This document shows positions 1 through 64,000 of a DNA stretch of 64,000 bases, one piece after another. Position 1 is the stretch's first letter. Every line of letters starts with the position of its first letter. Source of the DNA: Cephalotus follicularis (Eukaryota > Streptophyta > Magnoliopsida > Oxalidales > Cephalotaceae). The position numbers and the translations under genes were made by a program. The stretch lies in NCBI GenBank assembly GCA_001972305.1, contig BDDD01002117.1:1-64000 (forward strand), given 5' to 3'. The notes under the pieces were generated by a model. That model worked only from the letters and a program-made list of their open reading frames with translations. It made no database searches and had not been told where the DNA came from.

Positions 1-255
1 TCTTCACTTTTATTCATTGCATGTTTTATTTCTTAGTATTTGAAATTCAACGTTTTTATTATCGAAGTTTTAATTTCCTGTTTTGATTATTTATTTTATT
101 TTGCATAATTAGGAGTAGTTTTTGATAGTTTATCTCAAAATCGGTATACTTCGCCTAGGTTGGATAAATTACAACTTGTTTACGTTTCCCTGCGTTCGAC
201 CCGTTACTGCATGATCCGTGCACTTGCGGCTATAAATTTTAAAACATTCTTTTTA
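1..255 (+). other. Unassigned repeat fragment, possibly an Athila/Tat-type LTR end
   Basis: This stretch has no coding potential that I trust and does not match the start of the 3' LTR at 8290, so the Sirevirus LTR to its right begins abruptly. It holds a string of the type TTCGACCCGT followed by GTGCACTTGCGG near 196-230. From memory, that combination is common at the LTR ends of plant Athila/Tat-type Ty3 elements. No Asp-type primer binding site follows. The assignment is inference from a short motif. Confidence 0.3.
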
Positions 256-267
256 CCAGTGAACAAC

Positions 268-650
268 AGCCGACTGCCCATGTTGAATAGCCGACTGTTT
301 AGGTTGAGTAGCCGACTGCCGTGGATGAACAGCCGACTGGAATTTCAAAGAATCCCAGAATCTGGAATTGCACTCCATCTAGCCGACTGTATCAGGTGTC
401 CAGCCGAATGCCAGGACAAAACAGCCGACTGCCAAGGATCTCCAGCCAACTGTCAAGAAGTGCACATTTAGACCAGTAGCTTTTGGGAAATCCAATTTTC
501 CCACAACAGCCGACTAAAGCAGGGAAATAGCCGACTGTTTATGCAAACAGTCGACTGTCAAGTTCATCCAGCCGACTGCCTTCTCCACGGCTATAATCAT
601 AAATGCACAACAACTTCTCTAGCCGACTGCCAATAAAAACTAGACGACTG
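268..650 (+). promoter_or_regulatory. 21-bp phased array of AGCCGACTG units (14 copies)
   Basis: Unit starts are 268, 289, 310, 331, then 381, 402, 423, 444, then 508, 529, 549, 570, then 621, 642. Within each block the step is 21 bp, with a single 20. The unit at 549 is the full palindrome CAGTCGACTG; most others are the one-base variant CAGCCGACTG. Blocks are separated by gaps of about 50-64 bp. The array ends about 45 bp upstream of the TATA box, so it occupies the U3 enhancer position. The function is inferred. Confidence 0.85.
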
Positions 651-692
651 GATTTGGTCTGAAGCTTAAAAATAGATCCGTTGGTGCATCTC

Positions 693-700
693 TATATAAG
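693..700 (+). promoter_or_regulatory. TATA box of the element 1 LTR
   Basis: TATATAAG lies just after the palindrome array and before an AC-rich leader. The matching place in the 3' LTR reads TATAAAAG at 8885-8892. The position between U3 array and leader fits an LTR core promoter. Confidence 0.6.
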
Positions 701-1279
701 AAAAAGTGAGCTATCATTACAAAATTGTGACAACAAGACAATACACATTTCTTCCAAGCAACTCAAGAGCAATCCTACACCTTTCAAATCAATACCGAAG
801 CTTGGTTCAAGCATTTTAAAGCCTATCTTAGAGAGTTATTGTTTGTAAGACTTACTTAGCAATATCCAACCTTTTAAGAGGTTATTGTAAACAATACAAA
901 ACATCTTTACAATCTTTTATTGTATAGGGGGAGTGAACCCTTAGAGAGATAATCAAGGGGAGTGAACCCTTAGTAGGATTATCACGGGAAGTGAACCCAA
1001 ATCTTGTAAGGTGTTTTCTTTGATTTGCACCCGCAATCCAAAATGAAAGGGTGCGAATGGATTCTAGTGGAAACTCAAGGTGCTACCTTGGGAAAGTGGA
1101 CGTGGGCAAGAGATTGGCCGAACCACTATAAAATCGTGTTTGCACTCTCTCTAACTCTATATCTCTTTGTTAATTGTAATTGTTTGATTATTTCTGTGTG
1201 CTTGTTTATATTCATAGTTTAATTTTTCTTTTCCGCAAACAAATTTATTATCTAAAAGTTGCCTTATAAGTCTTGCAAT

Positions 1280-1291
1280 TGGTATCAAAGC
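1280..1291 (+). other. Primer binding site (initiator Met tRNA type)
   Basis: TGGTATCAAAGC lies two bases after the LTR end. It differs by one base from TGGTATCAGAGC, the complement of the plant initiator tRNA-Met 3' end used by most plant Ty1/copia and Tekay elements. Confidence 0.85.
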
Positions 1292-1333
1292 GGTTATTTC
1301 ATAATTCTTAATTGTTAAAAAATATAAAGATCC

Positions 1334-1686
1334 ATGGCATCTTCTATGAACCTAAACGTAGGTGTAGAAGGTTCCTCCTTCTCTAGACCCCCATTCTTTG
1401 ACGGAAACAATTATAGTTTTTTGAAAACTATAATGACTATATTTTTACAATCCTTGGACTATCAATTATGGCACATTATTATAAATGGTCCTAGGATGCC
1501 CACAAGAACGATAGAAGGAGTAGTCTCTCTTAAACCCGAAAATGAATCTAACGATAATGAATTTAGAATGCTACAATTAAATTCAAAAGCTAAACATATT
1601 TTATTTTGTGCCGTTGGTCCAAATGAATTTAATCGTATATCCTCTTGTGATTCAGCTAAAGAAATGTGGGACTAGCTAGAAGTTAC
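1334..1686 (+). pseudogene. gag: Copia gag, N-terminal part (element 1)
   Basis: The reading frame begins MASSMNLNVG and continues with SRPPFFDGNNYSFLKT, the start of the capsid-like gag domain of plant copia elements (DUF4219/UBN2 type). It would build the particle that packages the RNA. It starts about 40 bases after the primer binding site, as expected. The counterpart in element E at 48340 reads MTTSMTLNMS and then SRPPFFDGNNYSFWKT. The gene is split here by the solo LTR that begins at 1687. It is a fossil and not functional in this copy. Confidence 0.85.
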
Positions 1687-2783
1687 TGTAACACCCCCGA
1701 TTCAGAGGGAGTCGTCACAGGTTCTTTTATCAGATTATTACTTAGAATGTATTCATATTTATCTATAGATCAAGGTTCACCTTTATTCTTACTATCAAAA
1801 TATTAATTCATCTATTATTCGAATTGTGTGATGGTCTTAACTTAACATTTAAGATCTAAAACATTGTCTAAGACTTTATTCATAATATGAAAACTTAAAC
1901 ATAAACTGGAAGGTTAAACATAAACCAAAACTTAAACATAATTATAAGTCATAAACTGAAAGGCATAACATAGTTCGAAAAGGGGTTCTAACATGACCAC
2001 AAAATAACTAAGCAAAAACGAGTCCATCTCCTAAGTGTTCTTTATCATAGGTGACATATCGCTCATCACACATTGCCCGGATGCTGTCCCAAAGTACCTG
2101 CCGCATGGAAACAAAAACGCGGCTGAGCAAACCTCAATACGGATATAGAATCATAAAACATAAAACGGTAATTTAAAAGATAGAACAATACCTGAATTTT
2201 CAAATATCGTATACTTTACGCATAAAACAATTTAACAGTATTTTCGAAAAGCAAAGGTAAATAGACATACAATCAGTTCAAAATGAATATCTAAATTTCA
2301 AAAACGTTATTCAATTTCAAAACATAAGCCAAGTTCAAAATCCCAAAACATATTCGAAACGAAAAACAAACAAACAGTATCTAAATAAAACGTTCAAATT
2401 ACTTTAACGTTAATCAAGTTAAAGATTTCAAAATAAAAACTCATCCAATTCTATAATCTCATCATAGAGATCCAAACATATCACAGAGACTTATCCGATT
2501 CCGATATCTCATTACCGAGATCCAAAGCGCATACACATATGTGAAGTTGCAAGGGGTTCGCGAGGCCCACATGCCAAACAGAAAGACGTGTACGGCACTA
2601 CACAATCAATCTCCAAAATCCGAATCCAAAACATATCAAAAACTAGAGTATACCCATACGCCTCTATCACAAAATCGGATCCATAAATCCACCTCATGGG
2701 ATTTATTCAAAACAAAGAGAGACGCCGTAGTCGATTCACACTGCTACGGAAGTGTCACGTCCCCGTGCCAGGCCTACGACGTG

Positions 2784-2803
2784 CCTATGGTACACCCCAT
2801 AGG
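2784..2803 (-). other. Conserved LTR stem-loop CCTATGG / CCATAGG
   Basis: A perfect 7-bp inverted repeat with a 6-base loop. It is conserved with different loop bases at 18760-18779 and 62040-62059 in the other LTRs of the family, inside a longer conserved block (GTGCCAGGCCTACGAC and similar). Conservation of the stem suggests an RNA or DNA fold with a role in the LTR. Confidence 0.6.
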
Positions 2804-3470
2804 TGGGAAATATCTCTGTGTATTCCTATTCAAAGATTAACATACTTCCTATTGTGAAAGTCATGTTCCTTATCAAAATCATTATACTTTCATAAACGGA
2901 AAATCATTTTGTTTATTTTCAAAATAAAGAGACGATTGCATAACCTTTCGTAAACAATTCAGAATCAATTTATAAAGCCAGAAAATATTCATTATCACAA
3001 AAATATCATACCGACTTTATTTCTAAACATATCGTACGTTATTCATAAAGTGAAACTATATTTTTTTACCATAATAAAATCAATAGGAGCGCCAGAGAAA
3101 GAATGATCCATACCAAAAACATATTTTAATTCATTTCAGTAAGACCGAAGGAATAAGCCAAAGAGCAGAAAATCCGTACGTTATTTATAAAGTAAAACTA
3201 TATTTGTACCATAATAAAAACAGTAGGAGTGTATGAAGGAACGAAAAATCCGTACCTTAAGCGATCACAAAATAACTTTACGAATCGATCAACAATTTAA
3301 AAGTTCCTCGGAGCACAAAAATCTAAAAGATACAATACCATTCATACAAGGGTTCAAAAAGCACTTTCAAACATCAAATAGCAATTTAAAAGTGTTTAAA
3401 ACAGACTCCAAATCATTCGACGAACAAACGGATTACAAAACATAAAACCATAAAATTTCTGGGCAATTCT

Positions 3471-3632
3471 AGTCGACTGCATCAAGATCCAGTCGACTAC
3501 TCAAAGGTGGCAGTCGACTGTGTGACATAGGTAGTCGGCTACTCATACTAGTTTGAATCCAGTCGACTGTGACAGGGGTCCAGTCGACTGTGAAAGGCCA
3601 AACAGTCGGCTGTCTCACGAGGCAGTCGACTG
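3471..3632 (-). promoter_or_regulatory. Palindrome array CAGTCGACTG in gypsy solo LTR (8 units)
   Basis: Units start at 3471, 3491, 3512, 3533, 3561, 3582, 3604 and 3624. The steps are 20, 21, 21, 28, 21, 22 and 20. The motif is the palindrome of the Sirevirus arrays, here mostly in the AGTCGACTG form. Read along the element (minus), the array lies upstream of a weak TATA-like site near 3340. Confidence 0.8.
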
Positions 3633-4768
3633 TTCTGGGCGACAGAACAGCAAGAACACAGCAATTCAATTCCAATTTTTCTGTCAAAATCATTTTTATC
3701 ACCTTACCAGATGATTTCAAACACTTATATAGGTACTATGTGACTTAACCGTGGCATTTAAACATCCAGAATCAAAAAGTTTATGCAATGGGTGATCTTT
3801 CTTTAAAGGGAAGCAATTTTAATTCATTGCATGCATGCTTATATGATCAAGTTTTCTGTCTTTAATCATTATCCTTAATCAAAACCACTATGTATCATCT
3901 ACCTAATGCATGTTGATAGGTTTAGAAACCATGGTTGCAGAAAATCAAAATAAACAAAACATGCTAGCAACCAATCATGCAAAAGACTTTGATAATAAAA
4001 CTTAAATGCTAAACCATAACAGTGGATTATAACAAACCTGATTCAATGAAGCAATGAAGACAAAAACAACTTCTAATCATGCAGGTTCAGGTCTTAGGCA
4101 CAATGACACAATGGAGGCACAAACAAAGAGCATATATCATATATAACCAAGAAATAAGGCAATTTAGGTCATGCTAAGCCAAAAAGGAATCCAAAATCTG
4201 TTATAATAAGGAAAAGGAGCAAAATTTCGGGATTTGGGGTGAGAATTGAGGGAAAGAAATCAGTTTGTGTGAGGGAGAAGGAAGAAAAACGGGAATGGAG
4301 GGAGAGAAATAGAAAGAAAGTCTTTTATTTGCCAAATTACAATATTTATTCCCTTTTTAAAATCCTTTTGTATTAAAAACCAATTTTGATCATTTAAAAA
4401 TACCAACAACAATTATTACTTATTTATAATTACATTTTATCAATTATCCAAAGGCAATATAATTGGTATACTAAAACCCAAAATAAAAGGATTTGTTTTC
4501 CGATTAAAACAATTTTACTACGTTAATAATAAAAACCGATTTAATATTTATACGAAATATAATTCAATTAATTTTACTTATTCACGTACATAGTCCAACC
4601 ATATAATATCAAAACAATTAATCATATTCTAATAAATATGAAAACCCTAAGTTTAAATTCACATATCCCAAAGCACACATTATGCCAAAACAAAATATGC
4701 CAACACAACCAATAAATCATAATTAAAATCCGAAATATGCACGTGAACGAACGGGGTATTATAGTTAC

Positions 4769-6013
4769 CTATGAAGAAACTAATCAAGTAAAGGAATCAA
4801 AAATTTGTATACTTGTTCATGAATACGAATTATTTTTGATGCATGGCAATGAAAGTTTTAGTGATATGTTTACTCGCTTTACTACTATTATTAACTCTCT
4901 TAAAAATCTTGGCAAATCTTATCCTAACCAAGAACTTGTAAGGAAAATCTTAAGGTGCTTGTCAAAAAGTTGGACTCCTAAGGTGACGGCTATTGAGGAA
5001 GCTAAGGATCTCTCAACACTTCCACTTGAACAACTCCTTGGTTCCTTGATGACGCATGAAACAACTATGAAAAGTCATGAGCATGTGGAGTCGAAAAAGA
5101 AGAAATCTATTACTTTAAAAGCCTCGAAGGAAGATAGTGAGAGTGATGGTGATGGAGAATTGGCACTTATCACCTCTCAATTCAAGAAGTTTCTCAAAGT
5201 CAAAAGGGCCAGAAGGCATTCGAAAAGAATTTTACTCAAGAAGAAGAATCAAGCAAAAGGGAAGAGCCAACTTGTTATGAATGCAAAAAGACTGGGCACT
5301 TGAAAAGCGAGTGTCCAAATCTTAAAAACAAAGCGCAATTCAAAGAGAAGAATGAATACCCCAAAAAGAGGAAAGCAATGGTAGCCACATGGGATGATAG
5401 CGATCCCTCAAGCTCCGAAGAAGAAAGTGATGAAGAGGTTGCAAACATTGCTTTCATGGCAATTGAGGAGGAGGTTGAAGATGAGGTAAATTTTACTTTT
5501 GATGAGTTGCAAATTGCATAGGAGAACTTGTTTAATGAATATGAAAATGTTTGCATGAGAAACAAGTCTCTAAAGAAAAATGCTTCTTCAATGTCTAAAG
5601 AAATTAAAAATTTAAAGAGTGAAATTGAATCTCTAAAAAATGAGAAGAGTTACTATATGAATGATATTGACATTTTAAATGTTTCTTCTAAATTGTCAAT
5701 CGACTTTAAGGAAGAAAATGAGAAGCTAAAACTTGAAATTGATGGCTTGAAGAAAACTTTCTCTAAGTTTTCTAATAGTGGTGACAAGTTAGATAAGATT
5801 CTAGGTCTTCAAAGGTGTGTTTTTGACAAAGCCGGTCTCGGCTATGAAGAAATGAATAATGTCAAACACTTAAATAAATTTTTTGTTAAGAAAGTAGAGC
5901 CCAAAATTTCTTGCAATTATTGTGGTAGACTTGGACATATTTCCACTTCATGCTTTCATAGAAATAATATTGGTAAAACTAAGAAAGTTTGGGTTCCAAA
6001 GGAACCATTTTGA
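4769..6013 (+). pseudogene. gag: Copia gag, C-terminal part with zinc knuckle and coiled coil (element 1)
   Basis: This continues the gag begun at 1334, right of the inserted LTR. It shows the UBN2-type capsid region (for example NSLKNLGKSYPNQELVRKIL), then a lysine- and acid-rich linker, an acidic stretch (SSSEEESDEE), a long predicted coiled coil (about 5560-5770) and a zinc knuckle CNYCGRLGHISTSC (C-X2-C-X4-H-X4-C) near 5910-5955. A second knuckle-like segment lies near 5270-5310. The layout, with the acidic and coiled-coil half, is Sirevirus-like. The reading frame is broken in about two places. The counterpart is 48733-49954 in element E. Confidence 0.85.
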
Positions 6014-6337
6014 CTAACCCTCAAGTACCCAAATTTATTTGGGTACCAAAAGTTTAAACTTCCTTAATTTTTAGGTGTGCTCGAAGAAAATGGTATTATG
6101 AAACATCAAGCTAAATATGATCAGTGAGCACATGAGCAATACGTGTTTTGGTATTAAATATCTTGATATTTGTGTAGAATATTTTTTTTACTCATGTCTT
6201 GCATCCACATTGAGTTTTAGCTCAATCATATCAGAATGCTCAAATATGTAAGTCACTATTAGTTAATAATAGCTGACTATGGATTTTCAGATCAAAGAGA
6301 AACTCAAAATTTGCCTATTTCGAGTTTTGCAGATTCC
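6014..6337 (+). other. Non-coding spacer between gag and extra ORF
   Basis: Pol would be expected here in an autonomous copia element. Instead there are about 320 AT-rich bases with no recognisable protein domain on either strand. Confidence 0.6.
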
Positions 6338-6407
6338 AGCTGACTGGTGTCCTGATCCAGTCGACTGTCCGATATCCAGTCTACTGTCTCAAAACACCAG
6401 TCCACTG
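6338..6407 (+). promoter_or_regulatory. Internal palindrome array upstream of the extra ORF (4 units)
   Basis: Units start at 6338, 6359, 6378 and 6399 (steps 21, 19, 21): AGCTGACTG, AGTCGACTG, AGTCTACTG, AGTCCACTG. The array is followed by an AT-rich patch, a CTCTCTCTC pyrimidine patch near 6448-6463 and a start codon in good context at 6525. This is the only CAGTCGACTG array I find outside an LTR. It looks like a promoter for the ORF behind it. Confidence 0.65.
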
Positions 6408-6524
6408 TTGACACACGAATCAGTTTTTATTAAACGCGATTTTTCCCTCTCTCTCTCAATCTCTCCTCACCAAACACTGTCAAAACCCTAAACCTTCCCC
6501 AAAAATTCACTCCCACTGATTTCC

Positions 6525-7655
6525 ATGGCATCCAAGAAGAGGAAAAGCATGGGAACCAAGTAGAGAAGCTCAAATCCAGTAATCGGATTTGATGATGACC
6601 TTTTTCTCTCCAAGGAAAATGAAGAAAGGTATAATTTCGTTCTAAATTCAGTAAAGCTACACAACGAAAAATGGTTAGATAGAGAGATTTTGATTAGCAA
6701 TATATCTTCCATTAGGTCTTGGCTTGAACATTTAGGTTGGTTTGACTATTTGTGTTCATCTCACCTAATTTACCCTAGGTTAGTAAAACTTTTTTATGCT
6801 AATCTTGAAAAAACCACTTGTTGTGTAGCAAAATCGTTTGTTCTTGGCAATGTAGTTGAAATTACCCCTGATTTTATTGCTGAAACTTTAGGAATTCCAT
6901 GCACCGGCATCACTCACTTTAATGACATTGAAAAATCCGATGCTTTGGAAATTTGCTTAGAACGGTCCGATATCAATCCACTTATGACCGGTACTAGCAG
7001 CCACTTGCCCATTGCTACTCGCATACTCTTATTTCTTTTCACTAATACTTTGTTGCCTAGAGAGGGCTCGCATACACTTCCATCCTAGCGATACCTCAAA
7101 TTAGTAGCTTGTATGAAAAATGGGACTCTTGTCAACCTTCCGTATCTCATAGTGAACCACATTTTATCTAGACCTATTCACCTCCCCTATCCTATGCTTA
7201 TCAGTAGGATTCTAGCTTCCCTAAACATTGATATTAAGGATGAACACAATGTCAAACCTAAAACCAAACAATTAATAAACAAAGCCGGTTTGAGGAGTTG
7301 CAATATCAAGTTTGAAGATTGTTTATGGGTGAAGCAACAAGCGGTAGGGAGAGTACCCGTGAGGGAACCGGGTGTAGGTGTTGGTGGAGATAACACGGAA
7401 GAAGAAGAAGAAGATGATGATGGGGATCGATTTGAAATGAGGCCAAATGTTGGAGGAAGTAGTAGTAGTGGTAGTAGGCCTACCATGGAGTCACTACCAG
7501 CAAGGATGGATTTAGCCCAAGCCAACATTGAATATATTAGAGGAAGAGTGGACGAAATTTATGATTGCCTCGATTCGCAAGATGCACAAATGGCCCAAAT
7601 GATCCAAATGTTTCACAATGCCTTCCCTCAGCAACCACCTCCCGGATCATCTTGA
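6525..7655 (+). pseudogene. Extra ORF region, putative plant transposon protein domain
   Basis: A start codon in the context CCATGG at 6525 opens with a short basic stretch (ASKKRKS), which would suit a nuclear localisation signal. The body around 6690-7088 (for example SIRSWLEHLGWFDY, SFVLGNVVEITPDFIAETLG) resembles the plant domain catalogued as a putative transposon protein, often found near LTR elements. The next part (7113-7655) continues with PYLIVNHILSR, then an acidic run (TEEEEEDDDGD), a Gly/Ser run and a helical tail ending in a Pro-rich segment. It has no membrane segment and no transposase catalytic triad that I can see. It lies where some Sireviruses carry an env-like gene, but the similarity I recognise is to the plant domain. 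It is broken in about two places. The role is unknown. Confidence 0.6.
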
Positions 7656-7944
7656 GCGACATTTCATGCATATCATGGTTTTCTTGTAATATGTGATGAA
7701 AATGAACTTGTAGTGAATTTGTAGTTTTTGTTTTGATGAACTTCTAATTTTATTGTGAGATGAGCTTAAAGTGGTGTAATGAATTTGCATTTTGATTATG
7801 TAATGAAACTTTTAGTGTGTTTATGAAATGAATGTGTTTTATAATATGATTTTCTAAACTTGCCATTATACATTGGTGTCAATGTTTAATATTTCCTCTT
7901 CCTAAATAATTAATCTCTTCATTGGAATTGTGTATGCATTCACT

Positions 7945-8288
7945 AAGGGGGAGTTTTGTTGCTCAAGCACCTTGTTAATGCTTAAACATATGCTTTGATT
8001 AAGGGGGAGTTTCGTTAAACTTTTTGTTGTTTGACAAAAAGGGGGAGAGTTTATATAGTGTAGTCAAATATATGATGTTACCTTTTATTTAATTTGACTA
8101 TGCATACAAAAAGGGGGAGAATAGTTTAAGTATGCATTATCCTATATGAAAGGTGTTGCTCAATCACTTTGACAAATATTCTAGACTTGACTTATTAAAG
8201 TTTAGTTAATTTTAGTTGTCTTAAGTGTTAAATTTGTCAAAATCATGCAAAATTAGTTATGTTTTGTCAATCATCAAAAAGGGGGAGA
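7945..8288 (+). other. Multiplied polypurine tracts (5 copies)
   Basis: AAGGGGGAG-type tracts lie at 7945-7953, 8001-8009, 8035-8047, 8108-8120 and 8276-8288. The last abuts the 3' LTR and is the functional primer site for plus-strand synthesis. Multiplied tracts upstream of the 3' LTR are a known feature of Sireviruses. The bases between 7656 and 7945 hold nothing else recognisable. Confidence 0.8.
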
Positions 8289-8289
8289 T

Positions 8290-9469
8290 TGTTGACTTTT
8301 GCCACCCCTTTAAATAATTTAAAGAGTTATATTTCGATGATTAACAAACATGAAATATTTGTATGCATGTTTTGATATATTACAAACTCATCTACTCACT
8401 TGATTTTATGTCGAAAGTGTTGCAAAGTCTAAAGTTGCAGATACAGGCAAAAACAGCCGACTGCCCATGATGAATAGCCGAATATTTAGGTTGACTAGCA
8501 GACTGCCTGGGATGAACAGCCGACTGGAATTTCAAAGAATCCCAGAATCTGGAATTTCAAAGAATCCCAGAATCTGGAATTGCACTCCATTCAACCGACT
8601 GTATCAGGGGTCCAGCTGACTGCCAGGACGAAACAGCCGACTGCCAAGGATCTCCAACTGACTGACAAGAAGTGTACATTTAGACTAGTAGCTTTTCGGA
8701 AATCCAATTTTCCCACAACAGCCGACTGTTTATGCAAACAGTCGACTGTCAAGTTCATACAGCTGACTGCCTTCTCAAACGGCTATAATCATAAATGCAC
8801 AAAAACTTCTCGAGCCGACTGCCTAGAAAATCCAGCCGACTGGATTTGGTTTGAAGCTTAAAAATAGATCAGTTGGTTTATCTCTATAAAAGAAGGAGTG
8901 AGGTATCATTACAAAATGGTGACAACAAGACAATACACATTTTTTCCAAGAAACTCAAGAGCAATCCTACACCTTTCAAATCAATACCGAAGCTTGGTTC
9001 AAGCATTTTAAAGCCTATCTTAGAGAGTTATTGTTTGTAAGCCTTACTTAGCAATATCCAACCTTTGAAGAGGTTATTGTAAACAACACAAAACATCTTT
9101 ACAATCTTTTATTGTATAAGGGGAGTGAACCCTTAGAGAGATAATCAAGGGGAGTGAACCCTTAGTCGGATTATCACGGGTAGTGAACCCAAATCTTGTA
9201 AGGTGTTTTCTTTGATTTGCACCCGTAATCCAAAATCAAAGGGTGCTAGTGGATTCTAGTGGAAACTCAAGGTGCTACCTTGGGAAATTGGAAGTAGGCA
9301 AGAGATTGACCGAACCACTATAAAATTGTGTTTGCACTCTCTCTAACTCTATATCTCTTTATTATTTGTAATTGTTTGATTGTTTTTGTGTGCTTGTTTA
9401 TATTCATAGTTTAATTTGTCTTTTCCGTAATCAGATTTATTATCTAGAAGTTGCCTTATAAGTCTTTCA
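8290..9469 (+). repeat. 3' LTR of element 1
   Basis: It begins TGTTGACTTTTG directly after the last polypurine tract and ends AGTCTTTCA, 1180 bp. It holds a palindrome array (8454-8842), TATAAAAG at 8885, three GGAGTGAACCC-type units (about 9120-9190) and the same leader as the 5' LTR. Its start is recognisably related to the inverted solo LTR ending at 46003, so both belong to one family. Confidence 0.85.
8454..8842 (+). promoter_or_regulatory. 21-bp phased palindrome array in the 3' LTR (13 units)
   Basis: Units start at 8454, 8475, 8497, 8518, then 8593, 8614, 8635, 8656, then 8720, 8740, 8761, then 8813, 8834. Steps inside blocks are 20-22. Several units are changed at the central CG (AGCTGACTG, AACTGACTG). 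A 25-bp direct duplication (about 8525-8575) lies in the first gap. Confidence 0.85.
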
Positions 9470-11091
9470 AAATCTAATACAAAATCCAATCATAAAATTC
9501 ATCCTTAGATTCAATATGGCATCAGCTAGGGCATGACAAGCAATTAGAATCACGATAAGTGAAACACCCACAATCTTCATCGAAATGCACTAGTTTTAAC
9601 ACCCACAAGTAAACGTGTCCAAGTGCTAAAATGTAGCCACCCTTTGAGGTGCCCAACACCGACGTTGACATAGTGTCCCACAGGTTATCGGCTCAGCTAG
9701 GGCATGACAAACTAATAACCCAGGTACACCATTCAACAAAAATTGTGGAAGGCCACGGGGAACCACTCCATGAGTTCCTACGTTCAGACCTATTATTTAA
9801 TTAAGAGAATTTGCGGTCTCAAATTTTAATTACCAAGCCTTTAATTAATTCATTGGTTTCATTACCCAATTCCAATTAATTATGGCTTTGCATGCATGAC
9901 GTGTATTTGGACTATCCGTCTTATACACCGTGGACTTATTTCTAAAATAAATCAATGGAATGACAAGGACTTTACTATAAGTAATGACTTGAGCCCAAAG
10001 TCACTACTCGGTCTTCCTAGGTGCTATGATTTAATCTATCTATTATATTCGGAACCATGCATTCATGGCCTTCAAAAGTTTTGTACTTCTTTTCTCCTCT
10101 CCTTCATATCTCCTTGGAAAGTCTTCTTTCACAAAAGAACATTACATTTGAATATAAAAATTACATACAAAATTTGAAGGAGAAATTACATAAGAGGAAA
10201 AAATAAAAATGGTGCACACAGGCACCTTATTATAGACCAGTGAATATAAGATAAATTAAATCATCCACAAAAGAAAACCAAAACTAGGTCTTGTCCTTAT
10301 AGGCCATCCATTATGCATAAGAGTACTAAAGTACGTATATAATATTACTTCAAAACAATACACAAATGCCTCTTATAATAACAAATTATAAAATTTAATA
10401 TCAGAGGTTGTTTGTAGATTAAACTTCCATTAAATTAAGCAATGATCAATTATCCTTTTAATGCCTCTAATGCAAAAATTCCAAAGTTTAGCAATATTTG
10501 AAATTCTTGTTTTAGGCGTCGACACTTTCCGAAAGCATTGACGCTTAACGCCTAAGCGTCGATAGTTCACCACAAACCGTTGACGCTCAATACATATTTC
10601 AACGCACAGGTTATCGTTGACGCTTATGAAACGCGTCAACACTTTAACCTTTAGTGTCAACGCTTAACCAAAACCATTGATGCCAAGTGCCTTAGCGTCG
10701 ATAGTTTACCACAAACCGTCAACGCTTAGCACAACCTTCAGCACTAAAAATACAGGTTATTTGAATAAGCGTCGACGCTTATCATAAGCGTTGACGCTTA
10801 AACCTGCTGTCAGTCGACACCATGTCACAAAACAACAGTTTTCAAGTGTTTGGACTTTGGCATTCCAACTTTGGCACTCCAAACTGCACCATGCAGGTTC
10901 TAAACATAAGTCTCAAACATATCAAAACCAGTTTATGAATGAAATCAAAATTTCATTCAAAAACTTAAGAACATCAAGAAAATGTAAAAGGCACTTATAT
11001 GATGAGTTTAACCATACAAACACAACAACTTATTAAACCTTCAATTAGTCATTATCTCAGGCATCAAAATTCAATTATGTATGATATGGTT
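9470..11091 (-). other. Unassigned repeat DNA, no gene seen
   Basis: About 1.6 kb between the element 1 LTR and a copia primer binding site. The short open frames here match nothing I know. The part at 9500-9850 reads like a retroelement LTR or leader, with the phrase CAGCTAGGGCATGACAA occurring twice (near 9520 and 9692). If it is internal DNA of the copia whose LTR lies at 11106-13348, it carries no coding region. It contains an array of the GCGTCGACGC type (10516-10798). Confidence 0.45.
10516..10798 (-). promoter_or_regulatory. Palindrome array, GCGTCGACGC type (about 12 units)
   Basis: Units start near 10516, 10535, 10556, 10577, 10614, 10633, 10654, 10674, 10695, 10716, 10770 and 10789. 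Steps are mostly 19-21 with two longer gaps. The cleanest unit is AAGCGTCGACGCTT near 10768-10781. The centre TCGA and the spacing match the CAGTCGACTG arrays, but the flanks differ. A single CAGTCGACAC occurs just downstream, near 10810. Confidence 0.7.
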
Positions 11092-11104
11092 GGCTCTAAT
11101 ACCA
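11092..11104 (-). other. Primer binding site of copia element I
   Basis: On the minus strand this reads TGGTATTAGAGCC, one base from the initiator tRNA-Met complement, and it lies one base from the LTR end. It fixes the LTR at 11106-13348 as the 5' LTR of a minus-strand element. Confidence 0.8.
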
Positions 11105-11105
11105 C

Positions 11106-13348
11106 TGTTGGGAATGATATACCATACCATTCACCCGGATTCGGACCAAGAGTGTTAAAATGTTGAACAAAAAATTTCTAAACATAATGCAGCGGAAGAT
11201 AAAACATAAACATCATAAATCAAGGTCCGAAACAGTGAATCCACAGGCAAAAGATCACCACAACATAAACATGATTGAATTTGCATCACCAATACATGCA
11301 ATGGTGATACACAATCATGGCAAGTTAGAGAGAGACAAGGAGATCATACCACACGGTAATGGCTCCTTCATCTTTGCCCCTTCTACCTTGTGTAGATACC
11401 CTTTGAAACCTTGAGTTCCTCCAAGTCACCAAGTTTCAAAAATGCCAACAGCTAATGTCCATAAAACAGCCCTCTATTTTCACTCACTATATCTCACTAA
11501 ACTCACTAAAAGAAGATTGGGATTGACAAGTGTTGTCAATAACAATCCACCCTAGGTTAGCTTCAAAGTAGGTGAAAAAAAAATGAGAAGGAATAAGCTC
11601 TATCTGTGTGTCTCACGTTCAACACTCTATACCTAGCAAAACACTTGACCAATATATGCCAATCCAATTCTCTCTCTTGGTTGCATGCCATAAGCCCCGC
11701 TTCTAGCGCCCCACAACCCCACTCATGCATATTTTTGGATCATCATGTTTTCTCTACAGAGAACATGACCCCATGATCCCAAAACCATGATCCCATCATG
11801 CTTGGACAGGAGAAAATCCGCTGGGAGTGGGAGGGAGAATCGCGCTTATGTCGCGTGCCCGCAAAAGGCACCCACGTTGCCGCTTTAAGCATCTATGCTT
11901 TTCCAAAAGCGCTGACGCTTAGATGGGCTAAGCGTTGACGCCTTTACACAAGGCATTGACGCTTAGACGTGGTTGGGCGTCGACGCTTTTCAAAAAGTCG
12001 TCGACGCTTTGAAGGCTGGTCAAGCATATTAAGTCCAACTCTTATTTAAATGAGTCCAACTCATTTTAGTGATACCACATATCGCTTCGGATATTGATTA
12101 AGTAAGATCAAGCAAATGTGTTTCCACAAACTGCAAAATCCACATATCCGATATTTTATTTTATACATTTCACCAAGACTTAATATGTCCAACATATTTA
12201 TGAACTAATCATTATCAGGCAGGGACTCTATAAAATCTCGGTTATAATTTGTTGTGTTCATAAATTACCGAAATGCCCACAGGGTTCGGTTAAGCCATTG
12301 TAAATAGTCTCGGACCTATTTAAATGCTCTCACAATAATATCCAAAATTATCCAGATGGGAAAAATTAATCTAATCAATTTTTCCATAATTTATTACACA
12401 CCTCCGTAACGTGTGACTTTCTAAATTTTCGGTTGACGTGTACTATAATCCCTTGTCATACTTGGCCCCAAATGAGGTCTACAGTAAGGATACATGTCAA
12501 CCCTAGATAATACCTCAATGCCTAAAATATCAGATCACTACTAGGACCTCTGGTTGACTCTCCGAAAATCTAATTTCCAGTCCACCTAAAACTTGGCCAA
12601 GGATTTCTATAGTCCATAGTACAATCAGACAATGATAGAGCCGATCAGCTTTGCTCAGGTGTGACAATTCCTTATTGCGCACTTGCTTACATTCATATAG
12701 ATTCAATCATACCCAAACACCACCCGATTGCTAGCACTGCGAAAGAATTGGGTAAGGTGGAGATCAAAGTATAAACGTCTCCATACAATATAGAGCAGTC
12801 GCTGAGGTCTAAGGATCAGACGAGTTCAAAAGCTCACTAAATGACTAGCACTTATACACAACCGCAACAAGTAGGAGTTACGACTGACACGAGAATAGAG
12901 ACTATCCTAATAGTGTCTCCTACAAGGGTCCAGTTCAGTGTAGACGCTCCCACTGTGCACCCCGTATTTGCCCTAGTGTCTCAACACAGATGGTAGTGAG
13001 AGAATCCATCCTCCAATTCCAAAAGCAGGCAACATACGCACAAGTCTATCCGGTTCACTAATGCCCACAATCTGAACCTATGACTTGGAACTAATTTCGA
13101 CATGAGGAATTAGGTAGCCAATCTCACTGCCTCCATGCTTGGCATCCAACCTTATGTCAGGGCATCGCAAGTGCAAGTAGGGAAATATTAAACTACTTCA
13201 ATTATGTGATAAAACACAAGTGATATTTCCATAAATAATACAAACAAAGTAGCACGTGTCATATATCAGGAATAAGATTGTTTATACACAAAGATAGATA
13301 CAATACAAAAAACCCATCCAATGGCTTATCGGGTCATCATATCTAACA
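11106..13348 (-). repeat. 5' LTR of a minus-strand Ty1/copia element (I)
   Basis: On the plus strand it starts TGTTGGGAATG and ends ATATCTAACA, giving TG...CA termini, 2243 bp. The outer part (about 12420-13348) is recognisably related to the LTRs of copia A (24100-25021) and B (43200-44133), with shared phrases such as CGCTCAGGTCTAAGGA-like strings. It carries an array of the GCGTCGACGC type at 11909-12007, which the A and B LTRs lack. The matching 3' LTR is not in the window. Confidence 0.75.
11909..12007 (-). promoter_or_regulatory. Palindrome array, GCGTCGACGC type, in copia I LTR (5 units)
   Basis: Units start near 11909, 11932, 11953, 11977 and 11998 (steps 23, 21, 24, 21). Examples are GGGCGTCGACGCTT and AAGCGTTGACGCC. 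Some differ only by C to T at the central CG. Confidence 0.7.
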
Positions 13349-13521
13349 GTGATGCCATTTGCAAAGAGCAAATATGATGGCAGCAAACTCAAGAGCATGC
13401 ACCGAGTAGTTCTCTTCATGAGGTTTTATCTTCCTGGATGCATAAGCTATCACTTTACCATGCTACATAAGGACATATCCAAGTCCTTTCCCTGAAGCAT
13501 CTATATAAACCATGAAGTCTT
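13349..13521 (-). pseudogene. pol: Ty3/gypsy RNase H fragment (element H)
   Basis: On the minus strand it encodes the start of the gypsy RNase H domain, with [12 protein letters not shown] and [19 protein letters not shown]. These are the same landmarks as in elements C, D and F. It is cut on both sides: by the copia I LTR on the left and by the LTR of element C on the right. It is a remnant of an older gypsy element into which both inserted. Confidence 0.8.
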
Positions 13522-14804
13522 TGTCACACCCCATTTTTTCTTTTCATTTGGACAACATATGTGGTGATATCAGTTATAAGTAATAATCGAGCATTCAACA
13601 TTTAACAAATTTCAACAACATAAGCGGAAACATTCCAATACTGGATTATAAAATTTATCCGTACGCAGCCCATACTACGTGCTTATACACTACTAACAAT
13701 TATCCTTTTACATATTGGAAATGTAAAACAACAACAACGGAGTGTGATCGTTCATTTCAATACAAAACATAATGAATAACAACCTTAACAAAATAGAAGC
13801 TCTCCAATAAAGCTTCAGCAGCACTTCCCCGAATACCTTCACTTGATCTGAATTGTAGGGGGTTAGCCGTTGTCCTCACTTGGCTAAGTAGGAAAAAAGC
13901 ATGATAAAGAATATATAATTGTAACATGCATGTCAGTTATCTGAAATAACATATATATAAGTATTCCAATATATATAAGCAATCATGCCAAGTGGCCATA
14001 GACAATACAATTCAGGAATCCCGCACAAGGGTAAAATTAATCAATACAGTGGTTTGGGTGTCACATGTCACTAACTCCTAGCACCAACTGCGCACCACCT
14101 AACTATCACCCTACACTCCGAAGGTGATAGATCATGTCAATTATGCTAGCAATTAGCGGGCATGTAACAATCAGGATCTGCATTGCAGATAAGTGTGGTG
14201 GAAACTCTAGCCAACTCCTGGCACATAGGACCACCCCGTAGCCAGTGATGTCTCCTGTCACTCGACTAACGACTATAACATAGACAAACAATTCAATCAA
14301 TCCAGTTGCAATTTTTCATATCTATAATATGCAATATAAAGTTGTTTTCTTTTGAAACATATAAAAGTTCAATAATCGTACCTCTCGTTGGAGGAAACGA
14401 TATTCAGTACAATAGTTGTGCCTCTCAAATGAGGAATATTTGATAATCATTAGACACTAAGTTTTCGTTTTGAAAACAATAAAGCAAACCCATCTTTGTG
14501 CTTATAGCACTAGCTGGTTCAACCATTAATATTAAGTGTAAAAATAGTATTCATGAGCACTTAACAACTATACAGTATAAAAAAAACAGCAGCGGAAGAA
14601 TGAATTCAAGGGTTCAACAAGATGTTAGCATACCCTAGTCATTCTTTCACAACTTCTTACAATGAGTGCATTAGTTGTTTACTTTCTGTAATATAACTAC
14701 CTAAGGCTAAGATTTACTGTTACAATCATCCCATGTGGAGGCCAGGGTAATTACACACAATTATAAGCCTAACAGCAGCTAATTTTTGTATTTTGTCACC
14801 TAAC

Positions 14805-14909
14805 AGTCGGCTGTTCATAAGAATAGCCGGATGTTTTAAATAGGACTATTTGTCGTTAACAGCCGACTGTTTACATTGAGTAGTCTACTGTTGGGATTAA
14901 ACCGGCGAT
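14805..14909 (-). promoter_or_regulatory. Palindrome array 1 in gypsy C LTR (about 6 units, eroded)
   Basis: Units start near 14805, 14824, 14842, 14861, 14882 and 14901, with steps of 18-21. AGTCGGCTG and AGCCGACTG are clear and the others are diverged. The same array in element D lies at 26704-26814. Confidence 0.65.
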
Positions 14910-15781
14910 TGTTTTTGTGCAGAATCGCTAGGCAGCAGTTTAATAAAACAGGGTATACATGCTCACAATCAATTCCAACCAATCAATAACATGCAATCAT
15001 ACAGAAATCGTCCAGGCATGATATACATATTATATCTTCTAAAACATGTCAATTTGATTCTTCTCTTTGTGTTCAAAACTCTTTACCCAACTCCAATTTC
15101 CAGGAATTTAATCTACTTGCATGTAAATAGTAGGTGTAAACATTAAAATCAGTAGGTTTATGAGGTGGTTAAGTCATGATAAAAACAAGTGAGGTCGAAT
15201 CAGTATCTTACCACTGAAAATCTAAGCTCCAACTCACTTTGTACACTGCAACCTCAACATGCAAAGTTCCAGAAATCTAATCCAAGAGCTGGATGTTAAC
15301 AGTAGCTATATGCATGTATTTATGCCTACCTAGAACTTGTATATCCATACACCAGTAACATAAGTCGATCTAAGATCTTACCAGATGATTTGAGCCCCAA
15401 ACTCCACTTTGAAAACTCTCTGCATCAACTTACCAACAGCTATTGCCCAATGCGTTTCCTTCTCTCTCAAGTGTTTCCAACACTCCTTTCCATTCCTCAG
15501 TAGCAGATATAAAGGTTTCAAAACCTTAGGACTCGTCAGATTCCATTAATTCAGCCTTCTCCCTTCTCTCTCTCTATCTCATGCACGTGTCTTTCTTTGC
15601 TATTTCTCACCTGTTTTTGCAGGTTGCAGGTCTGCAGGTCTTGCAGAAGGAATAGAGGACATGCAAGGCATCACCCTTGCATGTTGTTACAGTTGGTGGC
15701 ATGCATACAACACCTGTCCATTGTATGCCACACCTCTGCTCTGTCTCGCGCCATGCACAGACACTTGTCTTGTGCCTTGTC

Positions 15782-15908
15782 AGTCGACTGTATTTACATG
15801 GCAGTCGACTGTCCACTCCACGAACCAACCAGTCGACTGATCCCCTGTGATAATCGGTTGTTCTTCCATAAACTAGGCAGTCGATTGTTACCCTATGACA
15901 GTCAGCTG
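15782..15908 (-). promoter_or_regulatory. Palindrome array 2 in gypsy C LTR (6 units)
   Basis: Units start at 15782, 15803, 15831, 15852, 15879 and 15900 (steps 21, 28, 21, 27, 21). The first two read CAGTCGACTG exactly. Read along the element, the array lies about 270 bases upstream of the conserved GATATAAAGG site (15506-15515). Confidence 0.75.
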
Positions 15909-16100
15909 TCGGTGGCTGATTTTTGTTACTTAAGCCTATTCCCTCAATAAAAACCCTAATCAAAATTCATATAACAAATGGAAATTGAAATTAAATGTAA
16001 GTGCATATTTTATTCATCAAGAGTACAACATACACGATTTGCAAATTGCGGTTATTACATTCCCCACACCTTAAAGAAAATTCATCCCCGAGTTTAGCCT

Positions 16101-17959
16101 TTACATTCCGAACAAGTGAGGGAACGTTTCCATCATATCAGCTTCACGCTCCCAGATCGCCTCCTCGACCCCGTGAAACCGCCACAATACTTTTACCATA
16201 GGAATTGTCTTATTCCTCAGTACTTTCTCCTTTCGGTCCATAATCCTCGTCGGCCTCTCTTCATAAAATAAGTTATCACTGATGAATCTAGGGACGTAGC
16301 TCAATATGTGAGATGAATCGGGTAAGTATTTCTGTAACATGGAAACATGGAATACGTTATGAACATTCGACAAACTGGGCGGTAGTGCAAACTGATATGC
16401 CACTTCCCGCACTCTCTCCAGTATCTCATAAGGTCCAATATACCTTGGAGCCAACTTCCCCGTGAGGCTAAAATGGTGTATCCCTTTCAAAGGCAAGATC
16501 TACAGAAAAACATGATCCCCCTTCTCGAACTCTAGCTTTCTCCTCTTTACATCGGCGTAACTCTTCTGTCGGCTCTGTGTAGCTAGTAGTCTCTTCTTGA
16601 TCATTTCCACTTTATCAGTAGTCTCTTGTACTAAGTCTTGTCCCAGCACTTGTCTCTCACCTACCTCGTCCCAACAGATAGGCGATCTGCACTTTCTCCC
16701 ATCCAAGGCTTCATAGGTAGCCATTCCAATGCTTGTGTGAAAGATGTTGTTGTAAGAGAACTCAATCAATGCCAGATGCTCCGCCCAACTCCCAGCAAAA
16801 TCAATCATACAAGCTCGCAGCATATCCTCCAGAGTCTGAGTGGTACACTTGGACTGTCCGTTGGACTGTGGGTGGAACACAGTACTGAAGTTCATGGTTG
16901 TTCCCATCGCTGCTTGGAATTTCTTCCAGAACCTTGAAGTGAATCTAGCATCACGGTCACAAACAATACTGACCGGTACTCCATGTAATCTCACTATCTC
17001 CCGGATATACAATCGAGCCACTTCTCGATAGAATACATCATTTTCATTGGAAGGAAGTGAGCATACTTAGTGAGACTGTCCACTACAACCCACACTGCTT
17101 CATGCTTATTCCGTGACCTCGGTAATCCCGACACAAAGTCCATGGTCACATGCTCTGATTTCCACTCAACCACTGGTAACGATTGTAGCAGTCCTACAGG
17201 TTTCTGATGTTCAACCTTCACCCTCTGACAGGTCAAACATCTTGCTACATATTCAGCAATCTCTCTTTTCATACCACTCCACCAGTAGTTCATTTACAGG
17301 TCATGCCACATCTTGGAACTTCCATGGTGAACACCGTATTTTGACTTTTTGGCTTATTGCAGTAGCTCATCCCTGATGCTCTCGTCATCCGGAACACATA
17401 TCCTTCCTCGGAACCTCAATATCCCATCAGTATGGATGGAGAATTCAGAATCAGTGTCTAGGTTCTCACGAATACTCCATAACTCAATATCACTGTACTG
17501 AGCAGTCAGAATACGCTCCAGAAGTTCTGGTTGTGCTCTAAGATTTGCCACAATAACTCCTTGGGAAACCATGAACGGATTCCATCTCTTAAATTCCTCC
17601 AATAGCTTCCACTGTGAAACCATTACTCTAGCAATCATTGCCTTGCGACTCAATGCATCTGCCACTACATTCGCCTTGTCTGGGTGGTATTGAATGTTGT
17701 AGTTATAGTCTTTAAAGAACTCCACCCATCGTCTGTGCCTCATGTTGAGCTCCTTCTGGAAAAACAAATACTTTAAACTTTTATGGTCAGTGAAGATCTC
17801 AAATTGGGCACCATAGAGGTAGTGTCTCCATTTCTGCAAAGCGAATACTATGGCCGCCAACTCAAGATCGTGTACAGGATAATTTTCTTCATACGGCTTT
17901 AACTTTCTCGATGCGTATGCAATCACCCTACCATGTTGCATAAGAACGTATCCCAATCC
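16101..17959 (-). pseudogene. pol: Gypsy C pol: RNase H, integrase, chromodomain-like end
   Basis: On the minus strand from right to left: RNase H ([41 protein letters not shown]) at about 17600-17959; integrase zinc-binding part (YWWSGMKREIAEYV, CLTCQRVK) around 17200-17290; integrase core ([25 protein letters not shown]) around 16500-17180; and the C-terminal part (LAPRYIGPYEILERV, then KVLWRFHGVEEAIWERE) at 16101-16496. That ending is the chromodomain-type tail of Tekay chromoviruses, thought to guide integration to marked chromatin. Close kin of element D pol. Broken in several places; not functional. Confidence 0.85.
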
Positions 17960-19365
17960 TGTAACACCCCCGGACGGCAAGAGTCGTTACAGGTCATAAT
18001 ACAGAATCTATCATAACATAACATATCTGGATATAAACATAACTTCTCAGCCAAAACATGGCGGTCATAGCATAACTGACAATTAAAAAGTTAACAATTT
18101 CTGAAAACTTAAACATATTCCAGTTCAAAACTAAAACATATGTATCTTATTGTTCATGACCATTCATATAGAAAACATAACGGGATCACACTCCTAGGGA
18201 TCCAAAATATAAGGTAATCATCTCTCGTTCACACATTCCCCCGCTGCTCCTGATAACCTGCCTCATGGTAAAAAAAACCGCGGCTGAGCAAACCTCAATA
18301 CCGATAAGGGAATTAAAATAGTAAACAATAAATTTTAAAACCAATAAGATTTCAATAATTCTCATAACAGAAATCTTAAGCAATTAAAAACAATTAAACA
18401 TTCATAAAGTCACAATTGTACTTTCATAAAATCCATAGAACTTTTGAAACATTTACGAAACATTACAAAACATCATATCACGATTCATAAGTCATACTGA
18501 GCCACATACATATCACATAACATATATTTGGCAAGGGAGGCGCTAATTCCACATGCCCACTAGAATTGAAGTGTACGGCACCGCACAGGTCAATTCTCAC
18601 ATATCACATATCATATACTAGAATTGATTCATACGCCTCTATCATACATAGCGGATCCATAAATCCACCTCATGGGATTTATTCATAACATTCAGAGATG
18701 CCGTAGACTAATCACACCGCTACGGAAGTGCCATGTCCCCGTGCCAGGCCTACGACATGCCTATGGTTCGCCCCATAGGTGGGTACAATACTCAATATTC
18801 AATCATTTCGAAAACATTGATTTATCAAAATCAATTTAAAAACACATCAATATGCTTTCACAAAACATATTTGAAAATCGTTCACAACGGTATCCTAACA
18901 AACATTTCATAGTCAAATCATCAACTCATTTATACTTTGCTATAAAGAGGTGATCATAACATATTGTAACATATCGTATCATATGAATAAAGTCGGAATC
19001 ATTCATAAATGTCAAAACCCAACTTCATTTTTGAAACATGTCAAAACCATAAAACATTACCAAGTTCATAAACGAAGAAGCATAGCAATAAGCAAAACTG
19101 ATTTATTTTGATAAAATCATATGAGTGTATCAAGGAACGAAGTATCCGTACCTTATAAGTTCACAAAAGCACTTACGGATAGATGATTTAAGTCAAACTC
19201 CCCTTGAAGCACAAAAATCTAAAAGCCACCCAAAACCATTCATATAAGGGTCTAAGAAACATCAGAGACATTAACAGTCTTCTAACAGTGTTTAGAAACG
19301 ACCCGGATTGATTTGAGGAACCGACGAATCAAAACAGTTGAAAACAACACTTTTTTGGGCAAAAC

Positions 19366-19570
19366 AGCTGACTGTTACAGAGCACCAGCCGACTGGGAAA
19401 GCTTGGCAGTCGACTAATCACAAGGGCCAGCCGACTACACAAGACAGACTACAGCCAGTCGACTGTCACATAGATCCAGTTGACTACACAACCCAAGACA
19501 GTCGACTGTTTTCATATGGCAGTCGACTACTCATCCAATCCAGCCGACTGTCCCCAAGAACAGCCGACTA
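19366..19570 (-). promoter_or_regulatory. Palindrome array in gypsy solo LTR (10 units)
   Basis: Units start at 19366, 19387, 19408, 19429, 19457, 19478, 19500, 19521, 19542 and 19562. Steps are 21 or 20-22, with one of 28. Both AGCCGACTG and AGTCGACTG forms occur. A weak TATA-like site (CATATAAGGG on plus, 19241-19250) lies downstream in the element's direction. Confidence 0.8.
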
Positions 19571-19732
19571 TTCTGGACGACAGAACATCAGGAATTTCGA
19601 CATTTTAATGCAGAAACTGGTTTAAACGAAAACGACATTTTAACAGCCGTGTGAATTTGATGAGGGTTGGGAGAGGATTACGGGAGAAGAGAGGGAAGAA
19701 TAGGAAAGAAAGGAAGAAAAAGAAAGAAAAGA

Positions 19733-19758
19733 AAAAAGAAAAGAAAAGAAAAGAAAAA

Positions 19759-19797
<39 letters not shown>

Positions 19798-19825
19798 AAT
19801 AAAATAAAATAAAATAAAATAAAAG
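19733..19825. repeat. AAAT/AAAAT microsatellite
   Basis: A run of AAAG, then AAAT, then AAAAT units inside the solo LTR. Shorter relatives sit at the same LTR place near 56150-56195 and 63680-63710, so it is an expanded family feature. Confidence 0.85.
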
Positions 19826-20068
19826 GATTTTAAAATAAAAAGTAATTGTTTTAATAAAATAAAATTTTGATTTAATAAAATAAACCCAAACCCAACATTG
19901 CATTATCACAACCAAAAATTTAGGCTAGTATCGGCCAGTCCAAATCACATAGGCCCAAAACATAGGCCAACCGGACTTTAAAATTAACAAAATTAAAAAT
20001 CCCGAAATCAAACACATAAAAAGTTCGTAAAAAAAAACGCTTACGAACAAGCAGGGTATTACAAATCC

Positions 20069-20673
20069 CTTCCCAGAAGCATCAGTATAGACAGTGAAAC
20101 CCTCATTACCCTCGGTAATGCCAACACTGGAGCCGAAATCAACCGACTCTTCAACTCTTGGAAACTTGCCTCACAAGAATCATCCCACACAAAACTTGAC
20201 TTCTTATGAGTCAACTGTGTCAATGGTGTAGCAAGCTTCGAAAACCCCTCGATGAATCTTTGGTAGTATCCAGCCAATCCCAAGAAGCTATGAACCTCAG
20301 TAACGCTCCTCAGTTGGGGCCAATCAACAATACTCTCTATCTTCGATGGATCCACCGACAATCCTTCACTTCAGTCTGATGGAACCTTTGTCCAGAAGGT
20401 CCTATAACTGTAATTTCAACTCCTTGAATTCGATCGGTGCCATACTGTACAATGTTATGAAACTGGAGCTGTTCTCGGTAAAAGGTCAGTAACAAACTTC
20501 GTTTCCCAGTCAACTGGTAATGATGTAATGTCCCGAGGAAAAACATCTTCGAACCCACATACCATTAGAATATCCTCCAAACTCGGTTGCCATCTATCGG
20601 TATCTATCAAATGTGTAATGTATCCCTGGCAACCCTCTCTTAGTAGTCTATCTGCGAGTCGTGCTGTAATCAT
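20069..20673 (-). pseudogene. pol: Gypsy C pol remains: RT end and protease-RT linker
   Basis: Minus-strand pieces show the RT thumb/connection region ([40 protein letters not shown]) and, further right, the segment before RT (YITHLIDTDRW, VFPRDITSLPVDWE, DLLPRTAP). The RT palm with its catalytic motif is not recognisable. Together with the piece left of the solo LTR this is one broken pol. Confidence 0.75.
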
Positions 20674-22348
20674 TGGTGCAGTATGTGACTCCGAGGTCCC
20701 AAAAAACTAAAAAGGGAACTGACTAGGCAAACAAAAGGTCACCACCTTTCTGTAACAATTGACCTGAGCATAGTATGCAGATAGTCAATCCATCCTAATA
20801 ATCACATAAAGATCCTACATTGGGAGAACAATAAGATCGACTAGTAAGCGCTGTTCGTCAATCTCCAATAGACGGTCTCTACACACTCGATTGGTGGTCG
20901 TAGACGAGAGGTGTACTAACCTCATAAGGCAAGGTAAATAATCAGGTCTCAAACCAAAGCTAAGGACAATATGTGATGGAATGTATGAATGGGATGAGCC
21001 TGGATCTATAAGAAGTTGTGCTAGAAGCTGAAAAAGTCAAAGAATACCTCTAATCACTATGTTAGACCCAGCTGTAGCAAATGAACCCATGGTAAAAACT
21101 CTGACCTGTACGGTCGGGGTTGAACCTACGACATGCGATCTACTTCCCCATGGACTGAGAAGTCCAATGAGAAGTCGATGTCATACCGCCATACTATCCC
21201 TGATATGTTTGCCCCTGATGTTACTGAGGCTGTGAAGTCTATGTTGATCTCCTTCAAAAAGCACCCTATGGACAATCTCTAGTGAAATGATCATTGGCTC
21301 CACAAGCCATACAAAGAGCCAAGAACCATCTACAATTATTTGAGGTGTGGTTAGACTTAATGCAATGCATGCAAAGAGAAGGGGAACCCTGGTTACAAGC
21401 ATCAGGGAATCTATAAGGATTACTCTGACTAGGTCCTCGAGATCTATTACTCCAACGAGAACTCCAAGACTGATCCTTCCACCATAAGGATCAGGACAGA
21501 TTCCCACCACTAGATGGATTGCCACTTTGTGAACCAGGAGAACCACCGCTATCAGTCTTCTGTGACTTGCCACTATCGCTACCACTAGCGCGACCCTGCC
21601 AAGAAGAATGTGGTGGATGGGTGTTAGCTCTATTTCTCATCCGTCAGCTCTCCTCTGTAAGTTCCTCAAGCTGCCTAGCCCAAGTAGCAATATCTATTAT
21701 AGAAGTCAAGCCCAGGGTGGTCAACTGTCTACTCGGATCCATCCTCAGTCTATGAATAAACTTCTTTGCTCTCTGTTCTTGTCTTTCCACCACATATGGA
21801 GCAAAACGAGATAACTGTATAAATCGAGACTCATACTCTGCAACTGACACGGTCCCCTGTCCCATATTTGCAAACTCGACCTCCATCTTGCCTTTCTCAT
21901 CTTGGGGAAAGTACCAAGCATTAAACTCTTCAAAGAATGTTGTCCAAGAATGTGCGGTACCATTTCCATTCCAATCCACATTTACCATTGCCCACCAATG
22001 TTCTACCTCTCCTTGTAGCATATATATGGCCAGGACAACCTCCTGGTCATCATCACACTCCAACACCTGGAAGATCTTCTCAAGTTGGAAAGCCCAAGAC
22101 TCTGTTATAGATGGATGTGGTTGTCCTAGGAAGGCTTGTGGGTGCCACATCAGAATTATCTTGTCATGGACTCCGCTCTGCCCGGTCAGCTCTGCGTCCC
22201 ATTAAGTTCCTCATCCATACCATAGTCATGCAGATTTGCCTTCAAACTTTAGGGTCATCTCCCTGAGGTGTATCATTAGGATCATACTTCGGAAAAGCAT
22301 TTTCGTGTACGGACTCATCTTCAACAGCAATACTTGGTCTTAGTTTCA
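20674..22348 (-). pseudogene. gag: Gypsy C protease and gag
   Basis: On the minus strand: a gag domain at about 21640-22150 (SWAFQLEKIFQVLECDDDQE, VAEYESRFIQLSRFAPYV), two zinc knuckles of the C-X2-C-X4-H-X4-C type around 21290-21375 (CMACGANDHFTRDC is one), and a protease-like motif LIDPGSSHSY near 20990-21010. The likely gag start is near 22348 (MKLRPSIAVEDES). Gag packages the RNA and protease cuts the polyprotein. This gag is clearly different from that of element D although pol and LTR are alike. Broken in several places. Confidence 0.7.
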
Positions 22349-22439
22349 TAAAAAAGTGGCTAGATTAACACTTAATCTAATCCAAACTAACAAACCCTAA
22401 AACATAATGGATTTACTATAAACAAAACCTAATTCTAAC

Positions 22440-25021
22440 ATCTCTTTGATCAACACTTTGACATACCAAAATATCAAGAGAACGAGAAGAAGAAGATGAT
22501 AACACTTACTCTTAAGGTTCTTTAACTCCTAACCTTTTCAATATACAATCTAAAAGAGTTTTAAGAGTTATTAGTCATTTTAGGTCATAGGTCCAATATG
22601 TTATCAACTTTGATTTTTCAATCAAAGTTAGTCCAAGTCAAGGAACACCCTAATAAATCAATGTCCATAAATATCCATAAGCATCCAAGGATCACTAATT
22701 AACCTCCAATTGAACCATAACATGTCAAGCAAGCCATGAGAAGCCACTGGAAACCCTAGCTTTGGCTCAAACCAATAACAAGGCTAGGGTTTGCCTAGCA
22801 ACCCGTGAGCTTCACTCAACCAAACCCTAAGCATTTTGTTAAGGGTTTCAACATAATACCCTAAGGGTTCAGCTAGAGTTTCCACCAAGAAACCCTAACA
22901 AACCCGAGAAAAAAAAGGAAGAAAAGGAGAAGGAGTTTAGGGTTTCATTACCACCAGTGATGGTTGCTTCCTTCAAGCTTTCTCCTTCCACACTTTTAGT
23001 ATCCTTGTTTCTCCTCCAAGTTCCAAGACTTGAGCTCCAAGGCACCGGGGTTGTAGGGTTCTCTAACGGGCCGAAAATAATCTTTCAACACTCACGCACT
23101 TTGGAACAAACAAACACATACTATGTAAGGTATCCAAGGTCAAGATGTTCTCCAAGGAACCTTGTTGTATGGAGAGTTCCAAAGTCCTAGTCTAGAGACG
23201 AAGATAGGTAAAGATACACTACGAGAAATAGTATACCTCCACCTATAAAGATCAAAGCAGAGGGTAGAAGAAAAAGTGTGTGTTTTATCTTTGTTCTACA
23301 AGCTCTAAGCTCACCTTTAGTGGCCACCAATGGAGGAGGAAGAAAAGGAAAGGAAGAAGAGAAAGATTCGGCCGAAACTTCAAGGAAAAGAGTGTAAGAA
23401 GTGTAAAATTTATTATCAAACTCTAACTCTCCCTTTTTTACTCTCATAAGGCCGGCCATAAAAGACAAGAAGGACATGAGCCACACTTCTCACCATACTT
23501 GTCATACAAGGCCTTTCCTTTGCCCATAACTTCACATGGGCTTGAGGGTCAAACACTCAAGCTTTGACCACATTCAAATAAGGTTTGTGAGGGTCAAAAG
23601 AAGGGGGCGGCCAAACCTTGTGCCTAGCACAAGCCTATGGTTTGGCAGAAATGTGCCTTGCACATTTAATGCCCCATACTATCTCATCTTCTATGTCGCA
23701 TGACATAAGGTGTTCAACAGATAACCCTTTGACTAGAATGCTTGATTGTGGTGATGCCAAGTCTTCACCTCTATGAGGTGCCAAGTATCCAGTCAATAAA
23801 AACACTCATTCAAAGTAGCATTTCCAAGATGCTATCCTCCCACCAAATGACACATGTCCAGCATGTGTTAACAATTCCGATAATCAGGCGGGACCCGAAA
23901 GTCCAATTTAAAATCCGATAGGCCGATAAATTCCTGGAACACCCCAGGGCTTCGGTAAAACCATCTAAATAGTCTTGGATTATTAAAATAGTCCCAAAAT
24001 GATATCCAATATCTTTGCGGATCCGTAGAATTAATTCAAAATTAATTTTCACGTTAATCGTCCAATTTTGGTCAACTGATACTTTATTCTGTCGTCGATT
24101 CTTGTGTACTATTTCCCTCATCATCCTTATCTCCTACCGAGACCTAGGGTAAGGATGCATATCAACCCTAGATGTGCCATGATAACTATAAATTCGTAAA
24201 CTCATTACGACTATCGGTAGACCTCCCCAGAAACCTAGTTTCAAGGGCGTTGGCACCTGGTTGGATTTTTCCAATCTATAATGGGTACAGATACCATAGA
24301 GCCAATCACCCTCACAACGAGTGTGACGATCCAATCTTGCAGACTTGCTCACACTCGTATATAGATTCCACAAGACCCAAAGACCGCCCATTTGCTAGTC
24401 TCGCTTGAGAACTGGTTAAGGCAAAGATCAAATCCAAGCGGTCACTATACAGTGCATAGCAGTCGCTCAGGTCTAAGGAAACATGCAAGTCCAACCATGG
24501 CCTTACAAGTCTGTCAGTGACTGTACACCACCGCAATAGATAGGAATCACTACTGACGAGAAGTATGTGACTATCCACAAAGGATTACAACGGTGGGTGA
24601 TGTTCAGTGTATATGCTTCCAGCATACACCCCGCATTAGCTTTAGGGATCCTCCCAAAGTGGCAATGAGATGCACCACCTTTCCTATACTCGAAAGCGAG
24701 CATAACGCGACAAGTCTATCTGGTTTCACTTATGCCCCAAGAAAGTGAACCAACGGCTTGGAACATTTTGTCACGGGGAGTAAGGTAGTCGTTCTCATAA
24801 CCCTAGGCACAACATCCAACCCTTTGAGTGACGGGTCACCATATGTGTACGTAGCTAATAAATAAAACCAATTTAATAATGGGATAAAACACATACGACT
24901 TGCCATAAATAATACAAATTTGCACACTGTAACATAAATGTAATTCATATTGTCTATTAAGAGTAATGTATAAATACAATCAACCACCCAGTGGCTTGCA
25001 AGGTCACCGTCAATCTAAAAA
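22440..25021 (-). repeat. 3' LTR of copia A (left limit approximate)
   Basis: The right end is set by the purine tract AAGTGGGAGA (minus) at about 25022-25031, next to the RNase H end. The left limit is placed where the gypsy C leader stops, near 22437. Blocks such as GCATCCAAGGATCACTAATT near 22682 recur near 39200, and the stretch 24100-25000 parallels 43200-44120. No palindrome array is present. Open frames here are not conserved between LTR copies and are not genes. Confidence 0.65.
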
Positions 25022-25433
25022 TCTCCCACTTGGCCAAAAAGCCACGAAGACCTACAGTTCAACCCCATCGCACTACGATGACCCTCAAGAACAGTGCCAT
25101 TCAAAGCCCTTGTCAGTGGGTCTGCTATGTTTGCCTTCGAGGCAACGCTCTCTAACACAATGTCTCCTCTATCTATGATCTCCCTGATCAGATGACAATG
25201 CCGTTGGATATGCTTGGAGCGCTGGTGAGACCTGGGTTCCTTAGCTTGTGCAATAACCCCATCATTGTCACAGTACACCACAACCGGATGACATATGGAT
25301 GGAACCACCCCAAGTTGAACTATGAATTTCCACATCCAAACACCTTCTTTTATGGCATCAGAGGCTGCAATATATTCCGCTTCCATGGTGGAGTTTGCAA
25401 AAGTCTCCTGCTTCACGGTCCTCCAACTCACAG
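25022..25433 (-). pseudogene. pol: Copia A RNase H, C-terminal part
   Basis: On the minus strand: SWRTVKQETFANSTMEAEYIAASDAIKEG, then a segment like HLIREIIDRGDIVLE and ANIADPLTRAL. This is the RNase H end of a Tork/Angela-like Ty1/copia pol, just before the polypurine tract. Gypsy D is inserted at its right edge (duplication CACAG, 25429-25433). The remainder resumes at 35575. Confidence 0.85.
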
Positions 25434-25745
25434 TGTCACACCCCGCCTTTTAATACATTTAGACAACATATGTGGTGATATCAGAAAAATTATAATCCAA
25501 CATTTCATTCAACATTTCATAAATAAGCGGAAGCATTCATATCCGGATTATAAACGCAGCCCATACTACGTGCTTATACAATCCAGCAATTATCCTTGTA
25601 CAGAAGGAAGTAAAACAGCAACACGGAGTGTGAACGTTCATTACAATTACAATACAACATAAAATAACAACCTTAAGCAGGTAAAAACTCTCCAAGCTTC
25701 AGCAGCACTTCCCGTACGTCTTCGCTTAATCTGAAATTGTAGGGG

Positions 25746-25770
25746 TTAGCCGTTGTCCTCACTTGGCTAA
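25746..25770 (-). other. Conserved LTR stem-loop TTAGCC / GGCTAA
   Basis: An inverted repeat with a 13-base loop. Equivalents are at 13863-13887 (C), 33187-33211 (D right LTR), 53594-53614 (G) and, with a 7-bp stem and 3-base loop, 42125-42141 (plus-strand solo LTR). It lies about 300-430 bases from the outer LTR edge. Confidence 0.6.
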
Positions 25771-26703
25771 GTAGGAAGATAATGCATGATAAGGAATATA
25801 TAAATGCAACATGTATGACATTTTATATTGAAATAACATAATTAAGTATTCCAATATATAAGCAACTATGCCAAGTGGCCATAGACAATACAATTCAAGA
25901 ATACCGCACAAGGTTACAATCAATCAGTACAGTGGTTTGGGCGACACATGTCGCTAACTCCTAGCAGCAACTGTGCACCACCTATCTATCACCCTTCACT
26001 CCGAAGATGATAGATCAGGTCAGTTACTACCGGCAGTAGCGGGCAGTTTAACAATCAGGATCTGCAATGCAGACAATTTGGGTGCATACTCTAGCCAACT
26101 CCTGGCACATAGGACCACCTACGTAGCCAGTGATGTTTCCTATCACTCGACTAACGACAATATCATAGACAATCAATTCAATCAATTCAGTAATATTACA
26201 TAAGTTTTTAAAATGTAATATAGGGTTGTTTTCTTTTGAAACATTTAACAATTCAGTAATCGTACATCTCCTAGGAGGAAAATGATATTCAGTACAGTAG
26301 CAGTATCTCACATTGGAGGAAAACAGTAATCATTTGACAATATACATTTCCATTTTGAAAACTGTAAGGAACTCATATTTGTGCTTAAAGCACTAGTTGG
26401 TTCAATCATTTGAAAATAAGGGACAGTAGTGTTAATGAACACCCAAAATAGTATATATTAATTATAACAGTAGCATATGCAGCAAAGTAGAAAGCACAAT
26501 AACAATCCAAGGGTTCAATAAGGTCATTGTATACCCTAGTAATTCTTGTAAATTCCCGGAAGGAGTATACACATTGTTTAAATTCTGAATGTAATTATAG
26601 AAGGCCAGGGTTGAATATTAAAGTCATCCCATATGGGGGGCCAGGTTAATTACATTCAATTTAAGGCCTAATCAGAGCCTGTATCAAGATTTTAACCCAG
26701 GAC

Positions 26704-26814
26704 AGTCGGCTGTTCTCAAGAATAGTCGGCTGTTTGGTTGAGTAGTCGACTATTTGTTCTTAATAGTCGACTGGTTCGTTTGAGTAGTCAACTGTCATGA
26801 AGAACAGTCGACTG
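26704..26814 (-). promoter_or_regulatory. Palindrome array 1, gypsy D 3' LTR (6 units)
   Basis: Units start at 26704, 26724, 26744, 26765, 26786 and 26806; steps are 20 or 21. Read along the element this array lies downstream of the TATA-like site, unlike array 2. Confidence 0.8.
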
Positions 26815-27869
26815 CTTTGCACAGAAAAGAGCAGGCAGTAGCAGGGTATGCATTTCAATGTCCAAATACTAAACCAATCAACACATGCAATCAAACAGAA
26901 AATTAACCGCACACGATATGCATATATATCTTCCAAAAAATGTCGTTACCCCTACCTTAAATGCTATCCCGAAATCAATTTGGATTGATTTCAGTCTTTG
27001 AGTTCCAAGTCCTTCTCCAGACTCAATCCTCCAATTCCAGTAATCAATCTATATGGTTGTATGCATACAGATATAGATATCATTACCAATACATTCAGCT
27101 AGTTAGCTAGTCATGATAACAACAAAATCGGAACCAGAAGCTTACAACCAATTACTAAGTTCCATTTGGAATTTTCTAACTAAACCAAGTTCAACCACCA
27201 ATTTCAGCAATCATCTATCCTTGCATGTTCCTGAAGGTATGTTTAGTGGGTGATTAGTATACGTATACTTATTGACAACCATAACAGCAGCCATGATTCA
27301 AATTAGAGGCTTACAATTTCAACTATTCTTTGAACTATTTACCAATTGTATTTCAATTCAAACTTACTAACTCTTAATCATGTTAACAGAAGGTATAGAT
27401 ATCTAATCTTAGTCTGTTTTCCTAGCTATTAACCATAACAACATTAAATAATTCAGATTAGTGACTTACCAGGAGAATCAAAGCTTCACTCTCCTTGAAC
27501 ACTCTAACATGCAAGCTCCAAGAAAATCTTTTTTTACTCCTTCAATTCCTTCTCGTCAGTGTTTTCTATCACCAAAATCAGTCCTTCACAGCTGATATAA
27601 AGGCTTAGAGTCTTAGAATTCGTTAGGATCCCATTAACTCTACCTTCCCTCTTTCCTTCTCTCTCTCACATGCACCTCTCCTCACTTTTCCTCTTCTGTT
27701 TTTTTTGCAGTTGCAGGTCTGCAAATCTTGCAGAAGGAATAGAGGACATGCAAGGCACTCCCATTGCATGTTATGGCAGCTGGTGACACGCATCCCACAT
27801 GCATGCCACGATTAGAACACTTGTCATCACTGTCTTTGCGCATGCCAGACGCCTGTTTTGTGTCACTCG

Positions 27870-27948
27870 TGTCGACTGTCATCCTGTGACAGTCGACTGT
27901 CTCTTCCACGAATCAACCAGTCGACTGTTACACTGTGACAGTCGGCTA
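27870..27948 (-). promoter_or_regulatory. Palindrome array 2, gypsy D 3' LTR (4 units)
   Basis: Units start at 27870, 27891, 27919 and 27940 (steps 21, 28, 21). It lies about 270 bases upstream of the TATA-like site in element direction. The right LTR has the same spacing at 35318, 35339, 35367 and 35388. Confidence 0.8.
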
Positions 27949-28162
27949 TTTGAGCTAGTTTTAGGGTTTCTTAAATTTGTTTTACCAATTTGCATCTCAA
28001 ATCAACCCAAGCATTCACTAATCACAATTATCATGATAATTGGATAAATAATCTCAATTAAAATGTATATTTTATTAAAGAAGTTGGGCAATATACATTA
28101 ATTGAAATTGCGGTTATTACACCCCCCTCTCCTTAAAATAAATTCATCCTCGAATTTAGCCT

Positions 28163-29375
28163 TTACAATCCGAACAAGTGGGGAAATGTCTCTATAATTT
28201 CGTCCTCACGCTCCCACGTAGCTTCCTCTGCTCCGTGAAAACGCCACAGTACTTTTACCATAGGAATAGTCTTGTTCCTTAGCAGCTTTTCCATTCGATC
28301 CACTATCCTTGTCGGTATTTCTTCATAAGACAATCTAGGAGTGATGAATCCAGGGTCGTAGCTCAATATATGAGATGGGTCAGGTACGTATTTTCGTCAC
28401 ATGGAGACATGAAATACGTTATGCACATCCGACAAACTAGGCGGTAGTGCAATTTGATATTCTAAATCCCCCACCCTTTCCAGTATCTCATAAGGTCAAA
28501 TATACCTTGGAGCCAACTTCCCTTTGACGCCAAAACCGTGTGTCCCTTTCGAAGGCGAGATCTTCACGAATAACATGATCCCCCTTCTCAAATTCTAGCT
28601 TTCTCCTCTTGCTATCGGCGTAACTCTTTTGCCGACTTTGTGCAGCTAGCAGTCTCTTCTTTATTATTTCCACTTTATCGGTCATCTCTTGTACGAAGTC
28701 TGGTCCCAGCAGTTGTCTCTCACCTACCTTGTCCCAGCAAATAGGTGATCTGCACTTTCTGCCTTACAAGGCTTCATAGGGAGCCATCCCAATACTGGTA
28801 TGAAAACTGTTGTTGTAGGGGAACTCAATCAGTGCCAGATGATCCTCCCAACTCCCAGCAAAATCAATCATGCAAGCCTGTAGCATATCCTCCAGAGTCT
28901 GAATGGTATGCTCGGACTGTCCGTCGGTCTGTGGGTAGAATGCAATGCTAAAGTTCAAGGTTGTTCCCATTGCTTCTTGGAACTTCTTCCAGAACCTTGA
29001 TGTAAATCTAGCATCTCGGTCGCAAACAATATTGACCGGCACTCCATGCAATCTCACTATCTCCCTGATATACAATCGAGCAAGCTTCTCGATAGAATAC
29101 GTCATGTTCATCGAAAGGAAGTGAGTAGACTTAGTGAAACTGTCCACTACAACCCACACTGCTTCACGCTGATTCCGTGACCTCGGTAATCCTGATACGA
29201 AGTCCATGGTCACATGCTCCCACTTCCACTCAACCACTGGTAATGATTGTAGCAGTCCCGCAGGTTTCTGATGTTCAGCCTTCACTCTTTGACAGCTCAA
29301 ACATCTTGCTACGTATTCGACAATCTCTCTTTTCATACCACTCCACCAGTAATCTCTTTTCAGGTCGTGCCACAT
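28163..29375 (-). pseudogene. pol: Gypsy D integrase and chromodomain-type end
   Basis: On the minus strand: zinc-binding part (YWWSGMKREIVEYV, CLSCQRVKAEHQKP), catalytic core ([49 protein letters not shown]) and, toward 28163, the tail KVLWRFHGAEEATWERE, typical of chromodomain-bearing Tekay integrases. The enzyme joins the element to host DNA and the tail is thought to recognise marked histones. The reading frame is not continuous. Confidence 0.85.
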
Positions 29376-29405
29376 CTTTGAACTCCCTGGGTGAACACTG
29401 TATTT

Positions 29406-30995
29406 TTACTTGTGAGCTTGTTGCAGTAGCTCATTCTTGATGCTCTGGTCATCCGGAACACATATCCTTCGTAGGAACCTCAGTATGCCATCAGTATGGA
29501 TGGAGAATTCAGAATCAATGTCAAGGTTCTCACGAATACACCATAACTCAGAATCACTGTACTGAGCAGTCAGAATTCGTTCCAGAAGTTCCGGTTGTAC
29601 TCTCAGATTTGCTACAATAACTCCACGGGAAACCATGAACGGATTCCATCTTTGAAATTCCTCCAATAGCTTCCACTGTGAAACCATTGCTCCAGCAATC
29701 ATAGCCTTGCGACTCAGTGCATCCGCCACTGCATTCGCCTTCCCTGGGTGGTATTGAATGTTGCAGTTGTAATCATTAAAGAATTTCACCCATCGCCTCT
29801 GTCTCATGTTGAGCTCCTTCTGAGAAAACAAATACTTTAAAATTTTATGGTCAGTAAAGATCTCAAATTGAGCACCATAGAGGTAGTGCCTCCATTTCTA
29901 CAAAGCAAACACTATGGCTGCCAACTCAAGATCGTGTACGGGATAATTTTCTTCGTACGGCTTTTACTTCCTCGATACGTATGCAATCACCCTACCATGT
30001 TGCATAAGAAAACACCCCAATCCTTTCCCAGAAGCATCAGCATAGATAGTGAAACCATCATTACCTTCTGGTAATGCCAACACTGGAGCCGAAATCAACC
30101 GACTCTTCAACTCTTGGAAACTTGCCTCGCAAGCATCATCCCACACAAAACTTGACTTCTTCTGAGTCAACTGTGTCAAAGGTGCAGCAAGCTTCGAAAA
30201 TCCCTTGATGAACCTTCGGTAATAGCCAGCCAATCCCAAGAAGCTACGAACCTCGGTAACGATCCTCGATTGGGGCCAATCAACAATACTTTCTATCTTC
30301 GAAGGATCCACCGACAATCCTTTACTCGACACTATGTGACCTAGGAAAGTCACATGGTCCTGCAAAAATTCGCACTTGCTGAATTTGGCGTATAGCTATT
30401 CCTTCCGTAGTGTCTGCAATACAACTCTCAAGTGCTGCATGTGTTCCTCAATGCTCTTCGAATAAATCAGGATGTCGTCTAGAAATATAATGAAAAACTT
30501 GTCAAGATAGGGTTTGAACACTTTGTTCATCAGAAACATGAAGGCTGCAGGAGCATTTGTCAAACCAAACGGCAGTATCAGAAATTCGTAATACCCATAT
30601 CTGGTTCAAAATGCGGTCTTATCCACATCACCTTCTCTGATCCTCAACTGATGATAACCTGTTCTTGGGTCAAGTTTGGAGAATACAGTTGAGCCTTGCA
30701 ATTGGTCAAACAACTCCTCAATATGTGGCAGAGGATACTTGTTCTTCACTGTTACCTGATTTAGCAGCCTGTAATCGATGCATAGTCGCATTGATCCATC
30801 CTTCTTTTTCACAAACATGACAGGTGCTCCCCATGGTGATATACTCGGTCTGATAAAGCCCTTGTCAAGGTAGTTCTGTAACTGAATCTTCAACTCCTTC
30901 AGTTCGGTAGGAGCCATTCGGTACGGTTCTCTAGATATAGGAGCAGTCCCAGGCAATAGTTCAATGCTGAACTCCATATCTCTCTTCGGTGGCAA
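29406..30995 (-). pseudogene. pol: Gypsy D reverse transcriptase and RNase H
   Basis: On the minus strand: RT start ([56 protein letters not shown]) at 30606-30995, RT end ([27 protein letters not shown]), RNase H ([25 protein letters not shown]) down to 29406. It copies the RNA into DNA and removes the RNA strand. Broken in a few places. Closely similar to C and H. Confidence 0.85.
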
Positions 30996-31136
30996 CGAAG
31001 TGAGTTCATCTGGAAATACATCAGGAAATTAACATACAATAGGCACCTGTTCAATACTAGGCGTACCTTTCGTATAATCAATCACATAAGCCAAATAGCC
31101 TTCACATCCTTGCTTGAGATACTTCTGTGCTGGAGT

Positions 31137-31739
31137 TTATGAAATGATCGGAGCAGAAGCATTCTTCTCCCTGATAAACTTGCACTCAGTCCCATCTTGG
31201 AGGTAAAAAGTCATCATCTTGTTGTAGTAATCAACACAAGCATGATGAGTATATAGCCAGTCCATCCCCAAGATTACATCAAAATCCCGGATAGATAATA
31301 CTATCAAGTCAGCAGATAACTGAATCCCACCTACCATGATCTCAAAATCTTTCATTATAGTGTCAGATAGAAGACAAGTACCCAAAGGAGTACTCACCTC
31401 CAATACATAAGGCAATCTAGAAGTAACACTATGTAAGTTGCAAGCAAATTCAGATGCAATGAATGAATGTGTCGCACCAGGGAAAATCAATACATGAGCT
31501 AGTATGCCAGATATATGAATGGTACCTCCCACAACAGTAGTAGATTCTGGCGCATCATATTTAGATAAGGTGTAGACCCTACCTTTCACAATTCCTTTCC
31601 CGGTTTCCTTCCGCGGTTGAGCAGCCACAACACTACCACTTGCACCAGCGCTTCCTTGTTGGCCGCGTGCCTGATCCCTCATCATAGGACAACTGTTCAG
31701 CATATGTTCTTGTGAACCACACCTCAAGCATTTCCCCAT
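31137..31739 (-). pseudogene. pol: Gypsy D zinc knuckle and protease
   Basis: On the minus strand it opens with the knuckle CLRCGSQEHMLNSC (C-X2-C-X4-H-X4-C); another knuckle (CTFCGHQNHDETEC) lies just upstream near 31750-31795. The protease-like part has VLIFPGATHSFIASEFA and, near its end, DFDVILGMDWL, both landmarks of gypsy aspartic proteases. It would process the gag-pol polyprotein. Confidence 0.8.
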
Positions 31740-32783
31740 CTTTTTCTAGCATTCAGTCTCATCATGGTTCTGATGACCACAGAAAGTACATCCACCGGCA
31801 TTTTGTTGACTGCTTTGGCTAGGTGTCCTTGATCGTGAATTTCTGCGTTGAGAACCTCCTTGACCTTTGTTGTCAGACTTTGTTAACTTAGCAGGATTAT
31901 TACTCCCCTGCCCCAGTGACTATGCGGCCCTCGATTGATTAGTTCGAGTCTGTTCCACCCTTCTCTCATTCGCATCGGCTTCCAGAATCATCGCCCTCTC
32001 AGTAATATCTACAAAAGAGGTTAGCTGCAACATCAATAGTTTCGATCTGATATCAGGTCAAAGGCCTTTAAGAAACCTTCGAATCATCCGCGATTCACCC
32101 TCCATAAGATAAGGTGTATGTCTTGCCAACTCCACAAATTTGGACTGGTAATGAGCTACCGTCATATCCCCTTGACGTAACTCCATCAGTTCGGTCTCCC
32201 TCCGGTCACGCTCTATCTGTGGCACATAAGTTTCGAGAAACTCAGACTGAAATCTGTCCCAGGTCCTGTCAAGTCCACGAGATTCCCACTTTGCTTCAGT
32301 CCTTTCCCACCAATAGGTAGCCTCGCCCCATAAGCGGTATACAGTAAAGTTGAGTTTCTGGTCATTAGTACATTCCAGGGCAGCAAATATTTTCTCCAAA
32401 TCTTTAATCCACTGCTCGACCACGGTAGCATTCAGCTCACCATTGAATGTCGGACGATTCTGTCTCATGAACCGCTCCAGCTCTCGGCCAAATCCATCGG
32501 AATGACAAGTTTCAGGAGCCTGATGATAGGCCCGGTTAGCCTCGTACATTTGCCGAATCTGTTCCATATTCCCTGCAGTAGCTTGCATCTGTTGTTGAAA
32601 GAGGTCAGCCATGCGGTCAAAATTACTCGTCTCGTCATGCGCTGGAGGAACATTTACTCCTTCATTCGCTGGTGAATCATGTTCGTGCACGGGCGGTGCA
32701 TTGACTCCTTCGTCGGCTCTACGCCTCCCTCTTTTGCCCCTTCGTAGGTCCATTCGGTTTCCTATATGGAATGCCATAATCAT
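31740..32783 (-). pseudogene. gag: Gypsy D gag
   Basis: The minus-strand reading frame starts near 32783 (MIMAFHIGNRMDLRRGKRGRR) about 75 bases after the 5' LTR. It shows the retrotransposon gag domain: VVEQWIKDLEKIFAALEC, YWWERTEAKWESRG, FLETYVPQIERDRRE, HYQSKFVELARHTPYL. Gag forms the particle around the RNA. The stretch to 31740 adds a basic linker and the first zinc knuckle. Broken in about two places. Confidence 0.85.
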
Positions 32784-32842
32784 TAGGAAACAATTTCACT
32801 TAATTTCTGAGTAACTTATCCCAGCTAGCATATATGGAATAT

Positions 32843-32854
32843 GCTCTGATACCA
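32843..32854 (-). other. Primer binding site of gypsy D
   Basis: Minus strand TGGTATCAGAGC, a perfect match to the initiator tRNA-Met complement as recalled, three bases inside the 5' LTR. Confidence 0.92.
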
Positions 32855-34146
32855 AGCTGTCACACCCCGCCTTTCAATACATTTAGACAACATATGTGGT
32901 GATATCAGAAATAAATATAATCCAGCATTTCATTCAACATTTCATAAATAAGCGAAAGCATTCATATCTGGATCATAAAATAAAAGTCATCCGCACGCAG
33001 CCCATACTACGTGCTTATACAATCCAACAATTATCCTTGTACGTACGGAAGTAAAACAGCAACACGGAGTGTGAACGTTCATTACAATTACAATACAACA
33101 TAAAATAACAACCTTAAGAAGGTAAAAACTCTCCAAGCTTCAGCAGCACTTCCCCTACATCTTCTCTTAATATGAAATTGTAGGGGTTAGCCTTTGTCCT
33201 CACTTGGCTAAGTAGGAAGATAATGCATGATAAGGAATATATAAATGCAACATGTATGGCATTTTATATTGAAAATAACATAATTAAGTATTCCAATATA
33301 TAAGCAACCATGCCAAGTGGCCATAGACAATACAATTCAAGAATACCGCACAAGGGTACCATTAATCAGTACAGTGGTTTAGGTGTCACATGTCGCTAAC
33401 TCCTAACACCAACTGTGCACCACCTATCTATCACCCTTCACTCCGAAGATGATAGATCAGGTCAGTTACTACCGGCATTAGCGGGCAGTTTAACAATCAG
33501 GATCTGCAATGCAGACAGTTTGGGTGGATACTCTAGCCAACTCCTGGCACATAGGACCACCTCCGTAGCCAGTGATGTCTCCTATCACTCGACTAACGGC
33601 AATAGCGTAGACAATCAATTCAATCAATTAAGTAATATTACATAAGTTTTTAAAATGTAATATAGGGTTGTTTTTTTTTTTTAACATTTAACAATTCAGT
33701 AATCGTACATCTCCTAGGAGGAAAGCGATATTCGGTACAGTAGCAGTATCTCACATTGGAGGAAAACAATAATCGTTTGACAATATACATTTCCATTTTG
33801 AAAACCGTAAGGAACTCATATTTGTGCTTAAAGCACTAGTTGGTTCAATCATTTGAAAATAAGGGACAGTAGTGTTAATGAACACCCAAAACAGTATATA
33901 TTAATTATAACAGTAGCATATACAGCAAAGCAGTAAGCACAGTAACAATCCAAGGGTTCAATAAGGTCATTGTATACCCTAGTCATTCTTCTAAATTCCC
34001 ACAAGGAGTATACACATTGTTTAAATTCTGAATGTAATTATATAAGGGCAGGATTGAATATTACAGTCATCCCATATGGGGGGCAAAGTTAATTACATTC
34101 AAATTAAGGCCTAATCAGAGCCTGTATCAGGATTTTAACCCAGGGC

Positions 34147-34257
34147 AATAGGCTATTCTCAAGAACAGTCGGTTGTTTGGTTGAGTAGTCGACTGTTTGT
34201 TCTTAACAGTAGACTGGTTCGTTTGAGTAGTCGACTGTCATGAAGAACAGTCGACTG
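34147..34257 (-). promoter_or_regulatory. Palindrome array 1, gypsy D 5' LTR (6 units)
   Basis: Units start at 34147, 34167, 34187, 34208, 34229 and 34249, the spacing of its partner LTR within a base. AGTCGACTG is intact in the last units and the first is diverged. Confidence 0.78.
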
Positions 34258-35317
34258 GTTTTCCCACAAAAGAGCAGGCAGTAGCAGGGTATGCATTTCA
34301 ATGCCCAAATACTAAACCAATAAACACATGCAATCAAACAGAAAATTAACCACACACGATATGCATATATATCTTCCAAAACATGTCATTACCCCTACCT
34401 TAAACGCTATCCCGAAATCAATTTGGATTGATTTCTCTCTTTGAGTTCCAAGTCCTTCTCCCAACTCAATCCTCCAATTCCAGTAATCAATCTATATGGT
34501 TGCATGCATACAGCTATAGATATCATTACCAATACGTTCATCTAGTTAGCAGGTCATGATAACAACAAAATCGGAACCAGAAGCTTACAACCAATTCCTA
34601 AGTTCCATTTTCCATTTTCTAACTAAACCAAGTTCAACCTCCAATTTCAGTAATCATCTATCCTTGCATGTTCCAGAAGGTATGTTTAGAGGGTGATTAG
34701 TATATGTATACTTATTGACAACCATAACAACAGCCATGATTCTAATTAGAGGCTTGTAATTTTAACTCTTCTTTGAACCATTTACCAATTCTATTTCAAT
34801 TCAAACTTACTAACTCTTAATCATGTTAACAGAAGGTATAGATATCTAATCCTAGTCTATTTTCCTAGCTATTAACCATAACAACATTAAAGAATTCGGA
34901 TTAGTGACTTACCAGGAGAATCAAAGCTTCACTCACCTTGAACACTCTAACATGCAAGCTCCAAGAAAATCTTTTTTTTTCTCCTTCAATTCCTTCTCCT
35001 CAGTGTTTTCTATCACCAAAATCAGTCCTTCACAGCTGATATAAAGGCTTAGAGTCTTAGAATTCGTTAGGATCCCATTGACTCTGCCTTCCCTCTTTCC
35101 TTCTCTCTCTCACATGCTCCTCTCCTCACTTTTCCTCTTATGTTTTTTTTTCTTGCAGTTGCAGGTCTGTAAATCTTGCAGAAGGAATAGACGACATGCA
35201 AGGCACTCCCATTGCATTTTATGGCAGATGGTGACACGCATCCCACATGCATGCCACGATTAGAACACTTGTCATCACTGTCTCTGCGCATGCCAGACGC
35301 ATGTTTTGTGTCTCTCC

Positions 35318-35396
35318 AATCGACTGTCGTCCTGTACCAGTCGACTGTCTCTTCCACGAATCAACCGGTCGACTGTTACCCTGTGACAGTCGGCTG
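35318..35396 (-). promoter_or_regulatory. Palindrome array 2, gypsy D 5' LTR (4 units)
   Basis: Units start at 35318, 35339, 35367 and 35388 (21, 28, 21), identical in spacing to 27870-27948. Confidence 0.8.
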
Positions 35397-35574
35397 TTTG
35401 AGCTGGTTTTAGGGTTTCTTAAGTTTGTTTTACCAATTTGCAGCTCAAACCAACCCAAGCATTCACTAATGACAATTATCATGATAATTGGATAAATAAT
35501 CTCAATTAAAATGTATATTTTATTAAAGAAGTTGGGCAATATACATTAATTGAAATTTCAGTTATTACACACAG

Positions 35575-37118
35575 CACCACCATTAAGGATAAACACATAT
35601 CCCAAACTAGATTTGTGATCACCAGGATCACTGTTGAAACTAGAGTCTGTGTAGCTCTCCAGTCTTAGCTCACTATCTCCTCCATATATCAAGAAGGTAT
35701 CCTGAGTCTGTCTGAGGTACTTAAGGATCCCCTTGACCACTTCCTAGTGCTTGTCACCGGTATTGGATTGAAATCGGCTTGACATTCCCAGGGCATGCAC
35801 GACATCAGGCCTAGTACATTGCATGGCATACATTATCGATCCTACAGCCGAAGCATAAGGCAACCGATGTGTGTCCTCTCGTCAGACATCTGCGGGGACA
35901 TCCTTTTTGAAAGGTGAATTCCCTGGCCATTTGGCAGCATGCCATGTTTCAAATTCTCCATACTAAATTGGTTCAGCACCATGCTGATGTACTGGCTTTC
36001 GGAAAGCCCAAGCAACCTACTAGATCTGTACCTGAAGATCTTTAAACCCAATATGCAGGAAGCCTCTCCCAAATCCTTCATGGTAAAGTTTTTGGCTAAC
36101 CATACTTTCACAGACTACAACATTCCTACATCATTCCCAATGACAAGTATGTCATCCACGTACAGTACCAAGCAAGAGATACAGGGGTAGACACATGGCG
36201 CATCCACATTTTTGAAGAAGCCAAAAGACTTGACGGCCTAGCGAAAATGGGTGTTCTAGCTATGCGATGCTTGCTCACGGCCAACAATCGACCTTTGGAG
36301 TTTGCACAGCATATGTGGAGACTCCTCGGATGTGTGTTGGGACATATAAATAACCTCTTAAAGATATCCATTCAAAAATACCGTCTTCACATCCATTTGC
36401 CATATCTCATAATCATAATGAGCGGCAATGGCAAACAATATCTGAATGGATTTAAGCATCGCAACTGGCGAGAAAGTCTCGGTATAGGCTACACCAATTT
36501 TTACGTATACCTTTTCGTGACCAATCGCGCTTTATATATCTTAACTTTTCCATCAAGGCCAATCTTCTTCTTAAAGATCCACTTGCACCCAATAGGCACT
36601 ATGCCTTCGGGAGCTTTGAGCAAGTTCCAAACTTGGTTGGCGTACTTGGAATCCATTTCGGATTGTATGGCTTCCAACCATGCCTTGGATTCAATGCCTT
36701 GCACTGCTTCCTGATATCTTACAGGCTCATCATCCTCTATGACGCTGGGTTCATCAGTGCCTTCCACGAGAAAACCATATCTGTCTAGCGCTGTCCAAAT
36801 CCTGCCCCATCTCCTCACTGGAGTAGTGCCTAACTGAGATCCAATCTCAGGCTGGGATCCAACTGCAACTATGTCTCTAGAGGGTCCAACCACTAATTCC
36901 TCACCGTCATGTGGCATTTCTCCCAATGGTAACTCCCGGAGTTCCACTTTGCTCCCACTGCTTCCTTCAATAAGGAATTCCCTCTCTAGGAACTTAGCAG
37001 TACCCAATGCAAAAACGTTTTGCTCATAGGGATGGTAAAAATAGTATCTCATGGTTTCCTTAGGATATCCCGCAAACCAGCAGTGATCCCATCGCGACTG
37101 CAACATAGAAGGCTCCAA
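35575..37118 (-). pseudogene. pol: Copia A RT and RNase H
   Basis: Minus-strand copia pol right of gypsy D: RNase H start (MVKGILKYLRQTQDTFLIYGG, SYTDSSFNSDPGDHKS) and RT parts (LGLKIFRYRSSRLLGLSESQYI; W-L-E-A-I-Q-S-E-M near 36650; CKWIFKKKIGLDGKVKIYKARLV near 36520-36590). These are standard Ty1/copia RT landmarks. The downstream end of this gene is at 25022-25433, beyond the inserted gypsy. Broken in several places. Confidence 0.85.
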
Positions 37119-38080
37119 CCTTCACACATATACCGGACAACCCCAAACCCTTAAATGGTTTAGGCTGAGTTTTCTCTCTATAAACACTTCGTAAGGGGTG
37201 GAGTGGACATATTTTAAAGGAGTCGGTTTAGGATTTACGCTGCCAAATGCTACTCATAACCCCATAAGGAAGTAGGAAGATCTGTGAAGGACATCATGGA
37301 TCGGACCATATTCATCAAGGTCCGATTACTCCGTTCGGACACACCATTATGTTGTGGTGTCCCGAGAGGTGTCCATTGAGAGATAATTCCATTATCTCTA
37401 AGAAAATCTTATAATTCAGCAGAAAGGTATTCGCCCCATCAGTCCGACCGAAGTGTCTTAATAGGCATACTCGTTTGCTTCCCTACCTCATGTCGAAAAT
37501 CCTTAAACCTCTCAAAGGAATCAGACTTGTGTCTCATCAGAAACACATACCCATGTAGGGAAAGATCGTCGGTAAAGATAATGAAGTAGAAATATCCTCC
37601 TTTTGCACTGACCGACATCAGTCCACAGACGCTGGTGTGGACATGACTCAGTATGTCCACCGCCCTTTCTCCTTGACCGGAGAAGGTTGATTTGACCATA
37701 TTTCCTATTAAACAAGATTCACACGTTAGAAAAGACTCCAAGTCCTGGAAGTCCAAAAGTCCATCCTTAACTAATCGTTACATTCTAGCCTCGCTAGGAT
37801 AACCTCGTCTACAATGCTAAACATAAGATTGATTTACATCATGTCTCTATCTTAGTCTTTAATAGTACTAGTCCCTTGCTCTATTGATAATGCCATTGTT
37901 GGATTAGTATCTAAGACATAAATCCCATTATCCACAAGCCCAGCACAAACTGAAACTCCATCAGATGTTAAAAGCATACAACCATTTGCATTAAATGTGA
38001 GCTTGGAGCCCTATTTAAATACATAGGAAACGCTTATAATGTTCCAAACCATGTTTCTTACAAAATAGCAAGGATCCAAT
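37119..38080 (-). pseudogene. pol: Copia A integrase and gag-pre-integrase region
   Basis: Minus strand: LESFLTCESCLIGNMVKSTFSGQGERAVD (pre-integrase zinc-binding end), then VHTSVCGLMSVSAKGGYFYFIIFTDD and a core with the LRSD motif near 37440. The part at 37119-37440 is the rest of the core in broken form; copia B at 52074-52580 gives the same order. It would integrate the DNA copy. Confidence 0.75.
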
Positions 38081-38082
38081 CT

Positions 38083-39030
38083 TCATACATATCCACTAGG
38101 CAAACACAAGTCAGAAGTCCCTACAACATTAGTGAAGATCCTAGATCCGCCAGCTAGTCTTAGGTCCATTACTTCACCAGCTCCAAGCTGCTTAGCTTCT
38201 CTTAGTCCTTGCAAAGAATTACAAATGCTAGTACCACAATTGGAGTCCAACACCCAAGTAGAACTAACATTGTAAGGTAGGTTTAGTTCAATCATGAACA
38301 TACCTGACCCAGAGGTACTAGCAGTAGATGCAAGGAACTCCTCACTATTTTTCTTCCAGTGGCCTTGCTTCTCATAATAGAAGCAAGCCTTGTCCTCGGT
38401 AAGCTTTTTGATCCTCTTTCTTATGGCATCCCCCGTCGCTCTTAGAGGGTTCTTCCATTTCTTCCACTTTTTCTTCGCTGGGGCCTTGCCCTTAGAACTA
38501 AATCCTTTGGATCCACCACTCCTAGAGGTTGTCCTAGAGGAAGATGAAAAAAGCACGGCAGCTGACTTAGACTTACCACAGTGCATATCAGCCTCCGCAG
38601 TTCAGAGTATCTCCATGAGCTGCGGCAATGAGCATTCCACCTTGTTGATGTGAAAGGTCATGTTGAACTGCGAGAAAGACCGAGGAAGTGAAGAGAGCAA
38701 GAGATCTATGTAGAAATCATTATCCATGATTAGATACAATTGAGCCAACTGCTCAATCAAGTCTATCATCCACAACCCATGCTAATGCACCAAGGCTCCC
38801 TCGGGCATCCTCATCCAAAAAAGCTTAAGAGACAGGTTGAACCTCGCAGTCTTAGACTGGGCACCATATAACTCCTTAAGACGGAGAAGTATGGCAACGA
38901 AGGTCTACAAATGCTCATGTTGCCTTTGCATCTCTGGCACCATGCCAGCGATAGGAAGAGAGTGAGCCTGCACATCATCTTCATACCATTTGGGCACCTT
39001 GGCCTTATGCTCCTCTGACGAATTGGCACC
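38083..39030 (-). pseudogene. gag: Copia A gag and protease
   Basis: Minus strand from about 39030: a gag fragment (for example VPKWYEDDVQAHSLP and SLPRSFSQFNMTFHI), a lysine- and serine-rich linker (SSRTTSRSGGSKGFSSKGK), a degenerate knuckle region (CFYYEKQGHWKKNSEE) and then the protease region (SSTWVLDSNCGTSICNSLQGL) near 38150-38290, corresponding to the D-S/T-G type active site of copia proteases. The gag N-terminus is not recognisable before the LTR at 39064. Broken in several places. Confidence 0.75.
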
Positions 39031-40139
39031 TAATGTCAGGGGTGTGAGGGTGGATGAGTGGTTTGTTGGAATCAAAAAGAAGGTTTATGATGCTTTTAGG
39101 TAATAGGTGCATATTAGGTTAAATTTCAAACTTTTCAATTCTAAAGTTCCCAAGCAATGGAAGTACCAAAACATCTATGTCCATAATCAATCACAACATG
39201 CATAGGATCACTAATTGGGCATCCAATTGAATCAAGCACACATATACAAACCATGAAGGCCACTGGTCAAGCATGCCATAAACAATGAATTCAACAAAAA
39301 TTCAAACTAGGATTTGCCTTGCAAACCCAGGCAAATCCGTGACTTCCAAGGCAGTTTACATCACGGTTTCGGCCTTAGGTATCCTAGACAACAATATATA
39401 AGATGCTAGGGTTCCCAACAAGAACACCCTAGCAAGGCCGAACCCCAAGGAAGAAGAGAAGAGACAAAAGGAGATGAAGGAAGAGAATATCATTGCCAAA
39501 GCAATAGGCTACTTCCTTCAAGTGCTCCCTCTTCACTGTAGCTCCTATCCTTGTCTTCCAAGATTCCTCGAGTCTCCTCCAAGTCACCTGTTCAATGAAA
39601 AGAAAGGGGAAGATGTCTCAAACACTCAAAAGAAATAATAGAACCTAATTCACATACCTTGCAAGGTCCAACAAAGACTGTATTGTTTTGTTTGGGACCT
39701 TTATTTTGTGGAGGGTTCTATTGACCTAATTTGAAATCAAGACAAGTAAAGGTGTGTTACAAGGTGTAGCACACCTCCGCCTATAATGATTAATGGAAAG
39801 GGTGAAGAGGAATTGAGAGTATGTTGCTTCTTCTCGAATCTCTTAGCTTCACTTTTATGGAGTTCTTACTAAAGGAAGAAGAGGAGAAGAGAAAGTGAGA
39901 GAGAGCTTCGGGTTCTATTGGAGAAAGGAGAGAGAGACCCGAATGTTGCCAGTGTAAAAGTGAGACAGTGCGACGACCCGAATTCCCTTTGGTACTGTTC
40001 ATGCATACATTGTGCCGTATTTTACTGTATCAGACCGTATTGTATTGTATTGAATTGTGGTATTCCTATACCTATCGATATTGTATTAGTTATATACATG
40101 TATAGTCGGGATTCTGGGCTGAGTTTCAGATAGTTGATC

Positions 40140-40162
40140 AAATTGACTATATAAGTCAATTT
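40140..40162 (+). promoter_or_regulatory. TATA box inside a perfect 9-bp inverted repeat
   Basis: AAATTGACT, spacer ATATA, AGTCAATTT. The TATATAAG core (40148-40155) sits across the centre. A pyrimidine-rich CTCTCTCCAT-like patch follows at about 40165-40255, fitting a plant core promoter with a transcribed leader. Confidence 0.6.
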
Positions 40163-40690
40163 CTCACTCTCATCCTCTCATTCTTTCATTCTTCTCCCTC
40201 TCTCCATCTCCCTCCCGCTCTCTATCTTGCTGGCAGCCTCCCTCCATCTCCCTAGCAGCCGAATTTGCATCTCCTTCAACAAGGATACCGATTGCAAGTT
40301 GTGGGTTGCCAATTGAACAAGAAAGTAGCGGGTTATTGGGCGATTTCTGGCGATCGATTGATTGGATGCTCAACTTTTGAAGCACCAGTGATATGTAGGA
40401 CTTCTTACCAAATTGTTTACTGCTTGTATTGAGTGATTGAATTAAATTGATTGTATTAAATGATTGAATTTAGTGTATTGAATGAATTGGGGTTTTTAGG
40501 GTTTTTAGCAAATCCTTGACCTAATTGTTAATAGAAAGATTAAAATGTTAAATTGAAGGTTGTAACTAGTTTTACTAACCTTAAAGATTGATTTTAACCC
40601 TTGATTTCTTAAAGAATGGGTTTTGATCAGATTTTGGTTTGAAAATTGCTGGTTTTCTGCAAAATAAAAAAATCGGCCATTCCCAACAAA

Positions 40691-41000
40691 GACATCGATC
40701 CCCTTGCCCGTGGACATCGATGTCTTTCACTTTGGGATGCAGCCTCCTTGATTTCGCAGCAAATACATCTCTATTTCTTCATATGCCTTTCCCCAGAGAA
40801 GGCATCAACGCGAGACATCGATGCGCATTCCCAGGTCATTTTTATTGAAATGCGTCGACGTCTTTGTCCAAGGACATCGATGTCTTCTGCCAAATTTTGA
40901 AGAACATCGATGTCTTTCAAACACATAGATGTCCTTCTACCGTTTTTAAAGGCATTCCCTGATACGCATCGATGTCTTTGGCCAAGGACATCGATGCCTT
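40691..41000 (+). promoter_or_regulatory. Palindrome array, ACATCGATGT type (about 9 units)
   Basis: Units are near 40691, 40713, 40801, 40814, 40851 (a GCGTCGACG form), 40873, 40903, 40922, 40965 and 40987. Paired steps are 22, 22, 19 and 22. The fullest reads GACATCGATGTC (40713, 40873). Flanking words CTTTG and CCAAG recur. The array lies about 540 bases downstream of the TATA box, unlike the U3 arrays of the Sireviruses. Confidence 0.7.
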
Positions 41001-41215
41001 TTAGGCTGAGTAGAGTTTTGAAACTGTTAAAGTTGGTTTTTCAACCTTTTTCACATTGCCGATTGACTGAAGCCTCACTTAAGGTATTCAAGCGTTTAAA
41101 ACACAGTTTTCAATGGTTTTCAAAGATCGAATTGATAAATTGATAGAGTGACAGCTTGAGCCATAGGTGACAACCCAGCGACTTTCATTGACCAAATAGA
41201 TGTTCATTCCTATTC

Positions 41216-41470
41216 CGTCGATTCGATTGTCACTGCCTAGCAGTTACTGATTGATTGATTGTTGTGTCATAAGTGCTGTTGTGAGTCTAAGTCTGTATTA
41301 TGGATGCACGTTCCCATTTCTCCATTAGACACCACCACTTATTAACTTTGCTTCGACGTTGTACTGATACAGTGATCGACTGCTTGAGTCATAAGTGTTG
41401 CTGCGAGTCTAAGTCGATAAAATGGACGCACGTTCCTATTTCTCCATTAGACACCACCACTTATTGACTT
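41216..41470 (+). repeat. Direct duplication of about 120 bp in gypsy solo LTR
   Basis: The passage from about 41270 to 41350 (AAGTGCTGTTGTGAGTCTAAG, GACGCACGTTCC-like, TCTCCATTAGACACCACC) recurs at about 41390-41470. It is a tandem-type duplication inside the LTR. Confidence 0.7.
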
Positions 41471-44133
41471 TGCTTATTGATGTTGAAATGATATTGTACT
41501 GACATGATTGGTTGTATTGTATGGATCCTATAGAGCGACCTTATGAGTCGTGTCAGCATGTTAGGTTGTTGACTCTGTCCACCTATTTCATCGATCGTTT
41601 CATTTACCGCATCATATTGACCCTCTGACTAGCGGTACCGATTGATTGACAATTGATGCTCCCGGAGGGTCGTAGCTCCCTAACGGTATAGTAGCTCCTC
41701 CATGGTTTTAGCTCATCGATATTGTATTGACCCAGCCATAGGCTGGAAGATCTACGAGTTGCAGACCTGATCAGTCTGAGAACAGTAGATAGATCTCCCA
41801 CCTTTTTCGAAGGACTACCTTCCGTGGCATTGATCATTGTTATTGATTGACATTGTACTGACCCAAGGTTGCATGCTCTATAGGATATGATTGCTTGATT
41901 GGGTGTTGGATACACCACCATTGAGTGTCTACCATGGATTGATTGTTATAGATCCTATCCATATGCTCTGTTATGTTCCAGTGTCATACGGATAGTCTGA
42001 TCGCCAACTGTACATATGCATTTACCATGTCATACATTGATATTGTACACCGCACATTGATATTGCATTCATTGTCACGGATATTGCACATTGTACATGC
42101 ATACATGATGCATGAGGTTTCTGCTTAGCCAGTGTGGCTAACCCCATCCTTCAGAGTGGGGCTGCGTTGTACATTTTGTGTGCGGCATAGGTAGGGCAGC
42201 AGGTCGCAGCAGACAGAAGGATTGAAGACTCGATTTGATTGCACGACCGCTTGGGTATCGCAGAGCTGGTTGTGAGATATTGTAGTGAAAGGATTGAAAT
42301 GTATTGTATTGAGATGTTGTATTGAAGAATTGATAAGTGTACTGTAAAAGATTGATAATGTAAAGGATTGGTATTGTATTGTATTGTTTTGATGGATATT
42401 GTATCTTCCGCAACATGTATTGTAAAGTTTTAAGTTTTTCAACATTTTTATATTGCTAGTCCCGACCATTGTATTGTTATTAGATTGAGAGTAATGCCAC
42501 GTGTCTACCCTGCGGGCGCAGGGTGTTACAGACACCTTGTCTCATACACCCTCATGTCATCTCTGAGGGCCGGCCATGCAACAATGAGAGGAATGGCAAC
42601 CCATACCTTCAACCATGCTTTCACTTAGACCTTGTAAGTAAGCCCATACCTCCCATGTGACTTTGAGTGTCCTACAATCAACTTTTCAATGCCACAAAGA
42701 GACAAAAGGGAGGCGGCTACAAGGCATGAAATGGTCGGCCATGGTCTGCTTAATTCAAGCATAGATTCGGCCCAAATTTGCTCCTTGCACACTTGTGCCG
42801 TTGGGCTGAATGGTGTCCTGCTCTCCCAAGCCCAATGCTATCATGAACAAGTCCATTTAATTACTTACAATACGTACAATACACTCAACCTTTGACTAGA
42901 GTAAATTGATTATGGTGTAGCTAAAACCTAGCTAATCAAATTATTCATGCAAAGTAACATTCATGCTATCCTCTTCTCAAATAAGATATGCCTTGCATAT
43001 GTCAACATAACCAATGACCAGGTGGGACCTTAAAGTTCGGTTTGGAATCCGGTATGAATTATAAATTTCCTGGAACATCCCAAAGATCAGGTATGACCAC
43101 CCCACTAGTCCTTGACTATCCATATGGCCCCGAAATGAAATCCTATAACCTTCCAGATCTGTGGAATCAATTCCTAATTAATCTCCATGTTAATCAATCG
43201 ATAACCGGTTAAACCAATACTTTCTACCGTCGTCAGCATATGTGCAGTGTTTCCCTCATCATGCTTGGCTCTGACCGTGGTCTACGGTATGGATTAAGTG
43301 TCACCCTATAGGAAAGTTGCAATGACTATAAATCAGGTTACACACCTGAAAACCTTGTCTTCAGCCCATCGGCACCTGGCCAAGTTTTTCCAAGTCTGCA
43401 ATGGGCACAGATAGTATAGAGCCGGTCACCCTACCTATGGGTATGACGATCCCTTATTGCGCGCTCGCTCACACTCGCACATAGATCCTAAAAGGCCAAA
43501 AGACAACCCATTTGCCAGCTCTAGGAGTTGGGTAAGGAAGAAATAAAAGCCAGGCTGTCAATACGCAATGTCAAGCACCCGCTCAGGTCTAAGGAACAAC
43601 GCAATCATGTATGGCCTACGAGTCACCTTGTAACGATGCACTACCGACACAGATAGGAATCCTATTGTCACAGGTAGGTCTATCCAAATAGGTTTCCTAT
43701 GGTGGGTCAGTTCAGCGAACATACCGCTAGTATGCACCCCATAATTACCCGTAGGCTCTAACCAGATGGAAATGAGATACTACATCCTCCACTGTTGGGA
43801 TGCGAGGCTCATCACGACAAGTGAATCCAGTTCTACTATTGCCCTAAGACAATCAACCTACGATTTGGAACATTTATCACAGGGAATAAGGTAGTCATTC
43901 TCATGACACCTTAGCACAACATCCAACCCTTTTATGCGACGGGTTCCATGTGTGCTTTCAATTAACTTTAAAATGAGAATAACTCAACTAAGGTTGCGAT
44001 ATCACACATACCATTCCATAATAATTGCAATATGCACAAAGTAACATAATTTTTTTTTGATTGTATATAAAAGGGGAATTTACTTTCACATATAGCCACC
44101 TCATGGCTTACAGGCTCACCCTATACCTAAAAA

Positions 44134-44719
44134 TCTCCCACTTGGCCCAAAAACCATGAAGACCTATAAAGAAGCCCCATCGCACTCCGGTGTTGATCTA
44201 GGATAGTGCTCACTAGAGCCTTGGTCAGTGGGTCTCCTATGTTTGCCTCTGAGGCAGCCCTCTCAAAAATTTTGTTTCCTCGCACCACGATCTCCTCAAT
44301 TAGGTGATCACACCGCTCGATGTGCTTGAACCTATTATGAGACCTGGTTCCCTCGCTTGTGCAACGGCCCCATCATTGTCACAGTACACCACAACTAGGC
44401 AACGGATGGAAGGAACCACCCCAAGTTCTGTAATGAACTTCCATATCAATACAGCTTCCTTAGCAACGTCCTAGGCAGCAATACATTCTGCTTCTGTGGT
44501 AGAGTCTGCAGTAGTCAGCTGCTTCCCACTCTTCCAACTCACAGCCCCATAATTAAGGATAAATAAATATCCCGAAATTGACTTGTGATCTTCTGGATAA
44601 CTGTTGAAACTGGAATCAGTGTAACCCTCTTGTTTGAACTCGCTGTCTCCTCCCTATATCAAGATGATATCCTGAGTCCCTCTTAGGTACATTAGGATCC
44701 CAGTAACTTATTTCCAGTG
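44134..44719 (-). pseudogene. pol: Copia B RNase H end
   Basis: Minus-strand copia RNase H, parallel to 25022-25433 and 35575-35740, next to its polypurine tract (about 44134-44143). A Sirevirus solo LTR is inserted at its right edge (duplication CTTCT, 44720-44724). No long frame survives, so recognition rests on the parallel with copia A. Confidence 0.75.
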
Positions 44720-44724
44720 CTTCT

Positions 44725-46003
44725 TGTAGGAAGTCTAGAGGGGGGTGGGGGGGCGTGAATAGACTTATAAAATTAAACTAGCAAATATCCTAGAAACAAA
44801 ATAAACACAATCAATCAAAAGTGAAAATTAAAGAGTGTAGGGTTGAGAGAGTTGCAAACAAATATATAGTGGTTTGGCAAACCGCCTACGTCCATTCCCC
44901 AAGGCCTCCCCTTGAGTGTTTCACTAGTTAGCCCCAATCCGGGCTTGAAATTCCAACCGAGCTTCAACGACTTTCGTTGTAACCAAGCGAGTACAAGATT
45001 TCTCCCTCCGAGCTATACAAGAGAGAACCTCTCTTGTTTACAAGTAAATTGAAAGTCTTTGAATGGTTTACAAATTCTCAACAAATTTGTTTACAATTTA
45101 GCTCAAATCTAAGAAAGCTTCTAGTAATTGATAATGTATAAAGGGAAGGCTTTGTAATGTGTGAAATTGCTTCAATATAATATCTTTTGGTGTTGAGAGT
45201 GTTTAGAATGATTCTTGAGTTGCCTTGAATGATTATCCAACTTGATTGCTTGAAGTCCTTTGAAGAATGCTCCACTTTGGCTTATAAACATGTGCTCCAA
45301 CGGATCTATTTTTGAATGTCTGGCACAATCCAGTCAGTTGGATTTCCAGGGCAGTCAGCTGGAGTTGATGGCACGTTTTCCAAATATAGCCGTTGGTGAA
45401 GGCAGTCGGCTACTTTCTCTGGACAGTCGGCTGTTTCTCCTGGGTAGTCGGCTGGTGCTCTGTTCCTGTCGGCTGCTTGAGGTGAATTGGACTTCCAAAA
45501 AGCAACTGCCTCATTTTGACACACTTGACCATCGGCTGGAGATGTTGACAGTCGACTGGTGACCCTTGGCAGTTGACTGGTGTCCTGCTTCAGTCGACTG
45601 GTTGAGGTGCCGTGGAGTTCAAAAACCTACTGCCTCATTTTGACACACTTGACAATCGACTGGACCCCTTTGGCAGTCAGCTGTTTTGTCCTTGCAGTCG
45701 GCTGCTCCCCTGATGTAGTCGGCTGGTATGGAGAGTAGCTGCAGTTGCTGGGATTCCTTCAAGAACCAGTCGGCTGTTTAATCCAAATAGTCGGCTGCTC
45801 AACCAAGACAGTCGGCTGCCCAACCTAGGCAGTCGCCTGTTTTTGCCTGTATCTACAGAAATAGCCTTTGCACAACTTTGGACATTAAATCAAGTGAGTA
45901 TATGAATTGATGGTTCAGAGAATTATGCATACAGGTATTACATGTTTGTTAATCATCGAAATAACACATGTTAAGGCAATTAACGGGGTGACAAGGGCCA
46001 ACA
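44725..46003 (-). mobile_element. Sirevirus-type solo LTR in copia B
   Basis: Plus-strand ends TGTAGGAAGTC and GGGCCAACA, 1279 bp, with a perfect duplication CTTCT (44720-44724 and 46004-46008). Its minus-strand start (TGTTGGCCCTTGTCACCCC, then CGATGATTAACAAACATG) is related to the 3' LTR of element 1 at 8290. A TATA-like TTTATAAG (minus) lies near 45280. The palindrome array (45332-45839) is the richest in the window. Confidence 0.9.
45332..45839 (-). promoter_or_regulatory. 21-bp phased palindrome array in Sirevirus solo LTR (18 units)
   Basis: Units start at 45332, 45353, then 45404, 45425, 45446, 45467, then 45530, 45550, 45571, 45592, then 45654, 45675, 45696, 45717, then 45768, 45789, 45810, 45831. 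Nearly every step inside a block is exactly 21, and blocks are groups of four. On the plus strand the common form is AGTCGGCTG. The blocks at 45530 and 45654 sit on a 124-bp duplication. Confidence 0.88.
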
Positions 46004-46008
46004 CTTCT

Positions 46009-47042
46009 CACTGGGATCAGATTGAAATCGGTTCATCATTCATAAGGAATGCGCAACGTCAGGCCTAGAACAAAGCATGGCATACATGATAGATCTGATT
46101 GCCAAAGCCTAAGGCTGTCGGCTCATGCGTGTCCTCTCCTCAGATGTCTATGGAGTCATTAGCTTGGAGAGGTGAATTCACTGGCAGATTGGCAGTAGGC
46201 CACGTTTTAAAGTATCCATACTAAATCGTTTTAGCACTTTTCATATGCACTGGCCTTGGGAGAGCCCAAGAAAAATATTAGATCTATCCCAGTAGATATT
46301 TATTCCTAATATATGGGATGCCTCTCCCAAATCCTTCATATAGAAGTTGTTGGCGAACCATACTTTCATAGACTAGAAGATAGCTACATCATTCCCAATG
46401 AGTAGTCTGCCGTCCACATATAGTGCCAAGAAAGCTATACAGGCCTTTGTCTGTTTCTGATAGACACATGGCTCATCCATGTTTTTGATGAAGCTGAAAA
46501 CCTTAACGGCCTCATCAAAGCGGATGTTCAAGTTACGAGATGCCTGCTTAAGGCCATAGATTGACCTTTGAAGTTTACACACCTTGTGTGGATGCTCCTT
46601 GGGTGTAAACCCCTTAGGTGTGGGCATATAAATGTCCTCTTCAAGATGTCAATTCAAGAACGTTGTCTTGACATCCATATGTCATATCTCATAATCACAA
46701 TGAGCGGTAATAGCAAGCAAAATCTGGATAGACTTAAGCATTGCGATTGGCGAGAAAGTTTCGGTATAGTCGATTCCGTGTCTTTGTCTATACCCTTTCA
46801 CGACCAATCGCGCTTTATAAGTCTCTATCTTTCTATCAACACCTATCTTTGTCTTGAAGATCCATTTGCACCCACTAGGTACTATTCCTTCGGGTGCATC
46901 GACCATGTTTCATACTTGGTTGGCGTAGATGGAGTCCATCTTGGATTGCATTGCTCCTGGCCATGCCTCTGAGTCAGTGCCATATATTGCCTATGGATAG
47001 CTGATAGGCTCATCATCCTTGATGACGTTGGGTTTACCAGTG
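46009..47042 (-). pseudogene. pol: Copia B reverse transcriptase
   Basis: Minus strand: RT N-terminal part (GCKWIFKTKIGVDRKIETYKARLV, DYTETFSPIAMLKSIQ) at 46682-46906 and the part with GFTPKEHPHKVCKLQRSIYGLKQASR and ALYVDGRLLIGND at 46373-46627, the region of the catalytic YVDD box. Further RT and RNase H traces run to 46009. The gene is interrupted by the solo LTR on one side and element E on the other. Broken in several places. Confidence 0.85.
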
Positions 47043-47161
47043 CCTTCTGTTCTGTTTTTAACCATGCAACCCTGGTTTTGATGATAACAAAGCACCTAAT
47101 ATCATTTCTTAGTGTGCAAGTAAAAGATAAACAAAACAAGGAAGTGAAGTAACAGGGCAGA

Positions 47162-47313
47162 GCGCCGCCGGTTTTGAGCAAAGCGTCAACGCTTAACAAA
47201 GCTATGAAGGCTATGAGCAAAGCACCAACAATTGAAATCTTTGAAGCTAAAATTGCTTAAAGCGTCAATGGTCTCAAAGAAAGCGTCAGCGGTTTTGACC
47301 TAGGCGTCAACAC
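47162..47313 (+). promoter_or_regulatory. Palindrome array, GCGTCGACGC type, element E 5' LTR
   Basis: Units near 47162, 47183, 47222, 47262, 47283 and 47304; steps are 21, 39, 40, 21 and 21, that is one or about two periods. Forms are AGCGTCAACGC, AGCGTCAATGG, GGCGTCAACAC; many carry CA at the centre where the palindrome would have CG. More units occur near 47370-47520. Confidence 0.7.
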
Positions 47314-47928
47314 TTAAGAGGCTCATATAAGCAGTTTATTCCAAAGACTTGTGGAAAAAATTAAGGAACTCAAAGCGGCAACGCTCAAGGGAAAGCGTCA
47401 GTGATTTATGCCAAAAAATCGACACTTGTAATAAAGCTATAGAAAATTGAGCGAAGAATTCAAATTGAAACTTCTAACGGTAACATAAGCGTCAACGCTT
47501 ACTGTTACTCCTACGACGCTTTGGGCGCTGGCAGAAATTACTGGCAGCAGTTGTAATGCACCATTTGAAGAGGGAACAACTTCCAAGACTGAAAAAACAT
47601 TTTCCAAGACTGAAAAAACAAGTTTCAAGAAAAAGTTGCACTTCCCAAGACAGAGTGCAACTATCCTCAAGGTCAAAACAATTATCACTATTGAAAATCA
47701 ATTGAGCTACATACAACAAGAAGTGACACACACAATAGATCAATAAGAAGAACTTTCATCAACTTAATAGATAAGATCATCAAGAGATCATAGCTTACAC
47801 TTTCATATCCACTTCAAATCTTGTGCCACGCAATCTTTCAATTTCATATCAAACCTTTGAGAGGTTACTTTGTAAACACAAAATCTTTCCTACAAATCTT
47901 TCATTGTAAAGAGGGGAGTGAACCCTTG

Positions 47929-48060
47929 TAAGGTGTTTCTTTGATTTGCACCCGTAAGCCAAAATCAAAGTGTAACGTGTTTCTTTGATTTGCACCAATA
48001 AGCCAAAATCAAAGTGTAAAGTGTTTCTTTGATTTGCACCCGCAATCCAAAATCAAAGGG
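47929..48060 (+). repeat. Tandem repeat of about 44 bp (3 copies)
   Basis: Each unit reads GTGTTTCTTTGATTTGCACC, a few bases, then CCAAAATCAAAG. CTTTGATTT and AAAATCAAAG can pair into a stem. The 3' LTR has only two copies (51484-51568) and element 1 one copy (about 1012-1050), so copy number changes between LTRs. Confidence 0.75.
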
Positions 48061-48286
48061 TACTAGTGGATTCTAGTGGAATCTCAAGGGGATCTTGAGA
48101 AAGTGGACATAGGCATAGAGATTGGCCGAACCACTATAAATTGTGTTTGCATCTCTCTAACTCTATCTCCCTTCATCACTTGTAATTGTTTGATTGTTCT
48201 TCTATACTTGTTTAAATTCATAGTTTAATTTGAATTTTCCGCAAACGAATTTATATTACAAAAAGTTGCCATACAAGACCTTCAAT

Positions 48287-48298
48287 TGGTATCAAAGC
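48287..48298 (+). other. Primer binding site of element E
   Basis: TGGTATCAAAGC, identical to that of element 1, two bases after the LTR end. Confidence 0.88.
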
Positions 48299-48339
48299 GG
48301 TAGATTCATTATTCTTAATTGTTAGAATCTTAAAGATCC

Positions 48340-49954
48340 ATGACAACTTCTATGACTCTAAATATGAGTTTGGAAGGTTCCTCCATATCTAGGCCACCCT
48401 TCTTTGACGGAAATAATTATAGTTTTTGGAAAACAAGAATGACTATATTTTTACAATCCTTAGACTATCAATTATGGAATATTATTGTTAATGGTCCTAG
48501 GCTTCCTACGAGAGTGGTAGAAGGAGTAGAATCTATAAAACCCAAAAATGAATTTAATGATAATGATTTTTGGATGCTTCAATTAAATTCAAAGGCTAAA
48601 CAAGTTTTATTTTGTGTCATTGGTCCAAATGAATTTAACCGTATATCCTCTAATGATTCGGCTAAACAAATGTAGGATTTATTATAAATTACATGTCAAG
48701 GCACAAATCAAGTAAAAGAGTCTAAAATTAGCATGCTTGTACATGAATTTGAATTGTTTTTTATACTTGATGATGAATGTATAAGTGATATGTTTACTCA
48801 CTTTACGACAATTATTAACTCTCTTAAAAATCTTGGAAAGTCTTATCCTAACCAAGAACTTGCTAGGAAGATTTTAAGGTGTTTGCCAAAAAGTTTAACT
48901 CCAAAGGTAATGAAGAATGAGGAAGCTAAGGATCTCTCAACTATTCCACTTGAACAACTCCTTGGTTCCTTGATGACGCATGAAATGACAATGAAAAGTC
49001 ATGAGCATGTGGAGACCAAAAAGAAGAAATCTATTGCTCTAAAATCCTTGAAGGAAGATAGTGAGAGTGATGGAGATAGAGATATGGCACTTATAACTTC
49101 TCAAATCAAGAAGTTTCTAAAAAGTCAAAAGGGTAAAAAGGTTTTCAAAAAGAAGTTCCCACAAGATGAAGAGTGCCCGAATCTTAAAAAGAAAGAGCAA
49201 TTCAAGAAAAGCATAGAGCAATCCAACAAGAAGAAATCTTTTGTAGCTACATGGCTTGATAGTGACTCCTCGAGCTCCAAAGAAGAAAGTGATGAAGAGG
49301 TAGTAAACCTCGCTCTCATGGTAATGGACGAGGAGGAAGAAGATGAGGTAACTTTTTGTTTTGATGAATTGCAAGATGCCTTTGAGAATTTATTTAATGA
49401 ATATAAAAGTGTTTGTTTGAAAAATAATTCTCGCAAGAAAGATGTTATTTCATTGTCAAAAGAAATTGATAATCTAAAGAATGAGAATAGCAGATATATA
49501 AATGAAATTGAATCTCTAAAAATTTAGAATAGCTACTATATGAATGAGATTGAAGTTTTAAATGTTTCTTCAAAATTATCAAATGATTCAAAGGAAGAAA
49601 ATGAAAAATTGAAACTTGAAACTTGAAATTGATGCTTTGAAGAAGACTTTTTCTAAGTTTTCTAATAGTAGTGTCAAATTGGATAACCTACTAGGACTTC
49701 AAAGATGTGTGTTTGACAAAGTCGGCTTAGGCTATGAAGAAATGTATAATGTCAAACATTTTAACAATTTCTTTGTTAAAAAAAATGAGCCCAAAATTGT
49801 TTGTAATTTTTGTGGTAGAATAGGAAATGTTTCTACATCATGCTTTCATAGAAAGAATTATGTTCTTGGTAAATCTAAGAAAGTTTTGGTTCCCAAAGGA
49901 ACTTTTGTAACTAACTTGCAAGGACCTGAGTTCATTTGCGTACCAAAAGCTTAA
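48340..49954 (+). pseudogene. gag: Copia gag of element E
   Basis: Start MTTSMTLNMSLEGSS, then SRPPFFDGNNYSFWKTRM; the capsid-like domain continues with NSLKNLGKSYPNQELARKIL, a lysine-rich linker, acidic SSSKEESDEE, coiled coil (about 49380-49650) and a knuckle-like CNFCGRIGNVSTSC near 49800-49850, ending ...FICVPKA. It is the uninterrupted counterpart of gag in element 1. It would package its RNA, with enzymes supplied by an autonomous relative. Broken in about two places. Confidence 0.85.
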
Positions 49955-50601
49955 ATTTTGTTTTGTAGGAGCACTTGAACATTAGGTCAAATGTTAAAGT
50001 ACTTGTGCTGTAAGATTTCCTTTTACATTTTGTTCTTAAAATGTATCCGTTTCCTATTGTCAAATTGGTATCAATTTTGTTAATTGAAAAATGTTCTTTT
50101 GATGCTAACAAAAAGGGGGAGAGATTATGTTTAGGGGGAGTTGATGATGTTAAGAAATGAGCTAAATAGATAAAGTGTTGAACCAAGAGACTATCTTTTA
50201 TTATACATCCTATTATCAATTTTAAAACTCAGTTAAATGAAGAATTAGACGTTAAGTTAAGGGGGAGCTTAACTAAGGGGGAGTTTATCATTTTTGGGGA
50301 TTTTATGTATGGAGATGTTAAGAAAGCTTATGTTAAGGGGGAGTTGATAAATGAAGCATCGGTTTAATAAGAATGTTTAAAGTATAATAATGAGTACATT
50401 GAAAGGGAGACCTTAGTATTTTTTTATCATAACATGTTAAGGGGAATATTGTCTTTAGAAGCATAACTTGCTATGTACATAATGGGAGAAAGTCTTGAGT
50501 TCTTCAATTTGGTATGTGTTAAGTTTCTTAAAATCAGTATTATCTTTTATTGAAGAATGCTTTTATTGTAAATGTTTTGTAATCATCAAAAAGGGGGAGA
50601 T
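49955..50601 (+). other. Pol-less spacer with multiplied polypurine tracts
   Basis: No protein domain seen. Purine tracts of the AAGGGGGAG type lie at about 50107-50119, 50131-50139, 50259-50267, 50274-50283, 50335-50343 and 50588-50600, the last abutting the 3' LTR. This is a Sirevirus trait, here with six copies. Confidence 0.8.
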
Positions 50602-51792
50602 TGTTGGGTTTTTAACCATACAATCATGGACTGATGATAACAAAGCACCTAACATTGTTTCTTAGTGTGCAAGTAAAAGATAAATGAGACAAGGAAGTGC
50701 AGTAACAGGGCAAAGCGCCGACGGTTTTGAGCAAAGCATTAGCGCTTAACAAAGCTACGAAGGCTATGAGCAATGCGCCAATAGTTGAAATCTTCTAACT
50801 TAAAAGTGCTTAAAGCGCCGACGGTCTCAGAGAAAGCGTCAACGGTCTGGACCCAGGCGTCAACGCTCAAGACGTTCATATCAACAGTTTATTCCAGAGA
50901 CTTGTGGAACCAATTAAGAAACTCAAAGCGGCGATGCTCAAGGGAAAGCGTCAGTGCTTTATGCCAAACAGTCGACACTTGCAACAAAGCTACATCGGAT
51001 TGAGCGAAGAATTCAAATTGAAACTTGCAACGGTAACATAAGTGTCGAAGCGTAGTGTTACTGCGACGACACTTTGGGCGCGGGCATAAATTACTGACAA
51101 CAGTTTTAATGCACCATTTAAAGAGGGAACAACTTCCAAGACTGAAATAACATTTCCCAAGACTAAAAAACAAGTTCTAAGAAAAAACTGCACTTCCCAA
51201 GGCAGGGTGCAACTATTCTCAAGGTCAAAACAATTATCACTATTAAAAATCAATCGAGCTACATACAACAAGAAGTGACACACACAATAGATCATTAAGA
51301 AGAACTTTCATCAACTTAAGAGAGAAGATCATCAAGAGATCAAATCTTACAGTTTCATATCCACTTCAAAGCTTGTGCCAAGCAATCTTTCACTTTCATA
51401 TCAAACCTTTGAGAGGTTACTTTGTAAACACAAAATCTTTCCCACAAATATTTCATTATAAAGAGGGGAGTGAACCCTTCTAAGGTGTTTCTTTGATTTG
51501 CACCAGTAAGCCAAAATCAAAGTGTATTGTGTTTCTTTGATTTGCAGCCGAAATCGAAAATCAAAGGGTACTAGTGGTTTCTAGTGGAATCTCAAGGGGA
51601 TCTTTAGAAAGTGGACATATGCAAAGAGATTGGCCGAACCACTATAAATTGTGTTTGCATCTCTCTAACTCTATCTCTCTTCATTATTTGTAATTGTTTG
51701 ATTGTTCTTGTATACTTTTTTAAATCCATAGTTTAATTTGTCTTTTCAGCAAACGAATTTATATTACATAAAGTTTCCATACAAGACCTTCA
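50602..51792 (+). repeat. 3' LTR of element E
   Basis: Starts TGTTGGGTTTTTAACC and ends AAGACCTTCA, 1191 bp. It carries the GCGTCGACGC-type array at about 50714-51060 (AGCGCCGACGG, GGCGTCAACGC, AGTCGACAC) and two copies of the 44-bp repeat. Confidence 0.88.
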
Positions 51793-51797
51793 CCTTC

Positions 51798-53233
51798 AAT
51801 GAGATAGACATATCCGTCAAGTGCTGTTGAAATCCAGCCTAATCTTTTCACTGGAGGAGTGCCTAACTGAGAGGTAATCTCAGGTTGAGGTCTTACCCCA
51901 AATGTGTCTCTAGAGGTACTAGCCTTCAATTCCTCCTTGTCCTGTGGTTCTTCTCCTGGTGGTAACTCCTGGAGTTCCACCTTGCTCCCACCGTCTCCTT
52001 GGAGAAGGTATTCCTTCTATAGCAATACAGTATTTCACGAAATAATAACCTTTTGTTCACTGGAAAGGTAGAATTAGTGTCCTCTGGTCTCTTTAGGATA
52101 CCCCACAAACCGGCTACGGTCTGACCGCGCCTTCAGCTTAGAAGGCTCCAGCCTTCTCACATATCCTGGACAATCCCAAACCCTAAAATGGGCTAGACTA
52201 GGTTTCCTCCCTTTAAACAGCTCATAAGGTGTGGAAAGTACGGACTTCGAAGGAATCCGGTTTAGGATGTGAGCTATAGCTTCCAGTGCATATTCCCATA
52301 AGGAGATCGGAAGATCAATAAAAGACATCATGGACCATACAATATTCACTAAGGTCCTATTCCTCTTTTTGGATACACCATTACGTTGCGGTATTCCGAG
52401 ATGGGTCCATTGAGAGAGAATTCCGTTATCTCTTAAATAACCTTGGAATTCCGCAGACAGGTATTCACTGCCTCGGTCCGATCGAAGTGCTTTAAAAGAC
52501 TTACCTATTTGCTTCTCTACTTCGTGTCTGTAATCTTTGAACCTCTCAAAGGATTCAAACTTGTGTTTCATCATAAACACATATCCAAACCTTATAAATC
52601 ATCGGTAAAGGTAATGAAGTAGAGAAATACTCCCCGTGCAGTGACTAACATGGGTCCACACACGTTAGTGTGGACAATTCCTAATATGTCCACTGCCCTT
52701 TCTCCTTGAGCGGATAAGGGAGATTTAGTCATCTTACCTTGTAAACATGATTCACAAGTTGGAAAGGACTCCACATCCTACATGTCCAAAATTCCATCCT
52801 TAACCAACTGTGATAGTTTAGTCTATCTAGAATGACCTAATATAGTCTGCGAAATGTAGGATTGATTAACATCATTGTTCTCTCCTTGTCTTTTATAAGT
52901 ACCTTGCTGTATAGCTAATGCCACGTTTTGATTAGTATCTAAGACATAGATCCCATTTTCTAGATGTTCAGTACCTATTATGACCTTCCTAGAAGACAAT
53001 AGCAGAAATCTTGATGAATAAATTAAGAGCTCCAAACCCATAGAATATACATAGGATACGCTAATAATGTTTCGAACAAAGTTCTTAACATAATTACAAG
53101 GGTCTAGTCTTATTACAAAACCACTAGGAAGATACAAATAAAAAATTACAACAAACTCGGCAAAGATCCTTGATCCGTTGCCCAACCGTAGGTCCATTGC
53201 GTCTCCAGCTCCTGACTCCCTAGCCTCCCTTAC
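51798..53233 (-). pseudogene. pol: Copia B integrase and protease remains
   Basis: Minus strand: integrase zinc-binding end (SFPTCESCLQGKMTKSPLS), core (VHTNVCGPMLVTARG; ALRSDRGSEYLSAEFQGYL; LWEYALEAIAHILNRIPSK) at 52074-52774, a proline/serine-rich linker at 51798-51980, and at the right the protease tail (AMDLRLGNGSRIF, DPCNYVKNFVRN). Element E splits it from the RT part and gypsy G cuts it off at 53234, so gag is not seen. Broken in several places. Confidence 0.82.
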
Positions 53234-55257
53234 TGTCACACCCCATTCTCACAATATCAACCCGGAGGTCAAGGCAATTAACATATATATATTCAGCTTA
53301 CACAAAATACGGAAAAATTAAAACTTTTCAACCCATATATTAACGTTTGCCGAACCATTTAAATATAAGCTGAAACAAATAAACGTAGCATGCATCCCAT
53401 ACTACGTGTTATGAAATTGTTTATTCAACAATATAACAACCATCGTTAATCACCCTAAAAATGAAGCATGAACAATCATTCATTAGTACAGGAACCCGTT
53501 AAACATTTCTCAATAAAATACAACTTAAACTTCTCTTCATTTTCCAAAAGCTCAACGATGTCGATCCACCATATCAATCTGAAATTGACAGGGTTAGCCG
53601 AATCCACTGGCTAAGTAGGAAAAATATAAATACACTTAGCGCTCAACGATAATAAAGTCATGTAATGAATGCATTATGATGCAATACATAATATATCACT
53701 ATAAATATATATATGTATATGTGCCAATAGGTAAGCAACCATGCCAAGTGGCTACGACCATACAATCCATCAATCATGCCCAAAGGACAAATCAATCCAA
53801 TCCCGCACGAAGCGTGTAGCCATCTCCTGGCCCCGACGCCGAGCTCCTACTTGAGTCCCGTCTCCGAACGACTCGAAGCAAGTCAAGCAATCAATCCAAG
53901 GTTGCTCATGCTCTGTGTTTAACAACCAGGTTACTTGCACTATGTGTTTAGTAACCAAAAGTGCGTGGAAGTCCCTAGCGATCTCCTGGCCCCTATGTGT
54001 ACATCCCACCCTTAGCCATCAATGACAACTCCGTCACGTGACTAACGCGGCATCAATCCAATCACAATCCCTCAATCAATCCAAAATCAATCCGTTTCAA
54101 GTAGTTTATAAGTTATAAAATACTTGGAACAATACATTTATTGAAAATGTATACCAATCCTTGAAAACAATATTCAGTTTTGAAACCACATTCTCAATCC
54201 TTCAAAAAATGCATTTTCATTTCAACTAATGATTTTTATAAATAAATCATGTATGCATTTTCCAAAATGATAGAACATTTTAGAATCGTTCAGCAATCCA
54301 ATCACAATTCAATCCATAGCAATATGCAATGCAAACGTATGCTCAAATGCAAAACAGGTTCAAATCGCGTCAACGTGTACTATATAGGCGTTAACGTTCA
54401 AAACAGTCACTTAAGCGTCGACGTTTAACTCTTCGTGTCGATGATTATGTCCTTTAAGCGTCGGCGCTTTAACCCTTAGCGTCAGCGCTTTAAACAAGAA
54501 ACTTTACGCGTTAGTACCTTGTCCCTTTGGCGCCGAGGCTTTGAGGTAGGAATCTCACGCGTCAACGTCTCCAACCTTCATTTCCTCGTTTAGCAAGTCA
54601 AGGCGTCGACGCTTTCCCATGTTCATGGTTCAATGAAGCCAACGTACATTTCGCCGCGCAATGATACATAGCGTCGACACTTTCCTTTAAGCGTCGACGG
54701 TTAAAGAAGACCAGAACATTGTATTCTTCAAGCGTCTTAACCAAGTGAAAATACACATGCAATACATGCAATCTAATCCATATTCACTCCAAAATACTAC
54801 ATGCATGGCAGGTTAACAGTTCATGGTAACCACATCGTCAACCAAACAATCCTCAATCCACAATGATCATGCATTATCATCAAATGAGCATCTACTATTG
54901 TTGAACTCAAAATTACATGTATATAGTCCCTACCTTAGATTCCAAGTTAGGAATCGAAGTCCACCTCTTTAAGCTTCACCATTCAGTAGCTTTTAGGTCC
55001 CAGGTCTGGCACAGTAGCTCCAAGTTCGAGATTACAACTCCCCAAGCTTCGAAGCTTTTCACCAGTCCGAAAATGGAGAAAGTGGTTTTCTCTCTTCTTC
55101 TCTTTTCTTTTGGATTTCTCACCGTTTCCTTCTCTTTTCTTTTCTGTTTTCTCTTCGTTTTTCTTTCCTTCTCTTCGGATTCATGGAAGAAGATGGGAAT
55201 GGTGTGCTTGATGCGCTTATCACACCCCGTTTTCAAAGACACACATAAAATCGGTAA
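53234..55257 (-). mobile_element. Part of gypsy G LTR (Tekay-like), end not in window
   Basis: Starts TGTCACACCCC at 53234, directly in copia B pol. It contains CATCCCATACTACGTG (about 53395), the TTAGCC/GGCTAA stem (53594-53614) and a GCGTCGACGC-type array (54367-54700). It does not reach a TTACA end before gypsy F inserts at 55258. A second start-like string, TATCACACCCCG, lies at about 55219. The low-complexity frame at 54976-55242 is not a gene. Confidence 0.7.
54367..54700 (-). promoter_or_regulatory. Palindrome array, GCGTCGACGC type, in gypsy G LTR
   Basis: Units near 54367, 54388, 54415, 54435, 54458 and 54479 (steps 21, 27, 20, 23, 21), then looser units near 54558, 54604, 54670 and 54692. 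Examples are AAGCGTCGACG, AAGCGTCGGCGC and GGCGTCGACGC. It is a Ty3/gypsy LTR using the motif version otherwise seen in copia LTRs. Confidence 0.7.
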
Positions 55258-56478
55258 TGTAACACCCCCATACGGTGGGAGTCATCACAGGTCATAATAC
55301 ATAACCTATAGTAACATAGCATAAATTTAACTGAACATAAACAATCTTTATTAGCCAAAACGTGGAGGTCATAGCATTACTGAAAAACTATTCAGAACAT
55401 AAAACTTAACATATGTCAAAAGTCAAATACCGAAACATAAAACAAAATAGCATATTGTTCAACATGGAATAGCATATTGGCAGTGGTTAACTTCAAGAGA
55501 AAGAATGAAAGAGCCTGTAACATATGCATACATATAAGTCCAATTTTCTGTCCACTACCACTTGCAGACATTAAAACCAGATTATAACATATCCATGGTG
55601 TTTAAAGCATGCTAACAGGCTTAGAAATACAATGACAGAACATATAAAATTTCAGGGACCAAAACTAATTTTAACACCCTATTCGGCATGAAAACAACAT
55701 AACAAAATGGAATAAACCATCACAGCAGGATTCACTAACCTCTAATTGTATTAAGAACCCAGAAACAACAGAAAGAATACCACTGAACAATTGTTAGCCA
55801 GTCGTGCAACAAGAACAAAGGAGAATACAACATAACTCAAAGCTTGCCAAGAAAAGTATAACCAAAAGACAACAAAAGACACAAGAACACAACAATTCCA
55901 ACTTGCAATTTCGGCAGTGACAGGCTTTGGAATTCGGTTGACATATCACAATGACAAAGGCATTCTTAAACGGGAAAAAGAAGAGAGAATAGAGGGAAGA
56001 ATAATGAATTTAGAAACGTAATCTGATCACATATGGAAGAAGAGAAGATTTCCAGGCAATAAGAATGAAAAAAATAGATTGAAAACGTGTGAGGAGATTG
56101 GGAAAGAGAGAGTTACGGGAGAAAGAGAGGGAAGAAAGAAGGAAAGAAAAAGAATAAGTAAAAGAAAAGAATAAATAAATAAATAAATAAAATAATAGAA
56201 ATTAAGAGATTTTTAAAATAGAAGAAAGGGGAATTGTTTTAATAATTTCAAAATTGTAAAATAGAATAAAGTTTTAATAAAATAAAAGTTATGAACATAG
56301 GCCCAACCCAAAATTGCATTAACATATCCAAAATTCAGGCTAGCATCAAACAACCCAAATCACATAAGCCCAAGACACAGGGCAACCGGACTTAAAAATA
56401 AACAAATTAAAAAGCCCGAAAACAAACATATATATAAAAGTCCGCAAAACACATATACGAACAAGCAGGGTATTACAT
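55258..56478 (-). repeat. 3' LTR of gypsy F (short form)
   Basis: Ends TGTAACACCCCC and GCAGGGTATTACA, 1221 bp. It matches both outer parts of the 61222-63995 LTR but contains neither the CCTATGG stem nor the palindrome array. The minus-strand tract AAGGTGGGGTGGA borders it. Confidence 0.88.
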
Positions 56479-56488
56479 CCACCCCACC

Positions 56489-57424
56489 TTAAAAAGGATT
56501 TCGTCCCGAAATCGCAAACATACACATACCTAGACCAAACAAGTGTGGATATCGCTCCCGAAAATGCTCCTCCAGCTCCCAAGTGGCCTCACGTTCGGGA
56601 TGATTTCTCCACAAAACTTTCACAAAAGAAACGGTCTTGCTACATGTCACCCGCACCTGTCTGTCCAGAAGAGCCTTAGCCTCCTTGTCACAAGATAGAT
56701 CCTCCCGAATACTGTCCAACGGATAGTGAACCACATGCAGGGGATGATACTGATAACCCCTCAACAAAGACACGTGGAACACGTTATGGACGTGTGCTAA
56801 CTGCGGAGGCAAAGCTAACCAATAAGCAACCGCGCCTATCTTCTCCAGAACTTCGAAAGGCCCGATAAACCGTGGACTCAACTTTCCTTTCAGCCCAAAA
56901 CGTCGGACTCCTTTCCAAGGTGAAACATTCAAGAACACATGTTCACCTACCTTGAACTCCAAGTGCCTCCGATGTCTGTCCGCATAACTTTTCTGTCGAG
57001 ATTGAGCTGCTTTCCTCCCTTGCTATTGCCACTTTCTCGGTAGTGATCTGCACTAGCTCGGGTCCCTCGATAACTCACTCTCCAACCTCATCCCAACATG
57101 TCGGAGCTCAACACTTCCTTCCATAAAGAGCTTCAAATGGAGCCATATCGATGCTAGTGTGCCAACTGTTGTTGTAGGCAAACTCTACCAAGCTCAAATA
57201 CTCGTCCCAGTTCCTAGTCCACTCCAATGCACAAGACCTCAACATATCCTCCAAGGTCTGGATGGTCCTCTCCATCTGCCCATCTGTCTGTGGATGGAAA
57301 GCTGTACTGTAACTGAGCCTAGTCCTTTCCAAAACCGCGAAGTGAAACGAGGATCCCTATCCAAAACAATGGATACCAGAGTCCCATGTAGTCTCACAAT
57401 CTCCTGCTGAAACACTTCAGCCAA
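56489..57424 (-). pseudogene. pol: Gypsy F integrase and chromodomain
   Basis: Minus strand: core parts ([74 protein letters not shown]) at 57108-57424, then GEHVFLNVSPWKGVRRFGLKGKLSPRFIGPFEVLEKI and the chromodomain FVKVLWRNHPEREATWELEE at 56489-56962. This layout defines Tekay-like chromoviruses. Broken in about two places. Confidence 0.88.
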
Positions 57425-57589
57425 ACTATCAACAGAGAAGTCCTCTCAGATAGAGAAGAAGTGAGCCGATTTAGTTAATCGATCCACTACTACCCAGATA
57501 GCATCGTTCCTTCTGAAAGTTCTCGGCAAACCCGTAACAAAGTCCATCGATATGCTATCCCATTTCCATACTGGAACTTCCAAGGGCTG

Positions 57590-59556
57590 TTACAAACCAC
57601 TAGCACGCTGGTGCTCAATCTTAACCTGCTGACAGATCAAACACCTCCTAACATACTCCGCTCCTTCCTTTTTCATTCCATTCCACCAGAAGTTTTTCTT
57701 CAAGTCTCTATACATTTTCGTAGAACCCGAATGTATAGAAAATGGAGAACTATGTGCTTCTGACAAAACAGCATCTCTGATAGAAGAATCTGACGGAACA
57801 CACAACCGATTACCCAGCCATATCACACCATGCTCATCCATACGAAACTCTGATTGCTTACCCTTTTCAACATTCTGGACTAAGGCCCAAAGCTCACCAT
57901 CATCACTCTGAGTTGTCTTAATCCGAGATATAAGAGTAGGTTCTACATTTATTGTAGCAACACGACTTTCAGAACCCCGAACATACATATGTAAATCCAT
58001 CTGCTCCATATCAGCTATCAACTGCGGTTGAGTAAGCAAAGTAGCTACACTCCTAGAACTCTTCCGACTAAGAGCATCAGCTACCACATTTGCTTTACCA
58101 GGATGGTACTGAATATTCATATCATAGTCTTTAAGAAGTTCTAACCACCTCCTCTGACGCATGTTCAACTCTTTCTGCGTAAAGATATACTTGAGACTCT
58201 TATGATCGGTAAAGACGTCACAAGTTTCTCCGTACAAGTAGTGTCTCCAGATCTTCAACGCAAACACCACTGCTGCCAACTCGAGATCATGTGTAGGATA
58301 GTTCACTTCATAAGGCTTCAACTGTCTCGAAGCATTAGCTATCACATGACCGTGCAGCATCAAAACACACCCCAAACCTTTCTTAGAAGCATCACTGTAT
58401 ATCTGGTATCCACCCGACCCAGATGGTAAGCGAAGGATCGGTGCTGATGCAAGACCATTCTTCAGTTTCTCGAAGCTTGCTTCTCGCTCTTCATTCCATT
58501 CAAACTTAGCCCCCTTTCTCATAAGCTGAGTTAGTGGTAAGGCTATAAAGGAAAAGCCTTCCACAAATCGCCTATAGTATTAGCCAAACCCAAGAAGCTC
58601 CTAACCTTTGTCACTGTGGTAGGTCTCGGCCATTTAGTAATAGCCTCAACTTTAGCAGGATCTACACAGATACCTTCAGCTGTAACCACGTGACCCAAAA
58701 ATGCCACTTGTTCCAACCAGAACTCACACTTTGAGAACTTCGCGTATAGCTGATTCTTCCTCAGAATACCCAACACAATACGAAGTTGTTCTTCATGTTC
58801 TTCCTTCGACTTGGAATACACGAGAATGTCATCTATGAACACAATCACAAACTGGTCCAAGTACTCATCAAACACCCTATTCATCAGATCCATGAAAACT
58901 GTCGGTGGATTAGTGAGTCCGAACAGCATTACCAGAAACTCATAATGCCCATACCGAGTACGGAAAGCAGTTTTAGGCACGTCTTCATCCTTTATCTGAA
59001 ACTTATGATATCCCGATCTCAAATCGATCTTAGAGAAATATCGAGCACCTTGGAGTTGATCAAACAAGTCAGCAATCCTAGGCAAAGTGTATTTATTCGG
59101 AACAGTAATCCGATTCAACTCTCCGTAGTCTATGCACAGCCTCATAGACCTGTCTTTCTTCTTCACAAAAAGAACAGGAGCACCCCACGACGAAACACTA
59201 GGCCGAATGAAACGCCGATCTAACAGCTCTTGCAACTGTTCCTTCAACTCTTGCAGTTCCAACGGTGCCATCCTGTAAGGTGCCTTAGATAAAGGTGCCG
59301 CTCCAGGAATGAGTTCGATGGTAATCTCCACTTCCCGTTGCGGTTGCAAACCCGGTAACTCCTCCGGAAACACATCTGCAAACTCTCGTACCACAGGATA
59401 GTCTTCAAGACGAGGCTCAACCTTTGAGACATCCTTCACAACAGCTAAGAAACCTTCAGCGCCCTTAGCCACCAATATCCGAGCCTTCAAAGAAGATATA
59501 ACCTTCACTTTTTTTCTCGACTGTGAACCCTGACAAATAAAATCAGGTCCATTCAC
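57590..59556 (-). pseudogene. pol: Gypsy F reverse transcriptase, RNase H and integrase start
   Basis: Minus strand. RT at 58543-59556: [54 protein letters not shown] and the catalytic box FIDDILVYS, with both aspartates present, then [21 protein letters not shown]. RNase H at 57900-58560: [49 protein letters not shown]. The left end (57590-57700) has the zinc-binding start of integrase ([21 protein letters not shown]). This is the best preserved pol in the window, with few breaks. Confidence 0.9.
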
Positions 59557-59559
59557 ATC

Positions 59560-59993
59560 TCAAAACAGAACCCTCAAAGCACAGCAGTCAATCGTAGCCC
59601 GATGACGATCCAACCAGTTCATACCCAGAATCATATCGAAGTCATACATATCGATAAGAAGAAGATTCGCATCCCGAATCCGATCATCGAAAACAAGGGG
59701 ACAAGCATAAATAAACTCATATATCACAACAAAAGAACCCGTAGGGGTCGAAAGAACCAAAGCTGGATCAAGAAATTGTGAAGACATCCCAATATACCGA
59801 ACAAAAGACCTCGCTGCAACCAAGTGGGTCGATCCAGTATCATACAAAATATAAGCCCTACGGTTACCAACATAAATAAAGCCTGAAACAGTACCTGGTG
59901 CATTAGCAGCCCGCTGCGTTGTGATAGCAAGGACACGACCTCCCACATTGCGCTATCCAGGATCTGCATTGTTCCCCCTCCTTTCCTTCGCAC
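59560..59993 (-). pseudogene. pol: Gypsy F protease
   Basis: Minus strand: GTVSGFIYVGNRRAYILYDTGSTHLVAARSF, with the DTG triplet of retroviral-type aspartic proteases, then the landmark FDMILGMNWLDRHRATIDC, which precedes RT in gypsy pol. It processes the polyprotein. Confidence 0.88.
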
Positions 59994-61060
59994 GAGGATC
60001 AGGACAATCGTTCACGAAATGCCCTTTCTGACCACATACAAAACAGGCCCCGATAGCCTTGTAGCACACTCCCACTGGATGTTGTCTGCCGCAAACATCA
60101 CACTTGGAAATTTGGACATTCGGAGATCCCTTTGTCTGCCTCTGATCATTACTGGTCTGTTGCTGTCCCCGGTTATCATTCCTCCTTCCTCGTTTTCCAT
60201 TTCTATTCTTACTATTCTATCCAGAACCTTGCCCTTGGGACTCTCCCCTGTTTCTCTTCTTGTCACTTTCCTGACGAGCTTCCTGGAAATCTAGCCTCTC
60301 CAGCTCTATGTTATTCACTGCATTTGCCACTTCAGAAACATCAGCAAACCTGGTGTTAATCAGTTTACCCCTAAGCTGATAGTGTAACTTCCAGTTGAAC
60401 TTGTCAGCCTGCTCCAGTGCTGTCCTCGCCGCGAACCCAGCAAAACCAGCAAGCCTAGTTAAATGGGTCAGAAACTCCGAGTCCGACTCTCCATCCTTCT
60501 GTCTTGTATTGATGAACTCCCTGGCTTAAGCCTCCCTATCAGCAGCGGGAAAATACTGCTGATAGAAGACTTCGCAAAACTCCGACCAGGTCAAAGTCTC
60601 TGTATAGTTACCACCCTTAGCCAAACCCAGAGCCTTTCACCATTTCTGAGAATCACCCTCAAGCTTGTAAGCAGCTAACTTAACCTTCTACTTGTCACTA
60701 CAACCAAGCACATCAAAGATCTTGTCCATATGAGCAATCCAGTGCTCAACCTCCACAGGACTCACGGCTGAGCTGAAAGACTGCGGTCTCTGCTTCTGGA
60801 ACCGCTCAAGCCAGATATAAGCAGGTGTGTCAGTCCTGTCCCCAGCTTCGCTTCTCAACTGAACATCAGCTGGAGCATCCTCCTCAGCAACCGACTCCCT
60901 ACAGCCTTGTTCCTAATTCTACTAACTCATCACGCGTCGTACCTCATGAGCGACTGCCTGACGCACTAACTCTTCCATGGCAGGCTCATTTCTGACTTCT
61001 TGAGCCTCTACGGGTGCAGTCCTCTGAGCAGAGTTCCTTGTGCATACCATCTACGAAAAG
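59994..61060 (-). pseudogene. gag: Gypsy F gag with zinc knuckle
   Basis: Minus-strand traces of a retrotransposon gag: VEHWIAHMDKIFDVLGC around 60700-60760, SEFLTHLTRLAGFAG around 60440-60490, then INTRFADVSEVANAVNNIELERLDFQEARQ around 60280-60360, and knuckle CFVCGQKGHFVNDC (C-X2-C-X4-H-X4-C) near 60010-60050. Broken in several places; plus-strand open frames here are shadows. Confidence 0.75.
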
Positions 61061-61204
61061 GCACTCAAAACATAAAACATCACAAAGAACAAAGACCGAA
61101 ACAAAAAACATATCATAAAATCATAACTGAAACAGCCTAACCCAGTGCCTACCCAATCTCACAGGTCAAACCTAGTTAGGTCTTCTAAGGAAACAAAACC
61201 TAAT

Positions 61205-61216
61205 TCTCTAATACCA
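61205..61216 (-). other. Primer binding site of gypsy F
   Basis: Minus strand TGGTATTAGAGA, five bases inside the 5' LTR. It resembles the initiator tRNA-Met complement TGGTATCAGAGC with two differences. Confidence 0.75.
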
Positions 61217-61221
61217 CAATC

Positions 61222-63995
61222 TGTAACACCCCCGGACGGCGGGAGTCGTCACAGGTCATAATACAGAACCTATCGTAACATAGCATAACTTTAACTAAAC
61301 ATAAACATTATTTATTAGCCAAAACGTGGCGGTCATAGCATTACTGAAAAACTATTCAGAACATAAAACTTAACATATGTCAAAAGTCAAATACCGAAAC
61401 ATAAAACAAAATAGCATATTGTTCATGACCACTAAAAATCAAAGACACATAAGGATCACACTCCTAGGGATCCATGACATAAGGTGGCCAACTCTCATTC
61501 ACACATTCCCCCGTTGCTCCTGATAACCTGCCGCATGGAAAACAAAAACGCGGCTGAGCAAACCTCAGTACGGATAAGGAAACAAAAAGCAGTAAACGAT
61601 AAATTTAAAAGCATTAAAATTTCAATAAAATTCGTAACAGAAATCTTAAGAAATTAAAACAGTTTAATCATATTCGAATTTCCATAAAATACAAATTTTC
61701 ATATCTTTCGAAACATTTACGAAACATCTCAAAAACATCATCTCATGATTGATAAAGTCATATTGAGCCACATACATATCACATTTCATAACATAGATTG
61801 GCAAGGGAGGCGCTAATTCCACATGCCCACTAGAATTGCAGTGTACGACACTACACAAGTCAATTCTCACATATCATTCCATATCACATATCATATACTA
61901 GAATCAATTCATACGCCTCTATCATACATAGCGGATCCATAAATCCACCTCATGGGATTTATTCATAACATTCAGAGACGCCGTGAACTAATCACACCGT
62001 TGCGGAAGTGTCATGTCCCTGTGCCAGGCCTACGACATGCCTATGGTACGCCCCATAGGTGGGTACAATACTCAGTATTCAATCATTTAGAAAACATTGA
62101 TTTATCAAAATCCATTAAAAACACATAGATATGCTTTCACAACATATTTGACACTCGTTCACAACGATATCATAAAATACATTTCATAGTCAAAGCATCA
62201 ACTCATTTATTTTTCGTGATAAAGAGATGATCATTTCATAACATATCGTAACGTATCATAACATAAAAATAAAGTCAGGAACATTTAAATTCATAAAATG
62301 TCAAAAACAACTTCATTTCTGAAATATAATCCAGTCCATAAAACGAAGGAACATAGCATAAAACAAAACTGATTTCAGTTCGATAAAACCAGATAGCTAA
62401 AGAACGATAGAAATTCGTACCTTATGCGTTCACAAAAGCACTTACGGATAGATTGTTAATTCAACTCCCCTTTTGAAGCACAACAATCTAAAAGACACCC
62501 AAAATCATTCATATAAGGGTCTAAGAAACATTAGAGACATTAAACTGACTCATTACAGTGTTTAGAAAAGACCCGGATTCATTCAGAGAACAAACGGATC
62601 AAAACTGTTGAAAACAAAAATTTTTTGGGCAAAACAGGCGACTGTCACAAAGCTCCAGTCGACTGTGGAAGCTTTGTAGCCAACTATCCAATAGGGCCAG
62701 CCGACTACACAACAGAAACAGTCGAATGCTTTCATATGACAGCCGACTGCTCAACCAAACCAGCTGACTGTTCATATAAAAACAGCCGGCTGCTCAACCA
62801 AACCAGCCGACTGTTCTGGTCGACAGAATAGTAGAAACACAACATTTTCAATACAAAAACTACCCAAACATGAATGACATCATACTAGAGACATATGAAC
62901 ATATACATGAGACATTATATGATGTTTAGATGACACAAAAACATAGAATTGACATGGAATAGCATATTGGCAGTGGTTAACTTCAAGAGAAAGAATGAAA
63001 GAGCCTGTAACATATGCATACATATAAGTCCAATTTTCTGTCCACTACCACTTGTAGACATTAAAACTAGATTATAACATATCCATTGTGTTTAAAACAT
63101 GCTGATAGGATTAGAAATACAATGACAGAACATATAAAATTACAGGGACCAAAACCAATTTTAACACCCTATTCGGCATGAAAACAACATAAGAAAATGG
63201 AATAAACCATCACAGCATGATTCACTAACCTCTAAGAAACAGCAGAAAGAATACCACTGAACAATTGTTAACCGGCTGTGCAACAGGAACAAAGGACAAG
63301 ACAAGATAACTCAAAGCTTGCCAAAAAAAGCATAACCAAAAGACAACAAAAGACACCCACAAACCTGATATTGATGAAGAACGAATCAACACAAGAACAT
63401 AGCAATTCCAACTTGCGATTTCGGCAGTGACAGGCTTTGGAATTCGGTTCACATATCACAATGACAAAGGCATTCTTAAACGGGAAAAAGAAGAGAGAAT
63501 AGAGGGAAGAATAATGAATTTAGAAACATAATCTGATCACATAAGGAAGAAGAGAAGATTTTCAGGCAATAAGAATGGAAAAATAAGATTGAAAACGTGT
63601 GAGAAGATTAGGAAAGAGAGAGTTACGGGAGAAAAAGAGGGAAGAAAGAAGGAAAGAAAAAGAATAAGGAAAAGAAAAGAAATAAATAAATAAAATAAAA
63701 TAATAGAAATAATAGAAATTAAGAGATTTTTAAAATATAAGGAAAGGGAATTGTTTTAATAATTTCAAAATTGTAAAATAGAATAAAGTTTTAATAAAAT
63801 AAAAGTTATGAACATAGGCCCAACCCAACATCGCATTAACATATCCAAAATTCAGGTTAGTATCAAACAACCCAAATCACATAAGCCCAAGACACAGGGC
63901 AACCGGACTTAAAAATAAAACAAATTAAAAAGCCCAAAAACAAACATATATATAAAAGTCCGCAAAACACATATACGAACAAGCAGGGTATTACA
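61222..63995 (-). repeat. 5' LTR of gypsy F (long form)
   Basis: Ends TGTAACACCCCC and GCAGGGTATTACA, 2774 bp. It contains CTGAGCAAACCTCAG (about 61553-61567), the CCTATGG/CCATAGG stem (62040-62059), a TATA-like site (62508-62518, minus) and the palindrome array (62636-62813). The open frames at 62625-62831 and 63225-63459 are chance. Confidence 0.88.
62636..62813 (-). promoter_or_regulatory. 21-bp phased palindrome array in gypsy F 5' LTR (9 units)
   Basis: Units start at 62636, 62657, 62678, 62699, 62720, 62741, 62762, 62784 and 62805: six steps of exactly 21 in a row, then 22 and 21. Forms are AGTCGACTG, AGCCGACTG, AGCCGGCTG and AGCTGACTG. The array starts about 120 bases upstream (element sense) of the TATA-like site. 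It is the most regular gypsy array in the window. Confidence 0.85.
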
Positions 63996-64000
63996 GGTAA

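Follow-up and report, generated by a model that had tools for sequence, protein, structure and literature searches.

The window, meaning the whole stretch of DNA analysed here, comprised 64,000 bp of Cephalotus follicularis contig BDDD01002117.1. Self-BLAST and Pfam analysis revealed it to be a nest of plant LTR retrotransposons, several of which carried arrays of one of two short palindromes, designated v1 and v2 (Table 1). Rfam and tRNA scans of the 64-kb window gave no match. A first-pass annotation, made from the sequence alone, had assigned the array-bearing LTRs to the Ty3/gypsy and copia superfamilies, which was borne out by target-site duplications (TSDs, read by eye) or conserved ends together with Pfam domains.

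Table 1. Elements and palindrome arrays in the window (positions in bp)
Feature	Position	Strand	Details
Copia C 5′ LTR, v1 array	267–650	+	LTR approximately 262–1278
Gypsy B-type solo LTR, v1 array	3470–3632		LTR 1687–4763; TSD GTTAC
Copia C interior, v1 units	6270–6407	+	5 units, approximately 160 bp upstream of ORF 6564–7652
Copia C 3′ LTR, v1 array	8454–8842	+	LTR 8290–9470; LTR positions 165–553
Unassigned LTR-like repeat, v2 array	10511–10800		Repeat 9471–12259
LTR-like repeat, second v2 array	11886–12009		Repeat 9471–12259
Old gypsy A LTR, v1 array A2	14804–14944		LTR 13522–16059
Old gypsy A LTR, v1 array A1	15781–15910		LTR 13522–16059
Gypsy B-type solo LTR, v1 array	19365–19574		LTR 17960–20063; TSD AATCC
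Gypsy A element	25434–35569	-	LTRs 25434–28121 and 32858–35569, 94% identical; TSD CACAG
Gypsy A left LTR, v1 array A2	26703–26814		
Gypsy A left LTR, v1 array A1	27870–27948		
Gypsy A right LTR, v1 array A2	34147–34257		34162–34260 aligns with 62716–62817, opposite strand
Gypsy A right LTR, v1 array A1	35317–35396		
Copia solo LTR E, v1 array	45332–45839	-	LTR 44725–46003; TSD CTTCT
Copia D	47048–51792	+	TSD CCTTC; relative of C, LTRs with v2 and no v1
Copia D LTRs, v2 units	47160–47500 and 50713–51075		
Gypsy A-like LTR, v2 array	54413–54703		LTR 53234–55257
Gypsy B element	55258–63995	-	TSD GGTAA
Gypsy B left LTR	55258–56477		Array region missing
Gypsy B right LTR	61222–63995		
Gypsy B right LTR, v1 array	62635–62813		9 units ≥9/10; steps 21, 21, 21, 21, 21, 21, 22, 21

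The v1-bearing gypsy LTRs belonged to two families, A and B, each present as three LTR copies, and family A carried two arrays (A1 and A2) in each 2.7-kb LTR. Gypsy A encoded protease, RNase H, integrase and gag domains; gypsy B encoded RT, RNase H, integrase zinc finger and SH3_Tf2-1 domains, and a protein search with its RT returned at least 8,000 matches, mostly from plants. A Chromo domain was matched in three of three gypsy A/B copies at E values of 0.0007–0.0085, below the Pfam cut-off. With RT-region DNA approximately 65% identical, and SH3_Tf2-1 and a weak chromodomain in both, A and B appear to belong to a single lineage. The copia LTR arrays (two in C, one in E) were homologous to one another. 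Copia C and D had the PPT AAAAAGGGGGAGAT preceding their 3′ LTRs, a PBS-like TTGGTATCAAAGC and Pfam matches to copia gag; the Pfam scan found no pol domain in C or D, and E was a solo LTR. The copia arrays probably represent one Sirevirus-like group, in which C would be placed by its PPT (AAAAAGGGGGAGAT before TGTTG) and E by the similarity of its LTR to that of C. The 12 array sites listed in the first-pass annotation are therefore not 12 independent cases, as the nine gypsy arrays came from two related families and the copia arrays from one homologous group.

The ORF downstream of the interior v1 units of copia C (6564 bp–7652 bp) had one in-frame stop and PF20167 as its sole match, below the Pfam cut-off. 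The ORF at 6564 bp–7085 bp gave 199 protein matches at E ≤ 1e-5, the best 120 of which were all from Cephalotus follicularis, with up to 93% identity. A TATAAAA box was found at position 595 of the copia C 3′ LTR (approximately 8884 bp), 42 bp past the array end, and copia E had TTTATAAG at the place aligned with this box. In gypsy A a TTTATATC box, as read from alignments, lies approximately 0.8 kb upstream of the A2 array, which makes a role of this array as an upstream enhancer less clear.

Palindrome v1 was scored as 10-mers with the pattern CAG[TC]CG[AG]CTG, tolerating C or T as the first base and A or G as the last. The window contained 108 v1 10-mers at ≥9/10, the number of units estimated by eye in the first-pass annotation, and 67 at 10/10, compared to 4–14 and 0–1 respectively in ten window-sized first-order Markov sequences. 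Arrays of v1 were present at all 12 sites that had been listed, the first unit scoring only 8/10 at 27,870 bp, 34,147 bp and 45,332 bp. Thirteen clusters held 101 of the 108 matches. The other seven were single matches beyond the arrays, where v1 density was at chance level; a motif equally dense in non-LTR DNA, which had been named as the pattern that would speak against the first-pass interpretation, was thus not seen. Not every unit was in an LTR, as five of the 108 were inside copia C and outside its LTRs.

The common step that had been reported was also recovered. For pairs of v1 units up to 130 bp apart in the window, a distance of 21 bp was dominant (n = 55), followed by 20 bp (n = 11), 28 bp (n = 5), 22 bp (n = 3) and 19 bp (n = 1). 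Adding 26 sampled stretches of 10 kb to the window gave 110 neighbour steps of ≤40 bp, of which 75 were 21 bp and nine were 28 bp. A step of 28 bp is not a whole number of DNA turns and counts against a reading of the arrays from one helical face. A scan of the Cephalotus follicularis genome (1,577,397,061 bases in 9,746 contigs) for paired exact v1 copies, with all gaps of 8–14 bp pooled, revealed 38,225 places, whereas the reversed control gave 137. In 200 kb of unselected sequence (the first 20 stretches, at positions set in advance) there were 58 matches at ≥9/10 (null 25–31) and 29 at 10/10 (null 0–2), so that single matches at ≥9/10 were only about twice as frequent as expected by chance; the commonest palindromic 10-mers in this sample other than pure A/T were CAGTCGACTG (14) and GCGTCGACGC (12). 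A scan of viral contigs for the paired motif gave two matches, which were read as chance. The copia v1 unit was not truly palindromic, as in 37 of 46 units position 4 was C and position 7 was A (the AGCCGACT form). A half-site rule, by which the all-G/C form AGCCGGCT would be depleted, was rejected because this form occurred in 2 of 103 units, about the number expected under independence by hand calculation.

The second palindrome, v2, was AGCGTCGACGCT and had the core GTCGAC in common with v1. It was matched 28 times in the window at ≤2 mismatches, compared to 0–1 in shuffles, and 33 of the 86 steps in 14 v2 arrays were 21 bp and 11 were 20 bp. Like v1, it was present in both superfamilies, on copia D and on the gypsy A-like LTR, which had 58–64% identity to gypsy A over parts. 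A further palindrome, GACATCGATGTC, visible at 40,691 bp–40,998 bp, was discarded as it was found 32 times in the window at three mismatches and 17–26 times in shuffles.

Individual LTRs carried one palindrome, or dialect, to the near exclusion of the other. Of 23 hand-picked LTR or internal regions, 15 had 5–16 v1 units and no v2, and eight had 3–12 v2 units and 0–1 v1. Of 35 clusters of three or more units identified blind, 34 contained a single dialect. All 17 clusters in the window were pure (13 v1 and four v2), as were 17 of the 18 in the 260-kb sample, where there were seven v1 clusters, ten v2 clusters and one mixed cluster of six v2 units and one v1 unit. LTRs with two arrays also agreed in dialect, namely gypsy A (left, right and old), L016 (twice), L028, L022, L010, L013, L026 and the repeat at 9471 bp–12,259 bp, although several of these LTRs are related and two matches each define the second arrays of L022 and L010. 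Tandem duplication would by itself be expected to keep a single array pure. Homology between the spacers of v2 arrays was considered and rejected; some pairs gave high z scores in both orientations, probably because conservation of the v2 palindrome extends beyond the 12 protected bases.

Closely related bodies differed in dialect. The copia C 3′ LTR resembled E (62–80% identity per 60 bases) up to approximately 8890 bp and D (81–97%) from approximately 9190 bp. The gag-region DNA of C and D was 84% and 78% identical over two stretches, yet C carried v1 and D carried v2. To judge by this alignment, a U3 swap in copia C appears clear. Gypsy L022 shared 90.0% identity with gypsy A over 3,215 internal bases. 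Along the LTR the identity was 76–80% at positions 1–450, 90–93% at 451–750 and 44–65% over the rest, which held both of the L022 arrays, of v2. The pattern of gypsy L010, also v2, resembled that of L022. Among bodies of the gypsy A type that were 88–90% identical to that in the window, those of L022 and L010 were thus accompanied by v2 and that of L028 by v1. Two v1 elements served as controls: in the old gypsy A copy identity dropped from 81–89% to 47–75% over the corresponding part of the LTR, and L028, with 88.7% identity in the internal DNA, kept 78% over LTR positions 501–2517. As the old v1 copy also lost identity here, the U3 of gypsy A is apparently fast-evolving regardless of a change in dialect. 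The L022 alignment nonetheless points to a U3 swap as probable, and such a swap is the likely source of the dialect difference in gypsy A. That near-identical bodies had different dialects makes a reader encoded by the body unlikely.

The first-pass annotation had found the spacers between units to be unlike. This was incorrect for gypsy B and the second array of gypsy A and doubtful for copia; A1 had no clear tie to the other arrays. BLAST against a database of six LTRs showed 78.6% identity over 103 bp between the gypsy B LTR and A2 arrays on opposite strands (E 8e-16). The two arrays had five collinear spacers in common, with 40 of 47 aligned spacer bases identical in the local alignment; against its own relatives, the spacers of the gypsy B array (B62) matched at 80 of 99 bases for B19 and 60 of 92 for B03. 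In a stricter test, based on 1,500 permutations of the inner columns of the spacers with the motif and spacer edges fixed, A2 and B were related in the minus orientation (p 0.0007–0.009; plus, p 0.31–0.98). Copia E matched A2 in minus (p 0.003–0.011; plus, p 0.12–0.17) and B62 in plus (p 0.007; minus, p 0.84), with p 0.067 for B19, a relative of B62. Copia C5 gave p 0.049 with A2l and p 0.034 with B62. There was no clear relation of A1 to E or B62 in this test (p 0.18–0.69), and pairs with A1 reached p 0.013–0.037 in a looser one. The looser test gave 126 cross-family results over both orientations, from array copies that are not independent. In 99 of these results p was ≥ 0.05 and in the other 27 it was < 0.05, including 11 with p < 0.01; all 11 were in orientations fitting one common module. 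No match between a copia LTR and a gypsy LTR was present among self-BLAST hits of ≥120 bp at E ≤ 1e-10 in the window.

The annotation had left the choice between convergence and transfer to the spacers, with alignable ones indicating a copy event. Those of A2 and B were alignable, and those of A1 showed no clear relation. As the A2 and B spacers align and the copia matches are in a consistent orientation, transfer is likely to have contributed, and not convergence only. The alignments support array transfer between gypsy A2 and gypsy B, and the modest spacer similarity makes transfer between copia and gypsy likely but not proven. For gypsy A1, either convergence or very old descent may account for the array.

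The motif was kept in some comparisons and lost in others, as shown by masking the motif in one sequence and reading it in the other. Five comparisons of diverged gypsy copies gave identity at 270 of 352 motif positions (0.77), 258 of 479 spacer positions (0.54) and 1319 of 1968 flank positions (0.67), the motif being better conserved than the flank (p 0.0003). Copia C (both LTRs) and E likewise agreed at 231 of 280 motif (0.83), 310 of 509 spacer (0.61) and 316 of 512 flank positions (0.62). Adjacent positions are not independent in any of these figures, and the copia C 5′ LTR aligns with the 3′ LTR from base 262 only. Between the two LTRs of the same element the order was reversed (motif 202/230, 0.88; spacer 347/377, 0.92; flank 1047/1097, 0.95), and motif identity was lower than that of the flank (p 4e-5), with no clear deficit relative to the spacer (p 0.09). 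In these pairs 23 of 141 CG/CHG positions in the motif differed, 15 of the 23 by transition, as did five of 89 other motif positions; outside the motif the figures were 72 of 343 and 110 of 3112. The faster decay of the motif after insertion follows from its richness in CG/CHG. The most economical interpretation is that the motif is maintained as long as a lineage is active and that inserted copies lose it by mutation, presumably driven by methylation. Within arrays, units agreed at 0.67–0.88 in the motif and 0.33–0.50 in the spacers, the motif figure being inflated by the choice of units on the motif.

We propose, with a probability of roughly 0.6 and on the sequence comparisons above, that the arrays are U3 enhancer cassettes which can pass between elements and are recognized by a candidate dimeric DNA-binding protein of the host. 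Each 10-bp quasi-palindrome would be a probable site for the dimer, and the 21-bp step would place adjacent dimers two helical turns apart on the same face of the DNA. Cephalotus elements of both superfamilies would depend on these sites, which selection would keep while the elements are active. Arrays may expand and contract by approximately 21 bp at a time, and elements may acquire them from one another by recombination; the inversion between A2 and B would be tolerable for an enhancer that is independent of orientation. An LTR would use one dialect, v1 (CAG[T/C]CGACTG) or v2, and a U3 swap would switch the dialect of the body. The single trans-acting host factor postulated in the first-pass annotation gains indirect support, as the palindrome outlasts spacers and flanks and each of its two versions occurs in both superfamilies. 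A literature search with the motif letters found no known plant factor for it among the matches listed, as judged by title. More tentatively, and with the odds somewhat against it, the two palindromes with their GTCGAC core and 21-bp step could constitute a two-dialect promoter code, with two related host readers, U3 cassettes passing between copia and gypsy, and lineages that switch dialect but retain their coding body. As an additional speculation, AG[T/C]CGACT would resemble the WRKY W-box (TTGACT) on both strands, provided that a methylated C is read as T; if so, methylation would be part of the signal.

Two other explanations, both of which we regard as unlikely, retain a protein that reads the palindrome. 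If convergence alone were responsible, the families would have evolved their arrays independently under one host factor and without DNA transfer. This agrees with the lack of a copia–gypsy LTR match of ≥120 bp at E ≤ 1e-10, with A1 being unrelated to other arrays in the stricter test and with the selective retention of the motif, and the similar spacers would be explained by GGTTGAG, since a common second motif of this sequence beside the palindrome would yield an equal copia–gypsy spacer signal. It does not readily explain the five collinear spacers of A2 and B on opposite strands (p 0.0007), the matches of copia E to A2 and B in a consistent orientation only, or the mosaic U3 of copia C. The reader could also be an anti-silencing factor encoded by a transposable element, like VANC of VANDAL, whose sites other families exploit. 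The differing dialects of gypsy bodies with 88–90% identity, and of copia C and D with 78–84% identity in the gag region, argue against a reader of this kind, as does the ORF adjoining the internal array of copia C, which has no known function (PF20167). In its favour, the CG/CHG cytosines of the motif decay faster than its remaining positions, and VANC motifs are described as short, dense, tandem and varying among related elements, those of VANC6 occurring also in the unrelated AT9TSD1 (PMC5735166).

Explanations that dispense with such a protein were considered more doubtful still. Hairpins in the LTR transcript might feed or control small RNAs, as proposed for maize Sireviruses, whose palindromes are reported as small-RNA hotspots (PMC10760457, PMC5311732). 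Compared with shuffled sequences, stronger folding was obtained for the sense strand of A2 (z −7.3), for both strands of B (sense, z −4.9; antisense, z −3.0) and for the antisense strand of copia E (z −3.2). No such gain was seen for the two copia arrays whose sense strand was folded, E (z −0.2) and C (z −0.8). Moreover, self-pairing of the AGCCGACT form found in 37 of 46 copia units leaves two mismatches, so base pairing is not what is conserved, and hairpins need no fixed 21-bp step. RNA hairpins are accordingly less likely than sites for a host factor, and as an explanation of the arrays we judge them very improbable. The idea we find hardest to accept is that of a neutral, functionless minisatellite or recombination hotspot spread by unequal exchange. 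Arrays do gain and lose units and blocks, yet the motif is conserved across lineages despite its mutable CG/CHG content, and agreement within arrays is higher in the motif than in the spacers, even if the motif value is inflated by unit choice.

With host-factor cassettes as the preferred reading, the identical palindrome and step in copia and gypsy, together with the 38,225 exact pairs, would reduce the question of the reader to one affinity experiment. The arrays also suggest that unrelated retrotransposons may draw their promoter segments from a common, exchangeable pool, in which case the regulation of an element could be independent of its coding genes. Among the literature matches listed, mainly from freely readable papers, none described a palindromic array common to copia and gypsy LTRs.

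The closest known system is the repeated motifs (RM boxes) of Sireviruses, palindromes for which we know of no identified reader. RM boxes are high-copy palindromes that precede the TATA box within the upper LTR half, starting 200–400 bp into the LTR and extending for 300–500 bp. Each element has one palindrome, and elements with env have further copies in their linker (PMC2829016, 2010). The same source calls for functional tests of these palindromes. The Vitis RM, CGGTCGACCG, has the GTCGAC core of the Cephalotus arrays (PMC2829016). Copy number was similar, as copia LTRs carried 12–16 v1 units at ≥9/10, where RM boxes number at least eight per element, although the copia unit is only quasi-palindromic. 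Position was also similar, the array of copia C preceding its TATA box and that of E starting at approximately 165, slightly earlier than in the RM description. The five interior units of copia C lie upstream of an ORF with a sub-cut-off PF20167 match and would correspond to the linker copies if that ORF were env.

The Cephalotus arrays differed from RM boxes in several respects. A CGG-CCG core is described for all RM but one, the exception being Tnd-1 (PMC2829016), whereas v1 is CAGYCGRCTG (CAG-CTG) and v2 is AGCGTCGACGCT. RM clusters are CpG islands in most elements (PMC2829016), which was not matched here, as observed/expected CpG was 0.49–0.65 in three copia arrays and 0.60 in the window. 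Units in Cephalotus keep a fixed step close to 21 bp, and the RM passage in PMC2829016 gives none. RM is described there as Sirevirus-specific, a restriction that fails in Cephalotus, where v1 and its step are also found in Ty3/gypsy LTRs.

Two further systems share some features with these arrays. The maize copia palindrome CACCGGACNNNGTCCGGTG is a motif of structured regions that also occurs in Helitrons (PMC10760457) and so, as in Cephalotus, one palindrome is common to different transposon classes in one genome; the passages describing it mention neither a regular step nor exclusivity nor exchange of U3 segments, unlike the arrays analysed here. VANDAL elements of Arabidopsis and their VANC proteins resemble the Cephalotus case in having dense, tandem, short motifs of fast-evolving types in non-coding parts of the element, with the motif also present in one unrelated element (PMC5735166). 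The VANC reader, however, is encoded by the element and its motifs are given as non-palindromic in that source, whereas the Cephalotus arrays are palindromic or nearly so and have no linked reader gene.

A gag-like ORF was present in both copia C, a Sirevirus-like element (1279–8289), and its relative copia D (48285–50601); no pol domain was found in the scanned ORFs of either, and by appearance both look non-autonomous. The copia C ORF weakly matching PF20167, a family described as 'putative plant transposon protein', had relatives that were all from Cephalotus among the matches listed (120/120). The tandem repeats of the copia D LTRs had inverted ends, CTTTGATTT...AAATCAAAG.

Coordinates of features in the window
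Feature	Position	Remark
Copia C ORF	6564-7652	one in-frame stop; weak PF20167 match
Copia D LTR tandem repeats	47927-48062 and 51485-51570	44-bp unit
Two-repeat junction	35567-35753 and 44537-44725	same junction at both places
Copia solo LTR E	44725-46003	
Gypsy B left LTR	55258-56477	
Possible third palindrome array	40691-40998	exact matches at 40713 and 40873

The left LTR of gypsy B lacked approximately 1.5 kb of the right LTR, a stretch which included the array. A two-repeat junction was seen twice, and the second copy was the insertion point of copia solo LTR E.

The palindrome GACATCGATGTC, whose exact matches were flanked by near matches, is possibly a third array type. Its ATCGAT core is reminiscent of ACAATCGATTGT, the palindrome of the known Sirevirus Tnd-1.
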